DNA of 46,594 nucleotides from IMG/VR virus record IMGVR_UViG_3300032242_002404, positions 1 through 46,594 of that record; one strand, written 5' to 3'. The notes below the pieces were generated by a model. That model had not been told where the DNA came from. It did not search any database and saw nothing but the letters and a program-made list of their open reading frames with translations. Of this stretch, positions 1 through 46,594 are shown one piece after another. The stretch's first letter is position 1; the number at the start of each line of letters is the position of its first letter. The translations under genes and the position numbers were made by a program. This DNA is from a virus.

Positions 1-936
1 AGCACTATCACCTCTGGCCACATCGGCAACTACCATATAAGATTTTGTATAATCAGGATATTCCCATCTCCAAAGATTATGGTCTACACCATCTTTAATA
101 ATTGGTTCCTGAACATAAGAATCCTTATAGAACATTAATAATTCCGGGTCTATTACATTATCTCCAGAAGAAACGAAGTCACAATCACATTCCTGAGCTG
201 CTCCTTTTTTTCCTAATAATTCTTCCTGTAAATCTCTCCACTTTTGGTCTCTCTCAGGGTGCACCGTCCAATGCAATCTAATTGTATTGAATGGATTTCT
301 ACTTTCCTCTGCTCCCATCCAAGTTTGGTGAAACCAGTTACCCACACCATTAGGAGTAGAAAGTGCAATACAACTACCACCCGTTGATAAGGTAGATTGT
401 GCAGATGTCCAAATCTCATCAATATCATCAATGAAAGCGGCCTCATCAAATATCAATAATGATAAGGCTTCCGAACGTCCGGCATCAGGTGAAGATGCAA
501 TTGCTTTAATTTGAGAACCATTATTTAAACGAAGTGAAAGTTTGTTATCTTCCATACTTCCGTTTTTTAACCAAGTTGGTAATAATTCATGCATTACCCT
601 TACTTTTGTTACTAAGTTCTTTGCAACCTCTTGTTTAGTTGCAATTACCAATATATTAAAATCAGAATTGAATATCATTTTCCATAATGAAAATCCAGCA
701 GATAATGTTGAGATACCTGTTTGTCTTGATTTTAATACTATGTTAAATCTATTATTCTTAAATTGAGTTAATGTACTTTCTTGAAATGGAAATAATTGAA
801 AAGGTATCTTTCCTCTTACAGGATGCTGAATCATACAATACTTCTTCATAAAGTGTATTGGGTCAGTAGCACACTTCTTATATTCCTCTGCAATGATTTC
901 CTTTAAAGTCTTTTTTTGTGTTATGCCTGTATTCAT
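1..936 (-). CDS. terL: Terminase large subunit, T4 gp17-like (3' end beyond window)
   Basis: This is the DNA-packaging motor ATPase/nuclease that translocates phage DNA into the prohead and cuts it. The 312 visible codons run off the window edge. After an N-terminal adaptor (IHFMKKYCMIQHP) comes a Walker A variant LKSRQTGIST, then the Walker B segment LLIFDEAAFI and the coupling motif STPNG. The last visible residues, VVADVARGDSA, match the first acidic strand of the RNase H-fold nuclease; the rest of that domain is missing here. The ATG at 936 overlaps the TGA of the upstream gene by 4 bp (ATGA), which supports this start and implies translational coupling. The family assignment is secure because ATPase and nuclease motifs occur in the right order. 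Confidence 0.95.
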   Translation of the reverse strand, partial: MNTGITQKKTLKEIIAEEYKKCATDPIHFMKKYCMIQHPVRGKIPFQLFPFQESTLTQFKNNRFNIVLKSRQTGISTLSAGFSLWKMIFNSDFNILVIATKQEVAKNLVTKVRVMHELLPTWLKNGSMEDNKLSLRLNNGSQIKAIASSPDAGRSEALSLLIFDEAAFIDDIDEIWTSAQSTLSTGGSCIALSTPNGVGNWFHQTWMGAEESRNPFNTIRLHWTVHPERDQKWRDLQEELLGKKGAAQECDCDFVSSGDNVIDPELLMFYKDSYVQEPIIKDGVDHNLWRWEYPDYTKSYMVVADVARGDSA

Positions 937-1631
937 AAGTTTACATCTTGTAAAAGTTCGTAGTTTTTATCTTTCAATAAACTCCACGCTTCATCTCTAA
1001 TTTTAGTTGCAACTTCTATTTCGTTTTCCAAACTAAGAATTTCTGCCATAATTTCATTCTTAACTTCTTCAACATCTTTTTCCAAAACCCACTTTTCTAT
1101 TCTACCATCCGCATGAACAAAATCATATTCTTGTTTTGCTTCATCATATGCTTGCTTAAATTTTGCAACCATATCTTTACCATTAGCAACTGCGTTATTA
1201 CAAACTTTAAAACTTTCATAATAATCCCACATTCCATCTTGTTTTATGATTGCTTCTCTATTTGCCAAACATGCAGTACAATATCCTGTTTTACTAATAA
1301 ATCTTTTATCGGTAGGTCCCCATTTTTGTCTACCTTGTCTTTCACAATCAGATGCTTTACAGGTATTTAATTTATCTAAGTATGCTCTTACATCCTGAAA
1401 TGTTTCAGTTGCTTCAGATGTTTTGATTATACCAAATTCGGTTTTTTCATTAATCATACCATCTGCATCTACCCACTTATCACCAATCTTTCTATTATTC
1501 TTTTTTGCTGCAGAATCTGCATCGGAAAATCCTATGAAAGTATCTTTTTCATATTCTCCACCTGTTAAAACCATATCTACCAACTTTCTACGAGTTGGAT
1601 GCATGAATTTTTTGTTAAAATCTTTAGCCAT
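933..1631 (-). CDS. Zinc-ribbon protein upstream of terminase, candidate small terminase subunit
   Basis: A 232-residue protein with no motif that proves its function. Residues 10-35 (MHPTRRKLVDMVLTGGEYEK) look like a helical DNA- or protein-binding start. Cys91, Cys96, Cys118 and Cys121 (Cx4C and Cx2C) could hold one zinc ion. The C-terminal 90 residues are strongly helical and charged, as in an oligomerising coiled coil. It overlaps terL by ATGA, and small terminase genes usually sit directly upstream of terL, so a small-terminase or packaging-adaptor role is the natural inference. Classical TerS proteins lack a zinc ribbon, so this remains a context-based guess. Start is the ATG at 1631; no Shine-Dalgarno sequence is visible. 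Confidence 0.6.
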   Translation of the reverse strand: MAKDFNKKFMHPTRRKLVDMVLTGGEYEKDTFIGFSDADSAAKKNNRKIGDKWVDADGMINEKTEFGIIKTSEATETFQDVRAYLDKLNTCKASDCERQGRQKWGPTDKRFISKTGYCTACLANREAIIKQDGMWDYYESFKVCNNAVANGKDMVAKFKQAYDEAKQEYDFVHADGRIEKWVLEKDVEEVKNEIMAEILSLENEIEVATKIRDEAWSLLKDKNYELLQDVNL

Positions 1632-1655
1632 ACTATATACGATATATTTGTATAT

Positions 1656-1663
1656 ATAAGTAT
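1656..1663 (-). promoter_or_regulatory. ATACTTAT box, putative phage promoter element
   Basis: Reads ATACTTAT on the minus strand, 24 nt before the ATG at 1631, in the 66-bp gap between two genes. It is the C variant of the ATAYTTAT box found ahead of many leftward genes here. The gap holds nothing else recognisable. Confidence 0.4.
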
Positions 1664-1697
1664 ATCAAAATAAAACAAAACGAAATAAATTTGCTGA

Positions 1698-4547
1698 TTA
1701 TCTTTTTATAGATTGCTTCAACATAGAATCTGCACTCTTTCTTACTTTGGATGATTTATCATATCTCAAAGCACTTTTTAATTTAATCATTCTACCAGTA
1801 TCAGGGTTTTTGATTTTTTTATCTAAAACTTTACTTGGTAAATTTTTAATTTGCGGTGGTGTAGATGTTTTTTGTTTTTTAGTATTAGTTCTTTTTGGTT
1901 CAGAAGCTTTTTTAACTTTTTCTGATTTTTTAGTTGTTAAAACTATTTTAGAAAATACATCCTTATCAAATTTAGGATATATTTGTTGGAATATTTTTCT
2001 CTTTTCAGCTGTACTAATAGTATCACTACCAAATGTTGCTCTTAATTGAGTTCCACTAATATTTTTACCATTAACTTTTAATTGCATCTCAGGTGCTACA
2101 ATGTAGTACCCTTCATGTTCATATCCTTTCTTTTTAGTATCAGGAACTTTATTATAGTTTTTAAAGTATTTACCACCTTGCTCCAATCGTTCTGCATCTT
2201 TTTGGGATACTGCAGTTACATACTTTGTATTTTTAGGTAATTTATCTAAAATTTCAGTAGGTGCATATGGATTTTTAACTCTAACTACTTTACTTGAAGG
2301 TATTCCAAACATAGTAGTTATTATATTTTTCTTATCTTTAAAATCAAATGGAGATTTAATATCATATTGTGCATTTGAAGATGCTATATAAACATTATCT
2401 TTACCAAACTTATCAACCAATGCTTTATAGATACTATAATGTCCTGCATGGAATGGTTGAAAACGTCCGCTGAATATTGCTACTTCATTTTTAGGTTTTT
2501 TAGCAGTATCGGTTTCTTTTCCCGTAGTTTCTTTCTTTTTTGGTTTATCAAATTTAAAAGTTCCGTTAATTTGATTTATAGGTGCAAATGCTCCTGTAAA
2601 TTTGTAAGGTTTACCATTATACTGAAATACAATACCTTCCGATGGAACTAATTTATCTATACCAATAGAATTTAATCTTTTTAATTCGTTTTGTAGTTTT
2701 GCAATCTTATCAGTATCTTTACTATCTCTAATACCTTTAATAGATGCCAATGTTTCTTTCTTTAATGCAATTCCAGCTTTTGGATTGTTTGATGATAAGA
2801 AATTTGTTACTCTTTTCAATACATCTGCTCCTGAATTTAAGAATGTCATTTCAATTGGGTTAATCATTTTCTTTTGTGATTTTACCAATTGATTATTTTC
2901 AAAGTTTTTAAACCATTCTTTTTTCTTTTCATCAGTAAAAGATTTACTACCAAATGTTTTATCACCATCTGCAAATCTTTTAATCAATCCGTTCTTTTCT
3001 TCTTTTGAAAATTTCAAACCTTGCTTATCTAATTCTCTACTCCACCATGCTCTACGATAATCTTCTAATTTTGATTTATCATTTAAACCAAATTCCTTAG
3101 CTGCTTTATCTAATTCCGAATTATATTTTTTTGCTTTTTGTGCATACTCTTTTGCTTCTGCATCATTGAATACTATTTCTCTAGGACCTTCAATACCAAA
3201 TGTTTTTTGTCTATCTGCTCCTACTTTTTGAATAGCCTGTGCAAATGTTTTAGCATCTTCCGTTGAACGACCTATTTGTTCACCATCTTTATTATATTCA
3301 ATAGTTCCATGCATTACCAAAACATTCTTTCCGTAAGGTATTACATTTTGGGTTTCTGGAAGTATAATTTCCAAACTCATAAACTTAGAACCATTACCAA
3401 ACATTTTCTTAACTTGTTCAGGAGATAATTTCTTAACTGCTGCTTGTAAATCCTCAGCTGAATTTGTAAATGCTTTTTCAATTCCACCTCTTCCGGCAAA
3501 TTGTTGTGCAATTCCTTTTACATCTAATGCATTTTGTCCTGCATTTCTAACATGTCCTTTATTTCTACCAAATCTAATTTTACCATCTTTAATAGTAAAT
3601 GCGATATTTTGTCCATCCAATTTTTCACTAACAGGTGCTTCTTTATCCAATCCACCAACAAGACCTCTTTTAATCATTTCTTTCATATCACCGAAAGTCA
3701 AATCTTCATCTTCAAATGGATGTGCTAAGTGTCCTGCTGCTCCACCTTCAGTCAATAAACCCTCCGATACTACTGGTTGGTTATCATGTCCGCATTTATG
3801 ACAAATGTATTTATCAGTTCCACCATCTTCCAATTTCCAATTCCATCCACACTTATCACAAGTTACTTCATCACCATCAACTATTTCTTTAATTGAATTT
3901 TTTTTTATTTTAGATGATTTTTTTAAAAAATCTTCGGGTGTAGTAATTTTTCTATTTGGATGTTCATGGTCCCAAGGTCCATTTTCATTTTTGTGATTAT
4001 CAATTGGTAATTTTTTATTTTCAATATCTTTATATTGGTCACTTTTGTGATTCATCATTTCCCAATCTTTCAACTTACCAACATATGGTTCTTTTTTTCT
4101 AAACTCATTCCAACTGGCATTATGGTCACCATGAATACCCGATGTTTCATAGTTAGCTCCAAAACTTATTTCGTTTAGGTCAGCTTCTTCTAATCCAGCA
4201 TTATTTAATTTGCGATAATAATTTAAATCTTCTTCAATGTGGTCTTTTGCAATAAGTGTTGCAACTTTTAAATTATCAGTATGTTCAGTTTCGTGTTTTG
4301 CACCCTCTTTTATCTTACTCTTAACATCATCAACAGTTGTTTTGTGCTTATCAGCTATTTGTTGAATTGTTAATCTATCAGGTCTATCTCTATGCATTAA
4401 AGATATGGCTGGGTCATTTCCTATATGGTCTATCTCCATAGGATGAACACCACCTAAACCTTCATGTTTAACATGCGGTGTAGATGGTGTTAATTCTTTC
4501 TCTTCTCTTAATATTGATTCTACTAGAAAATTTGTTAATCCTTTCAT
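1698..4547 (-). CDS. Multidomain protein: DUF5661-like, zinc ribbon, ligase-like nucleotidyltransferase and NMNAT-like adenylyltransferase
   Basis: A 949-residue modular protein. Residues about 45-120 resemble DUF5661 (HETEHTDNLKVATLIAKDH). A zinc ribbon uses Cys230, Cys233, Cys249 and Cys252. Residues about 300-655 carry the covalent-nucleotidyltransferase motifs of RNA/DNA ligases: motif I EKLDGQN with Lys309 as the likely adenylated lysine, a motif III-like MSLEII around 391-395, motif IV EGIVF at 638-642 and motif V PYKF at 647-650. They are split by a long helical insert at about 430-625. Residues about 688-865 form an HxGH nucleotidylyltransferase (GRFQPFHAGH at 694-703, ISGTQLR at 830-836), the signature of NMNAT/NadR-type enzymes. 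The tail is Lys-rich. Substrates are unknown; RNA/DNA end repair and NAD metabolism are both possible. It sits among packaging and virion genes behind a late-type promoter box, so it may be packaged in the head. Confidence 0.8.
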   Translation of the reverse strand: MKGLTNFLVESILREEKELTPSTPHVKHEGLGGVHPMEIDHIGNDPAISLMHRDRPDRLTIQQIADKHKTTVDDVKSKIKEGAKHETEHTDNLKVATLIAKDHIEEDLNYYRKLNNAGLEEADLNEISFGANYETSGIHGDHNASWNEFRKKEPYVGKLKDWEMMNHKSDQYKDIENKKLPIDNHKNENGPWDHEHPNRKITTPEDFLKKSSKIKKNSIKEIVDGDEVTCDKCGWNWKLEDGGTDKYICHKCGHDNQPVVSEGLLTEGGAAGHLAHPFEDEDLTFGDMKEMIKRGLVGGLDKEAPVSEKLDGQNIAFTIKDGKIRFGRNKGHVRNAGQNALDVKGIAQQFAGRGGIEKAFTNSAEDLQAAVKKLSPEQVKKMFGNGSKFMSLEIILPETQNVIPYGKNVLVMHGTIEYNKDGEQIGRSTEDAKTFAQAIQKVGADRQKTFGIEGPREIVFNDAEAKEYAQKAKKYNSELDKAAKEFGLNDKSKLEDYRRAWWSRELDKQGLKFSKEEKNGLIKRFADGDKTFGSKSFTDEKKKEWFKNFENNQLVKSQKKMINPIEMTFLNSGADVLKRVTNFLSSNNPKAGIALKKETLASIKGIRDSKDTDKIAKLQNELKRLNSIGIDKLVPSEGIVFQYNGKPYKFTGAFAPINQINGTFKFDKPKKKETTGKETDTAKKPKNEVAIFSGRFQPFHAGHYSIYKALVDKFGKDNVYIASSNAQYDIKSPFDFKDKKNIITTMFGIPSSKVVRVKNPYAPTEILDKLPKNTKYVTAVSQKDAERLEQGGKYFKNYNKVPDTKKKGYEHEGYYIVAPEMQLKVNGKNISGTQLRATFGSDTISTAEKRKIFQQIYPKFDKDVFSKIVLTTKKSEKVKKASEPKRTNTKKQKTSTPPQIKNLPSKVLDKKIKNPDTGRMIKLKSALRYDKSSKVRKSADSMLKQSIKR

Positions 4548-4570
4548 TACGATATTTTACTTATACCATA

Positions 4571-4578
4571 ATAAATAT
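4571..4578 (-). promoter_or_regulatory. ATATTTAT box, putative phage late promoter element
   Basis: ATATTTAT on the minus strand, 23 nt upstream of the ATG at 4547, in the 37-bp gap between genes. It matches the box shared with at least nine other leftward units. Confidence 0.5.
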
Positions 4579-4584
4579 ATGGGA

Positions 4585-4980
4585 TTAGTCTTTTACAACT
4601 TTCATTTGCTGATTTGGATTTCCTCCAGCTTGTTGTTGTTCAGCTAATTGTCTTCTTGTTGGAGCACCTGGTTGATACTGCATTGTTCCATCCTGTGGAT
4701 TGTATCTACCTTGAGGATATTTTTCATCCAATGCTTCAAACATATCTCTTAATTGTGCATTAATTGCTTTGAAATCATCCTCTGCTCTTTCGCTGAATTC
4801 ATCCAATCTCATTAACTCATCACTTAATTCTTTTCTTCTAACATACATTTGTCCGAATTCCATAATTAATTGTTGAGCTCTTTGGTTTAACTCTTCGATT
4901 GAACTTCTAGTTTCTTCATCCAATTTTACACTTGCAATTTCAATTGATTGCGTTTGTGGGATGTTATCTAACTCTGCCAT
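4585..4980 (-). CDS. Coiled-coil protein, paralogue of the 8398-8682 gene
   Basis: A 131-residue, mostly helical protein (about residues 20-90) with a Gln/Pro/Gly-rich flexible C-terminus. It aligns over most of its length with the 94-residue product at 8398-8682. Both have a helix containing LI/LV-x-E/D-F/L-GQ followed by V/I-x-R-x-x-x, a second helix, then YPQGRYNPQDGTMQY here against YPKGEIDMKSGNVTF there. Function is not recognised; a small structural or chaperone-like coiled coil is plausible. The ATG at 4980 lies 26 nt after an ATATTTAT box. The pair flanks the two large glycosyltransferase genes, so a gene duplication brackets the modification cassette. Confidence 0.7.
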   Translation of the reverse strand: MAELDNIPQTQSIEIASVKLDEETRSSIEELNQRAQQLIMEFGQMYVRRKELSDELMRLDEFSERAEDDFKAINAQLRDMFEALDEKYPQGRYNPQDGTMQYQPGAPTRRQLAEQQQAGGNPNQQMKVVKD

Positions 4981-5006
4981 AAATTATTGTTTTTAATTGT
5001 TTATAT

Positions 5007-5014
5007 ATAAATAT
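5007..5014 (-). promoter_or_regulatory. ATATTTAT box, putative phage late promoter element
   Basis: Minus-strand TATATTTATATA, 26 nt upstream of the ATG at 4980, in a 50-bp AT-only gap that holds no convincing terminator for the preceding glycosyltransferase gene. Confidence 0.5.
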
Positions 5015-5030
5015 ATTGTTTTTTTATTTT

Positions 5031-6179
5031 TTACAATATTTTTTCTATGTTTTTAATCACACTATAAGATGATATTGATTTTGTACATTCAAATTGTCTA
5101 TCCGTTCCTTTGTGGTCAGGACACCAATTCCAATCACCAGGGTCTAATCTTAATCGGTTAAAACATCCTTCACATTTACCTTTTGGTGCTGTAATTCTTA
5201 TACAATCTTGCATCTCTGCCCAATCATAAGAAAATCCACTTATTAATACCGTTGGAACATTTAATGCCCAACTTAACCAACTCAATCCACTACCTATTCC
5301 AATAAATGCTTTTGATTTTAACATTTCATCCATAACACTTTCTAATGGTCCGTTTGGATGTTGAACTATACCTGTTGGTAATTTATTTCCCATATAATCA
5401 TCACCTTCTTTTGAAAGTAATTTGACTGTATATCCTTTATCATTTAACCAATCCACCACATCTTGCCATCCGGTTGGGTTGTTCCAAAACTTAGATTGTG
5501 CAGTTCCAAATATTGCTATTGTTATTTGCTTTGAATTTGGGTCATATTGTATTCCTCTATTTTTTAATTTTGGTTTTACTTCTACATAATCCAATCCTAA
5601 AATATCCGAACACATTTTTTGCATTGTTTGTGTTTTTGGGTCTATTGGATTTTTAAATAAATTTATACTATTATCTTCATTGTAATATAATCCAATTCCA
5701 TACATTGCATATAAACCCTGAACATTTGTTCCAGGATTTACAAATTCCAATTCAGGATAATTTTCCTCAAACATATGATTCATAAAAGTTGAAACCACAA
5801 CTTTACAATTATGTTTTTTTCTAAATTCATCTGCGTAAGGAAACCAAGCCATACTATCACCCAATGCTTTTGAATCTAATGCAATATAAATTCTTTTACC
5901 TTCAATATCAAATTTATGTTCATGGAATAATTTTCCACCTTCGTAAATTTTAATATCCCAATCAATAAAATATTCATAACTACATCTACACCACATATTA
6001 TTTTTAATAGTTGATGTATAAACTAATGTTTTAGTTTTACTATTCCAAAATTCAATTCTATATTCACCCGGAGTATTTCCTTTAACTTCTACAAAAGGTC
6101 CTTTAACAAAATGAATTATCACTTTATTTTTAATCTCTCTTATACTATTTTTATTTTTCTTTAAATTATTGTAAATCAT
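5031..6179 (-). CDS. TibC/Aah-like protein O-heptosyltransferase (GT9-related)
   Basis: A glycosyltransferase resembling bacterial autotransporter heptosyltransferases, which attach heptose to Ser/Thr of adhesin repeats. Counting from the ATG at 6179 (382 residues), an N-terminal beta-rich region (VKGPFVEVKG, NNMWCRCSYEYFIDWDI) precedes the GT-B core with SKALGDSMAWFPYADEF (Asp108 in the position of the TibC catalytic base). The C-terminal half has AIFGTAQSKFWN and IGIGSGLSWLSWALNVPTV, typical of GT9 donor sites. Cys336, Cys339, Cys353 and Cys365 match the four-cysteine iron finger of TibC. The ATG shares its A with the TAA of the upstream gene (TAATG), favouring it over a TTG at 6188. The donor sugar cannot be read from sequence. 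The family call rests on remembered motif patterns, not on a search. Confidence 0.82.
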   Translation of the reverse strand: MIYNNLKKNKNSIREIKNKVIIHFVKGPFVEVKGNTPGEYRIEFWNSKTKTLVYTSTIKNNMWCRCSYEYFIDWDIKIYEGGKLFHEHKFDIEGKRIYIALDSKALGDSMAWFPYADEFRKKHNCKVVVSTFMNHMFEENYPELEFVNPGTNVQGLYAMYGIGLYYNEDNSINLFKNPIDPKTQTMQKMCSDILGLDYVEVKPKLKNRGIQYDPNSKQITIAIFGTAQSKFWNNPTGWQDVVDWLNDKGYTVKLLSKEGDDYMGNKLPTGIVQHPNGPLESVMDEMLKSKAFIGIGSGLSWLSWALNVPTVLISGFSYDWAEMQDCIRITAPKGKCEGCFNRLRLDPGDWNWCPDHKGTDRQFECTKSISSYSVIKNIEKIL

Positions 6180-8356
6180 TAACTCCAAGTTTTAACTGTT
6201 AAATCTAATAAGGAATATCCTTCTGCCTGCTTACTATACATTTTGTTTGTAGTATATCTTGGTTTTGGATGGTTGTAAAATACATGATTAAACCAAAGGT
6301 CACCAACATCCCACTCACAATCTGCTATTCTATCTAACCACCATTGTTTGTTTCTATTTGGAATTAAATAAGCATGTGCTAAATCCTGATTGTGTGCTGT
6401 CTTAGTAAACATATCATCTATTTTTGTTTTACTCATAGATGGGTTATCTGCCAAACCAATATAATATGCATCATCTCTTTCGGAAATAAAACAAGCTTTA
6501 TGAACCATATTTACAAACTCCTCCAATCCAGTATAAATGAAAGCATCTGCTTCGAATATCAATGTATAATCGTAATTATCAGTATCAATCATTTCCAATG
6601 CTCCTTTATGTGCTAAATAACATCCATAGTGTCTACCTGTAATCCATCCCAATCCGTTTCCTATTGCGCCTGGCATATTATCTTTACTAATATGCTCTGG
6701 TCTTCTACAATGTTCAGCAGGTGCAAATCCTTCATATACTTTGTTTACAATAGGTTTGTAATCAATACCATACTTTTGTAATTGTTTTAAAGAAGCCTGT
6801 GATACCATTTCTCTAGGGTCATTTGGTCTAGTCATTAAATGAATAGCCTGAATACGTGGTTTATTTCTTAACCAACTCCAAATACTTTGTTCAACTTGTC
6901 CATAAAAGAATTCTTCTACTGCTCTTGTCAAACCTGTAAAATGTTCAGTTCCAAAATCATCACCACTAATAACTCCACCTGGTTTTATTTTGTTATACCA
7001 AATGGTCATATCTTCTTTAACATCTTCATAAGAATGCCCACCATCAATCATCATAAAATCAATAGAACAATTTGGAAAATTATTTGCAGCGTTCTTTGAT
7101 GTATCTTTTATATAATCAATTGATGCATAGTTTCCTGATATCATCGTATTATCTATAAACTCATAGAATATATCTCCATTAAAAGTTCCAACAATATTTT
7201 GGTGTAATTTTTCATCAACCGTTCCTTTCCAAGTATCAATTGATGTTAAATTTATTTTCTTACCAGATTTTCTAATTGCAGATGCTAAGTAGTTTGTTGA
7301 TTTACCAAACCATGCACCCAATTCAACAAATACTGCTCCATCAAATCCAGTAGATACCATTCTATCATAAACATTTTGATAAGAAAACCAACCAGGTATT
7401 TCATTAAATTCAGGTTGTAATGTTTCTAATAAAATTCTTTTTGTTTTATTCAAATCACTATCTATATAAGTTACCAATTGATTATTATCATAGGTATCTA
7501 AGAATGTATGTAGTCTTCTAAATAAACATGGTAGTTTATATGAAAGAGCTTCTTTAATTGATAATGGATTTAATTCTAAAACAGAACTAAAATAGAAAAG
7601 GTCAGATGCTGCGTAAAAAGTATCAACATCATCTCTTTCACCCCAAACAATACAATTCTTTGGTTTGTTATTCATCAAAGGGCCCCAATAACTTTCAAAG
7701 TTCATAGCCTGATTTCCTACAAAGTGAAATTTGATTTTATACTTTTCTAATTGCCTTGCTATTGCAAATATCTCACCTTGATTTTTTCCTTCCGAAAATA
7801 AGCCAACATTTAATACATGCTTCCAATCACTTTCAAATCCTAATTGTTTTTTAGCTGCTTTTTTATCAAATGTATAATCTTCAATTGGATATTGCCAAAG
7901 GTCTAATTCAACTCCTAAATCTGCATCTGCAAATCTTTGTTTACTCCACTCCGATACTAAAACATATCTATCAGGTTGGTAAGTTATTTCTTCAGGATTT
8001 GTAAATGAACCATGTGTAGTTGCAACAATAAAATATTTTCTATCTTTAACAAATATTTTATCCAATACATCAGTTGGTAAATCAAATTCAGGAATTTCCT
8101 GAAAGTGTATAATATCAGGTTGAACTTTTTTAATTATATCCAATATTTTTTCTCTTTCGGAATGTAATTCATGTAAAGGTACTAATGCTTTAATTCTATT
8201 CTTTTGAACAACATAAGCATTACCACCACTATTATTTATTTCACAAACTTCAATATCAAAATCATTTAAAAAATGTTTGATTTGTTTGTAAGTATATTGT
8301 GGTTGTCCACCTGTTGATAAGTGCGGACATACATATAACAATTTCTTTTTACTCAT
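6179..8356 (-). CDS. Three-domain glycosyltransferase GT4 / methyltransferase / GT25-like
   Basis: A 725-residue fusion. Residues 5-315 form a GT4-type glycosyltransferase: STGGQPQY near the start, VLNVGLFSEGKNQ at 181-193, and the EX7E donor-site motif ELNPLSIKEA with Glu261 and Glu269. Residues about 320-490 form a class I SAM-dependent methyltransferase of the Methyltransf_24 type: VELGAWFGKST at 344-354, SIDTW at 372-376, and IDGGHSYEDVKED at 437-449. Residues about 500-720 resemble GT25 enzymes, with HYGCYLAHKGAL at 576-587 and an acidic FEADAF at 601-606. The product could build and methylate a short glycan. It starts at the ATG at 8356 directly behind a Bacteroidota-type promoter and is coupled to the heptosyltransferase gene by TAATG. 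The GT25 part is the least certain. Confidence 0.82.
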   Translation of the reverse strand: MSKKKLLYVCPHLSTGGQPQYTYKQIKHFLNDFDIEVCEINNSGGNAYVVQKNRIKALVPLHELHSEREKILDIIKKVQPDIIHFQEIPEFDLPTDVLDKIFVKDRKYFIVATTHGSFTNPEEITYQPDRYVLVSEWSKQRFADADLGVELDLWQYPIEDYTFDKKAAKKQLGFESDWKHVLNVGLFSEGKNQGEIFAIARQLEKYKIKFHFVGNQAMNFESYWGPLMNNKPKNCIVWGERDDVDTFYAASDLFYFSSVLELNPLSIKEALSYKLPCLFRRLHTFLDTYDNNQLVTYIDSDLNKTKRILLETLQPEFNEIPGWFSYQNVYDRMVSTGFDGAVFVELGAWFGKSTNYLASAIRKSGKKINLTSIDTWKGTVDEKLHQNIVGTFNGDIFYEFIDNTMISGNYASIDYIKDTSKNAANNFPNCSIDFMMIDGGHSYEDVKEDMTIWYNKIKPGGVISGDDFGTEHFTGLTRAVEEFFYGQVEQSIWSWLRNKPRIQAIHLMTRPNDPREMVSQASLKQLQKYGIDYKPIVNKVYEGFAPAEHCRRPEHISKDNMPGAIGNGLGWITGRHYGCYLAHKGALEMIDTDNYDYTLIFEADAFIYTGLEEFVNMVHKACFISERDDAYYIGLADNPSMSKTKIDDMFTKTAHNQDLAHAYLIPNRNKQWWLDRIADCEWDVGDLWFNHVFYNHPKPRYTTNKMYSKQAEGYSLLDLTVKTWS

Positions 8357-8364
8357 AGTTGTAA

Positions 8365-8396
8365 CAAATATACGAAACTTTTTTTAAACTACCAAA
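8365..8396 (-). promoter_or_regulatory. Bacteroidota-type promoter (TTTG-N20-TATATTTG)
   Basis: On the minus strand a -33 element TTTG (8396-8393) and a -7 element TATATTTG (8372-8365) are separated by exactly 20 nt, matching the primary sigma-factor consensus of Bacteroides and flavobacteria. The -7 box ends 8 nt before the ATG at 8356, so the transcript would have almost no leader. The -33 element lies just before the stop of the 8398 gene. Confidence 0.7.
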
Positions 8397-8397
8397 T

Positions 8398-8682
8398 TTA
8401 TTCTGCAACCTCAAAAGTTACATTACCAGACTTCATATCGATTTCACCTTTTGGATATTGTGATTCTAATCCTTTTAATGTTTCATCTAAAGATTTTACA
8501 ACCTCATCATAAGCTGCTTCGATAGAACCCTTAACTGTATTAAGTCTATCCTCTTCAATTTTCACATCTCTTAATCTAATGTGTACTTGTCCTAAATCAG
8601 AAACTAATGTTGCTGCTTTTGTTTGAAACTCAGTCAATTTATCTAAAATTGATTGGTCTAATTTTTCAGTTTTTACTGCCAT
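8398..8682 (-). CDS. Small coiled-coil protein, paralogue of the 4585-4980 gene
   Basis: A 94-residue, almost wholly helical protein. It lines up with the first 115 residues of the 4585-4980 product, ending in the same YPxG-x-x-D/N-x-x-x-G-x-x-x-F/Y hairpin-like segment. It lacks the Gln-rich C-terminal tail of its partner. Function unknown. It follows the 2OG oxygenase gene with a single base between that gene's TAA and its ATG, so the two are probably translated together. A host-type promoter starts at its 3' end. Confidence 0.7.
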   Translation of the reverse strand: MAVKTEKLDQSILDKLTEFQTKAATLVSDLGQVHIRLRDVKIEEDRLNTVKGSIEAAYDEVVKSLDETLKGLESQYPKGEIDMKSGNVTFEVAE

Positions 8683-8683
8683 T

Positions 8684-9241
8684 TTATTTATTTTTAAATT
8701 TATTTTCTCTTAACCAAATTACTGCAATCCATTTAACTCCTGTTTTAACAGGAAGGCCTGCATGTAAACTATCATAATCTAAAGTGCTATCATCATTCAT
8801 ATTTTTCCACATCAACATTCTACCCATCTTAGGTGTTACTTTTATTCTTTTTTTAGGGAAATCAGTTTCACCACCTGTATAATTGTGATTTAAATAAAAC
8901 AAATAACTTGCTGTTCTTTGTCCTGCTCTTCCCATAGTAGTTTCATAATAATCACTATTTGGATGAAAAAAATCGTGATGTTCCTTATACTCTCCACCTA
9001 CATTATATTTTACAATATGAATTTCTTCTTGATTTTCAATTGGTAATCCACTATCTTTTGAAATATATTCTTTTATTTTATTTGTCAATTCACTTTCTTC
9101 ATACAACCAACTATTATCAGCGGTTCTATAACCTGCTATATTTTGTCCTAATGTTGCAGCTGCTTGTAATTGTGCAGAACCACTTGCTATAAGTTCTTGA
9201 CATTCTTGTTCGGATAATATATTATCAACAATCTTAATCAT
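8684..9241 (-). CDS. Prolyl-4-hydroxylase-like 2-oxoglutarate/Fe(II) dioxygenase
   Basis: A 185-residue enzyme of the P4H family, whose known members hydroxylate proline in peptides using 2-oxoglutarate, O2 and Fe(II). The iron ligands are visible: the HxD motif at His88 and Asp90 (KEHHDFF) and the distal His160 (DSLHAGLPV). Lys170 (GVKWIAVIWLRE) sits where the 2-oxoglutarate carboxylate is bound. YLNHNYTGGETDFP at 116-129 is the usual core strand segment. The length fits a single catalytic domain. The adjacent genes encode a DxD glycosyltransferase and a Pro-rich adhesin, which are plausible partner and substrate. Small phage dioxygenases can also act on other proteins, so the proline substrate is an inference. 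Confidence 0.88.
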   Translation of the reverse strand: MIKIVDNILSEQECQELIASGSAQLQAAATLGQNIAGYRTADNSWLYEESELTNKIKEYISKDSGLPIENQEEIHIVKYNVGGEYKEHHDFFHPNSDYYETTMGRAGQRTASYLFYLNHNYTGGETDFPKKRIKVTPKMGRMLMWKNMNDDSTLDYDSLHAGLPVKTGVKWIAVIWLRENKFKNK

Positions 9242-9245
9242 ATAT

Positions 9246-9253
9246 ATAAATAT
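9246..9253 (-). promoter_or_regulatory. ATATTTAT box, putative phage late promoter element
   Basis: Minus-strand TATATATTTATATA lying only 4 nt before the ATG at 9241, in a 19-bp gap. If it acts as a promoter the mRNA would be leaderless or start inside the first codons, so this copy is weaker evidence than those 14-29 nt upstream of a start. Confidence 0.35.
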
Positions 9254-9260
9254 ATACTTT

Positions 9261-10196
9261 TTAGACTAACGCAGATTTTGTTCCGTTAAATTTTAAAATT
9301 TTCCAATATTCAAAAGATGCAGTTTCCTCTTTTATATTGAGATTATCGTTGTATGGTAATTTTTTAATATAATTCCATTTATAGAATAATTCATTTTGCA
9401 TATTGTGTTGTACACCTGCATTATGAAATATAGAATATCTTTCAAATTCTTCTTTTGTTGATGTTGCCCAACTGAATTCCAAATCAGTATGTGTTAGTGT
9501 TTCTTTACCCAATTTCCAACTATTCCAAAGTAATGCCCACATATCCGCACACCATATTTGTAATTCATGATAGTTTGGATTTTCTTTTGTTTTTTGATTA
9601 TTAATTTTTGTTATTTCGGTAAAAAGTAATTCAGAATCATTTTCTACATTTTCCCAAAATTTACTATCTACACCTTTTAAAATATATTGTGCACCTATTG
9701 AATTTTTATCATTTTGTTTTACTATATCCAAATCAATATTTACCAATTCACACATTTTATTTATTACATCATCACCTTTAGATTTTATATAATCATATGA
9801 TATGTAAGAATAACAATCAGAACCATACCATTTATCATCATTTAAAAATTCTTCCCAATTTATTGGTTTTGTTAAAATTATATCACAATCAAAATAAAAA
9901 ATTGCTCTTCTACTTAATTGTTTATTTGCTTCAAAATGTTGTTTTAAAATATTAGGTCTTATAGATGATATGTATTGTTTATTTTTTCGGGCATCATCAT
10001 AAAAGAAAAAATGTACTCTTTTATATTTTTTTTCTAATTTGTAAAAACTTTCATGAATAATTCCATTTACTTTGGAACACAATATATGTACATTAGAAAG
10101 ATTAACACCATTTCGCATAAAACTATCTAACATAATTTCAACTTGCCAAGCATAATATTGTGATGCCGGCTGAACACAAATATAATTCATTACCAT
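9261..10196 (-). CDS. GT-A glycosyltransferase with DxD motif, possibly hydroxyproline/serine O-glycosyltransferase-like
   Basis: A 311-residue soluble glycosyltransferase. The metal/donor motif is FDCDIIL (Asp103, Asp105), preceded by RPNILKQHFEA at 80-90. Near the N-terminus QYYAWQVEIMLDSF (13-26) resembles the YxxWQ segment of eukaryotic hydroxyproline O-arabinosyltransferases and peptidyl-serine galactosyltransferases. The C-terminal FHNAGVQ (257-263) could supply the late metal-binding His258. That specific family link is from memory of motif patterns and is tentative; the general GT-A call is firm. An alternative ATG lies two codons downstream. It sits between the prolyl-hydroxylase-like gene and the Pro/Thr-rich adhesin, 3 bp after a small Cys-rich gene, so action on a virion protein is the favoured guess. 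Confidence 0.75.
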   Translation of the reverse strand: MVMNYICVQPASQYYAWQVEIMLDSFMRNGVNLSNVHILCSKVNGIIHESFYKLEKKYKRVHFFFYDDARKNKQYISSIRPNILKQHFEANKQLSRRAIFYFDCDIILTKPINWEEFLNDDKWYGSDCYSYISYDYIKSKGDDVINKMCELVNIDLDIVKQNDKNSIGAQYILKGVDSKFWENVENDSELLFTEITKINNQKTKENPNYHELQIWCADMWALLWNSWKLGKETLTHTDLEFSWATSTKEEFERYSIFHNAGVQHNMQNELFYKWNYIKKLPYNDNLNIKEETASFEYWKILKFNGTKSALV

Positions 10197-10199
10197 AAA

Positions 10200-10457
10200 C
10201 TAATTACAAAAACATATTTTTCCCTTCATAACATAACTATTTATACAATCCGTTTTTATTGAATTTTTGTAAATATAAACCTCACATTCATCAATATTTG
10301 AAGTTCCAACATTTGTATCAATCGTAGTATTATTTCCATAATATCCATATGTTTTTAAATCAGATTTACAATCATAATAATCTACATATATTGTACCATC
10401 ATCGGATATTTCTAAATCATATGAATTTGCTACTAATATTATATAACGATTTTCCAT
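10200..10457 (-). CDS. Small Cys-containing protein resembling an adhesin end module
   Basis: An 85-residue protein, mostly beta by its alternating pattern, with cysteines in DYYDCKSD, DECEVYI, KTDCINS and a C-terminal CFCN. The pattern of a Y-rich strand, a DC pair and a terminal CxC resembles the last module of the neighbouring adhesin, which has YYDYEDCN and ends CYCA. It is probably a separate small structural domain related to that module. It follows the adhesin gene by 9 bp and precedes the glycosyltransferase by 3 bp, so it belongs to the same transcript. No catalytic motif is seen. Confidence 0.6.
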   Translation of the reverse strand: MENRYIILVANSYDLEISDDGTIYVDYYDCKSDLKTYGYYGNNTTIDTNVGTSNIDECEVYIYKNSIKTDCINSYVMKGKICFCN

Positions 10458-10466
10458 AGTTTAATA

Positions 10467-12575
10467 TTAAGCACAATAACAAGCTGATGAGCTCCAAGTA
10501 TAACTTACTGGTTGATTTGGTGATGAATAAGCAACCCCATCATATTTGGTATAATAAGTACCACTATCAACAATACATAATGGAGCAACATTTCCAATTA
10601 ATATTTGAATACTAAGCACGGGTCCTTCATACAAATTACAATCTTCATAATCATAATATTCATAAGATGAAGGTGGTGGTGAAGGTGGTGGTCCTGCTGA
10701 ACATGAACTATCCCCACAACCTAAAATTGCTGTTGCACTATCTAAATCATACGCATATGAGCCCGCAGTTGAATCGCCTATTATATGCCCACAAACATAA
10801 CTACCAAAACTAAAATATGCAGGAGAGTAATCTATTACAATAGAACTTCTAACAGTATCAGTTCCTCCCGTACAATAACTTATTACATACCAAAAATAAC
10901 TTGGTGTAGGTGGGGGTGGTGTTGGTGGTGGAGTAGGTGGTGGTGGAGTAGGCGATGGTGTTGGTGAACCTCCACATATACAAGAAAAATATTCAGTTCC
11001 AAATGCAGCATCTCCATCAGGTGTAGATGATGTTGTAGTAACAACATACCAACAATTAGTACCATCCATACTACCAACTAATGTTGGTGCATATATTGAA
11101 TAATATGAACCAATAACAGGAGTTACATCCGTTGCATTAAGTATATATACCGTTCCACTAGGACTTCCACCACTACACATTTGAACTTGATAATACACAG
11201 GTGTTGGTGGAGGAGGGGTTGGCGGCGTTGGAGTAGGCGTTGGGGTTGGCGGCGTTGGAGTAGGCGTCGGGGTTGGCGGCGTTGGTGTTGGTGCCGGAGT
11301 TGGTGCCGGAGTTGGTGCCGGAGTTGGTGGTGGTGCTACATAACAAGCCAAAGTTTGACTAGTTAAAGAAGCATGATTACCAATAGAGTCATACAAATCC
11401 ACACTATAAGTTCCATCAGCCAATCCAGTTGCACCTGAACCTGGTGTGTAATGAGTTCCTCCACCATTTAAGGTAAAGTAATAACTTCCATTACCACCAC
11501 TTGCACCAGTTACATCTATTGTACCATTTGTTCCAGATGTATCCGCACAACTTTTTGTAGAAGTACCACTAACCGCAACTAAACAACTTAATGTTGCTGT
11601 TCCTAAATTAGTCATATTTCCATCCCCATCATATAATCTTACAACATAAGAACCATCTGCTAAACCAGTTGCTCCATTTGTAGGGTCATAATGAGTTCCT
11701 CCACCATTTAAAGTAAAGTAATATCCTGTTTGAGAACCATTTGCTACTGATGTTAACCAAATTTTACCATTTGCTCCACCATTATCTAAACAACTTGTAT
11801 TAACCGTTGCGGATGGTGCTACATAACAAGCCAAAGTTTGATTTGATAATGCTGCGTTATTTCCAACATCATCATAAAGTCTTACAGTATAAGTTCCATC
11901 ATTCAATCCAGTTGCTCCTGCAGATGTATCATAATGACTTCCCCCACCATTTAAAGTAAAATAATATGTACCACTTCCACCACTAGGACTGCTTACATAA
12001 ATTTTACCATTCTTACCACTTGTACTTAAACAAGTTTTTGCAGATGTTCCTGATAATGGCGTTACACTACAACTTGTAGTTTGTTTATTAATATGGAAAT
12101 TTCCAACACTATCATATAAAATTAAATACCAATCTTGCGATGCCAATCCAGTAAATGTATATGATGATGCACCACTCAAACTAATTGGTGTTGCAGTATA
12201 TGCTGCCGAAGGTGATGAACCAATTTGAACACTTGTATAAGTTCCACTACCTCCACCAAATGTATTCATTGTAATACTACTTAAACCAGTACCACCATTA
12301 CAACTTGTTGATGTATTAAAACTCAATGGTGCTATTGTTGTTGTAGTAGTTGTTGATGTTGTAGTAGTTGTAGTAGTTGTTGTAGTAATTGTACCTGTAA
12401 TTGCAATAGTTGCAGAAGCAGGTGCTGATAATGTTCCACTTGTTGCTTGAACATCTACACCACCACCTTTAACAGTTAAATTTACCGCTGGTCCATTTAT
12501 ACCATCACATTCAGTCCATGTTACTGCTCCTTCATGTCCTGCTGCTACAAATATTGAATAAAAATTACATGCCAT
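10467..12575 (-). CDS. Thr/Pro-rich adhesin or tail-fibre protein with SprB-like repeats
   Basis: A 702-residue surface-type protein. Residues 1-60 form a small beta domain. Residues 62-80 are almost pure Thr. Residues about 168-411 hold three tandem 80-residue repeats, each with a Cys start, YYFTLNGGG, GATGLADGTY and LYDxxGN, close to the SprB repeats of gliding adhesins; a diverged copy precedes them. Residues 415-459 are a Pro/Thr/Ala run (PTPAPTPAP type). Three Cys-containing C-terminal modules follow (about 460-535, 559-628, 637-702), separated by Pro-rich linkers. There is no signal peptide, as expected for a virion protein. Low-complexity Thr and Pro runs are typical O-glycosylation or hydroxylation targets, and matching enzymes lie directly downstream. 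It probably binds the host surface. GC content is locally raised in the Pro run. Confidence 0.75.
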   Translation of the reverse strand: MACNFYSIFVAAGHEGAVTWTECDGINGPAVNLTVKGGGVDVQATSGTLSAPASATIAITGTITTTTTTTTTTSTTTTTTIAPLSFNTSTSCNGGTGLSSITMNTFGGGSGTYTSVQIGSSPSAAYTATPISLSGASSYTFTGLASQDWYLILYDSVGNFHINKQTTSCSVTPLSGTSAKTCLSTSGKNGKIYVSSPSGGSGTYYFTLNGGGSHYDTSAGATGLNDGTYTVRLYDDVGNNAALSNQTLACYVAPSATVNTSCLDNGGANGKIWLTSVANGSQTGYYFTLNGGGTHYDPTNGATGLADGSYVVRLYDGDGNMTNLGTATLSCLVAVSGTSTKSCADTSGTNGTIDVTGASGGNGSYYFTLNGGGTHYTPGSGATGLADGTYSVDLYDSIGNHASLTSQTLACYVAPPPTPAPTPAPTPAPTPTPPTPTPTPTPPTPTPTPTPPTPPPPTPVYYQVQMCSGGSPSGTVYILNATDVTPVIGSYYSIYAPTLVGSMDGTNCWYVVTTTSSTPDGDAAFGTEYFSCICGGSPTPSPTPPPPTPPPTPPPPTPSYFWYVISYCTGGTDTVRSSIVIDYSPAYFSFGSYVCGHIIGDSTAGSYAYDLDSATAILGCGDSSCSAGPPPSPPPSSYEYYDYEDCNLYEGPVLSIQILIGNVAPLCIVDSGTYYTKYDGVAYSSPNQPVSYTWSSSACYCA
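11199..11333 (-). repeat. GC-rich tandem repeat encoding the Pro/Thr/Ala run
   Basis: On the plus strand the unit GGCGTTGGAGTAGGCGT recurs, followed by GTTGGTGCCGGA units. It encodes adhesin residues 415-459 (PTP, PAPT and PPT blocks). It stands out in an otherwise very AT-rich genome and could vary in copy number. Confidence 0.8.
11343..12074 (-). repeat. Three tandem 80-residue SprB-like repeats
   Basis: Adhesin residues about 168-411. Each unit is about 243 bp and contains a Cys start, YYFTLNGGGxHY, GATGLxDG and LYDxxGN. The DNA is also similar between copies (shared CCACCATTTAAAGTAAA-like stretches), so copies could expand, contract or recombine. Confidence 0.75.
12336..12392 (-). repeat. 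Thr-coding trinucleotide run
   Basis: Nineteen codons (residues 62-80) encoding 18 Thr and one Ser with mixed ACA and ACT codons. The mixed codon use argues that the Thr run is selected at protein level and is not simple slippage of one triplet. Confidence 0.75.
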
Positions 12576-12580
12576 TATCT

Positions 12581-12588
12581 ATAAATAT
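12581..12588 (-). promoter_or_regulatory. ATATTTAT box, putative phage late promoter element
   Basis: Minus-strand AAATATTTATAG, 5 nt before the adhesin ATG at 12575, in a 29-bp gap. The short distance would make the transcript nearly leaderless, as at 9246. Confidence 0.4.
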
Positions 12589-12604
12589 TTAACTTTTTTT
12601 AGTT

Positions 12605-12862
12605 TTAATAAGGTGAATCTCCTAAAATTTCAGTATTCCACATAGATTTCAATTCATCTAATGTAGATATATTACTTATATCAATATTGGTAGCATCTCT
12701 TAATGCCTGTTTAGTTGTACCAATTTGAGTAGCTGTTGTAGAATCTCCTCTTTCCAATGCTTTCATAAAATCAACATCAAGTTGTTTAAAAAGTTCTTCT
12801 CTTTTTTTTCTTATTTTATTTTGATGTATTTCCAATGCTTTATTTAAATCAATTCGTATCAT
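12605..12862 (-). CDS. Small helical protein, tail-fibre-associated (unknown function)
   Basis: An 85-residue helical protein. The pattern of a first helix with K/R-rich KIRKKREELFKQLDVDFMKALERGD, then a second helix TTKQALRDA and a short acidic end, resembles small proteins found behind tail-fibre genes in other phages, such as XkdW-like or fibre-assembly factors. That resemblance is weak, so the function is not assigned. It lies between the giant fibre and the adhesin and is probably co-transcribed with the 12867 gene (4-bp gap). Confidence 0.6.
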   Translation of the reverse strand: MIRIDLNKALEIHQNKIRKKREELFKQLDVDFMKALERGDSTTATQIGTTKQALRDATNIDISNISTLDELKSMWNTEILGDSPY

Positions 12863-12866
12863 AGTA

Positions 12867-13148
12867 TTACCAATTTTCAGTATGTTCTGCTTCTAATAAT
12901 GCGTTTTTTGTTTTTATATTTGTACCATAATCAGTTGGAATACTCCAATCAGGGTCATATGCCGTGTGAAATGTTTTATCATAATATTCAGCCTCTACTA
13001 ATATAAATGGCCAACCTTGTGGTACAGTTGGTCTTGCCAATTCTATTGCTTTTGTAAAATCATCTGCTAAAATACTAGCAGAACCTAACATTATTTTTGT
13101 TCCTAAACTTTCTTTACCCGAAGGAAATATACTTATATATCTTTTCAT
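12867..13148 (-). CDS. Hypothetical protein following the giant fibre gene
   Basis: A 93-residue protein with no recognised motif. It has a mixed alpha/beta pattern with one predicted helix (residues 28-40, DDFTKAIELARP) and an aromatic, acidic C-terminal half (AEYYDKTFHTAYDPDW). It starts at the ATG at 13148, four bases after the stop of the 2305-residue fibre gene, so it is likely co-expressed and may be a fibre chaperone or minor tail component. Confidence 0.55.
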   Translation of the reverse strand: MKRYISIFPSGKESLGTKIMLGSASILADDFTKAIELARPTVPQGWPFILVEAEYYDKTFHTAYDPDWSIPTDYGTNIKTKNALLEAEHTENW

Positions 13149-13152
13149 AAAT

Positions 13153-16100
13153 TTATTTATATACTATTATATTAACTCTACTACCACTCGAATCCTCACT
13201 ATCCAATTCCATTTTAAAGCTTGTTGGGTATGTATCAAATATTCTTACTATTTTTGGAACGGGTCCGGTTGCTGTTCCATTTGTTGCAAGTACTACACTA
13301 TAAAATGGTTTATCTGCGGTTGCATTAAGCCATGTTTCAGTACTTTGTAATGCTTCTTGAAAAAATACTTGAAATGTATTGGTTGTTACATATGTAATCT
13401 TATCTATGTTCATACAATAAGGCCACCATAAATCCGTATAAATATCCGTACAATTTGTTGATGAATCCGGTTCAAACATTGCATATGCTCTTACTATTTG
13501 AAACGCTCTATTATATCCTCCAAAAAAGTAAGAAGTCATAAAATTACCACCCGCTGCTCTATTTGAACGAGGGTATGATGCATTTTGAATATAAATTTGC
13601 TGTCTACTGTTATGCCATTCTTGATGATGTGAATTTAATAATAAAAATGTTCCACCTATTTCACCAATAGTTCTTCTTTTTTGAAATGAATAATTTGTAT
13701 GAGTTCCATCTGTTGGGAAAATTGTAGTATCTAATGAATCCAACAAACTAGGTTTAAGATACATATATCTATCGGTATCCTGTCCAACATTAAATCCAGA
13801 TTGATTAATTACAGTGGATGCATTTGCAGCAAAATATGTAACATAAAAATCAGGTATATAATAATCTATAGTCATATAGTTATCATATTCTAAATTGAAA
13901 AGTATATATTGAACACTAACAACATAAGATTGTCCTGCTATCAAATTTGCACCAGACATATATAATACTATATTAGTTGCAGATGGGTTTCCTTGATTAC
14001 CAAAGTTTCCACTAAAATCTGCATCATATTGAGGTGTATCAACATAATCTACTCCACCCGGTCCAGTATAAACAGAATTACCAGCTTGGTCTTTTACATA
14101 AATTCTCATTTCAACAAGTGGACCAAAATGTTTAGTTCCACTTATCCAAGTAGTTTTTCTTAATGATGTAGTAGGAATTGAGAATGTAAATTCATATGCA
14201 CCTGTTAAAGTTGGGTAGATAGTAGTTACAACATTCCATGTTGGTGCAAATGGCCATTGACCAGGAGCAATAGTACCTGCATCTACACCAGGAGGATATT
14301 GTAAATATCCATTACTACCTTGTCCCGTCAATACTCCATTTTGGAATGTTGCTGTTCCGGCAGAATATCCATTTATCAAAAATGTTCCCGATGATGCGTT
14401 TGCTGGGTCTGCTGTTGATGTTGTTCCATAATCCAATAATACTTTAGTTGTATTATTTGAATCTTTTAAACGAATAATACCAGATATAGTTAAATCATTA
14501 TCATCCCAATACAAATATTTAGCACCTGCAGTATTTGTTGCATCTCCTAATCTAAATTGTCCTAAGTTATTTAAATAATATCCTTTACCTGCAGATAAAG
14601 ATGTTGCATTTGCACTTCTAATAAATCCAGTATAACTGCCATCCGTACCAATAACCAATCCTCTAGTAATTGTTGCATCCTGTGCTAATAAAATATCAGT
14701 TGCTACCGATGTAAATTGTGCACCAAATGCTTCCCAATACGATGTGTTTGTTGGTAGATTACCTGTTGTATTTGCTTTTGTTATATAATATGTTCCCAAA
14801 TATTGAACAATATCTCTACGAACACCGGATGTAAAATAATAAGCTGTTCCTGCATCATAATTTCCTCTATAAACTACTCCAGGTCCAGATGCACCAGGAG
14901 GTCCATTTGTTCCAGATGTACCTGGTTGACCCGATGTCCCACTTGTTCCTCCGGAAGTTTCCCATGGTCCCTGACTAGGGTAACCTGTTGAAGTATCTGT
15001 TGTATTTGTAGATACGTGCGATGGATTTGATGTACAAGTCCAACTAGAACCACCATAGGTAACAATATCATGATAATAATAAGTTACTCCAGCTGCCCAA
15101 GCTCCTCTAATAGATGGTTCAACATATCCAGGTGCAACTTGTCTAATAGCACCAACGATAGTTAATGTATCACCATCCCAATACATTCCTTTTCCAGAAG
15201 TAGATGTTGTTTTAATTGAAAAACGTCCAGTTGTACCTGCCACACCATCTTCATAAATTCCCATAAAGATACCAGGTCTATTATATCCAATTATACCAGT
15301 TGCGGGTGCACTGATACCGGATGTACCTGCCGTACCAACAGTAGCGTTTTGTCCTATTGCAATATATGGGTCAGTTCTACCACCGGCTATTACAATATTT
15401 GCAAAACCACTAGTACCATTTTTAGTACCAACATTAATTGTATTTTTTACATAAGACTCTTCAAATATTGCAATCTTAGCTGCTACAAAGAAATCTTGCG
15501 TTCCTAAATATTGCCAATATGCTGTATCGGATGTTGTACCCGATGGTGCATGTGCTCCAACTAAATTACTATTACCATCATAAGTTCCAGGTCCACTTCC
15601 ACTAACTGCTGCGTAATATGTTACAGGATTATTACCATATATTACTGCATCTCTACGATAGTTTGTTGTTTCTACACTTCCTATATAATTTGTTGCTGCA
15701 CTCCATTCTCCTCTCATCACAATACCAGGTCCTGTGTTACCTTCATATTGAATTGCTAATGATTGTGTTTTGTAAACTTTTTGTCTTCCGTTTTCTAAAT
15801 CAACTTCATATATAATAAATGCTGTTGGATATTGTGTTGGATATTGCCAATCAGTAATATCAACAGTTTGGGCAGGGTCACCAGTTACATAACTACCAGG
15901 AGTCAATCCACCACCTAAAGTAATGTGCGATGATTTTGCGTATATTTTTGTTGTATAATATCCTATGTTACCAATCAACAATCCGTTTAAATCATATACA
16001 TCATTTGCAGGGTCATATGAAGTTACTGATGTTAATGTAGTTGCTCCTTTAGTTGCTTTAATTGCAGTACCCGTTCCATCAAATGTGATTTGTCCGGATA

Positions 16101-19100
16101 CTTTGTAAACAACTGATGTATTTTCATTTGTTAATAAAACATTGTATGTATCTCCACCTGATTTAACACCCATAATAGTTACTTCCGCAGATGCTATATC
16201 AGGAGAATTTGATGAACCATCTTTTAAAGTAACTCTCCAAACTGCTGTTTGACCAGGAGATGTAGAGTCACCAGAACCAATTTCTAATGTATTAGTTGTT
16301 GATGTTGCTGAATATATGTTACCATCTTTATAGAATGTATAATAAAGTAAAGATGATGTTGTATTAAATGCAGTTGCCGTAAGAATAATATTTCCTTGCG
16401 GTGAAACTACACTACCATCTCCATCAAAATTTACCGTTGTTGATGTTGATGATATTGATAATGAACGAGCTGCTTTACCATCATTTACTTTTGTAAAATT
16501 TTGAGTTGATGATAAAGTATATGAACCAGTTGTGTGTCCAGGTAAAAGTGAGTACGGATATACTACAAAATTATATTGTACACTTGCAGATGGTGCATCC
16601 ATTGTACTAAATCCACTAACAAATAATGAAGCAGAATCTACCGATGATGTATAAAGTTTTCCAGGTTTGATATGATTACCAACTACTGATGCAGTTACAT
16701 ATGTTCCAGGTAAACCACTACTTGTATAAATTAAATAATCAGTTCCCTCTAATAATTGTATCTTTGTATTTGCTGCTGTATAACCTTTTGCAACACCACT
16801 TTCCGATGAATTGATTGTTACATTTGCAGGAGTTACAATAATTTGAATTGGAGGTGCACCTGCTAATGCTTTTGTATAATTTTGTACAACACTTTGTGTA
16901 TAATATGATGATGTAAAATAAGGGTGTATTTCAAAATCATAAGTAATACTTCCACTTAATTGTGTCATATTACTCATACTTGTCATATTAAATGAAGAAG
17001 TATTTGTAAAATCAATATTACCAGGAGTTATATTTGATGCACTAATTGCGTTGTAAGATGCTGTCCAGAATGTACCAGGTTTTTGAGAACTAGTAAATGC
17101 CAAATATAATGTACCTTGTTTAACTTTAATTGATGTATCTGTTGGAGTATATGTACCAACATTTCCTTTTGCATCCGAAGGTAAATTTACCGATGCAGGT
17201 GTTACTTCAAAAACAATTGAATCATCTCCTGGTTTACCTTCAGGAACAATCTGCCATGTTTTTGCAACAACAACCGATGATGTTGTATATGGTTCGGTGT
17301 AAGTAAAACTAATATTTAAATGTCTACTTTCATTTGTAGATGTATAATCATACAATTCACCACTTTCATTATCAACAATATAATATGCATATTCAGGATA
17401 ACCAGAATCAATAGTTAATTTATTATCATCTATTGCGGTTACTGTAATTCTTGGGTCAACACTTTGTGTTGCGTAATACAAATAATAATGAGGAACATAA
17501 TCATCATCAATTGACATTGATGGATATACTAAAATAGATGCAGATGCTGCTTGTGTATTTGCACCTCTAATATAAAACGATGCCGTTGCACTAGCAGATA
17601 CCGGAGTAAATATAGTTTGTGTTCTTGGTTGTATTGTAAAATGTTCCGTACTATAATCTAAGAAACCAGTTCCCAAACCATCTTGCAAATCCGTTAATAA
17701 AGTTGTTGCTAATATAGATGCAGATGTAGAACCGGTTGGCATCAAATAAACTGCTAATTGTTTATTTAATTGTGCCTTCAAAGTATCTCTTGTGAAGATA
17801 GCATTGTAATTTAATTCTCCAGTTCCTAATGAACCGGTTGTAATACCAACTAAGAAACCACTTGAACTTGCTTGCGTTAAAGTTATATATTTTGAACCAG
17901 ATAATACATGCAGTTGATTTGCTGCTCTACCTTTGATTGCGTTACTCTTTAAATTGATTGTATTAACACCATCAACAACATAAGCCTGTAATTCTAAACT
18001 TTGTGTACTGCTATTTCTAATTTCAGTACCATTGTATGCTTTGATAAAATAATTAACACCACCAAATCCGTCCAATACTCTTGTGATAATAACGGTATCA
18101 GTTACACCCTCACATTCTCCAGTTATTTGTACATATTGGACATTTATATCAGGTCTTGAACCTGTAAAATGTTGAACAGTCAAATATGGAACTGAACTTG
18201 TTATATCGTTTAAAAGACCAGGATAAACATTATCAAAACTTGCCGTATATTGAGAACCTGATAATACATTTCCAAAAAAATCTATTGATTGTGATGTGAA
18301 ATGTACTGAACCTGTTAATAATGTTTTTTGTAAATTAAATGCAATTGATGTTGGTGCAACTGGGTTAGAACCAGAATCAAATTGGAAATAAAGAGATGAT
18401 GGATTTAATTTTAAACTTTTTGTAATAGTTTGTAAATTACCACCATTAAATGTTTTTGTAGCATTTACTAAAACAGGTACATAGTTGTTGTTAATATCAT
18501 AAAATTCAAAACGATAATCAAATGTTTCAAATGGTAAACTTCTAGGTACAGGTTCAATAAATGTAATTGCATCAGGAGAAAATGATGTTTCCTGTGCAGC
18601 AGTTAAACTTACATTTGCAATATACCAACCAGTTCCAACTACTTCAAAATATAATTTTGCATTTTGTATTTGTTGTGGTACTGCAAAGTTTGTTGTATAT
18701 GTTCCTTTTTGTGTTAAATTATCTGCGGATGAATATGTTACAATATTTGTTTGATATGCAACATTAGTTCCGTTTATTAAAGATGAACCCGAAATGAATG
18801 CTTTGATGTAATTTGTTGGAGATATATTTGTGAATAATCTTAAATCAAATTCCAATGCATATTCGGTTCCAGTATTAAATGTTAAGCTTTGAGTTGTAAA
18901 AAATTTATTAGTCCCAACACTATCTAATTTAACCGAATCAAATAAAAAATCTTGATTAAATGTTGTTGTTAGATTATTAGATGATGTTACCCAATATTGT
19001 GTAAGAATTGGTTGAGTAAATTGTCCATAATAATCCAATAAAGCATTTTGAGTATCACTACCAAAATTTCTCAACAATTCATTTGCTTCTAAAGGAATTT

Positions 19101-20070
19101 CTTGAACAAATTGATAATCTCCTAATTGTGATTGTGATTTACGATACACTTTTACTCTAGCTACATCACCAGTAAATGTTGCTAAATCACTAATATCAAT
19201 TTGTGCAAATGAACCTGTTAATGCACTCTTTACTGAAAATGCTCCTTCAATATAATTGAAAGAAGCTGTGTATCTTTGGTTTGTAAAATTAGCTACATTA
19301 CCATTTACATCAGTATATGGATTTTTTACTAATAGTTGTGTATTATTAATAATTTCACTTACAACTGGATTATATCCTAAATCGGTTAGTTCTAATGTTG
19401 TTCCTACCATAGAACCCGTCCATGTACTTCCATCAGTTGTTGTAAGATTATATGTGGTTGGTAATGTGTATGATGTTAATGATTGACCTAATGCAGGTAA
19501 TATTGCTGTACCATTTACAAAACCTTTTTTAGTTACTGTATTTGTAGTTGTTGAGTATAAAGGTTTTACAACTTCGGTTATAGCTATTTTAGGTCTTTTG
19601 TAAAATCTAACCTTTTCTTCATTTCTTAATAATCGGTTGATTTTAAAACTTTTTTCCCACTTTACATTGTAAACATTTGCCCACTCGGCCGGAATATCTT
19701 TAGTAACACCAGCATCTCTATATTTTTTTAATTCACCTAAAATTGTAATCTTTCCTAAACCAATTGGTGTATCTTCATAAACATAAACAGCAATAACTTT
19801 TGAAGTTCCCTCATAGTATTGAGGAATACCCATACCTGGTTCAAAATAAATAGGATTTCCCTGAACATCTAATATTTCTATTTTTAGTTCAGTAGTTTCT
19901 TTAAGATACTCACTACCCTCAATTAAAAAACCATTTATACCACCTGTAAATGTATCCTTAAATTCACTAATTCTAAAATAATCCGAATTAGGATTTGTAT
20001 CATTTAAAAAAGTTTGATAATTGGTTAAATGAACATCTAAATTATCTGCGTACTTCTTAATTCTTGCCAT
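13153..20070 (-). CDS. Giant tail fibre/central fibre protein with carbohydrate-binding-like and collagen-like segments
   Basis: A 2305-residue structural protein. The N-terminal 130 residues (FRISEFKDTFTGGINGFLIEG region) likely attach to the tail. A long array of beta-sandwich modules follows; two adjacent units of about 125 residues start near 950 (FEVTPASVNLPSD) and 1073 (IIVTPANVTINSS), with a third related start near 1200. Three CBM5/12-like modules with RGxWxA/RGNYDAG, a D-x-V-x-Y strand and a YW end lie near 1447, 1655 and 1733. A Gly-X-Y stretch at 1707-1731 includes QPG and PPG triplets. Residues about 1785-1870 match fibre segments of gpJ/central-fibre proteins (LLAQDATITRGLVIGTDGS, YLYWDDNDLTISG). 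The last 150 residues form an aromatic-rich tip. It probably carries host recognition. Confidence 0.8.
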   Translation of the reverse strand: MARIKKYADNLDVHLTNYQTFLNDTNPNSDYFRISEFKDTFTGGINGFLIEGSEYLKETTELKIEILDVQGNPIYFEPGMGIPQYYEGTSKVIAVYVYEDTPIGLGKITILGELKKYRDAGVTKDIPAEWANVYNVKWEKSFKINRLLRNEEKVRFYKRPKIAITEVVKPLYSTTTNTVTKKGFVNGTAILPALGQSLTSYTLPTTYNLTTTDGSTWTGSMVGTTLELTDLGYNPVVSEIINNTQLLVKNPYTDVNGNVANFTNQRYTASFNYIEGAFSVKSALTGSFAQIDISDLATFTGDVARVKVYRKSQSQLGDYQFVQEIPLEANELLRNFGSDTQNALLDYYGQFTQPILTQYWVTSSNNLTTTFNQDFLFDSVKLDSVGTNKFFTTQSLTFNTGTEYALEFDLRLFTNISPTNYIKAFISGSSLINGTNVAYQTNIVTYSSADNLTQKGTYTTNFAVPQQIQNAKLYFEVVGTGWYIANVSLTAAQETSFSPDAITFIEPVPRSLPFETFDYRFEFYDINNNYVPVLVNATKTFNGGNLQTITKSLKLNPSSLYFQFDSGSNPVAPTSIAFNLQKTLLTGSVHFTSQSIDFFGNVLSGSQYTASFDNVYPGLLNDITSSVPYLTVQHFTGSRPDINVQYVQITGECEGVTDTVIITRVLDGFGGVNYFIKAYNGTEIRNSSTQSLELQAYVVDGVNTINLKSNAIKGRAANQLHVLSGSKYITLTQASSSGFLVGITTGSLGTGELNYNAIFTRDTLKAQLNKQLAVYLMPTGSTSASILATTLLTDLQDGLGTGFLDYSTEHFTIQPRTQTIFTPVSASATASFYIRGANTQAASASILVYPSMSIDDDYVPHYYLYYATQSVDPRITVTAIDDNKLTIDSGYPEYAYYIVDNESGELYDYTSTNESRHLNISFTYTEPYTTSSVVVAKTWQIVPEGKPGDDSIVFEVTPASVNLPSDAKGNVGTYTPTDTSIKVKQGTLYLAFTSSQKPGTFWTASYNAISASNITPGNIDFTNTSSFNMTSMSNMTQLSGSITYDFEIHPYFTSSYYTQSVVQNYTKALAGAPPIQIIVTPANVTINSSESGVAKGYTAANTKIQLLEGTDYLIYTSSGLPGTYVTASVVGNHIKPGKLYTSSVDSASLFVSGFSTMDAPSASVQYNFVVYPYSLLPGHTTGSYTLSSTQNFTKVNDGKAARSLSISSTSTTVNFDGDGSVVSPQGNIILTATAFNTTSSLLYYTFYKDGNIYSATSTTNTLEIGSGDSTSPGQTAVWRVTLKDGSSNSPDIASAEVTIMGVKSGGDTYNVLLTNENTSVVYKVSGQITFDGTGTAIKATKGATTLTSVTSYDPANDVYDLNGLLIGNIGYYTTKIYAKSSHITLGGGLTPGSYVTGDPAQTVDITDWQYPTQYPTAFIIYEVDLENGRQKVYKTQSLAIQYEGNTGPGIVMRGEWSAATNYIGSVETTNYRRDAVIYGNNPVTYYAAVSGSGPGTYDGNSNLVGAHAPSGTTSDTAYWQYLGTQDFFVAAKIAIFEESYVKNTINVGTKNGTSGFANIVIAGGRTDPYIAIGQNATVGTAGTSGISAPATGIIGYNRPGIFMGIYEDGVAGTTGRFSIKTTSTSGKGMYWDGDTLTIVGAIRQVAPGYVEPSIRGAWAAGVTYYYHDIVTYGGSSWTCTSNPSHVSTNTTDTSTGYPSQGPWETSGGTSGTSGQPGTSGTNGPPGASGPGVVYRGNYDAGTAYYFTSGVRRDIVQYLGTYYITKANTTGNLPTNTSYWEAFGAQFTSVATDILLAQDATITRGLVIGTDGSYTGFIRSANATSLSAGKGYYLNNLGQFRLGDATNTAGAKYLYWDDNDLTISGIIRLKDSNNTTKVLLDYGTTSTADPANASSGTFLINGYSAGTATFQNGVLTGQGSNGYLQYPPGVDAGTIAPGQWPFAPTWNVVTTIYPTLTGAYEFTFSIPTTSLRKTTWISGTKHFGPLVEMRIYVKDQAGNSVYTGPGGVDYVDTPQYDADFSGNFGNQGNPSATNIVLYMSGANLIAGQSYVVSVQYILFNLEYDNYMTIDYYIPDFYVTYFAANASTVINQSGFNVGQDTDRYMYLKPSLLDSLDTTIFPTDGTHTNYSFQKRRTIGEIGGTFLLLNSHHQEWHNSRQQIYIQNASYPRSNRAAGGNFMTSYFFGGYNRAFQIVRAYAMFEPDSSTNCTDIYTDLWWPYCMNIDKITYVTTNTFQVFFQEALQSTETWLNATADKPFYSVVLATNGTATGPVPKIVRIFDTYPTSFKMELDSEDSSGSRVNIIVYK
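14878..14952 (-). repeat. Collagen-like Gly-X-Y segment in the giant fibre
   Basis: Fibre residues 1707-1731 contain GTSGTSGQPG and GTNGPPGASGPG triplets, with proline in the Y position at GQP and GPP, the position collagen prolyl-4-hydroxylases modify. The GTSGTSG motif recurs in the M15 hydrolase linker at 41238-42485. Confidence 0.75.
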
Positions 20071-20088
20071 ATTCTTATTAATAACAAT

Positions 20089-20125
20089 AATAAGTATTCA
20101 ATAATTAACTTTCATTATACTTATT
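20089..20125. promoter_or_regulatory. Inverted repeat between divergent genes (two facing ATACTTAT boxes)
   Basis: A perfect 9-bp inverted repeat, AATAAGTAT (20089-20097) and ATACTTATT (20117-20125), separated by 19 bp. Read outward, each arm gives ATACTTAT pointing at one of the two divergent genes: leftward to the giant fibre ATG at 20070 (19 nt) and rightward to the ribbon-helix-helix ATG at 20165 (40 nt). It may be a pair of divergent phage promoters, an operator for the regulator, or both. A second imperfect palindrome, AAATAT-N6-ATATTT, lies at 20143-20160. The 94-bp gap holds nothing else recognisable. Confidence 0.55.
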
Positions 20126-20164
20126 TCTAAAGAGAATATTAGAAATATAAAGAAATATTTAGTT

Positions 20165-20335
20165 ATGAAAAAATACGCAATGATACAAATAGATGCGGAG
20201 GTGCATCAGATGTTAAAAGAATTTTGTAAAGATAAAGGATATAAAATAAATGGGTTAGTAGAAACCCTAATAAAAGAAAAGGTGCAAGCTTCAAAACCTG
20301 CACCTAAGAATGTATTACCCGTTATTAGAAACTAA
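20165..20335 (+). CDS. Ribbon-helix-helix (Arc/MetJ-type) DNA-binding protein
   Basis: A 56-residue protein and the only rightward gene in the window. MIQIDAEVHQMLKEFCKDK (6-24) followed by GYKINGLVETLIKEKV (25-40) fits the strand-helix-helix fold: a short strand, helix A, a turn with GYKINGLV, and helix B. Such proteins bind DNA as dimers with the paired strand in the major groove, usually at inverted repeats. A 9-bp inverted repeat and a second palindrome lie just upstream, so autoregulation and control of the divergent fibre gene are reasonable inferences. The 3' end overlaps the convergent gp47-gp46 gene by 11 bp. A short Pro/Ala/Lys tail follows the fold. Confidence 0.8.
   Translation: MKKYAMIQIDAEVHQMLKEFCKDKGYKINGLVETLIKEKVQASKPAPKNVLPVIRN
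20268..20305 (-). terminator. Rho-independent-type terminator of the nuclease operon, inside the antisense gene
   Basis: On the minus strand a 7-bp perfect stem AGGTGCA/TGCACCT with a 12-nt loop is followed by TTTTCTTTTATT. It starts 20 nt after the stop codon of the gp47-gp46 fusion. It lies within the coding sequence of the rightward ribbon-helix-helix gene. Confidence 0.55.
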
Positions 20336-23300
20336 TCTTAGAAAAATTATTTTCTTTTCGGATTTCAATCAATCCATCTACAATATCTCTCATTTGTTCT
20401 AAGTGAGAAATCATCCATATAAAATCAAATTGAGTTTTTAAATATTGCATCATCATAAATAGGGATGATAAATTGTCTGCATCTAATGTTCCGAATCCTT
20501 CATCTATTACTAAGAAGTTAGGACGAGGTAATCCACAAATATTGATTAAAGCAACTCTTATTGCTAATCCTGATATGAATTTCTCCATACCACTACACAT
20601 CTCCAATGCCCACTCTCTATCCTCATAAACAATCTTTGCGTTAATATTCTTACCATCAGTATCCATTACAATACTGAAATCAACTACTTGTCCTAATATA
20701 TTATTAACTTCATCCTGAACAACAGGTAGAGCCTTTGCAATCAATTCATATGGAATACCATCTCTTTTAATAGCATCTAAGTAATATGTGTATAGTTCGT
20801 TTTTGGTTTCTAATTCTTTAACTTCTTTCATCTTACTTCTAGTAGTTGTAATAAAGTTTTTAATTGAACCTATTTCACCTGAAAGAGTTACTAATTTTTT
20901 ATTAGAATTTGCTATCTTAGTATTAAACTCTTTCTTTTCAGTTTCTAAAGATTGAATTTGTTCTTCAAGTTCTTTATTACTTTGGATTGTTTCTTCATTC
21001 TCATGATATTTTTTAATATCTTCTTCTGCAGTTTCTAATTGATTTTTGTATAATTCTTTTTTAGTAATCATACCATCAAATTCAAACACATAGTTTTTAT
21101 GAATAGATTTTGATTTTTCTAATTTAGTTTTAAAATCATTCCATTCATTATATTGTTCTTCCACACCTTCCATTGTATCTATGGTTTGTTGAATACCTGT
21201 ACAATCAATTAATGCTTGATTAACTATTTCCTCTAATTGAGGTAATGCATCTTTTGCTTTCGTTGCATCTTTAACAAATGTATTATCACAACAAAATTTA
21301 CAATTTGGGTCATACTCATGCTTATCCAAATGTTTAATCTTTTCCTTTGCTAAACTCAAATATAATTTTGCATTATCATAAGTTTTAGTTGCTTCGGTTA
21401 ATGCTTTTTGTTCCTGTTGGTAATTTGAATATGCAGTTTCAATATCAATAGTTCCATTAAATGATTTCTTTTCATCAATACTTTGCATTAAACCAACCAT
21501 CTTTTCCGTTATATCACTAATATCTTTACCTTTGTTTAACATTGCAGTTTCATTGGCTTGGTTACTAATTTCTAATTGTGATTTACGAATATTCAAATCA
21601 TCAATATTAGAACTAACACCAATTGGAACAATCTCTTTTGATAAATCATTTATTTTACTAATACAATCATCTTTAAAGAAAGTTAAACCATCTATGGTAG
21701 ATTGTAATTCTTCTAACTCACTTTGTTTAGTTACTAAGTCGGTTTCCTTTTGGGCCAACTCCGTCGTAAAATCCGTCCTTTTGAAATTTCTGATAAGAAC
21801 TGCCACTTCCTTAATGTCCTCAGTAGCCGTCTCATACAATTTATCAAATACCGTCAATCCCATAAATTGAGAAAGTAAATCCTTTCTTTCCGATTGAGAT
21901 TTATCAATGAATAGTGCATTGTTTCCTTGCAAACTCAAAGAAGTCATTACAAAGTCCTCATATCTACCAACATATCCTTCAATGATTTGATTTGTATCTC
22001 TTCTCTCCGTTCCGTTTAGGGATATACTTTGTCCATCCTCAAGTTTCCAAAAGTCAACATCCACTTTAACATTCTTTCCCTTATTAATAGTTCTTGCTTC
22101 TCTACGGATAAAGAAATCCTCACCTTCTATTTGGAAGTGTAGTTCACAAAAGAATTCTGATTTCTTATTGTTAAGGATATTTGCTGCTTTGTATGCTCTA
22201 CTACATTTGTCAAACAAACAAAAAGATATTGCGTCAAATAGAGATGATTTACCGGCTGCGTTTGGTGCGAACAATCCCATTAGTCCACCAACCTTATTAA
22301 AGTTTATCTCATTATCCTCACCATAAGAGAACATATTAGAGAATGTGAATTTAACAGGTTTCCAACTTATATTTCGGTTTATTTCCGAAAAGCTTATTCT
22401 ACTATTGATATCACGATTGATGCTCTCTATGCCTTCCAAATCCTCTTTGGTCACAAATGGCATCATTCTTTGTATGTATTCGGATATTAGGGATGTTTGA
22501 TAATTTACATCAGTTATATCTTCAAAGTCCAATTTGTTTTCTCTATCACCAGTTTTCTTTTTAGATAAACTATCCGTTCTAATAATTGTAAAATCCTCAA
22601 CACCATATCTCTTTTTGATTTCAGTCATTACTTTCTTAGTATCTGCCGTATCAGTATTAGATAATCGTACTCTCAATCTAGGTTTCAATGGCATATCATC
22701 CACAACAGGTACAATACCATTGTTTACATTTAAAGTATAATAACCATAATTGTTTTGGATATCCACTTCCTCATATTCCATTGTGTCTAAATCCCAAACT
22801 AAGAAACCATGTCTATCCAAACTCTCTCCAAAGTTTTGTTGAACTAATGAACCGGCATAAACACACTTACATCCTGTTTCTGAAATAAGTTCTTGTCTTT
22901 TATGAATATCTCCCAATAATGCTAAATCATAACCATCGAATATATCCGTTGTAAAATGTCTACTACTTACCACATATCCTACATCGGTTTGTGAATTATC
23001 AACAGGTCCGTGGAATAATGCAATCTTTTTATTTCCAAATAAAGTATTTGCTTTAGGCCAATTATCTTTGTTATCAAATATACTGAATACTGCAAAATCA
23101 ATTCCACCAATGGAATAAACTTGTGTATCTCTAAGATAATGGAAATTTGGTAGGTCTAATGCATCTACAATAGGTGTTAATACATCTAATCTATCCGTAT
23201 TATTCATGTTACAATCATGATTACCTGCAATAAGAATTGTAGTACATAATTTACTACATTCAGTAAATAACCAACTAATCTCTTTTAATAATTCAGGTGA

Positions 23301-23474
23301 CATTTCCAATTTAGCATGGGCAATATCCCCTGCTAAATAAATGATTGCATCATTTGTTCCTCTTTTTTTAATCTCTTCAAACATTTTGTAGAATACTTGT
23401 CTATATTCTCCATGTCTTTTCACATTACGAATATGAATATCCGCAATATGATAAATAGTTTTTAATCTATTCAT
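20325..23474 (-). CDS. Fused Mre11/SbcD-like nuclease and Rad50/SbcC-like ATPase (T4 gp47-gp46 fusion)
   Basis: A single chain joining two proteins that are separate in T4, where gp46/gp47 drive recombination-dependent replication and host DNA degradation. Counting from a TTG 13 codons upstream of the chosen ATG, the phosphoesterase part shows HIADIHIR (22-29), AGDIAHAK (61-68), AGNHD (96-100), FHGPVD (167-172) and GDIHKRQ (201-207). The ATPase part starts near 385 and shows Walker A GLFAPNAAGKSS (413-424), long coiled coils on each side of a zinc hook CKFC (738-741), a signature-like SGLAIRVAL (981-989), Walker B FLVIDEGFGTLD (1000-1011) and a switch His in MISHLEQ. The ATG at 23474 follows the upstream TAG by one base, so it is preferred over ATG 23504 and TTG 23513. 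All catalytic motifs seem intact. Confidence 0.92.
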   Translation of the reverse strand: MNRLKTIYHIADIHIRNVKRHGEYRQVFYKMFEEIKKRGTNDAIIYLAGDIAHAKLEMSPELLKEISWLFTECSKLCTTILIAGNHDCNMNNTDRLDVLTPIVDALDLPNFHYLRDTQVYSIGGIDFAVFSIFDNKDNWPKANTLFGNKKIALFHGPVDNSQTDVGYVVSSRHFTTDIFDGYDLALLGDIHKRQELISETGCKCVYAGSLVQQNFGESLDRHGFLVWDLDTMEYEEVDIQNNYGYYTLNVNNGIVPVVDDMPLKPRLRVRLSNTDTADTKKVMTEIKKRYGVEDFTIIRTDSLSKKKTGDRENKLDFEDITDVNYQTSLISEYIQRMMPFVTKEDLEGIESINRDINSRISFSEINRNISWKPVKFTFSNMFSYGEDNEINFNKVGGLMGLFAPNAAGKSSLFDAISFCLFDKCSRAYKAANILNNKKSEFFCELHFQIEGEDFFIRREARTINKGKNVKVDVDFWKLEDGQSISLNGTERRDTNQIIEGYVGRYEDFVMTSLSLQGNNALFIDKSQSERKDLLSQFMGLTVFDKLYETATEDIKEVAVLIRNFKRTDFTTELAQKETDLVTKQSELEELQSTIDGLTFFKDDCISKINDLSKEIVPIGVSSNIDDLNIRKSQLEISNQANETAMLNKGKDISDITEKMVGLMQSIDEKKSFNGTIDIETAYSNYQQEQKALTEATKTYDNAKLYLSLAKEKIKHLDKHEYDPNCKFCCDNTFVKDATKAKDALPQLEEIVNQALIDCTGIQQTIDTMEGVEEQYNEWNDFKTKLEKSKSIHKNYVFEFDGMITKKELYKNQLETAEEDIKKYHENEETIQSNKELEEQIQSLETEKKEFNTKIANSNKKLVTLSGEIGSIKNFITTTRSKMKEVKELETKNELYTYYLDAIKRDGIPYELIAKALPVVQDEVNNILGQVVDFSIVMDTDGKNINAKIVYEDREWALEMCSGMEKFISGLAIRVALINICGLPRPNFLVIDEGFGTLDADNLSSLFMMMQYLKTQFDFIWMISHLEQMRDIVDGLIEIRKENNFSKISF

Positions 23475-23475
23475 A

Positions 23476-23670
23476 CTATTTGTTATTTTTATTATATCCT
23501 TCATTAAATCCAATAAAATACACTTCCTCTATAAATGCTTTTGGAACTTTTATTTGATAATGATTACCATCCGCAGATGATAAAGTTATATCCCACATTA
23601 TTATGTCTTCTTTTTTTTCAAATACCAATGCTAATACTGCATCTGATACTACTTCTTTAATTTCTCTCAT
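23476..23670 (-). CDS. Hypothetical 64-residue protein in the replication operon
   Basis: A small acidic/aromatic protein with an N-terminal helix (MREIKEVVSDAVLALVFEKK), then a beta hairpin (WDITLSSADGNHYQIKVPKAF) and a short end. No family is recognised. It is sandwiched between the 91-residue gene (3-bp gap) and the nuclease fusion (1-bp gap), so it is expressed with replication and recombination proteins. Confidence 0.55.
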   Translation of the reverse strand: MREIKEVVSDAVLALVFEKKEDIIMWDITLSSADGNHYQIKVPKAFIEEVYFIGFNEGYNKNNK

Positions 23671-23673
23671 ATA

Positions 23674-23949
23674 TTATTTTTTTGTTATAGTGTAACCATT
23701 TTTATTTAATATAGCTATAATTGCTTCTTTATTTTTCATTGTAAAAGAATAAATTTTTTGATTATTTTTCTTTTTTTTCTTTTCCAATTGTTTTAATATA
23801 ATTTTTTCACCCATTGATATTACATTTGCTTCTGTACTGGGCTTTTCACTCATAGGTTTTAATGGTAGTGGTATATTTGATTTACTCATTAAACCAACAT
23901 CTACGCCATCCTTATATCTATTGTCTTTTATATTTGGATTGTTTTTCAT
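23674..23949 (-). CDS. Hypothetical 91-residue basic protein
   Basis: The N-terminal half is Pro/Lys-rich and probably disordered. Residues 48-91 contain a run of five lysines and then a small alpha/beta segment (FTMKNKEAIIAILNKNGYTITKK). It has no recognised family. Its ATG overlaps the primase stop by 4 bp (ATGA), indicating coupled translation, so it could be a primase accessory or nucleic-acid-binding protein; that is only inferred from context and charge. Confidence 0.55.
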   Translation of the reverse strand: MKNNPNIKDNRYKDGVDVGLMSKSNIPLPLKPMSEKPSTEANVISMGEKIILKQLEKKKKKNNQKIYSFTMKNKEAIIAILNKNGYTITKK

Positions 23950-24881
23950 ATATTATTTAATTTTGAAAGTACTAAGTCATCCCATCCAGTTTGTTTTGCT
24001 CCTTTGATAATTTTTGTTACTTGTTCAAATCCCATATCTGATGCATCTTTATCAGATGGTATAACATTTTTTACATTAATTCCATTGTTAATAAAGAACT
24101 CAGTATGTTTAGTTGAATCACCAACGGCATCAGAATCTAACATAATTGTTATATCCTTAACACCCTTTTCCATTATTTTATTTTTTAATTTACTCAATAA
24201 GAATTTACCCAATAAAGGTATTACATTTCTTTTTACTGAGAAAGAATCAAACACACCTTCTACTAATGTTATCGGTTCATTCCAATTTATTTGGTTTTCA
24301 AATACAATAACATCTCTACTAACAGGTGGGTTTTTATATTTCATTTTCTCATCATCATAATATGAACGAGCAACAAAATAATTCAACTCACCACTCTCAT
24401 CATAAGAAGGAATGATAACTCTACCACAATATAAACCATCTTCACAATATCCAATATTATATTTAATATAATCGGCTTCTTTAATACCTCTTTGTTTCAA
24501 ATAATGAACTGCTTTGGTATAGTGTGGGTTTATACCTTTTGGTTTAAAATATAATTGTTTGAATTCTTTTGGAAGTTGTAATTTTACAACATATTCCTCT
24601 TTTGCATCGTATTCAGGCTCATCACCATAAATATCTTTAATACGATTGAGGTCTCTTATATCTACATTGAGTTTGCGGAGAAGTGAACTTATACTTCTAC
24701 CTTTAGAGTCACAAACCCAACAATGCCATCTTTGAGTATCTAAGTTGACTTGTAGTTTCTTTTTTTGATGATGACAAAAAGGGCAGTGGTGAGCTTGTTC
24801 ATTTCCCTTTAAGGATGAACCCACTCCCAATGCCCCGTCTAGTATTGATATTACTAATAGTTTATTCTTTCCTGTCAACAT
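23946..24881 (-). CDS. DnaG-type phage DNA primase (zinc finger plus TOPRIM)
   Basis: Makes RNA primers for lagging-strand replication. From the ATG at 24881 (311 residues) the N-terminus has a primase zinc-binding domain with Cys33, Cys36, Cys54 and Cys57 (HHCPFCHH and HCWVC). The TOPRIM catalytic core has LVEGVFDSFS with Glu208 and MLDSDAVGDS with Asp249 and Asp251. There is no helicase domain, so the helicase must be a separate protein outside this window. A TTG codon at 24902 would extend the frame by seven codons but lies inside the -7 promoter element, which favours the ATG at 24881. It is the first gene of an operon continuing to the gp47-gp46 fusion. Confidence 0.9.
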   Translation of the reverse strand: MLTGKNKLLVISILDGALGVGSSLKGNEQAHHCPFCHHQKKKLQVNLDTQRWHCWVCDSKGRSISSLLRKLNVDIRDLNRIKDIYGDEPEYDAKEEYVVKLQLPKEFKQLYFKPKGINPHYTKAVHYLKQRGIKEADYIKYNIGYCEDGLYCGRVIIPSYDESGELNYFVARSYYDDEKMKYKNPPVSRDVIVFENQINWNEPITLVEGVFDSFSVKRNVIPLLGKFLLSKLKNKIMEKGVKDITIMLDSDAVGDSTKHTEFFINNGINVKNVIPSDKDASDMGFEQVTKIIKGAKQTGWDDLVLSKLNNI

Positions 24882-24899
24882 TCTACAATTTGGTTTATA

Positions 24900-24931
24900 C
24901 AAATATACGAAATATATCTGATATTACCAAA
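24900..24931 (-). promoter_or_regulatory. Bacteroidota-type promoter (TTTG-N20-TATATTTG) for the replication operon
   Basis: Minus-strand TTTG at 24931-24928 and TATATTTG at 24907-24900 with a 20-nt spacer ending in TTTCG, identical in layout to the promoter at 8365-8396. The -7 box ends 18 nt before the primase ATG at 24881. A near-identical AAATTTGGTA surrounds both -33 elements. Confidence 0.72.
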
Positions 24932-24933
24932 TT

Positions 24934-25134
24934 TTAGTAGTTTGAATTTTTAACGTCAGTAAGAAAATCTGCTAAAAATTGTAGTTTATTTGCTACAACT
25001 TCTCTAGGTTGGTTAGATGTAACCATTCCTTTTAAGTCTAAAATTGAAGCTGCTGCTATAAGGATAGCATCATCTTTGGAGTTAAAAATTGAGTCAGAAA
25101 CCCCATACTTCTTTGCGATTTGTTCAAGTGTCAT
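24934..25134 (-). CDS. Hypothetical 66-residue helical protein
   Basis: Predicted to be all helical. The first 20 residues (MTLEQIAKKYGVSDSIF) read like one helix-turn-helix unit, but there is no second convincing DNA-binding half and the rest is a hydrophobic helix pair. Function unknown. It follows the GIY-YIG gene by 11 bp and ends just before the replication promoter, so it probably belongs to the upstream transcript. Confidence 0.5.
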   Translation of the reverse strand: MTLEQIAKKYGVSDSIFNSKDDAILIAAASILDLKGMVTSNQPREVVANKLQFLADFLTDVKNSNY

Positions 25135-25145
25135 ATGTATTTGTT

Positions 25146-25553
25146 TTATATTATATCTTTACGGAAAAACTTTCCCATAAGGTTTTCGTTAATTGATTGT
25201 GTATCTGATAATACATCCAATTTAAATTGCCACCAAACTTCCCAATAAGTTAAAGATTTTTTAGAATAACAAAATTGAATAATTTCTCTACTAAATTCAT
25301 CTGCCTTTCCTTCTTTAACTTGTGCTTTAATCCAATCATTAGATGAATAGTATTTTTCCCAATCAGATGCTTTTTTTACTACTCTTTTACGAACTTTACC
25401 TTTAAGGGGTTTTAATCTACGAGTTTGTGTTAATGATTTTTTACCTATGTAATATTTTCCAGTTGGTGTATGTACTATCTTATAGACAAAACCAATAGCA
25501 CCTTCAGGGGTGCTTTCTTCCGTAACAATATTTCCATTAAATTTCCAACTCAT
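25146..25553 (-). CDS. GIY-YIG nuclease-fold protein
   Basis: A 135-residue stand-alone GIY-YIG domain. The two signature strands are visible as GFVYKI (21-26) and KYYIGKKSL (33-41), followed by a basic segment (RRLKPLKGKVRKRVVKK) and a WEKYYSSNDWI block. The first motif is GFVY where classical enzymes have GIY. A late glutamate in SLTYWEVWWQFKLDVL may be the metal ligand. Such small proteins in T4-like phages are either free-standing homing or repair endonucleases; without a flanking intron or a second DNA-binding domain, homing activity is unproven. It lies 3 bp after a small gene and could be co-translated with it. Confidence 0.75.
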   Translation of the reverse strand: MSWKFNGNIVTEESTPEGAIGFVYKIVHTPTGKYYIGKKSLTQTRRLKPLKGKVRKRVVKKASDWEKYYSSNDWIKAQVKEGKADEFSREIIQFCYSKKSLTYWEVWWQFKLDVLSDTQSINENLMGKFFRKDII

Positions 25554-25556
25554 TTT

Positions 25557-25754
25557 TTATTTTTTGACAGTAGAAGAATATGGAGTTTTAGGGTCATATC
25601 CACCAGTTAAATTTCCCAAAACACCATGTCTTGCTTTATCTATTGTTTTATCATCGGATTTTTTATCCTCAATGATAGTTTTGTCAGTTCCACTGGTGTT
25701 TGCTTTTCCTGTTGTAGGAATACTTTTTTTGTAAATATCTATGATGCTTGGCAT
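25557..25754 (-). CDS. Hypothetical 65-residue polar protein
   Basis: A low-complexity, Lys/Asp/Thr-rich protein with no predicted fold beyond a short N-terminal helix (SIIDIYKKSI). The C-terminus has GNLTGGYDPKTPYSSTVKK. No family is recognised. An ATATTTAT box lies 23 nt upstream of its ATG, so it opens a new unit that probably runs on through the GIY-YIG gene. It could be a minor structural peptide. Confidence 0.5.
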   Translation of the reverse strand: MPSIIDIYKKSIPTTGKANTSGTDKTIIEDKKSDDKTIDKARHGVLGNLTGGYDPKTPYSSTVKK

Positions 25755-25777
25755 GTTAAATTCTTTTTTACTTATTA

Positions 25778-25785
25778 ATAAATAT
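25778..25785 (-). promoter_or_regulatory. ATATTTAT box, putative phage late promoter element
   Basis: Minus-strand TTATATTTATTAAT, 23 nt upstream of the ATG at 25754, within the 45-bp gap downstream of the structural gene at 25800. Confidence 0.5.
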
Positions 25786-25799
25786 AACCAAAAATCTTT

Positions 25800-26735
25800 T
25801 TAAGTATCAAACCTAACAATAAAGTTTACAGGATAATCAGGTAAAGATTTTATTGGTGTTGGTAATTTTGCTATTGCAACCAATTCATTATCATCAGTAT
25901 ATAACCCAATTGTACTAATATATGGTGCTAAATAAGAACCAGTTGGGTCTACTGATGAACTATAAAAGTAATCATCAAAACTTCCAAATTTATTTTGATT
26001 TAAAGATGATGTATAAGGAAATGCACTTGTTTTAATATATTTTGCTCCGTTAATGTGGATATCTTGTTGATAAGTTTTTGTATAACTTGCATCATATGGG
26101 TCATTTAAAGTTGCCACATATGTACTTCCACCATCTTCATAAATTGCAGATGGATTGGTTGAAACATTAAATTCGTTTTCTGCTACACTTATGAATATTT
26201 CATTTTCATAAATTGTTTTTGTAGAACGATAATTTAATGTATAATTTAAAAGTGTTGAACCTGATGTTATATATTTTGTTAATACAACCAATCCTCTATC
26301 ATAAAATATATTACCAACTATTGCATTATCAGTATCAATTAAATTAGAATAACCATCATCAGTATAAGTGTCTAATCCATTTATTAAAGTTACTGAACCA
26401 ATTTTTATTCCTTCACCATAATAAGATTGAGGTAAAGCAAGTACTGCAATATCATCACCAATTACTCTTTCATCGGTTGAAGAATATGATTTTCTTTTAC
26501 CAACTTCAGTTAATAAAGATGCCGTTGCTGAATTTGTATAGAATTGAGATTTAATAGAGTTATAGATAATTCTTTTATAGAAACGTCCACTCATTTCATC
26601 AGTTGAAGCATCAAAATAAGTACCAGTTATATTTTTTCCAAATATAGGTAATATTTCGGTATTATCAACATACCATTCTTTGTAAACTTTGAAAGGACGA
26701 ATTGATATATCCGTCTTTGGAATTTCTTTAAACAT
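25800..26735 (-). CDS. Tail/baseplate structural protein sharing its C-terminal module with the 26813 product
   Basis: A 311-residue, beta-rich virion-type protein. Its C-terminal segment (EIFISVAENEFNVSTNPS, then ISTIGLYTDDNELVAIAKLPTP) is clearly homologous to that of the 406-residue neighbour (HYFVRATNREFNYSNNPT, then ITTVGLYTDANELVAVAKTSQP), while the N-terminal parts differ. This suggests a duplicated docking or assembly module. It is separated from the neighbour by a terminator and has its own ATATTTAT box 14 nt before the ATG. The specific T4 equivalent is not recognised. Confidence 0.65.
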   Translation of the reverse strand: MFKEIPKTDISIRPFKVYKEWYVDNTEILPIFGKNITGTYFDASTDEMSGRFYKRIIYNSIKSQFYTNSATASLLTEVGKRKSYSSTDERVIGDDIAVLALPQSYYGEGIKIGSVTLINGLDTYTDDGYSNLIDTDNAIVGNIFYDRGLVVLTKYITSGSTLLNYTLNYRSTKTIYENEIFISVAENEFNVSTNPSAIYEDGGSTYVATLNDPYDASYTKTYQQDIHINGAKYIKTSAFPYTSSLNQNKFGSFDDYFYSSSVDPTGSYLAPYISTIGLYTDDNELVAIAKLPTPIKSLPDYPVNFIVRFDT

Positions 26736-26749
26736 CTATTTTCTTTTCT

Positions 26750-26757
26750 ATAAATAT
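26750..26757 (-). promoter_or_regulatory. ATATTTAT box, putative phage late promoter element
   Basis: Minus-strand AAATATTTATAG, 14 nt upstream of the ATG at 26735 and immediately downstream of the terminator at 26767-26790. A terminator followed directly by this box is what a transcription-unit boundary should look like. Confidence 0.55.
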
Positions 26758-26766
26758 TTTAGAATG

Positions 26767-26790
26767 AAAAAACCCCCAATTAAGGGGGTT
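26767..26790 (-). terminator. Rho-independent terminator after the 26813 structural gene
   Basis: Minus strand: stem AACCCCC/GGGGGTT (7 bp, five G-C pairs), 6-nt loop TTAATT, followed by TTTTTT. It begins 23 nt after the stop codon at 26813. It is the strongest hairpin-plus-T-tract seen in the window. Confidence 0.88.
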
Positions 26791-26812
26791 CTTATATTTT
26801 TAATTATCAATA

Positions 26813-28033
26813 TTAGAATGATAATTTAACTTTAATTAATACTTCTTTATCAAATGATTTTGGTAAAGGTTGTGATGTTTTAGCTACTGCTACTAATTCA
26901 TTTGCATCAGTATATAAACCAACAGTTGTAATGTAAGTGTATGGGTCAGTATTGAAAGTTGTTTCCATAAATGTACCATCTGCATTTACATAAGTTGGGT
27001 TATTTGAGTAGTTGAACTCTCTATTTGTTGCTCTAACAAAGTAATGTTGTGTGTGAACATTTTCAGTTCTACGAGCTTCAAAGTTTGCACCATTAACTAA
27101 TGCTTGATATAAAAGTTTTTGATTATATTGTTCAGCTGCTGTTGATAATGAACCACTAACATTTGCAGATGCTCCACCATTTACTTTTACAGTACCTAAT
27201 GTTGAACCAATTGCTTTTGGATTCAATACTATAATACCTTTTGCTGGGAAGAATAAACCAAATCCTAATCCAGTTGTTGTATCAGTTGTTGCTTGTATTG
27301 TTGCTGCGTTTTGAGTTCCTAAATTCAATGAACCACTTACTACATTAAATACAGTACCTGTTTTACCTGCAGTATCACTAAATTTCTTACCACTATCATC
27401 AATGAAAGTGAATACACCATTTGAACCACTAAGAGTTAATGACCAGTTACCTGCATCCATAGACTCTCTATAACGATTTCTAGCAACATTAATTACATAG
27501 ATATCATTTGAGTCAGTTGTTCCACCTGCGTTATTTTGGAAAGGGAAATTAGTTATTCCTGCTTCTAATAATAAAGAACGATATTGGAAGTAAGTAGCTT
27601 TAGTTGCCATTACTGAATTATTATTCAAATCTAATGTCATAGAACCACTACCATTGATATGTCCATATGCTAATGCAAATTGAACTTCTGCTGAAGAATC
27701 AGCTTGTGGGTTTGTTTCATAAACATTCCAATAATATTCAGAATTTATATTTGATGTTGCTGTTCCTGCAGATGATGTATAAAATGCGTATAGTGAACCA
27801 CTATCTCCACTCCATAAACCAGTAGTTACTACTTCTACTTTTGCATTTACAGTATCATATGTACCGAATTGTTTGTATATACCAGTGGTAACTCCACCAG
27901 TTGAAGTTGCTATTTGTTGCGATGTTGGTAACACACTATTAAGAAGTGAAACCAATGCATTTGTATCAACTTGTCCAGAATTAGCTAATGCTGAAATCTG
28001 CGATGTTATATTTGGGTCTGTTATTAATGCCAT
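26813..28033 (-). CDS. Tail/baseplate structural protein with module shared with the 25800 product
   Basis: A 406-residue virion-type protein with a beta-rich body, Ser/Thr/Gly/Asn-rich loops and repeated short segments such as GSLNLGTQN and SGSLSTAAEQYNQKLLYQALVNG. Its last 90 residues are homologous to the end of the 25800 product (GLYTDANELVAVAK). The N-terminus (MALITDPNITSQISALANSGQV) is helical. A conserved, strongly terminated transcription unit suggests an abundant structural protein, but the exact T4 counterpart is not recognised. It follows the 28046 gene by 12 bp. Confidence 0.65.
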   Translation of the reverse strand: MALITDPNITSQISALANSGQVDTNALVSLLNSVLPTSQQIATSTGGVTTGIYKQFGTYDTVNAKVEVVTTGLWSGDSGSLYAFYTSSAGTATSNINSEYYWNVYETNPQADSSAEVQFALAYGHINGSGSMTLDLNNNSVMATKATYFQYRSLLLEAGITNFPFQNNAGGTTDSNDIYVINVARNRYRESMDAGNWSLTLSGSNGVFTFIDDSGKKFSDTAGKTGTVFNVVSGSLNLGTQNAATIQATTDTTTGLGFGLFFPAKGIIVLNPKAIGSTLGTVKVNGGASANVSGSLSTAAEQYNQKLLYQALVNGANFEARRTENVHTQHYFVRATNREFNYSNNPTYVNADGTFMETTFNTDPYTYITTVGLYTDANELVAVAKTSQPLPKSFDKEVLIKVKLSF

Positions 28034-28045
28034 TGTCTATTCCTT

Positions 28046-28672
28046 TTATGCTATTTTGTATGTTACTGTTACTGGTATAGTTTGAGAACCACCTGTTTCG
28101 TTACCATATACAGTTATTGTTGTTGCAACACTTGTAGTTAGGTTTGGATTAGGAGTAAATCTAAATTCTAAACCACTTACAACTTGCGCTGTTGTTTGAA
28201 CTTCTTGTCCTAAGAACACAGGAACTGAACCCGCTGCTGTTGAACCTTTTGTTACAGTTAATGTACCTGCTCTTTGGTCAGTTAATACTACTGTGTAACC
28301 AGCTGAACTATTTCCAGCAGGAGATGTAGTTGGAGTAATACCAACACCACCATCACTTTGGTAAACACTAATAGTTGTAATACCCAATGATACAACAGGA
28401 ATCTTAACAGTACCTTTAGGAAGAGTTACCAATTTATATCTCAATACTTGAGTTTCATCTGGATTTGCTTCCGTTACAGGAATTGATAATATTGCTGCAT
28501 CATAGAATGCCGAACCCTTTGGATGAGCTGGTTCGTATAAATTGTAATCAATTTCATCATCACCAAGCGCAAATTTGGTAATGTTTAAAGATTGACCCGA
28601 TGCTAACTTTTGTCTACCTTTTTTAGTAAGGATAGCATCAACGGTGATTTCTGCGTTATCTAAATATGCCAT
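28046..28672 (-). CDS. Tail structural protein (tail-collar or baseplate type)
   Basis: A 208-residue protein. Its N-terminus (AILTKKGRQKLASGQSLNITKFALGDDEIDYNLYEP) is a pattern recalled from tail-associated proteins of other environmental T4-like phages. The remainder is an Ig-like beta domain rich in Val/Thr/Gly (TISVYQSDGG, ITVYGNETGG). No catalytic motif is visible. An ATATTTAT box lies 29 nt upstream of its ATG, and it is followed by the 406-residue structural gene, so the two probably form one late unit ending at the terminator at 26767-26790. Confidence 0.65.
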   Translation of the reverse strand: MAYLDNAEITVDAILTKKGRQKLASGQSLNITKFALGDDEIDYNLYEPAHPKGSAFYDAAILSIPVTEANPDETQVLRYKLVTLPKGTVKIPVVSLGITTISVYQSDGGVGITPTTSPAGNSSAGYTVVLTDQRAGTLTVTKGSTAAGSVPVFLGQEVQTTAQVVSGLEFRFTPNPNLTTSVATTITVYGNETGGSQTIPVTVTYKIA

Positions 28673-28701
28673 TTTAAAAAATATTTTTTATTTCTACTTC
28701 T

Positions 28702-28709
28702 ATAAATAT
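28702..28709 (-). promoter_or_regulatory. ATATTTAT box, putative phage late promoter element
   Basis: Minus-strand TTATATTTATAGA, 29 nt upstream of the ATG at 28672, in the 55-bp gap between two structural genes. Confidence 0.5.
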
Positions 28710-28727
28710 AACTAATTTGTAAATTCA

Positions 28728-31700
28728 TTAATCAACTTCAAGAATTGGTTCACCACTACCTCTACCAGTGTTAGCCACTTTAAGAATATTAGGATTAGTT
28801 GTAAATGTTTGAACAGCAGCTAATCCATCAGGTGTACTACCCGATGTTTGTGTTGAACCTTTATAGAAAGACCTTTGAAGTCCTAATGAATTATTATTTG
28901 TAAACTTATAGTGTGTTGGTAAGTAACCATCAATAGCTGTTACACTTAAAGTAGTTCCACCAACTGATACACTTCCACTAAATGGTAATTCAGTTATTTT
29001 ATTTTTAGTAAAAGTATTTGTTATGTATTCGTATTTAACCAAACTTGCGGATGCTGAACCTGTTAATGGGTATCCTGCAGTTTGTGTTTTAATTTTTTTA
29101 GTATATTGTTCGTTTACAACAAATGCACTTACTCTACTTTGAGTTGTATTACCAAATATATCTATTGAAGTAAGAATTGAATTTCCTTTTACTGCATATA
29201 AACCATATCCTGCATTTGCTAATGAATTAGGGTCCATTCCAACAACTGTATGTTGAATTGAATCCACTTCTGCTTGTATTGAACTACCCGATGGTGCGGT
29301 TATAGATGCTTCGTAGAATGGTGCTGTTGCTTCTAATAAAGCACTTGCACTATAATCTATTTTTCCATCATAATATGCAATTCCGGCAACCAATACTGCA
29401 CTTCCACTATTTTCAATTTTTGCATCATAATCAGGAACTTCAGATGTAAATGTTACAACAGTTGTTCCATCAAAATCTGCTTCAGCTCCTATGTTTTCTG
29501 AAAATATTTCAGTTGTATCGGTTACATTAATATCTGCTTCTCTTCCATCATTTTCTGCAGTAGGTTTATTCCAACGAGTTTTACTTCTTTCTAATAAATG
29601 CGGTTCAATTAATAAACCTTTAGAAACTTTTGCTCTAGCCGGTGCTACATCATGCAACACATCAAATAAAGATTTGTCAATATATCTTACTAATTGAATA
29701 TATTCATTTATGTTTCTATTCAATCTTTCAAAATAGTATGTTCTTAATTCTTTTAATCCCGCATAATCATAATTGTAATCATCTTCCGGGTCTCCAATAT
29801 AATCATCGATATTAAAATCACCAAATGATTTAATAATATCCATGTTTAATTCTTTTGTAGGAGATAAAAATATACCCAAACGATTTGAATCTATTGGTGC
29901 TCTATCAAATGATTTAACAGTTGCTCTTTTCTTATATGAAAGGTCATCAACTAAAAATTGGTCTTCAAATCTTATTTTATTTGAAAAACTATGACCCATT
30001 GAAGAAATATTTGCAGTTACAGTTCTATCATATGGAATGTATTGATATGGATATGTTGATGATGAATAAAAATATTGAGCTGTTGCATAATTTTCACCAT
30101 ATGCTTCACTAATTGAAACATTCTTTATTTGATTATCTCTTGTTCTATCTTTTGGATATTCAAAATCTAAACGGAATATTAAATCCGTAGATGATGCCGT
30201 ATATGAATTACCATTAATAGAATTTGGATGTAAAGTATGATTATCAAACTTAGATTTTTCTAAAGGAACAATCCACAAACGGAATTCATCAACTTGACCT
30301 GAAAATTCTTCACCACCCAATAATAATGCCGAACCTGTTTCGAATTTACTACTACTATATGTCAATGACATACTAACTGAAGTAATAATTCTATGTCCAT
30401 TGGATGTTCCTAAAAATACTTCATACTTTGATAATGAATTTCCCAAATCATGCTGATTAACAACTACATTTGAAAAATACTCAGTAGAAAGTGGAAAATC
30501 ATAACTTGATGAAACAATATCAGGACCATAAGAATATATTACATCAATATAATCCAATGGTGGTGTGAAATATGGTGATGTTGTACCATCAGCTGCGAAT
30601 CCAAAATTAAGAGTTGCGAATGAACCTGTTGTTTGTGTAAAGTTCAATGAGAATTGACTTCCAGATAATAAAGTAAAATTATTTACATTATCAGGTTTAA
30701 AATTTATTTCAATTGATTGTGGATAATTTATGGATGCAGTGTGCCATGGAATATTTACCGATGCATTATTTTTTAAATACAATGCAGATGTTCTATCATC
30801 AAATGTAAATTGAGAAACACCACCAACCGTTGGGTCTTGTGGGCCACCAAATTCCATTATTGTTAAAAGAGATTGAGGAACACCATAACAAGCCATAATA
30901 GCTTTCATAGCTCTTCCAGTTCCTTTATGCTTTAACAAATATGGTAAGTTATTTAACATTCTTCTCCATACTTCGTTATTTGCATCTTTTAAAGACATTC
31001 CGTATTTTTGAGTACCATCTTGATTTTGTCCAAATGCATACTCCCAAAGAAAATGAGAATCAAATGCTTTTTTACCTTGCCATCCCATTGATTCTAACAT
31101 ATGATAAATCATATCATCTATGATACCATTAACCTTTTTATTCTCTGCTATTTTATTTTGTGTGAAAGCATTTATATAACACCATATGTTATCAAAATGC
31201 TGTCCAATCATATTTAAAAAAGTTACAAAATTTTCATTATCATAATCTTCTGATATAAACTCAGGAATATTGTTTGATAATAAATTTGGATTGAATCTAT
31301 CGTAATTATTTGCTTCACTTACCAATGCCTCATACCATGCAATTGAAATTGGATTGGATGTTGGATATAAAGTTCCATCATTTTGTTTTGGGTATGCTAA
31401 ATCATTTGTTGATGTATATAAGAAATTTTCAAACCCATCAAATCCATTTACTATTTTGTTGATATTATCAAATGCAGATATTGCGTTATTTGAAGTAACA
31501 CTACCCATTGTATTTGTTACCAAAGAACTATATCTTGATTTATAGTTTTCAATTAATTGAAGTTTGTAATAAAAGTTATTTGCTCTTTCTTCAACAGAAC
31601 CAAAATTAGAAAAGTTTTCAAAAGTATATTGAGAACCACTTACATATTGTATTTGTAATTTACTAATATCAATTCCTAAACTATCAGTATATTTGTATAA

Positions 31701-33641
31701 TAAGTTTGTTGAACTATTAGAACCACTTGCTAATAAACTATCATAAACTTGATAACCAATTCCATTATCTGCTTCTATTGTAAAGTTAGGTCCTTTTAAA
31801 TGAGGACAATATGGATTTGTTTCACCTGTTAAGGTAACTGTTTCAATTGTTGGATTTGATTGTAATTTAGAAATCCAAATTTGTTGATTTGGTTGTACTG
31901 TTGTATCTAATGGTTCATATAATTTTGCAATTATAGTTCCTTGACTTCCTGTCCAAGTTGTGATAACTTTATTATTACCATCTCCTAAATGTAATAAATG
32001 CGTTAAATATTTAGATGTATCATCAGGAGTATTTGTTGCAATATCCCCAAATTGAGTTGTAAAACCTTCTAAAATTCTGTTTAAAGCGGTTGCTCTAGGA
32101 ATTGTTAATTTTCCTTTATAGAAAGTAATAGATGCTGTTTCCGTTTTACCGGTTACCAATTCCTTGCCACTTATATTATATGGAATAACTTTTAATTGGA
32201 AACTTATTGTATCTGCATTTTCACTATACTTTCCTGCTAACAAATTTAAAATGTCTTGAACATTTAATTTCTTAGTTCCATTTGCAGGAAGTTGAATATA
32301 TCCTTCACCTGTCCAAATTCTAACATAATCAGCGTTAATAGTTTTCCAAGTTACATCAAAAGATACATCAGTTCCAACATAATCAGGACCAACTAATTCT
32401 TTCGGGAATGAAAGACTTGTAATATCAGGAATACCAACATACACATCATCAACAACACCATAAGTTATTTGTACACTATCACCATCACCATTTCCGTTTG
32501 ATGGTACTAATACAATTCTATAATTTCCAATAGTTGAAAATGCAGATGCAGGTATAATAATTCCAGCATTTGTTGGGTCAGTTCCTAAATCAGTAAATTT
32601 ATATGATTTATTATTTACATAAGCTGTTACATAAGTTGGATTACCACTTTTTGTAAATCCAATAGGTACACCTGCGTTTGTATTAATATTGTAAGTTCTT
32701 TCCGTATTTGGATTTATCAAAGTTATTGATGGTACATCTTTAAGAGTAACATTAATAGCCTGAGTTGTTACACTTACAGTATAATCTCCATCTAAAGTTA
32801 ATGTTGTTGTTAAACTTTCTAAAGGTTGTGCATTTAATGGTTCAAATGTTTTTGTTGTAGAATTTACAGTTATTGATGTAATTCTATATTTTGTCAAATC
32901 ATTTGAAACAAAAGTAAATGTATCATTAGTTTTATTACTTGTAAAAGTATTTGTTGTACTTTGTACTAATAAATTACTTTTACTATTTTGTATTAAAGAT
33001 AATGCGTTTGGATTATCAATACTAATAGTTAATGTGTTTACAATATTATTTATATTACCAGTATCATCTATTGGAATTATTGCAACCATATCATCAAATA
33101 CCAAATCAGTAATACCTTGTCCACTAACAGCAGTTGTTGTATCTAATGTATTATTTACATATTTGTAAATTTGAAAAATATATGGTGTAGTATCCGTATA
33201 TTGAATTACAGGAATTTGTTGTCCATATTTACTTAAATCTTGTACATTAGGATTTGTTCCTATTCCAGAATATTGTGGATTTTTTTGTACATGAATTTTA
33301 AAATAAGTAGATGTTGTATATCCTGTTTTTTGTACCTTAATAGTTGCTTGTCCACCAACTGCGGCCAATACATCACTAAGCTTTAAAGTTATTGTATCAG
33401 GAGTATTTTTAAATGTATTTATATCATTTAAAATTACATTTGCACCTTTTTGATTTGAACTTACTCTTAATATTAAAGAACCATCCGAATTTGCAGTATT
33501 ATTATATGTTGTATTATTTGGTATAATAGGTACACCACCCCCACCACCACCTACACTTATGGGTGTTACAACATTACCCACACCATCAATGTAGGAAACA
33601 TCACCTATTAAATTATTTTCTCCGTTATCTAATTCTCTCAT
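28728..33641 (-). CDS. Very large tail/baseplate protein with LamG-like domain
   Basis: A 1637-residue structural protein. It starts with a Gly run (VGGGGGGVP near residue 30), then several Ig-like beta modules (for example TLINPNTERTYNIN near 305 and SLSFPKELVGPDY near 405). A helical region near 885-915 has NNLPYLLKHKGTGRAMKAIM and ACYGVPQ, a segment typical of large phage tail proteins. Residues about 945-1157 form a LamG/concanavalin-like fold (LYLKNNASVNIP, LLGGEEFSGQVDEFRLW). The C-terminal 300 residues have short repeated AVLVAGIAYYDGKI/ALLEATAPFYEASI units. It probably acts as a tail-tip adaptor or side-fibre base with a carbohydrate-binding domain. Its order next to baseplate genes fits this. 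Confidence 0.7.
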   Translation of the reverse strand: MRELDNGENNLIGDVSYIDGVGNVVTPISVGGGGGGVPIIPNNTTYNNTANSDGSLILRVSSNQKGANVILNDINTFKNTPDTITLKLSDVLAAVGGQATIKVQKTGYTTSTYFKIHVQKNPQYSGIGTNPNVQDLSKYGQQIPVIQYTDTTPYIFQIYKYVNNTLDTTTAVSGQGITDLVFDDMVAIIPIDDTGNINNIVNTLTISIDNPNALSLIQNSKSNLLVQSTTNTFTSNKTNDTFTFVSNDLTKYRITSITVNSTTKTFEPLNAQPLESLTTTLTLDGDYTVSVTTQAINVTLKDVPSITLINPNTERTYNINTNAGVPIGFTKSGNPTYVTAYVNNKSYKFTDLGTDPTNAGIIIPASAFSTIGNYRIVLVPSNGNGDGDSVQITYGVVDDVYVGIPDITSLSFPKELVGPDYVGTDVSFDVTWKTINADYVRIWTGEGYIQLPANGTKKLNVQDILNLLAGKYSENADTISFQLKVIPYNISGKELVTGKTETASITFYKGKLTIPRATALNRILEGFTTQFGDIATNTPDDTSKYLTHLLHLGDGNNKVITTWTGSQGTIIAKLYEPLDTTVQPNQQIWISKLQSNPTIETVTLTGETNPYCPHLKGPNFTIEADNGIGYQVYDSLLASGSNSSTNLLYKYTDSLGIDISKLQIQYVSGSQYTFENFSNFGSVEERANNFYYKLQLIENYKSRYSSLVTNTMGSVTSNNAISAFDNINKIVNGFDGFENFLYTSTNDLAYPKQNDGTLYPTSNPISIAWYEALVSEANNYDRFNPNLLSNNIPEFISEDYDNENFVTFLNMIGQHFDNIWCYINAFTQNKIAENKKVNGIIDDMIYHMLESMGWQGKKAFDSHFLWEYAFGQNQDGTQKYGMSLKDANNEVWRRMLNNLPYLLKHKGTGRAMKAIMACYGVPQSLLTIMEFGGPQDPTVGGVSQFTFDDRTSALYLKNNASVNIPWHTASINYPQSIEINFKPDNVNNFTLLSGSQFSLNFTQTTGSFATLNFGFAADGTTSPYFTPPLDYIDVIYSYGPDIVSSSYDFPLSTEYFSNVVVNQHDLGNSLSKYEVFLGTSNGHRIITSVSMSLTYSSSKFETGSALLLGGEEFSGQVDEFRLWIVPLEKSKFDNHTLHPNSINGNSYTASSTDLIFRLDFEYPKDRTRDNQIKNVSISEAYGENYATAQYFYSSSTYPYQYIPYDRTVTANISSMGHSFSNKIRFEDQFLVDDLSYKKRATVKSFDRAPIDSNRLGIFLSPTKELNMDIIKSFGDFNIDDYIGDPEDDYNYDYAGLKELRTYYFERLNRNINEYIQLVRYIDKSLFDVLHDVAPARAKVSKGLLIEPHLLERSKTRWNKPTAENDGREADINVTDTTEIFSENIGAEADFDGTTVVTFTSEVPDYDAKIENSGSAVLVAGIAYYDGKIDYSASALLEATAPFYEASITAPSGSSIQAEVDSIQHTVVGMDPNSLANAGYGLYAVKGNSILTSIDIFGNTTQSRVSAFVVNEQYTKKIKTQTAGYPLTGSASASLVKYEYITNTFTKNKITELPFSGSVSVGGTTLSVTAIDGYLPTHYKFTNNNSLGLQRSFYKGSTQTSGSTPDGLAAVQTFTTNPNILKVANTGRGSGEPILEVD

Positions 33642-33649
33642 ATTATACG

Positions 33650-34876
33650 TTATCTATAATGTTCTATTGATGGATTTTCAAATTTAAGATTACCATTTAA
33701 ATCACCGGAGTCTCTACCACCTCCAGTGTTACCACCACCTCCACCAGAATAAATAGGTGCAGATTCAATAGGTAAATCAACAGTTGGTGGTGCTGAAAGT
33801 ACAGGAGGTGTAAATACTATACCACCATCTTTTGGTAATTCAGGTTCCATATGTTTTTGTAAAACCAATTGTTTATCCGTTTGTACTACTTTATCTTGAG
33901 TTACCATTCTAATAACAGGATTAGTAGTATCAATAGTTGTATCTGATTTTGTTCTTTGTAAAACCTGCCCAACAATATCACTAAATTCATCAGTTTCAAC
34001 TTTATATTGAGGATTTTTAGAATAATCAGGAGTACCTAAGTAATAATCTAAACTTCTTATTAATAATTCATTTATTTTATTTGTTATAGTATCTTTTGAT
34101 AGTTCTATTGAAGGTTTTGTTTCATATGGTTTACCATAATTTAAATCCTTTATATTTGATATTCTATTTGTAAATTCATACAAAGCTGATTGCATAAACT
34201 TATTGTAAACATTTGTTACAAATCCATCAAAATTTGTTATTTTAAATTCAGATACTAATTTTTCAAACCATTTATCACCATATTTGTTTCTAATAAATGA
34301 TGATATTGATGTTGGTGTTATTTTTTCAATAAATTGAATTGCGTATTCAATTGTATCATCTCTAAAATGTCCATCTTTTAATAAAATACCATATCTTTCA
34401 AAAAGGTCAGTACCAACATTTTCTGGTCTACTCAATGGTAATAATCTAACTTCCGTTCTTGATGGAGATATTTCTGAAATCCATAATTTATCAAATTTAC
34501 CATCACTACCAACTCTATTATTTATTAAAGTTATTTGAGTTTTAAAAATACCATTATTATACCCTGCTTCTAATATTAATCTTTCAATATCAATAAAATA
34601 TTCCGATGGGAAACTATAAGCTTGAAATACAGTACCTTCTGCTATTAAAAAATAATCATTAATATTTTGTGTTGTAAGTGGTACATATCTAACCAATCCA
34701 TAATCAGCTTGAGGTAATTGATTATCATTTGCATCATACAATATAAATTCAATAGCATCTTTATCACTAAGGCCAAAAAAAGATTGTAGGTCAGAAACCT
34801 CAAATATTTGTCTATCCTTAGAGTTGATACGATATCCTTTTGTATCTACTATGTCTTTAAAATATTGTATTGCCAT
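33650..34876 (-). CDS. Baseplate-region structural protein with Pro/Gly-rich C-terminus
   Basis: A 408-residue protein with a mixed alpha/beta N-terminal 300 residues and a low-complexity end (PKDGGIVFTPPVLSAPP, SGGGGGNTGGGRDSG). No catalytic motif is visible. It is 8 bp upstream of the large LamG-containing tail gene in transcription order and follows a coiled-coil structural gene, so it belongs to the baseplate/tail cluster. Its exact role is not recognised. Confidence 0.6.
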   Translation of the reverse strand: MAIQYFKDIVDTKGYRINSKDRQIFEVSDLQSFFGLSDKDAIEFILYDANDNQLPQADYGLVRYVPLTTQNINDYFLIAEGTVFQAYSFPSEYFIDIERLILEAGYNNGIFKTQITLINNRVGSDGKFDKLWISEISPSRTEVRLLPLSRPENVGTDLFERYGILLKDGHFRDDTIEYAIQFIEKITPTSISSFIRNKYGDKWFEKLVSEFKITNFDGFVTNVYNKFMQSALYEFTNRISNIKDLNYGKPYETKPSIELSKDTITNKINELLIRSLDYYLGTPDYSKNPQYKVETDEFSDIVGQVLQRTKSDTTIDTTNPVIRMVTQDKVVQTDKQLVLQKHMEPELPKDGGIVFTPPVLSAPPTVDLPIESAPIYSGGGGGNTGGGRDSGDLNGNLKFENPSIEHYR

Positions 34877-34881
34877 TTATA

Positions 34882-35952
34882 TTAGTTATGATTATATATT
34901 CTCATTGTGAAATCTTTGTTTTCAGTTGTTTTACCATCAGTAACTTTTATACTCATTGTAAAATTGTAAACAGTAGGTGATGAATGTGAAAACAAACCTC
35001 CACCATGTTGACCAGGCAATCCTTTTAAATAAGATGATGCCGATGTCATATCAAATCTTTGTTTTTCTCCTTTTTTAATAGTAGCAGGTAATCCACCAAA
35101 ATTAAATGGAGATTGTGACATACCTCCTGAAAATGTTATATCAACAGTTACATCACTACCCAATCCTGCTATCACATCAAAATAACTTCTATATGTAGCT
35201 GTTAATGGGTCATTACTTGCAGCAAATTTATCCGTACTTGCAGTTGAACCATAACCACCACCATAATCCATTGAAATCATTACGGCCTGTGTACTCTTTG
35301 TTGGGTCACCCTTATCAAATAATATAGTTGCTAATTGACCTGTTGATACACCACCTGCAGCAACTGCTTGTTCTTTTGCTGAAAGTTGTGCTCTTAGTGT
35401 TGCAACTTGCTCAGTTAATACTTGGTTTCTTGCATTCAATGAAACTCTTTGTATTGATTCTGCTGTTGCTTTTTGAATTGCGTTTTGTAATTCAGAAATT
35501 GAACTTTGTACTTTTGAATTTGCTTGCCCAGTTTGATTTTGATAACTAGCTACCGATAAACTTGCATTATCAATTTCAACTTTTAAACTTTGAGTAACAA
35601 CTTCAAGACTTGCTACTTTTGCAGTAAGGTCTTGTATTGATTGATTTAAATTTGCTATTTGTGCAGTTAAATCAATTACCGATTGTGTTACTGGATTATA
35701 TATTGAACGAAGAACTGTATCAGGTAATTCAGGTGCAGCAATAGGTATTAACTCTACAATATTAGTATCAATTGATTTAACCAATTCCGTAATATTGTAA
35801 TTTGGTTTTGTTAATCTTGCTGAAATGATACCAGTGTTATCATTGTTTTCATCAATGTAAACAATACCGTTGTTTTGACTACCACTAAGTGCCAAAGAGC
35901 CACTTACCATAATCTTACCAACCATCATTTCGTTTTGTAATCCGTTACCCAT
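34882..35952 (-). CDS. Structural protein with central coiled coil
   Basis: A 356-residue protein. Residues about 80-200 form a long heptad-patterned coiled coil (DLTAQIANLNQSIQDLTAKVASLE and LTEQVATLRAQLSAKEQ), flanked by a beta-rich N-terminus with SGSLALSGSQNNGIVYIDE and a C-terminal Ig-like domain (VDITFSGGMSQSP, TMSIKVTDGKTTENKDFTMRIYNH). The pattern suits a trimeric or dimeric fibre-like tail component. It has 1-bp spacing to the upstream gene and 5 bp to the next, so it is part of one transcript. Confidence 0.6.
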   Translation of the reverse strand: MGNGLQNEMMVGKIMVSGSLALSGSQNNGIVYIDENNDNTGIISARLTKPNYNITELVKSIDTNIVELIPIAAPELPDTVLRSIYNPVTQSVIDLTAQIANLNQSIQDLTAKVASLEVVTQSLKVEIDNASLSVASYQNQTGQANSKVQSSISELQNAIQKATAESIQRVSLNARNQVLTEQVATLRAQLSAKEQAVAAGGVSTGQLATILFDKGDPTKSTQAVMISMDYGGGYGSTASTDKFAASNDPLTATYRSYFDVIAGLGSDVTVDITFSGGMSQSPFNFGGLPATIKKGEKQRFDMTSASSYLKGLPGQHGGGLFSHSSPTVYNFTMSIKVTDGKTTENKDFTMRIYNHN

Positions 35953-35953
35953 T

Positions 35954-37039
35954 TTATTTTATTAGTTCAAAAGTAAAATTATTATCAAAATATATTTCAC
36001 TTCCGTTAATTATAGTTTTAAATTCTATTTTATATGTTCTATTAATTTCCCAGTTTGTAAAATCTAATTGAACAAAGTTTCCGTTTTCATCACAACTAAC
36101 TTTAGAATATTCTGAAAAAGGAATTATTACTTCATCCACTTCATAATCTTTTATTTGATAGTATGTTTCTTGCGGTAAATATTTTTGTGTTCCGTATGGA
36201 TTTTGATTTTCAAATGTTTTCCAAGGATATAATTCTCTACCAAATACTTTTAATTTTGGTTTTGAATTTAGTTTGTAATTTTTATTTAGATTAGTAATAC
36301 CAATTTTTATTAAATCATTTTGTAATGGTTGTAATGAACCAGTACTAAAATATTGGTCATCCCAACCTATTCTAATTTTTGGTTGATATATAGTGTGTGT
36401 TTCTTTACTAAATAATTGAATCACACCATAATCACTTACATTCTCTTCAAATGAATTAGGATATTTTAAAATTAAACCATCATTTGGTATTGAGTTACCT
36501 ACCCAAGCATTAATAATATTTTTAATATCCATATTAACATCTGCCGATGAATATTTAAAACTTTGAGAAGCTTCAAAATGATTATACCAAACACCACCCA
36601 ATCCTAAATAAGAACCGGTAGAACCATTAGCAAAGTTTGGAATTATACCATATGTTGTTGTATTAACTAACCAAGCTTCTTTAGTATCACCCTCTCTATA
36701 ATTCCAAGTAACACCACCAGTTGATATATTATCAAATCTAGTTCCAATCCCCATCTCCCAACTTTGAGAAACAGGATATGCATATAAAGTATATTCTAAT
36801 GGAATTTCATTTGATTTACAATCTCTCATTTGTAATATTACTTCATCTAAAATAATATCACCATTAGAAACAGATTGTGAAAGATGAGTTATATCAAATT
36901 TTAATAAAGCTCTTGATACATCTTTAATACCTCCATAATAAACTTTACTAACTTCCAATACCTGGTCTAAACCAGTATTTTGATTTGGTTGCTGTAAATA
37001 AACTGATGCATCTTTTGATGCTGTAATAAAATTATACAT
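35954..37039 (-). CDS. Tail protein with DNRLRE/CBM96-like domain
   Basis: A 361-residue virion-type protein. Residues 1-200 resemble the DNRLRE family, a beta-sandwich seen in secreted and phage surface proteins: ASKDASVYLQQPNQNTG at 7-23, then SRALLKFDITHLS and a VNMDIKNIINAWVG stretch. The C-terminal half is a second beta domain of unknown family. DNRLRE-like domains often bind carbohydrate or act as rigid spacers. It lies 1 bp after the baseplate wedge gene, indicating coupled translation. Confidence 0.65.
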   Translation of the reverse strand: MYNFITASKDASVYLQQPNQNTGLDQVLEVSKVYYGGIKDVSRALLKFDITHLSQSVSNGDIILDEVILQMRDCKSNEIPLEYTLYAYPVSQSWEMGIGTRFDNISTGGVTWNYREGDTKEAWLVNTTTYGIIPNFANGSTGSYLGLGGVWYNHFEASQSFKYSSADVNMDIKNIINAWVGNSIPNDGLILKYPNSFEENVSDYGVIQLFSKETHTIYQPKIRIGWDDQYFSTGSLQPLQNDLIKIGITNLNKNYKLNSKPKLKVFGRELYPWKTFENQNPYGTQKYLPQETYYQIKDYEVDEVIIPFSEYSKVSCDENGNFVQLDFTNWEINRTYKIEFKTIINGSEIYFDNNFTFELIK

Positions 37040-37040
37040 A

Positions 37041-39071
37041 TTATCTTACTCTACCTCTTATATCTGAATTTGGAAATTTAATTTCAAAAACACATGGGTC
37101 TAAAGATGGATAAATAATATTATCTTTGTTAGCTGCCATTATGTTATATGAATTTGGAGCGTATTGTCCTCCACATAAATTTTTAACTTTTAAAACTGGT
37201 ATTGAAGATACTCCTTCAACATTTGCTAATAACAATTGAACTTCATTTAAATTAATTGTTTGATTAAATGTCCAATTATCAATACTGAAATAATTTTTTA
37301 ATGCTGATATACAATTTGTTAACACTTCACTCTTATTGTAATTTCCGTAAACAATTATTTCAAAATCAATTCCAATGTTTACAATAAAACCATCAATTAT
37401 ATTAATACCATCCGTAAGAATTTTGTATTCGTTTAAATATGTTTTAAGGTTCTCTTTTACTGCTCTATTAAGATTGGTAAGATTACCATTAACATCATAT
37501 CCTAACAAATATAAATTAATTGCAAATGGATTATTTTTTTCATTACTATTAGATTCTTTACCTAATAAATAATTTTTAATATTTTGTTGTATTGCTTTTT
37601 CATCAGGTTTGTTTGTTGCATTTACAAACGATAAAACTAAATCACTAAACTCTTTTAAATGATTAGGAGATGATAATATTGAAGATGGTGAGTTATTATC
37701 TAAATTACCATCTGCTGTTGCAAATGCTTTTGATATTGCTCCGTATTTTGGTGGCATTGATAAAGCTCTAACTTGATAATCCTTTGCAGTTACTGCTCTA
37801 TTTTGTGAACCAAAATATGCCAATGCGTTTTGTCTAATTTCTTCAATTGTTTCACCACCTCTACCACCACTTGCAGGTATTTCATTATCAACTGCTACCG
37901 AGTTTTTAATTTGTGAAAAAGTTGCTCTTTGTTCTGCTGTAAAAGTTGAAATATCGTTATCGTACTCTAAAGCCGTTAATGTTGTTAACTCTCCTGTTGC
38001 AACATTTGATTGGTTGCCACCACCAATTAAATAACTTATTGTTAAAGTTGTATTTGATGGAGATGTTCCGTATGTTTTTGTTTTTAAAAAGTTTGTTGGG
38101 TCAAATGATTCTTCTAATCTATCAATTGAGTTAGGTAAACCCAATCCTACATTTTTAAGATTTGGAATTAATAACTCATCACTTGCCGATGGGTCACCTG
38201 CTCCAAATTGTATTGTAGTTGTACTATCAGGATTTACTTTAACAACAAATCTTCTTGGACTTTTAATAGTTTTTAAAAAATATGGTACTGTTGATTTAAA
38301 TTGATATAAATCAGGGTCATTTGTTTCAACATTTGGTTGTTCAATGAATACCATTTCTTGTGCTAAATACGGAACTTCATACCAAGTATTTCCATTACTA
38401 TCTTTTATACTTTGTATTTTAATTACATTATCTTCCTGTAAATTAATTGTTTGAAAAGGTTGGTAATCAGAAAAATCAAATGTATTTGTTATAGTTGTTG
38501 CTGATATAGCTTGTACATATTTTTTAACTAAATAGAATGTTGGTTCACCTGTATTTATATCCTTTTGATAAACAACAATTTCTCTATTATTACTATCCGA
38601 AAAATCAACCACATCAGTAGAAGTAAATGTAATACTATTTGTTCTTGATTTAACTTGCATTCCTTGTTTGATTCTTAAATAATAAGTTTCATCAGGAATA
38701 TTATTAACTCCACTTCCAATAGAAGGAACTAATTGGTAAACTGAAAGAGTTGTTACTGCAGGTGATGTTACTTTTGGTTTATATCCTAAGTATTGTGCTA
38801 AAGGTATAATATTATTTAAATCCTCTGCATATACTATCATTGATTCTTTTAAAGTATCATCTACATAGTATGATAAAACATCCCCAATATAAGATGCCAT
38901 TTCAATAAACATCATACCAGGTGATGTCTCATTAAAATCAGAATATGTTTTTGGAAAATAGGTTTTAGCAAAATCAATTAAACCGGCTCTCATAGATGTA
39001 AAATCTTTATTAAGATATTTTATATCTTTACCGTTGTTTTTAAAATTTTTATTTATAGTATTAATTGCCAT
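37041..39071 (-). CDS. Baseplate wedge protein, T4 gp6-like (baseplate J family)
   Basis: A 676-residue protein. Its N-terminus (IKYLNKDFTSMRAGLIDFAK, then FNETSPGMMFIEMASYIGDVLSYYVDD) matches the start of gp6/J-type wedge proteins. Central segments FVVKVNPDSTTTIQFGAGDP, GRGGETIEEIRQNALAYFGSQNRAVTAKDY and LSMPPKYGAISKAFA are hallmarks of the same family. In T4, gp6 dimers form the continuous ring that transmits the sheath-contraction signal. It follows the gp25-like gene by 11 bp, the gene pairing expected for a contractile-tail baseplate. No internal frameshift is seen. Confidence 0.88.
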   Translation of the reverse strand: MAINTINKNFKNNGKDIKYLNKDFTSMRAGLIDFAKTYFPKTYSDFNETSPGMMFIEMASYIGDVLSYYVDDTLKESMIVYAEDLNNIIPLAQYLGYKPKVTSPAVTTLSVYQLVPSIGSGVNNIPDETYYLRIKQGMQVKSRTNSITFTSTDVVDFSDSNNREIVVYQKDINTGEPTFYLVKKYVQAISATTITNTFDFSDYQPFQTINLQEDNVIKIQSIKDSNGNTWYEVPYLAQEMVFIEQPNVETNDPDLYQFKSTVPYFLKTIKSPRRFVVKVNPDSTTTIQFGAGDPSASDELLIPNLKNVGLGLPNSIDRLEESFDPTNFLKTKTYGTSPSNTTLTISYLIGGGNQSNVATGELTTLTALEYDNDISTFTAEQRATFSQIKNSVAVDNEIPASGGRGGETIEEIRQNALAYFGSQNRAVTAKDYQVRALSMPPKYGAISKAFATADGNLDNNSPSSILSSPNHLKEFSDLVLSFVNATNKPDEKAIQQNIKNYLLGKESNSNEKNNPFAINLYLLGYDVNGNLTNLNRAVKENLKTYLNEYKILTDGINIIDGFIVNIGIDFEIIVYGNYNKSEVLTNCISALKNYFSIDNWTFNQTINLNEVQLLLANVEGVSSIPVLKVKNLCGGQYAPNSYNIMAANKDNIIYPSLDPCVFEIKFPNSDIRGRVR

Positions 39072-39082
39072 ATTTTATATTC

Positions 39083-39505
39083 TTATACCGTAAATGTTAC
39101 AGTGTTTAAATTTGTACTATTACCAATAGTAAAATGTATTGATACATCAATTTCATTTTTATCTTTCAATTCTTTTTTTGTATCAATGTTTATTTGTTGT
39201 ACCGTAACATAAGGTAACCAGTTTGCTAAAGTAGATACTATTGTATCTTCTATTTTACTTGCTGTTTCTTCATCAGCAGGTTCAAATAATATTTCTTGCA
39301 ACCCACTTCCTAAATTTGGTTGCATTAATCTTTCACCTCTTTTAGTAAGTAATAAACTTTTTATATTAGTTTTTACTTGGTCTATTGAATTAAAAGTTTG
39401 TTGAAAAGCAGTATCGGTTATCTTAATCGGCAATGCAATTCCCAAAGCATAATCATTATACTCTTTAGTGCTACTTACCGGTTTAGAACCTACTATTATT
39501 GCCAT
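39083..39505 (-). CDS. Baseplate wedge protein, T4 gp25-like
   Basis: A 140-residue protein of the gp25/W family, which sits in the baseplate wedge core and nucleates the sheath. The conserved features are NIKSLLLTKRGERLMQPNLGSGLQEILFEP around residues 46-77, with the RGER and G-S-G-L signatures, and a final strand pair. Length is typical of the family. It comes directly before the gp6-like gene in transcription order and 3 bp after a helical structural gene. It is strong evidence for a contractile tail. Confidence 0.92.
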   Translation of the reverse strand: MAIIVGSKPVSSTKEYNDYALGIALPIKITDTAFQQTFNSIDQVKTNIKSLLLTKRGERLMQPNLGSGLQEILFEPADEETASKIEDTIVSTLANWLPYVTVQQINIDTKKELKDKNEIDVSIHFTIGNSTNLNTVTFTV

Positions 39506-39508
39506 TTA

Positions 39509-40027
39509 TTAAAATCTTTTTACTAATTCTCTATAATCTCTATTCAATGCTTTCAACACACCTTGTACTTCAGGAACAGCCGTATTTACAGGTGTACCAT
39601 TAATTGTACTATCCACTTTAACTCCAGGTACCATATCACCATATCCCATTTTCTCTGCTAAAGACATTCTACTTAAACCAGCTGCTGCATTTGTTTGTGT
39701 GAAATCCATAGTTCTATATTCAGTTTCTTCAGGAGCTCCATTATATGTTTGCTTTGTTTCATTAAGAATTGCATTTAAAGCTGGGTTATTTGAATATTTA
39801 ACTTCTTTGTGTTTTTTCACTTTAGGAGTTTCATCTTCATTTAATATAGCTTCTGCCATTGATAATCCTGCGGATTTTTGTGGTTGAGGTTTTTGATTTT
39901 GTTTTTGTTCTATTAAAATCTTTTTAACCTCAGCTTTTACCGTTTCTTTTACTAAAATTGGTAATTGCTGTTTCAATTCTTCTTTGATAAGAATTTGAAT
40001 AGCTTTTAATAATTTTTCAGTATCCAT
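39509..40027 (-). CDS. Helical virion-associated protein of unknown function
   Basis: A 172-residue protein. The first 55 residues are a highly charged helix (LLKAIQILIKEELKQQLPILVKETVKAEV), followed by a Gln/Lys/Pro linker and a C-terminal region ending LKALNRDYRELVKRF. No family is recognised. It opens a unit behind an ATATTTAT box (27 nt) and is followed within 3 bp by the gp25-like gene, so it is likely a baseplate or assembly factor. Confidence 0.6.
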   Translation of the reverse strand: MDTEKLLKAIQILIKEELKQQLPILVKETVKAEVKKILIEQKQNQKPQPQKSAGLSMAEAILNEDETPKVKKHKEVKYSNNPALNAILNETKQTYNGAPEETEYRTMDFTQTNAAAGLSRMSLAEKMGYGDMVPGVKVDSTINGTPVNTAVPEVQGVLKALNRDYRELVKRF

Positions 40028-40054
40028 TTGTTTAAAAATTTGTTTGATTTGTTA

Positions 40055-40062
40055 ATAAATAT
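40055..40062 (-). promoter_or_regulatory. ATATTTAT box, putative phage late promoter element
   Basis: Minus-strand CAAATATTTATTAAC, 27 nt upstream of the ATG at 40027, in the 57-bp gap downstream of the GH19 hydrolase gene. It would drive the baseplate wedge genes. Confidence 0.5.
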
Positions 40063-40084
40063 TTGATTAAAGTATTTTTGGGAA

Positions 40085-41236
40085 TTAAGTGTATGCATTT
40101 GGGTTTTCTTTCAGTTCTGCCCAAAACTTTTTAAATAATGAAATTCTACCTGATAATCCATTGTATCCACCATTTACATAATAAGTTATTACTTTAACAG
40201 TTGCTTCACTATCATCTTTACATTTACCTGCGAATTTTGGTAATTTCCAATATGCACATGCAGTTTCACTTGATATTGCCCTATCCTCTACTGATTTTGA
40301 ATTGTTTTCTAAATCTCTACTTATTTTTTTACCAATTTCTCTATAACAAGCTCTACCTGTAATTTGTATCCATCCTCTTCCCAAAAATTTAAAACCATCA
40401 CCAGGATTTACATTACCCAAACTATTTCTTTGATAAACATAGTTTCCAATTTTTTCTTCGTTAAATTCCATACCCTTTGCTTTTGCAGGCCCATCAGCAC
40501 CATTAAAATATGTTTTAAAAGTATTAATCAATCCCTGTGCACTATATTTTAAATTTTCTCTATTGATTTTAAATCCTCCACTTTCTTGCGCACATTGTGC
40601 TAAAAAATGAGCTCTTTCTAATGGTGTTTTACCAACACCAAATTTCTTCATAGCTTCAATCAATTCCACAGGAACATGATATTTTCCTTTCGTACTTCCA
40701 CTACTTAATGGTTTTGGTTTAATTGGTTGTTCATTAGAACCAGATACATTTGTTTCAGGTTCAGTTCCAACTTCACCACTTTCAATTGATGCTTCTTCAA
40801 CTAATTCAACTTCAGGAGTATTTGCTACATCCGGGTCAGGAATATCATTTGCAATTTGTTCTTCTAATTTATTTTGAACCTCTTCAATTTCGTTTGGTGG
40901 TGGGTCTGGTGTATTATCAGGAACTTCCGCTGCGGCTGCTATTGCTTCATTCATATCTCCACCATTTGCAATAGTTTGTTCCAATGCTAATTGTTGTGCT
41001 CCAGTTAATGGTTCTATTACTTCAGGTTGTGCTCCAGTTGATGTTCCTCCACCAAAACTAGCAGGCGCAACCATATAACCTGTCCAAGGTATCACTGCTG
41101 GCCCCGGAGTTCCTAATGGTGGATAAGTTGAAACTGTTACTATCGTTCCACCTACCGTGCTTAAATGCGCAGTGGCATATGATATAAACATATCAATTAA
41201 AAGTGTTGGATTATTATTAGGAGGTAATGCTGACAT
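40085..41236 (-). CDS. Tail-associated GH19 (chitinase/lysozyme-type) peptidoglycan hydrolase
   Basis: A 383-residue protein from the ATG at 41236. The N-terminal 55 residues resemble a small virion-attachment domain; residues about 70-190 are an acidic Pro/Glu/Ala-rich linker. The C-terminal 200 residues are a GH19 domain: RAHFLAQCAQESGGFK (catalytic Glu at 218), NYVYQRNSLGN, FLGRGWIQITGR and VITYYVNGGYNG. GH19 phage enzymes cleave the peptidoglycan glycan strand. An alternative ATG at 41269 would overlap the upstream gene by 32 bp; the ATG at 41236 follows that gene's TAA by one base, matching the coupled starts seen elsewhere here. The long N-terminal extension argues for a virion enzyme more than a free endolysin. 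Confidence 0.87.
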   Translation of the reverse strand: MSALPPNNNPTLLIDMFISYATAHLSTVGGTIVTVSTYPPLGTPGPAVIPWTGYMVAPASFGGGTSTGAQPEVIEPLTGAQQLALEQTIANGGDMNEAIAAAAEVPDNTPDPPPNEIEEVQNKLEEQIANDIPDPDVANTPEVELVEEASIESGEVGTEPETNVSGSNEQPIKPKPLSSGSTKGKYHVPVELIEAMKKFGVGKTPLERAHFLAQCAQESGGFKINRENLKYSAQGLINTFKTYFNGADGPAKAKGMEFNEEKIGNYVYQRNSLGNVNPGDGFKFLGRGWIQITGRACYREIGKKISRDLENNSKSVEDRAISSETACAYWKLPKFAGKCKDDSEATVKVITYYVNGGYNGLSGRISLFKKFWAELKENPNAYT

Positions 41237-41237
41237 A

Positions 41238-42485
41238 TTATTCGTAAATTGAAACGTGCATTGGGTCATTATTACTCAACCACGTCATTCCATGTTTTTT
41301 AAATATTTTAGTTACTTCAGAAAATCCATTATCAAAATCGGTAAAACTTCTTAATTTATTGCTACCCTGATATACACCATCTACTCCAAATTTAGTTCCA
41401 TATGGATATAGTTCGGTATTCATATCAATAGCAGTTCCCCATGCATGATTTGATAATCTAGTTCCACATGTTACATTTCTAATAGCCAAACCACCTTCAC
41501 AATTTTCTATGTATTTATGAAGTCCTTTTGATTTTATTTCTGCCAAAGCAGGTTTTACTATTGCTGCCAAATCTTTGTGAACTGATATTTTTACATCTCC
41601 ACTTTTTGTTGGGAAATATATTTCGGTACAATTTTTTACAACATATTTTTCATTTGTTTCATACCAATATCTTGTTGGTGCGGAACATTTTGCTTTTGTA
41701 AGTTCTGTTCTTTTTACTACAAAATTACCAGGTTGACCTTTTGCAGGCCATTCACCATTTCCACATTTTTTAAACAATGCGGTATCACCTCTACCAACTA
41801 ATGTAGGTTTTGGTTTATTTACTTCAGGTCCTGCAGTTCCAGATGTTCCCGAAGTTCCTGCCAATGCATCTGGGTTTTGTGGTGGTGGTTCTATTGCATT
41901 TTCCTCCTCTTGCATTTGATTGAATTCTTCAACATTTGCAAGTGCTTCTTCAGGCATTACATCACTATTATTTTGCATAGCTTCTTCTTCAGTTGCAAAC
42001 TGTTCTTCATATAGTTGTTTATTTTCCTCAAATTCAATATGGTCTTGGTTAATAGCTTCATTTTCTATTGATTCTAAAGATGGAACACCAACTGCATTTA
42101 CAGGTGGTTGCCAAACACCAGGTATTGTACAATTAGCCTGTGTTATTGCTATATTAACAATTGTTCCCGGTGCAGGTTGTATTGGTAATGGAAATTTTTG
42201 TAATTCTGCTCCCGCCCAATATGCCAAAACACCATTTCCTAATTGTCCAACCAAATCATATGGCATTGTTGATGATTGCCCTTGTAAAAAAGCTATTTTA
42301 AATAACTCTTTCATAGTAGAAAGATTACCATTTAATACTGCAATATGATTTAAAGTATCACCACCTCTTTTAATTGCTGCATCATATTCAGTTGCATATA
42401 ATTCTGCTATTTGGTCAATACTTTGAATTCCTTCAGGATTATTAGCAGCTCTTAATATATTATCTTTGAATATTTGCCAAGACAT
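41238..42485 (-). CDS. Tail-associated M15-type D,D- or L,D-peptidase
   Basis: A 415-residue protein. Residues 1-135 form a likely virion-attachment domain, 136-225 an acidic linker that includes GTSGTSGTAGP, and 225-415 the enzyme. The zinc site of M15 peptidases is visible as NHAWGTAIDMN (His347, Asp354) and DPMHVSIYE (His410). Such enzymes cut peptide cross-links in peptidoglycan. Its start shares its A with the TAA of the upstream gene (TAATG). Together with the neighbouring GH19 protein it gives the tail two complementary wall-cutting activities. The exact bond cut is not predictable from sequence. Confidence 0.85.
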   Translation of the reverse strand: MSWQIFKDNILRAANNPEGIQSIDQIAELYATEYDAAIKRGGDTLNHIAVLNGNLSTMKELFKIAFLQGQSSTMPYDLVGQLGNGVLAYWAGAELQKFPLPIQPAPGTIVNIAITQANCTIPGVWQPPVNAVGVPSLESIENEAINQDHIEFEENKQLYEEQFATEEEAMQNNSDVMPEEALANVEEFNQMQEEENAIEPPPQNPDALAGTSGTSGTAGPEVNKPKPTLVGRGDTALFKKCGNGEWPAKGQPGNFVVKRTELTKAKCSAPTRYWYETNEKYVVKNCTEIYFPTKSGDVKISVHKDLAAIVKPALAEIKSKGLHKYIENCEGGLAIRNVTCGTRLSNHAWGTAIDMNTELYPYGTKFGVDGVYQGSNKLRSFTDFDNGFSEVTKIFKKHGMTWLSNNDPMHVSIYE

Positions 42486-43732
42486 TATGAAGTTTGGTTT
42501 AGTTTACTAAGTATATTATTTAATTTAGATTTTATCTTTCCAAAATCTGCAATATTTGTTGGACCTGTTGCTGTTGGACCTGCTGGAGTTAGATACATTT
42601 GTTGAGTAATAGCATCTATTAAATCGGAAAGTATTTGTACTAATTGTTGTCCTTTTACTAATGGTTCTAAGCCAGTACTTCCTAAAAATATTGAACCATT
42701 GTTTGTTACAAATTGAACATCTCTATCATTTGTAATAATATTAATATCATCACCAACACTAATATCAATTCCTAATTTGTTATCTATTGAAAGTGCACCA
42801 TCTGAAATAAATCCATAATTCTTTTTTGAGTAAAACATCATTTCTGCATTTTTTGCGGAAAGTATTATTCTTCCTGAATTTATTAATATTTGGTCACCTA
42901 TCAATTTAGATGGATAGTTATCAAATGAATCAGGTTTAGTTTGAAAATCCGATTTGTTTTTATCATCAACAGTGCCCGGTAAAAATGGTAATTGATATTC
43001 ACCAGATGAAAGAACAATAACACTATTATCTCTATTAACATCCTCTTCAACCGATGTTAATCTATCAACAGGTTTATTTTTTGTAGTTGGGCTTTCACCA
43101 TTTCTAATAATAGTAGTTGGTGAAAATTTATGGTCTTTATTATTATATCCCGAAAATCTTATTGATTGTCCAAATCTAGATTCTATTAAAGTATCTCCTT
43201 CATAAAGTTTTAATTTATGAATATTTTGAATTTTGAAATAATCACCATAACCATTATAGTTTGCCACATTTATATCATCGCCGGTACTTCTTACTATTCC
43301 TGTATTTTCTACATTTTTAAAGTTTTTAAGTTTATCTACATTTTCTTGCTTTTTTGATAAGATTGATGAAATAGTTTTTTCATCGGTGCCAGTATTTGGA
43401 TTTAAATCATTACCAATTCTTTTGTAATAAACACCAACACCCTCTTTAATAATTTCAACAGTTTCATTTCTTGTTGGAAATGATTTTATATTTTTATCAT
43501 AAGGATATGCCAATGGTAAACTTTTCAAATCCATAGCTTGGTTATCCGAATACATAAATTCAATTGCACCAATCATACTAACATTTGAATTGTTAGGGTC
43601 TCCATCTTTTATTTTATGATGCGTTTCATCTAAAATAACAGAAACAACAATACCAAGATTTGATTTTGATTTTTCACCAAATGCAAATTGTGTTGTAGTT
43701 GCTGATACAGATTGTGCGTTTTGAATTGGCAT
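42485..43732 (-). CDS. Baseplate spike/hub protein with beta-helix C-terminal half
   Basis: A 415-residue protein. The N-terminal region has beta strands and FGEKSKSNLGIVVSVILDE. Residues about 275-355 contain short, regularly spaced beta strands (DQILINSGRIILSAKNAEMMF, GALSIDNKLGIDISVGDDIN) as in the triple-stranded beta-helix of gp5/gpV-type spikes. The C-terminus ends with a helical LNNILSKLNQTS. It lies next to the two wall hydrolases in the order expected for a central spike assembly. Exact homology to T4 gp5 is not established, and the lysozyme domain found in gp5 is absent here, as the hydrolases are separate genes. Confidence 0.7.
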   Translation of the reverse strand: MPIQNAQSVSATTTQFAFGEKSKSNLGIVVSVILDETHHKIKDGDPNNSNVSMIGAIEFMYSDNQAMDLKSLPLAYPYDKNIKSFPTRNETVEIIKEGVGVYYKRIGNDLNPNTGTDEKTISSILSKKQENVDKLKNFKNVENTGIVRSTGDDINVANYNGYGDYFKIQNIHKLKLYEGDTLIESRFGQSIRFSGYNNKDHKFSPTTIIRNGESPTTKNKPVDRLTSVEEDVNRDNSVIVLSSGEYQLPFLPGTVDDKNKSDFQTKPDSFDNYPSKLIGDQILINSGRIILSAKNAEMMFYSKKNYGFISDGALSIDNKLGIDISVGDDINIITNDRDVQFVTNNGSIFLGSTGLEPLVKGQQLVQILSDLIDAITQQMYLTPAGPTATGPTNIADFGKIKSKLNNILSKLNQTS

Positions 43733-43733
43733 T

Positions 43734-44126
43734 TTATTTCATTTTTGATTTTAATTCTTCAACTTCGTTTTCTAATTCATCAACTCTTTCTACCTCTGCT
43801 AAAGTTTCATCTAAATTTCTAAGAAGTTGTGCTTTTTCTTCAGGAGAAAGAAATCCTTCTTGTCCTTCTGATTTCTTTTCAGCTGAAACTATCTTTTGTG
43901 CAATTTGTGCTAATTTAACTAATTGGTCATCATTTTTAACTGATGTATCTACCAATCCTTGAATGATAGGTCCTACGGATTCCATATCACCAACATGTCT
44001 TACCATATTTTTGATTTCCTCAATAAGAGAACTAATCTTTTGTTTCTTTTGAACTTGGTTATTGTAAATATCCTTAAACAACGATGATAAACTCTTACCA
44101 TCAAATAATTCGAATTCTGTTGACAT
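43734..44126 (-). CDS. Coiled-coil virion or assembly protein (unknown function)
   Basis: A 130-residue helical protein. It has a helix with VQKKQKISSLIEEIKNMVRHVGD, a short break, and a C-terminal coiled coil (LLRNLDETLAEVERVDELENEVEELKSK). No family is recognised. It is 1 bp upstream of the spike gene in transcription order and preceded by an ATATTTAT box 25 nt before its ATG, so it opens the spike/hydrolase unit. Confidence 0.6.
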   Translation of the reverse strand: MSTEFELFDGKSLSSLFKDIYNNQVQKKQKISSLIEEIKNMVRHVGDMESVGPIIQGLVDTSVKNDDQLVKLAQIAQKIVSAEKKSEGQEGFLSPEEKAQLLRNLDETLAEVERVDELENEVEELKSKMK

Positions 44127-44151
44127 ACTTTTGTATTTATATTCTTAATAT

Positions 44152-44159
44152 ATAAATAT
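44152..44159 (-). promoter_or_regulatory. ATATTTAT box, putative phage late promoter element
   Basis: Minus-strand ACCATATTTATATAT, 25 nt upstream of the ATG at 44126, in the 54-bp gap after the Ntn-hydrolase-like gene. Confidence 0.5.
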
Positions 44160-44180
44160 GGTTAGTATGAAAAGTTGGGA

Positions 44181-44993
44181 TTAAACCGGCTTTATTACAA
44201 TCTTAATCTTTGGTTGGTAGCCGGTTGGTAATTCATTACGAATACCTTTAAATTCTTTAACTTTATCTTTTAGATAATCAATTTCTAAAATTTTATCAGT
44301 TAAATTCATTATAGTTTGTGAAGAAGTAAACATCTTATCGGTACTTCTTTTCATATTCAATGCACTCTTTGTAGGGAAATATTGTTTTCTCATTGCAGGT
44401 GCCAATTTAGTCCAATCATCAACTGCATCTGCTGTTTTTTCTGCAGATGATTTTCTTACTTTGGAACTTAAAAAATCTGCTCCACCTGTATATCCATCTT
44501 GTGTATAATAGTGACCATGATTGGTTCTAACTATTGGTTTTGTATTATCATGTTTAGCCAAGTTTGGAATTGGTGTTGAACCTATCTCCACACTTACTAA
44601 AGTTTTTGGTGTTGATATAAATGTATGTCCTTTAATTGATAGTTTTGGAGTTCCTTTAAATTCAACAGTTGCTCTTACCGCATCTTTGAGAGTTTTTTGT
44701 TTTATTATTTCTCTCATCTTTTCACCATCTTGTGATTTCTTACCTGATTTTTGTAATAATTTATGTTCTAATTCATCTCTACCAACTGCTAATGCTGAAT
44801 TGATTACACCAATACCATATTCATTCATACCTTCACTCCAATCAGTAATCATATCACGAAGATATGCAACTTCAACATCATCAATAAGTGTATGTACAAC
44901 TTCCAATGTAGGTTTGTAAGCTCTATCTCTATTTTTTGCTAATACTGATTTTCCATCAATATTTTTAGATACTATAATACATTCACTTATCAT
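44181..44993 (-). CDS. Ntn-hydrolase-like protein (linear amide C-N hydrolase type)
   Basis: A 270-residue protein from the ATG at 44993, whose N-terminus MISECIIVSKN puts Cys5 just after a four-residue propeptide. Ntn hydrolases, such as choloylglycine hydrolases and penicillin acylases, use an N-terminal Cys nucleophile after cleavage. Further family-like features are AKNRDRAYKP (19-28), DWSEGMNEYGIGVINSA (51-67) and RTNHGHYY. The substrate is unknown; it could be an amide in the host envelope, a signalling molecule or a bile acid. A longer frame from ATG 45101 would overlap the DUF5872-like gene by 107 bp; the ATG at 44993 follows that gene's TAA by one base and is preferred. Such a hydrolase is unusual in a tail-gene region. 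Confidence 0.75.
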   Translation of the reverse strand: MISECIIVSKNIDGKSVLAKNRDRAYKPTLEVVHTLIDDVEVAYLRDMITDWSEGMNEYGIGVINSALAVGRDELEHKLLQKSGKKSQDGEKMREIIKQKTLKDAVRATVEFKGTPKLSIKGHTFISTPKTLVSVEIGSTPIPNLAKHDNTKPIVRTNHGHYYTQDGYTGGADFLSSKVRKSSAEKTADAVDDWTKLAPAMRKQYFPTKSALNMKRSTDKMFTSSQTIMNLTDKILEIDYLKDKVKEFKGIRNELPTGYQPKIKIVIKPV

Positions 44994-44994
44994 A

Positions 44995-45774
44995 TTATTT
45001 ACAGGTCTTCCAACCCCCTCCTTTTGATTTGTAATTTTTTGCAGCCCAACCATTTGCGTATGCTGATGGGTAAACATCAAATTTTCTTTTTGCTGCTGCA
45101 ACCGATGCTGACCATTTTGATGCGTCAGTTGGACAATTTCTTTCTAAAAATAATTCCATTGCTTCTTCAATAACTTCATGCTTTTTTCTACCCTGACAAT
45201 GTGCTCTTTGAGAAAATCCTTTTGGATGAGAACAATCTATTGAACGCTTGTATTTTGCACTCCATTTTTCATTCATAGAACCCAATCCACATCTTTCTAA
45301 AAATTCACTAGCATCCACAACGATTCCTTCTTTACTAAAATCTTTAAGTCTATCTAAGGCCATTTGTTTACGATTATGGATATCCTTAACTTGATTAAGC
45401 ATATCAACAATACCATCAATCATTTCTTTTTGATGTGGTTGTTCTTCATTTATACCTTCACTAGCTCCTGTCTTTACAAATGTTGGTGTTTGTCCTTTCT
45501 TTTGTTCACCACCTTTTTTTGCATCACCTGCTTTCTTTTGTGCAGCTCTTTTTCTTTTTACAAATGCTGCTATTCCGGCTTTACCCAATTTAGCTGCTTT
45601 TTCTTTTGATAAACATGCTGCATATGGGTCACCTTCTTTTGAATCGCCACATTTACCTGCCTTTTCACCATTGGTATTGTATCTATCCCAACCACCACCG
45701 GTAGTTGAACCTTCTCCACCTTTACCAAACCATTTTCTAAGGTCTTCGTTTAAAGTATCTTTTAAGTTTATCAC
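44995..45774 (-). CDS. DUF5872-like basic modular protein
   Basis: A 259-residue, Lys-rich protein. Residues about 5-85 match the DUF5872 type (LRKWFGKGGEGSTTGGGWDRYNTNGEKAGKCGD then CLSKEKAAKLGKAG). A middle segment KRSIDCSHPKGFSQRAHCQGRK holds two Cys and basic residues, and the C-terminus ASVAAAKRKFDVYPSAYANGWAAKNYK is a small module recalled from other phage proteins. It starts with GTG directly after the TAA of the upstream gene; no ATG lies nearby. Function unknown; its charge suggests nucleic-acid binding or DNA packaging. Its module-assembled layout resembles that of the 1698-4547 protein. Confidence 0.7.
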   Translation of the reverse strand: MINLKDTLNEDLRKWFGKGGEGSTTGGGWDRYNTNGEKAGKCGDSKEGDPYAACLSKEKAAKLGKAGIAAFVKRKRAAQKKAGDAKKGGEQKKGQTPTFVKTGASEGINEEQPHQKEMIDGIVDMLNQVKDIHNRKQMALDRLKDFSKEGIVVDASEFLERCGLGSMNEKWSAKYKRSIDCSHPKGFSQRAHCQGRKKHEVIEEAMELFLERNCPTDASKWSASVAAAKRKFDVYPSAYANGWAAKNYKSKGGGWKTCK

Positions 45775-46416
45775 TTATTTTCTCAATTTGATTTTCCAAT
45801 ATACACCACCATTTATATAAGGTGATAATTTACCATTAGTACCATCAGTAGTTCTATTTGCTGCGCCAATACCTAATTGATAAATCTTATCCGATTTAGT
45901 ATTAATTAATACTCCCATTCCTATATGTGAAATAAAATCTGCTTTATTAAATCCACCTTCTATGCCATAGAATACTTTAGTTTTAGGTAATTCCTTTACA
46001 ATAGTTGTGTTATTAATTATTCTTTGTTTAACATTAGCTGTAAATGTTCTGCCCAAAATTTGGTTCTTTGTGATTGTATCAGTTAACAATACAAATCCTA
46101 AACTATCAGGTAATTTTAAAGTATCTTTGTATATGTTCTTTACAAAGTAATCGTGCAACAACGCTGCCGTATCTACATTAACTAATTTGATTGATGTATC
46201 ATGTAAAATAGTTTCATGAACAATATCATTTCCTTTTTTCCAAAGTGTTTTTACTTTTTCTACTTCAGTTGTATCATGTATTTCTTTAATAACTTCGTAT
46301 CTTTTACCATCAACTACCATAGTTTTACCTATGTTTATTTTTCCGCTTTTTAATTGATATCCTAATATTAGTAATAATACAACTAATAATATGTTTTTAA
46401 TTGTTGAAAATTTCAT
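45775..46416 (-). CDS. Membrane-anchored protein with outer-membrane-barrel-like C-terminus
   Basis: A 213-residue protein. Residues 7-24 (KNILLVVLLLILGYQL) form an uncleaved membrane anchor, followed by an extended periplasmic-type region with repeated Asp-Thr segments (IHDTTEVEK, LHDTSIKLV). The last 70 residues (VFYGIEGGFNKADF, GMGVLINTKSDKIYQLGIG, PYINGGVYWKIKLRK) have the alternating, Gly/aromatic-rich strands of a small beta-barrel. A single chain touching inner and outer membrane suggests a lysis role like a spanin, but this is inferred from layout only. An ATATTTAT box lies 20 nt upstream of the ATG. Confidence 0.65.
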   Translation of the reverse strand: MKFSTIKNILLVVLLLILGYQLKSGKINIGKTMVVDGKRYEVIKEIHDTTEVEKVKTLWKKGNDIVHETILHDTSIKLVNVDTAALLHDYFVKNIYKDTLKLPDSLGFVLLTDTITKNQILGRTFTANVKQRIINNTTIVKELPKTKVFYGIEGGFNKADFISHIGMGVLINTKSDKIYQLGIGAANRTTDGTNGKLSPYINGGVYWKIKLRK

Positions 46417-46436
46417 AAAATATTGTTTTTGTACAT

Positions 46437-46444
46437 ATAAATAT
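46437..46444 (-). promoter_or_regulatory. ATATTTAT box, putative phage late promoter element
   Basis: Minus-strand TAATATTTATATG, 20 nt upstream of the ATG at 46416. It overlaps the last base of the stop codon of the upstream partial gene. Confidence 0.5.
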
Positions 46445-46594
46445 TAGAATACCATTTTTGAACCAATTTGTATATTGTTCAATAGGGAGAATTTATCACC
46501 AAAACTCATAGATGCTTTATATGATGCTGAAAATCCAAATCTTTTACTCAATTTGTAATCATATCCTAACCCTACCATTGCTCCTGGTGTTCTA
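46444..46594 (-). CDS. Outer-membrane-barrel-like protein, C-terminal fragment (5' end beyond window)
   Basis: Only the last 49 codons are in the window, ending in TAA at 46446-46444. The sequence PGAMVGLGYDYKLSKRFGF followed by SASYKASMSF and ending IQIGSKMVF has the alternating pattern and terminal Phe of bacterial outer-membrane barrels. It lies directly upstream of another gene with a barrel-like end, so the two may act together at the envelope. The start and full length lie beyond the right edge of the window. Confidence 0.6.
   Translation of the reverse strand, partial: RTPGAMVGLGYDYKLSKRFGFSASYKASMSFGDKFSLLNNIQIGSKMVF

Follow-up and report, generated by a model that had tools for sequence, protein, structure and literature searches.

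A phage adhesin with poly-threonine and proline-rich linkers is encoded beside a glycosyltransferase and a prolyl 4-hydroxylase that probably modify it

RESULTS

An adhesin and two putative modification enzymes lie side by side

The stretch of DNA analysed here (the window) spans positions 1 to 46,594 of the virus record IMGVR_UViG_3300032242_002404 from IMG/VR. An earlier note had described a Pro/Thr-rich adhesin, a DxD glycosyltransferase (GT) and a prolyl-4-hydroxylase-like enzyme (P4H) in this DNA, and all of the corresponding open reading frames (ORFs) are present, on the minus strand (Table 1). The adjacency of the three genes was confirmed, but transcription runs from the presumed substrate through an 85-aa ORF to the GT and then the P4H, rather than in the enzyme-enzyme-substrate order that had been proposed. 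Two further GT genes were correctly noted, although one encodes a GT fused to a methyltransferase, a candidate for glycan extension or capping, and the other a GT9-family protein. The 94-aa ORF has relatives in L355, L372, L373 and L038.

Table 1. Features of the adhesin locus and the neighbouring fibre gene
Feature	Position	Strand	Comment
GT9-family (heptosyltransferase-like) glycosyltransferase	5031..6188	-	PF01075 4.5e-5, just above cut-off
GT4/GT1-type glycosyltransferase fused to Methyltransf_24	6179..8356	-	Weak GT25-like C-terminal part
94-aa ORF	8398..8682	-	First gene of conserved block downstream of enzyme slot
Prolyl 4-hydroxylase (2OG-Fe(II) oxygenase)	8684..9241	-	Proposed to hydroxylate Pro-rich linkers
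GT-A glycosyltransferase, phrog_4417	9261..10196	-	Proposed Thr O-glycosyltransferase of poly-Thr linker
85-aa ORF between adhesin and GT	10200..10457	-	No known family; only in same phage population
Adhesin/fibre-like predicted virion protein, 702 aa	10467..12575	-	Proposed substrate
Pro-rich linker 3, PPPSPPPSS (aa 629-637)	10665..10691	-	
Pro-rich linker 2, SPTPSPTPPPPTPPPTPPPPTPS (aa 537-559)	10899..10967	-	
Pro-rich linker 1, APPPTPAPTPAPTPAPT... (aa 414-459)	11199..11336	-	Proposed hydroxylation tract
Four tandem Ig/FN3-like beta-sandwich repeats (aa 81-413)	11337..12335	-	AF2 model and fold match
Poly-Thr linker T10-S-T6 (aa 64-80)	12336..12386	-	ACA/ACT codons mixed; proposed O-glycosylation tract
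Collagen-like stretch, 8 G-X-Y triplets	14878..14949	-	In neighbouring fibre 13153-20070

The adhesin consists of an N-terminal domain, a poly-Thr linker, four Ig-like repeats, and Pro-rich linkers that alternate with small C-terminal domains. The Thr run and PTPAPT-type repeats previously ascribed to it correspond to T10-S-T6 and a 46-aa Pro tract (APPPTPAPT...), neither of which arose in 20,000 shuffles of the protein's own residues. An AF2 model of aa 81-413 (pLDDT 88.9) displays tandem Ig-like adhesin domains, and its best PDB match is grappling hook protein A of Aureispira (E 2.6e-9). A search for relatives of the adhesin among annotated phages returned none. The neighbouring fibre does carry the QPG and PPG triplets remarked on earlier, but these are the two proline-containing members of a single run of eight G-X-Y triplets (aa 1708-1731), which makes the argument from collagen a weak one. 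A collagen-modification system, which would call for a long G-X-Y substrate beside the hydroxylase, was rejected, since there are only these eight triplets and they lie in the next fibre gene.

The GT matches the phrog_4417 profile (2e-67), features a DxD motif in which D103 and D105 are invariant across 47 sequences, and was modelled by AF2 with a GT-A fold (pLDDT 96.8). A PDB sequence search gave no match, and Foldseek searches with the model retrieved UGGT, XXYLT1, alpha-1,3-GalT and glycogenin (E about 1e-7); these place the enzyme among GT-A folds but are too broad to single out an acceptor. A role as a protein O-glycosyltransferase, moving a sugar onto Ser/Thr, is suggested by genomic context. 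The P4H matches PF13640 (2OG-FeII_Oxy_3; 2.8e-17, 63.9 bits, cut-off 27) with an intact active site, comprising the HxD...H iron ligands H88, D90 and H160 and the 2OG-binding lysine K170. Its closest solved relatives, from B. anthracis (9.4e-29), human (P4HA2) and Chlamydomonas, are all prolyl 4-hydroxylases, and we infer that the window enzyme likewise hydroxylates proline.

The glycosyltransferase tracks poly-threonine

In 49 of 78 viral loci, the gene immediately before the GT encodes a Thr-rich protein, against a background of 3%. Following dereplication at 70%, a Thr-rich gene directly precedes the GT in 12 of 17 lineages; among the other ORFs of the same GT loci, 30/1015 are Thr-rich (Fisher 2e-14). 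The position of the Thr-rich gene relative to the GT peaks at -1 (25/37), versus 1/38 at +1. In a reverse test on 50 random viral records picked solely for a poly-Thr ORF, the GT was present in 11, in nine of these directly after a Thr-rich gene, and missing from 39, compared with 0/50 controls (p=5e-4).

In each of the 16 isolated GT phages examined, a virion protein or a neighbouring protein is Thr-rich, and its gene directly precedes the GT in 13. These include Enterococcus phage phiFL1A (major tail protein, gp50), CHPC836 (capsid) and Chryseobacterium phage MA9V-3, and in Lactococcus phage 1706 the major structural protein (orf13, ...TTTTTTTTTTHHD) is directly upstream. The remaining three (bIL285, nattely and 9183) encode a Thr-rich major tail protein in the same module. 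One GT lineage of 18 loci, the L007 group, lacks a Thr-rich neighbour, and most of its larger contigs have ACN runs elsewhere. Chromosomal relatives of the GT (35-40% identical) form a separate branch with a Thr-rich neighbour in just 4/47 cases; they adjoin a RiPP peptide maturase (TIGR04193, 1.6e-57), which suggests that the GT family acts in the vicinity of peptide substrates. Of 44 GT records, 2OG oxygenases over the cut-off are confined to the three that are Pro-rich. Since most GT phages have neither a P4H nor a Pro-rich adhesin, the GT probably glycosylates Thr directly, tracking poly-Thr rather than Pro and needing no hydroxyproline.

Linker type and enzyme content largely change together

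On one adhesin scaffold, a poly-Thr linker is accompanied by the GT (L365 and L367) and a poly-Pro linker by a P4H (L368 and L374-L377), while L379 combines a PAPT linker with a window-type P4H. The same scaffold occurs with neither linker in L369-L371, where neither enzyme adjoins the adhesin, and both linkers are found with both enzymes in the window, L037 and L049. The pairing of poly-Pro or PAPT linkers with P4H on this shared scaffold holds mostly, not always: L372 and L373, with (PT)n or PPSPT linkers and contigs of 67 and 111 kb, encode no 2OG oxygenase. Related phages appear to gain, lose or swap both enzymes largely in step with linker type.

The nearest relatives of the window P4H (L083-L090, about 50%) stand away from fibres. 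In a second, distant P4H clade (P4Hb), the directly upstream gene encodes a Pro-rich adhesin in 15/15 loci (seven clusters at 90%), against a Pro-rich background of 20/1317 ORFs. The window P4H and P4Hb fall into separate clades, so the pairing of P4H with poly-Pro arose at least twice. In P4Hb loci the P4H is often followed directly by a further GT-like gene (276 aa or DUF7796). A poly-CCN pattern scan mostly hit non-proline frames, with a real poly-Pro ORF in 9/119 loci, and the only scanned locus with a 2OG oxygenase over the cut-off was L138, the contig of L049.

Taken together, co-occurrence, position and linker swaps strongly support a dedicated phage system that modifies its own fibre linkers. 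The hydroxylation and glycosylation system originally envisaged stands in this respect, but not in the role given to proline, as the GT follows poly-Thr.

DISCUSSION

The gene identities, catalytic residues, folds and synteny observed here, along with the tracking of linkers by enzymes in relatives, indicate that the adhesin, GT and P4H probably constitute a fibre-linker modification cassette. The adhesin would be a series of Ig-like and small domains strung on flexible low-complexity linkers. The GT would move a sugar from a nucleotide-sugar to Thr residues of the poly-Thr linker to give a mucin-like glycosylated stalk, and the P4H would hydroxylate prolines in the PAPT/PPPPT linkers to give a stiffer polyproline-II rod, whose hydroxyprolines might in turn receive sugars. 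Glycan extension or capping may fall to two proteins encoded downstream, the GT4-methyltransferase fusion and the GT9 protein. The predictions of this model concern the acceptor residues and the sugar, the presence of modified adhesin in virions and the benefit of a stiff, protease-resistant and shielded stalk. As a refinement of the original proposal, the genomic patterns favour two parallel writers, the GT on Thr and the P4H on Pro, rather than mainly one sequential pathway.

It is improbable that the enzymes act in series, with the P4H hydroxylating prolines of the PAPT tract and the window GT then glycosylating the resulting hydroxyproline, as for plant extensins (P4H then HPAT) or Dictyostelium Skp1 (P4H then a GT60 GlcNAc-transferase). 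The window likewise has a P4H beside a PAPT-type substrate, its GT and P4H genes are adjacent, and the additional GT-like genes of P4Hb loci would fit such a route, but the GT family occurs mostly without P4H or Pro-rich adhesins. The only direct gene evidence for a serial route comes from the relative L379, which encodes HPAT-family (PF23452, 5.8e-10) and GT60-family (PF11397, 4e-21) proteins after the P4H, by its PAPT adhesin. Neither PF11397 nor PF23452 was among the Pfam matches of the window proteins scanned, and HPAT, when sought in the other cassettes, was found only in L379; PF23452 is absent even from the sister contig L002, although the downstream GTs could still carry out the sugar step. 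The phage also differs from these eukaryotic systems in having no secretory pathway and a virion adhesin as predicted substrate.

Slightly less probable again is that the P4H and GT are unrelated cargo acting on host proteins or surface polysaccharide, and lie near the fibre by accident. Marine phages commonly encode 2OG oxygenases in other settings, the closest P4H relatives are not beside fibres, and GT9/heptosyltransferase-type genes usually act on lipopolysaccharide. Such cargo would not be expected to track linker composition on both axes, as these enzymes do in unrelated Bacillota and Bacteroidota phages by recurrent recruitment. A third explanation, that DNA repeat slippage generated the linkers as a by-product, with the enzymes hitch-hiking on modular tail exchange, is very unlikely: linker lengths differ between near-identical phages as slippage would predict (linker 1 differs between the window and closely related L002), but both adhesin tracts mix synonymous codons, and virion proteins that share no homology (capsid, tail tube and adhesin) bear such tracts alongside the same GT.

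Parts of the proposed cassette have counterparts in other viruses. The phrog_4417 family ('prophage pi2 protein 34' family), to which the window GT belongs, is found in Lactococcus, Enterococcus, Lactobacillus and Staphylococcus phages, where the gene adjoins a poly-Thr-tailed capsid or tail protein; unlike in the window, no P4H was noted at these loci, and the gene is annotated as hypothetical only. The window P4H also matches the prolyl 4-hydroxylase structure PDB 5c5t (4.8e-13), which we take to be the enzyme of PBCV-1. The PBCV-1 P4H is viral and of the same superfamily, but its host is an alga and no substrate-adjacent pairing is reported. Chlorovirus P4H is active on peptides, and hydroxyproline was undetectable in chlorovirus virions (PMC7019647). 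Mycobacteriophages, like the window, encode glycosyltransferases, and glycans are reported on their virions, at the C-termini of the subunits that form the capsid and the tail tube (Freeman et al. 2023, cited in PMC12619734); the summary there describes neither a proline hydroxylase nor a poly-Thr/poly-Pro linker swap.

More broadly, tailed phages may share an interchangeable code in which low-complexity linkers and matching writers build mucin- or extensin-like virion stalks, a generalisation that we hold at a little under even confidence. Poly-Thr would be paired with the phrog_4417 GT, whereas poly-Pro or PAPT would go with prolyl hydroxylases that have been recruited repeatedly, once with hydroxyproline O-glycosyltransferases. 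We know of no description of such post-translational fibre engineering in bacteria or their viruses, and nothing relevant turned up in searches of the open-access literature on poly-threonine, virion hydroxyproline or phage HPAT. The poly-Thr members are isolated phages whose hosts (Lactococcus, Enterococcus and Chryseobacterium) are ordinary laboratory bacteria, so the claim is directly testable by mass spectrometry. The pairing of linker and writer also permits sequence-based prediction of a substrate, something seldom possible for phage glycosyltransferases. If correct, it would provide a function for the widespread, unannotated phrog_4417 family and for the fibre-linked prolyl hydroxylases of phages, and bacteriophages would join animals and plants as users of mucin-like and extensin-like protein design.

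Locus and candidate enzymes

The 46.6-kb viral record carries tail genes and a minus-strand block in which gaps of 1 to 19 bases separate the genes from a Pro/Thr-rich adhesin through a 94-aa ORF, an operon-like arrangement. Within the block that contains the glycosyltransferases, a 949-aa product (1698-4547) combining DUF5661 with a cytidylyltransferase-like domain possibly supplies nucleotide sugars, and one 1062-aa ORF among the tail genes (20325-23513) matches SbcC- and SbcD-like nuclease subunits.

Features of the window, with the minus-strand block in transcription order
Feature	Position	Strand	Remark
Large fibre	13153-20070	minus	first in block
Two small ORFs	between large fibre and adhesin	minus	
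Adhesin	10467-12575	minus	
85-aa ORF	between adhesin and GT	minus	
DxD glycosyltransferase (GT)	9261-10196	minus	
Prolyl 4-hydroxylase (P4H)	8684-9241	minus	
94-aa ORF	directly after P4H	minus	
GT-methyltransferase fusion	6179-8356	minus	
GT9 protein	5031-6188	minus	last listed
Baseplate wedge-like gene	37041-39071		
Endolysin-like gene	40085-41269		

The adhesin features four Ig-like repeats and a T10-S-T6 tract, plus Pro-rich PAPT, TPPTPTP and PPPPT tracts amid small C-terminal domains. Codons are mixed within the tracts, and neither the Thr nor the Pro tract was regenerated in 20,000 shuffles of the protein's own residues. The top structural match of an AlphaFold model of residues 81-413 (pLDDT 88.9) was GhpA, a grappling hook adhesin from Aureispira, followed by fibronectin and SiiE-type repeats. 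The GT has a confidently predicted GT-A fold and was assigned to phrog_4417, a family of unknown function, while no Pfam family was found for it; its DxD motif is invariant across 47 sequences. The P4H retains its iron and 2-oxoglutarate ligands, and its nearest relatives of solved structure are proven prolyl 4-hydroxylases.

GT often follows Thr-rich genes

Using GT similarity alone, 80 viral loci were collected. A Thr-rich gene lies directly upstream of GT in 49/78 viral loci and 12/17 lineages (dereplicated at 70%), and two or three genes upstream in three more lineages (the window, L049 and L042), over a background of 30 Thr-rich ORFs among 1015 in GT loci. This signal is positional, with a Thr-rich gene at -1 in 25/37 and at +1 in 1/38. 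GT is present in 11 of 50 records picked only for a poly-Thr ORF versus none of 50 control records, and gene maps place it directly after a Thr-rich gene in nine of those 11. Thirteen of 16 isolated phages checked, with hosts in Bacillota, Actinomycetota and Bacteroidota, encode a capsid, tail or other protein with a terminal or internal Thr-rich tract before GT. The tract sits on the major tail protein, in the same module as GT, in bIL285, nattely and 9183, and consists of Thr-rich repeats (TTVKP, TETQTQ) rather than a pure run in SAC12B and LP65. In Staphylococcus phage SA2 (L391 3673-3936) and two other loci (L401 2120-2431, L397 2220-2426), the major tail protein's Thr tail runs on in an overlapping frame as a long ORF of TTTTTTT-P repeats, and this continuation suggests a programmed frameshift yielding a longer Thr-tailed protein.

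In Bacteroidota, chromosomal relatives of GT carry another GT as fusion partner, and Thr-rich neighbours are rare among them. These relatives adjoin a grasp-with-spasm peptide maturase (1.6e-57) or LanC-like protein, neighbours that would fit a peptide acceptor. Chitinophaga relatives fused to Glyco_transf_7C (L410 4004-5737, L418 2919-5716), beside grasp-with-spasm or LanC-like genes, possibly make glycosylated RiPPs.

P4H often accompanies Pro-rich adhesins

Of 44 records with GT, the three that have a Pro-rich adhesin are the only ones in which a 2OG oxygenase (the superfamily of P4H) exceeded the cut-off. L037 and L049 combine a poly-Pro adhesin with P4Hb, a distant P4H clade ~25% identical to the window enzyme. 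A search with P4Hb as query yielded 15 close loci. In every one of them the gene immediately upstream is Pro-rich, and Pro runs in these genes are as long as 32 residues. The separate clades formed by window P4H and P4Hb in the tree indicate that the pairing with Pro-rich adhesins arose at least twice. A DUF6065 protein (L356 9354-10094 and relatives, x244) adjoins P4Hb in nearly all poly-Pro cassettes and is perhaps part of the pathway. In L093 (1168-8985), a single gene separates two collagen-like fibre genes (GPPGVPG) from a downstream pair of neighbouring 2OG oxygenases, a possible third hydroxylase-fibre pairing.

Searching with the N-terminal adhesin scaffold of these relatives, a query uninformative on linkers or enzymes, gave poly-Thr linkers with GT as next gene (L365, L367), poly-Pro linkers with P4Hb (L368, L374-L377) and window-like PAPT repeats with a window-type P4H (L379). 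Adhesins without such linkers (L369-L371) have neither GT nor P4H beside them, and a 2OG oxygenase lies ~9 kb away in the L370 and L371 contigs; no P4H was found in L372 and L373, two Pro-Thr adhesins. Such absences are weak because many loci are fragments. Counting by hand only lineages not found via P4H, the enzyme accompanies 4/6 Pro-rich-adhesin lineages versus 0/~18 others (p = 0.0014; Fisher values assume independent lineages, an approximation).

The large fibre is conserved upstream of the adhesin wherever the contig extends that far, and the downstream 94-aa ORF, GT-methyltransferase and GT9 are conserved in the window, L355, L372 and L373. The slot between these flanks holds GT and P4H, P4Hb and DUF6065, or is empty. 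Because its N-terminal domain differs from the search scaffold, the window adhesin is tied to the swap series by slot, repeats and linkers.

Downstream of the PAPT adhesin of L379 come P4H, a GDSL-like protein, a hydroxyproline arabinosyltransferase (HPAT)-family protein (PF23452, 39.5 bits, cut-off 23.9) and a protein matching PF11397, a Pfam GlcNAc family (4e-21). PF11397 includes the Dictyostelium Skp1 hydroxyproline GlcNAc-transferase (GT60). Judged by these matches, L379 carries a full eukaryote-like set; no HPAT was found in 31 other records searched. The C-terminal end of the L379 adhesin (1539-3242) is Hint-like (weak matches to Hom_end_hint and PT-HINT), and this protein is possibly self-processing.

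Proposed pathway

Most likely, GT would place sugars on Thr of the Thr linker and P4H would hydroxylate Pro of the Pro linkers, the two acting in parallel while virion proteins are made, a scheme in which we infer the modified residues, the sugars and their purpose. Downstream transferases may lengthen the glycans, and the outcome would be stiff, shielded stalks joining adhesin domains. Chlorovirus P4H is active on peptides, but hydroxyproline was not found in chlorovirus virions (PMC7019647), a caution for the hydroxylation proposed here. The glycosylation half resembles the virion glycosylation of mycobacteriophages and is not new in kind, since the latter is already known (Freeman et al. 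2023, cited in PMC12619734). The new element is the predicted linker-matched hydroxylation.
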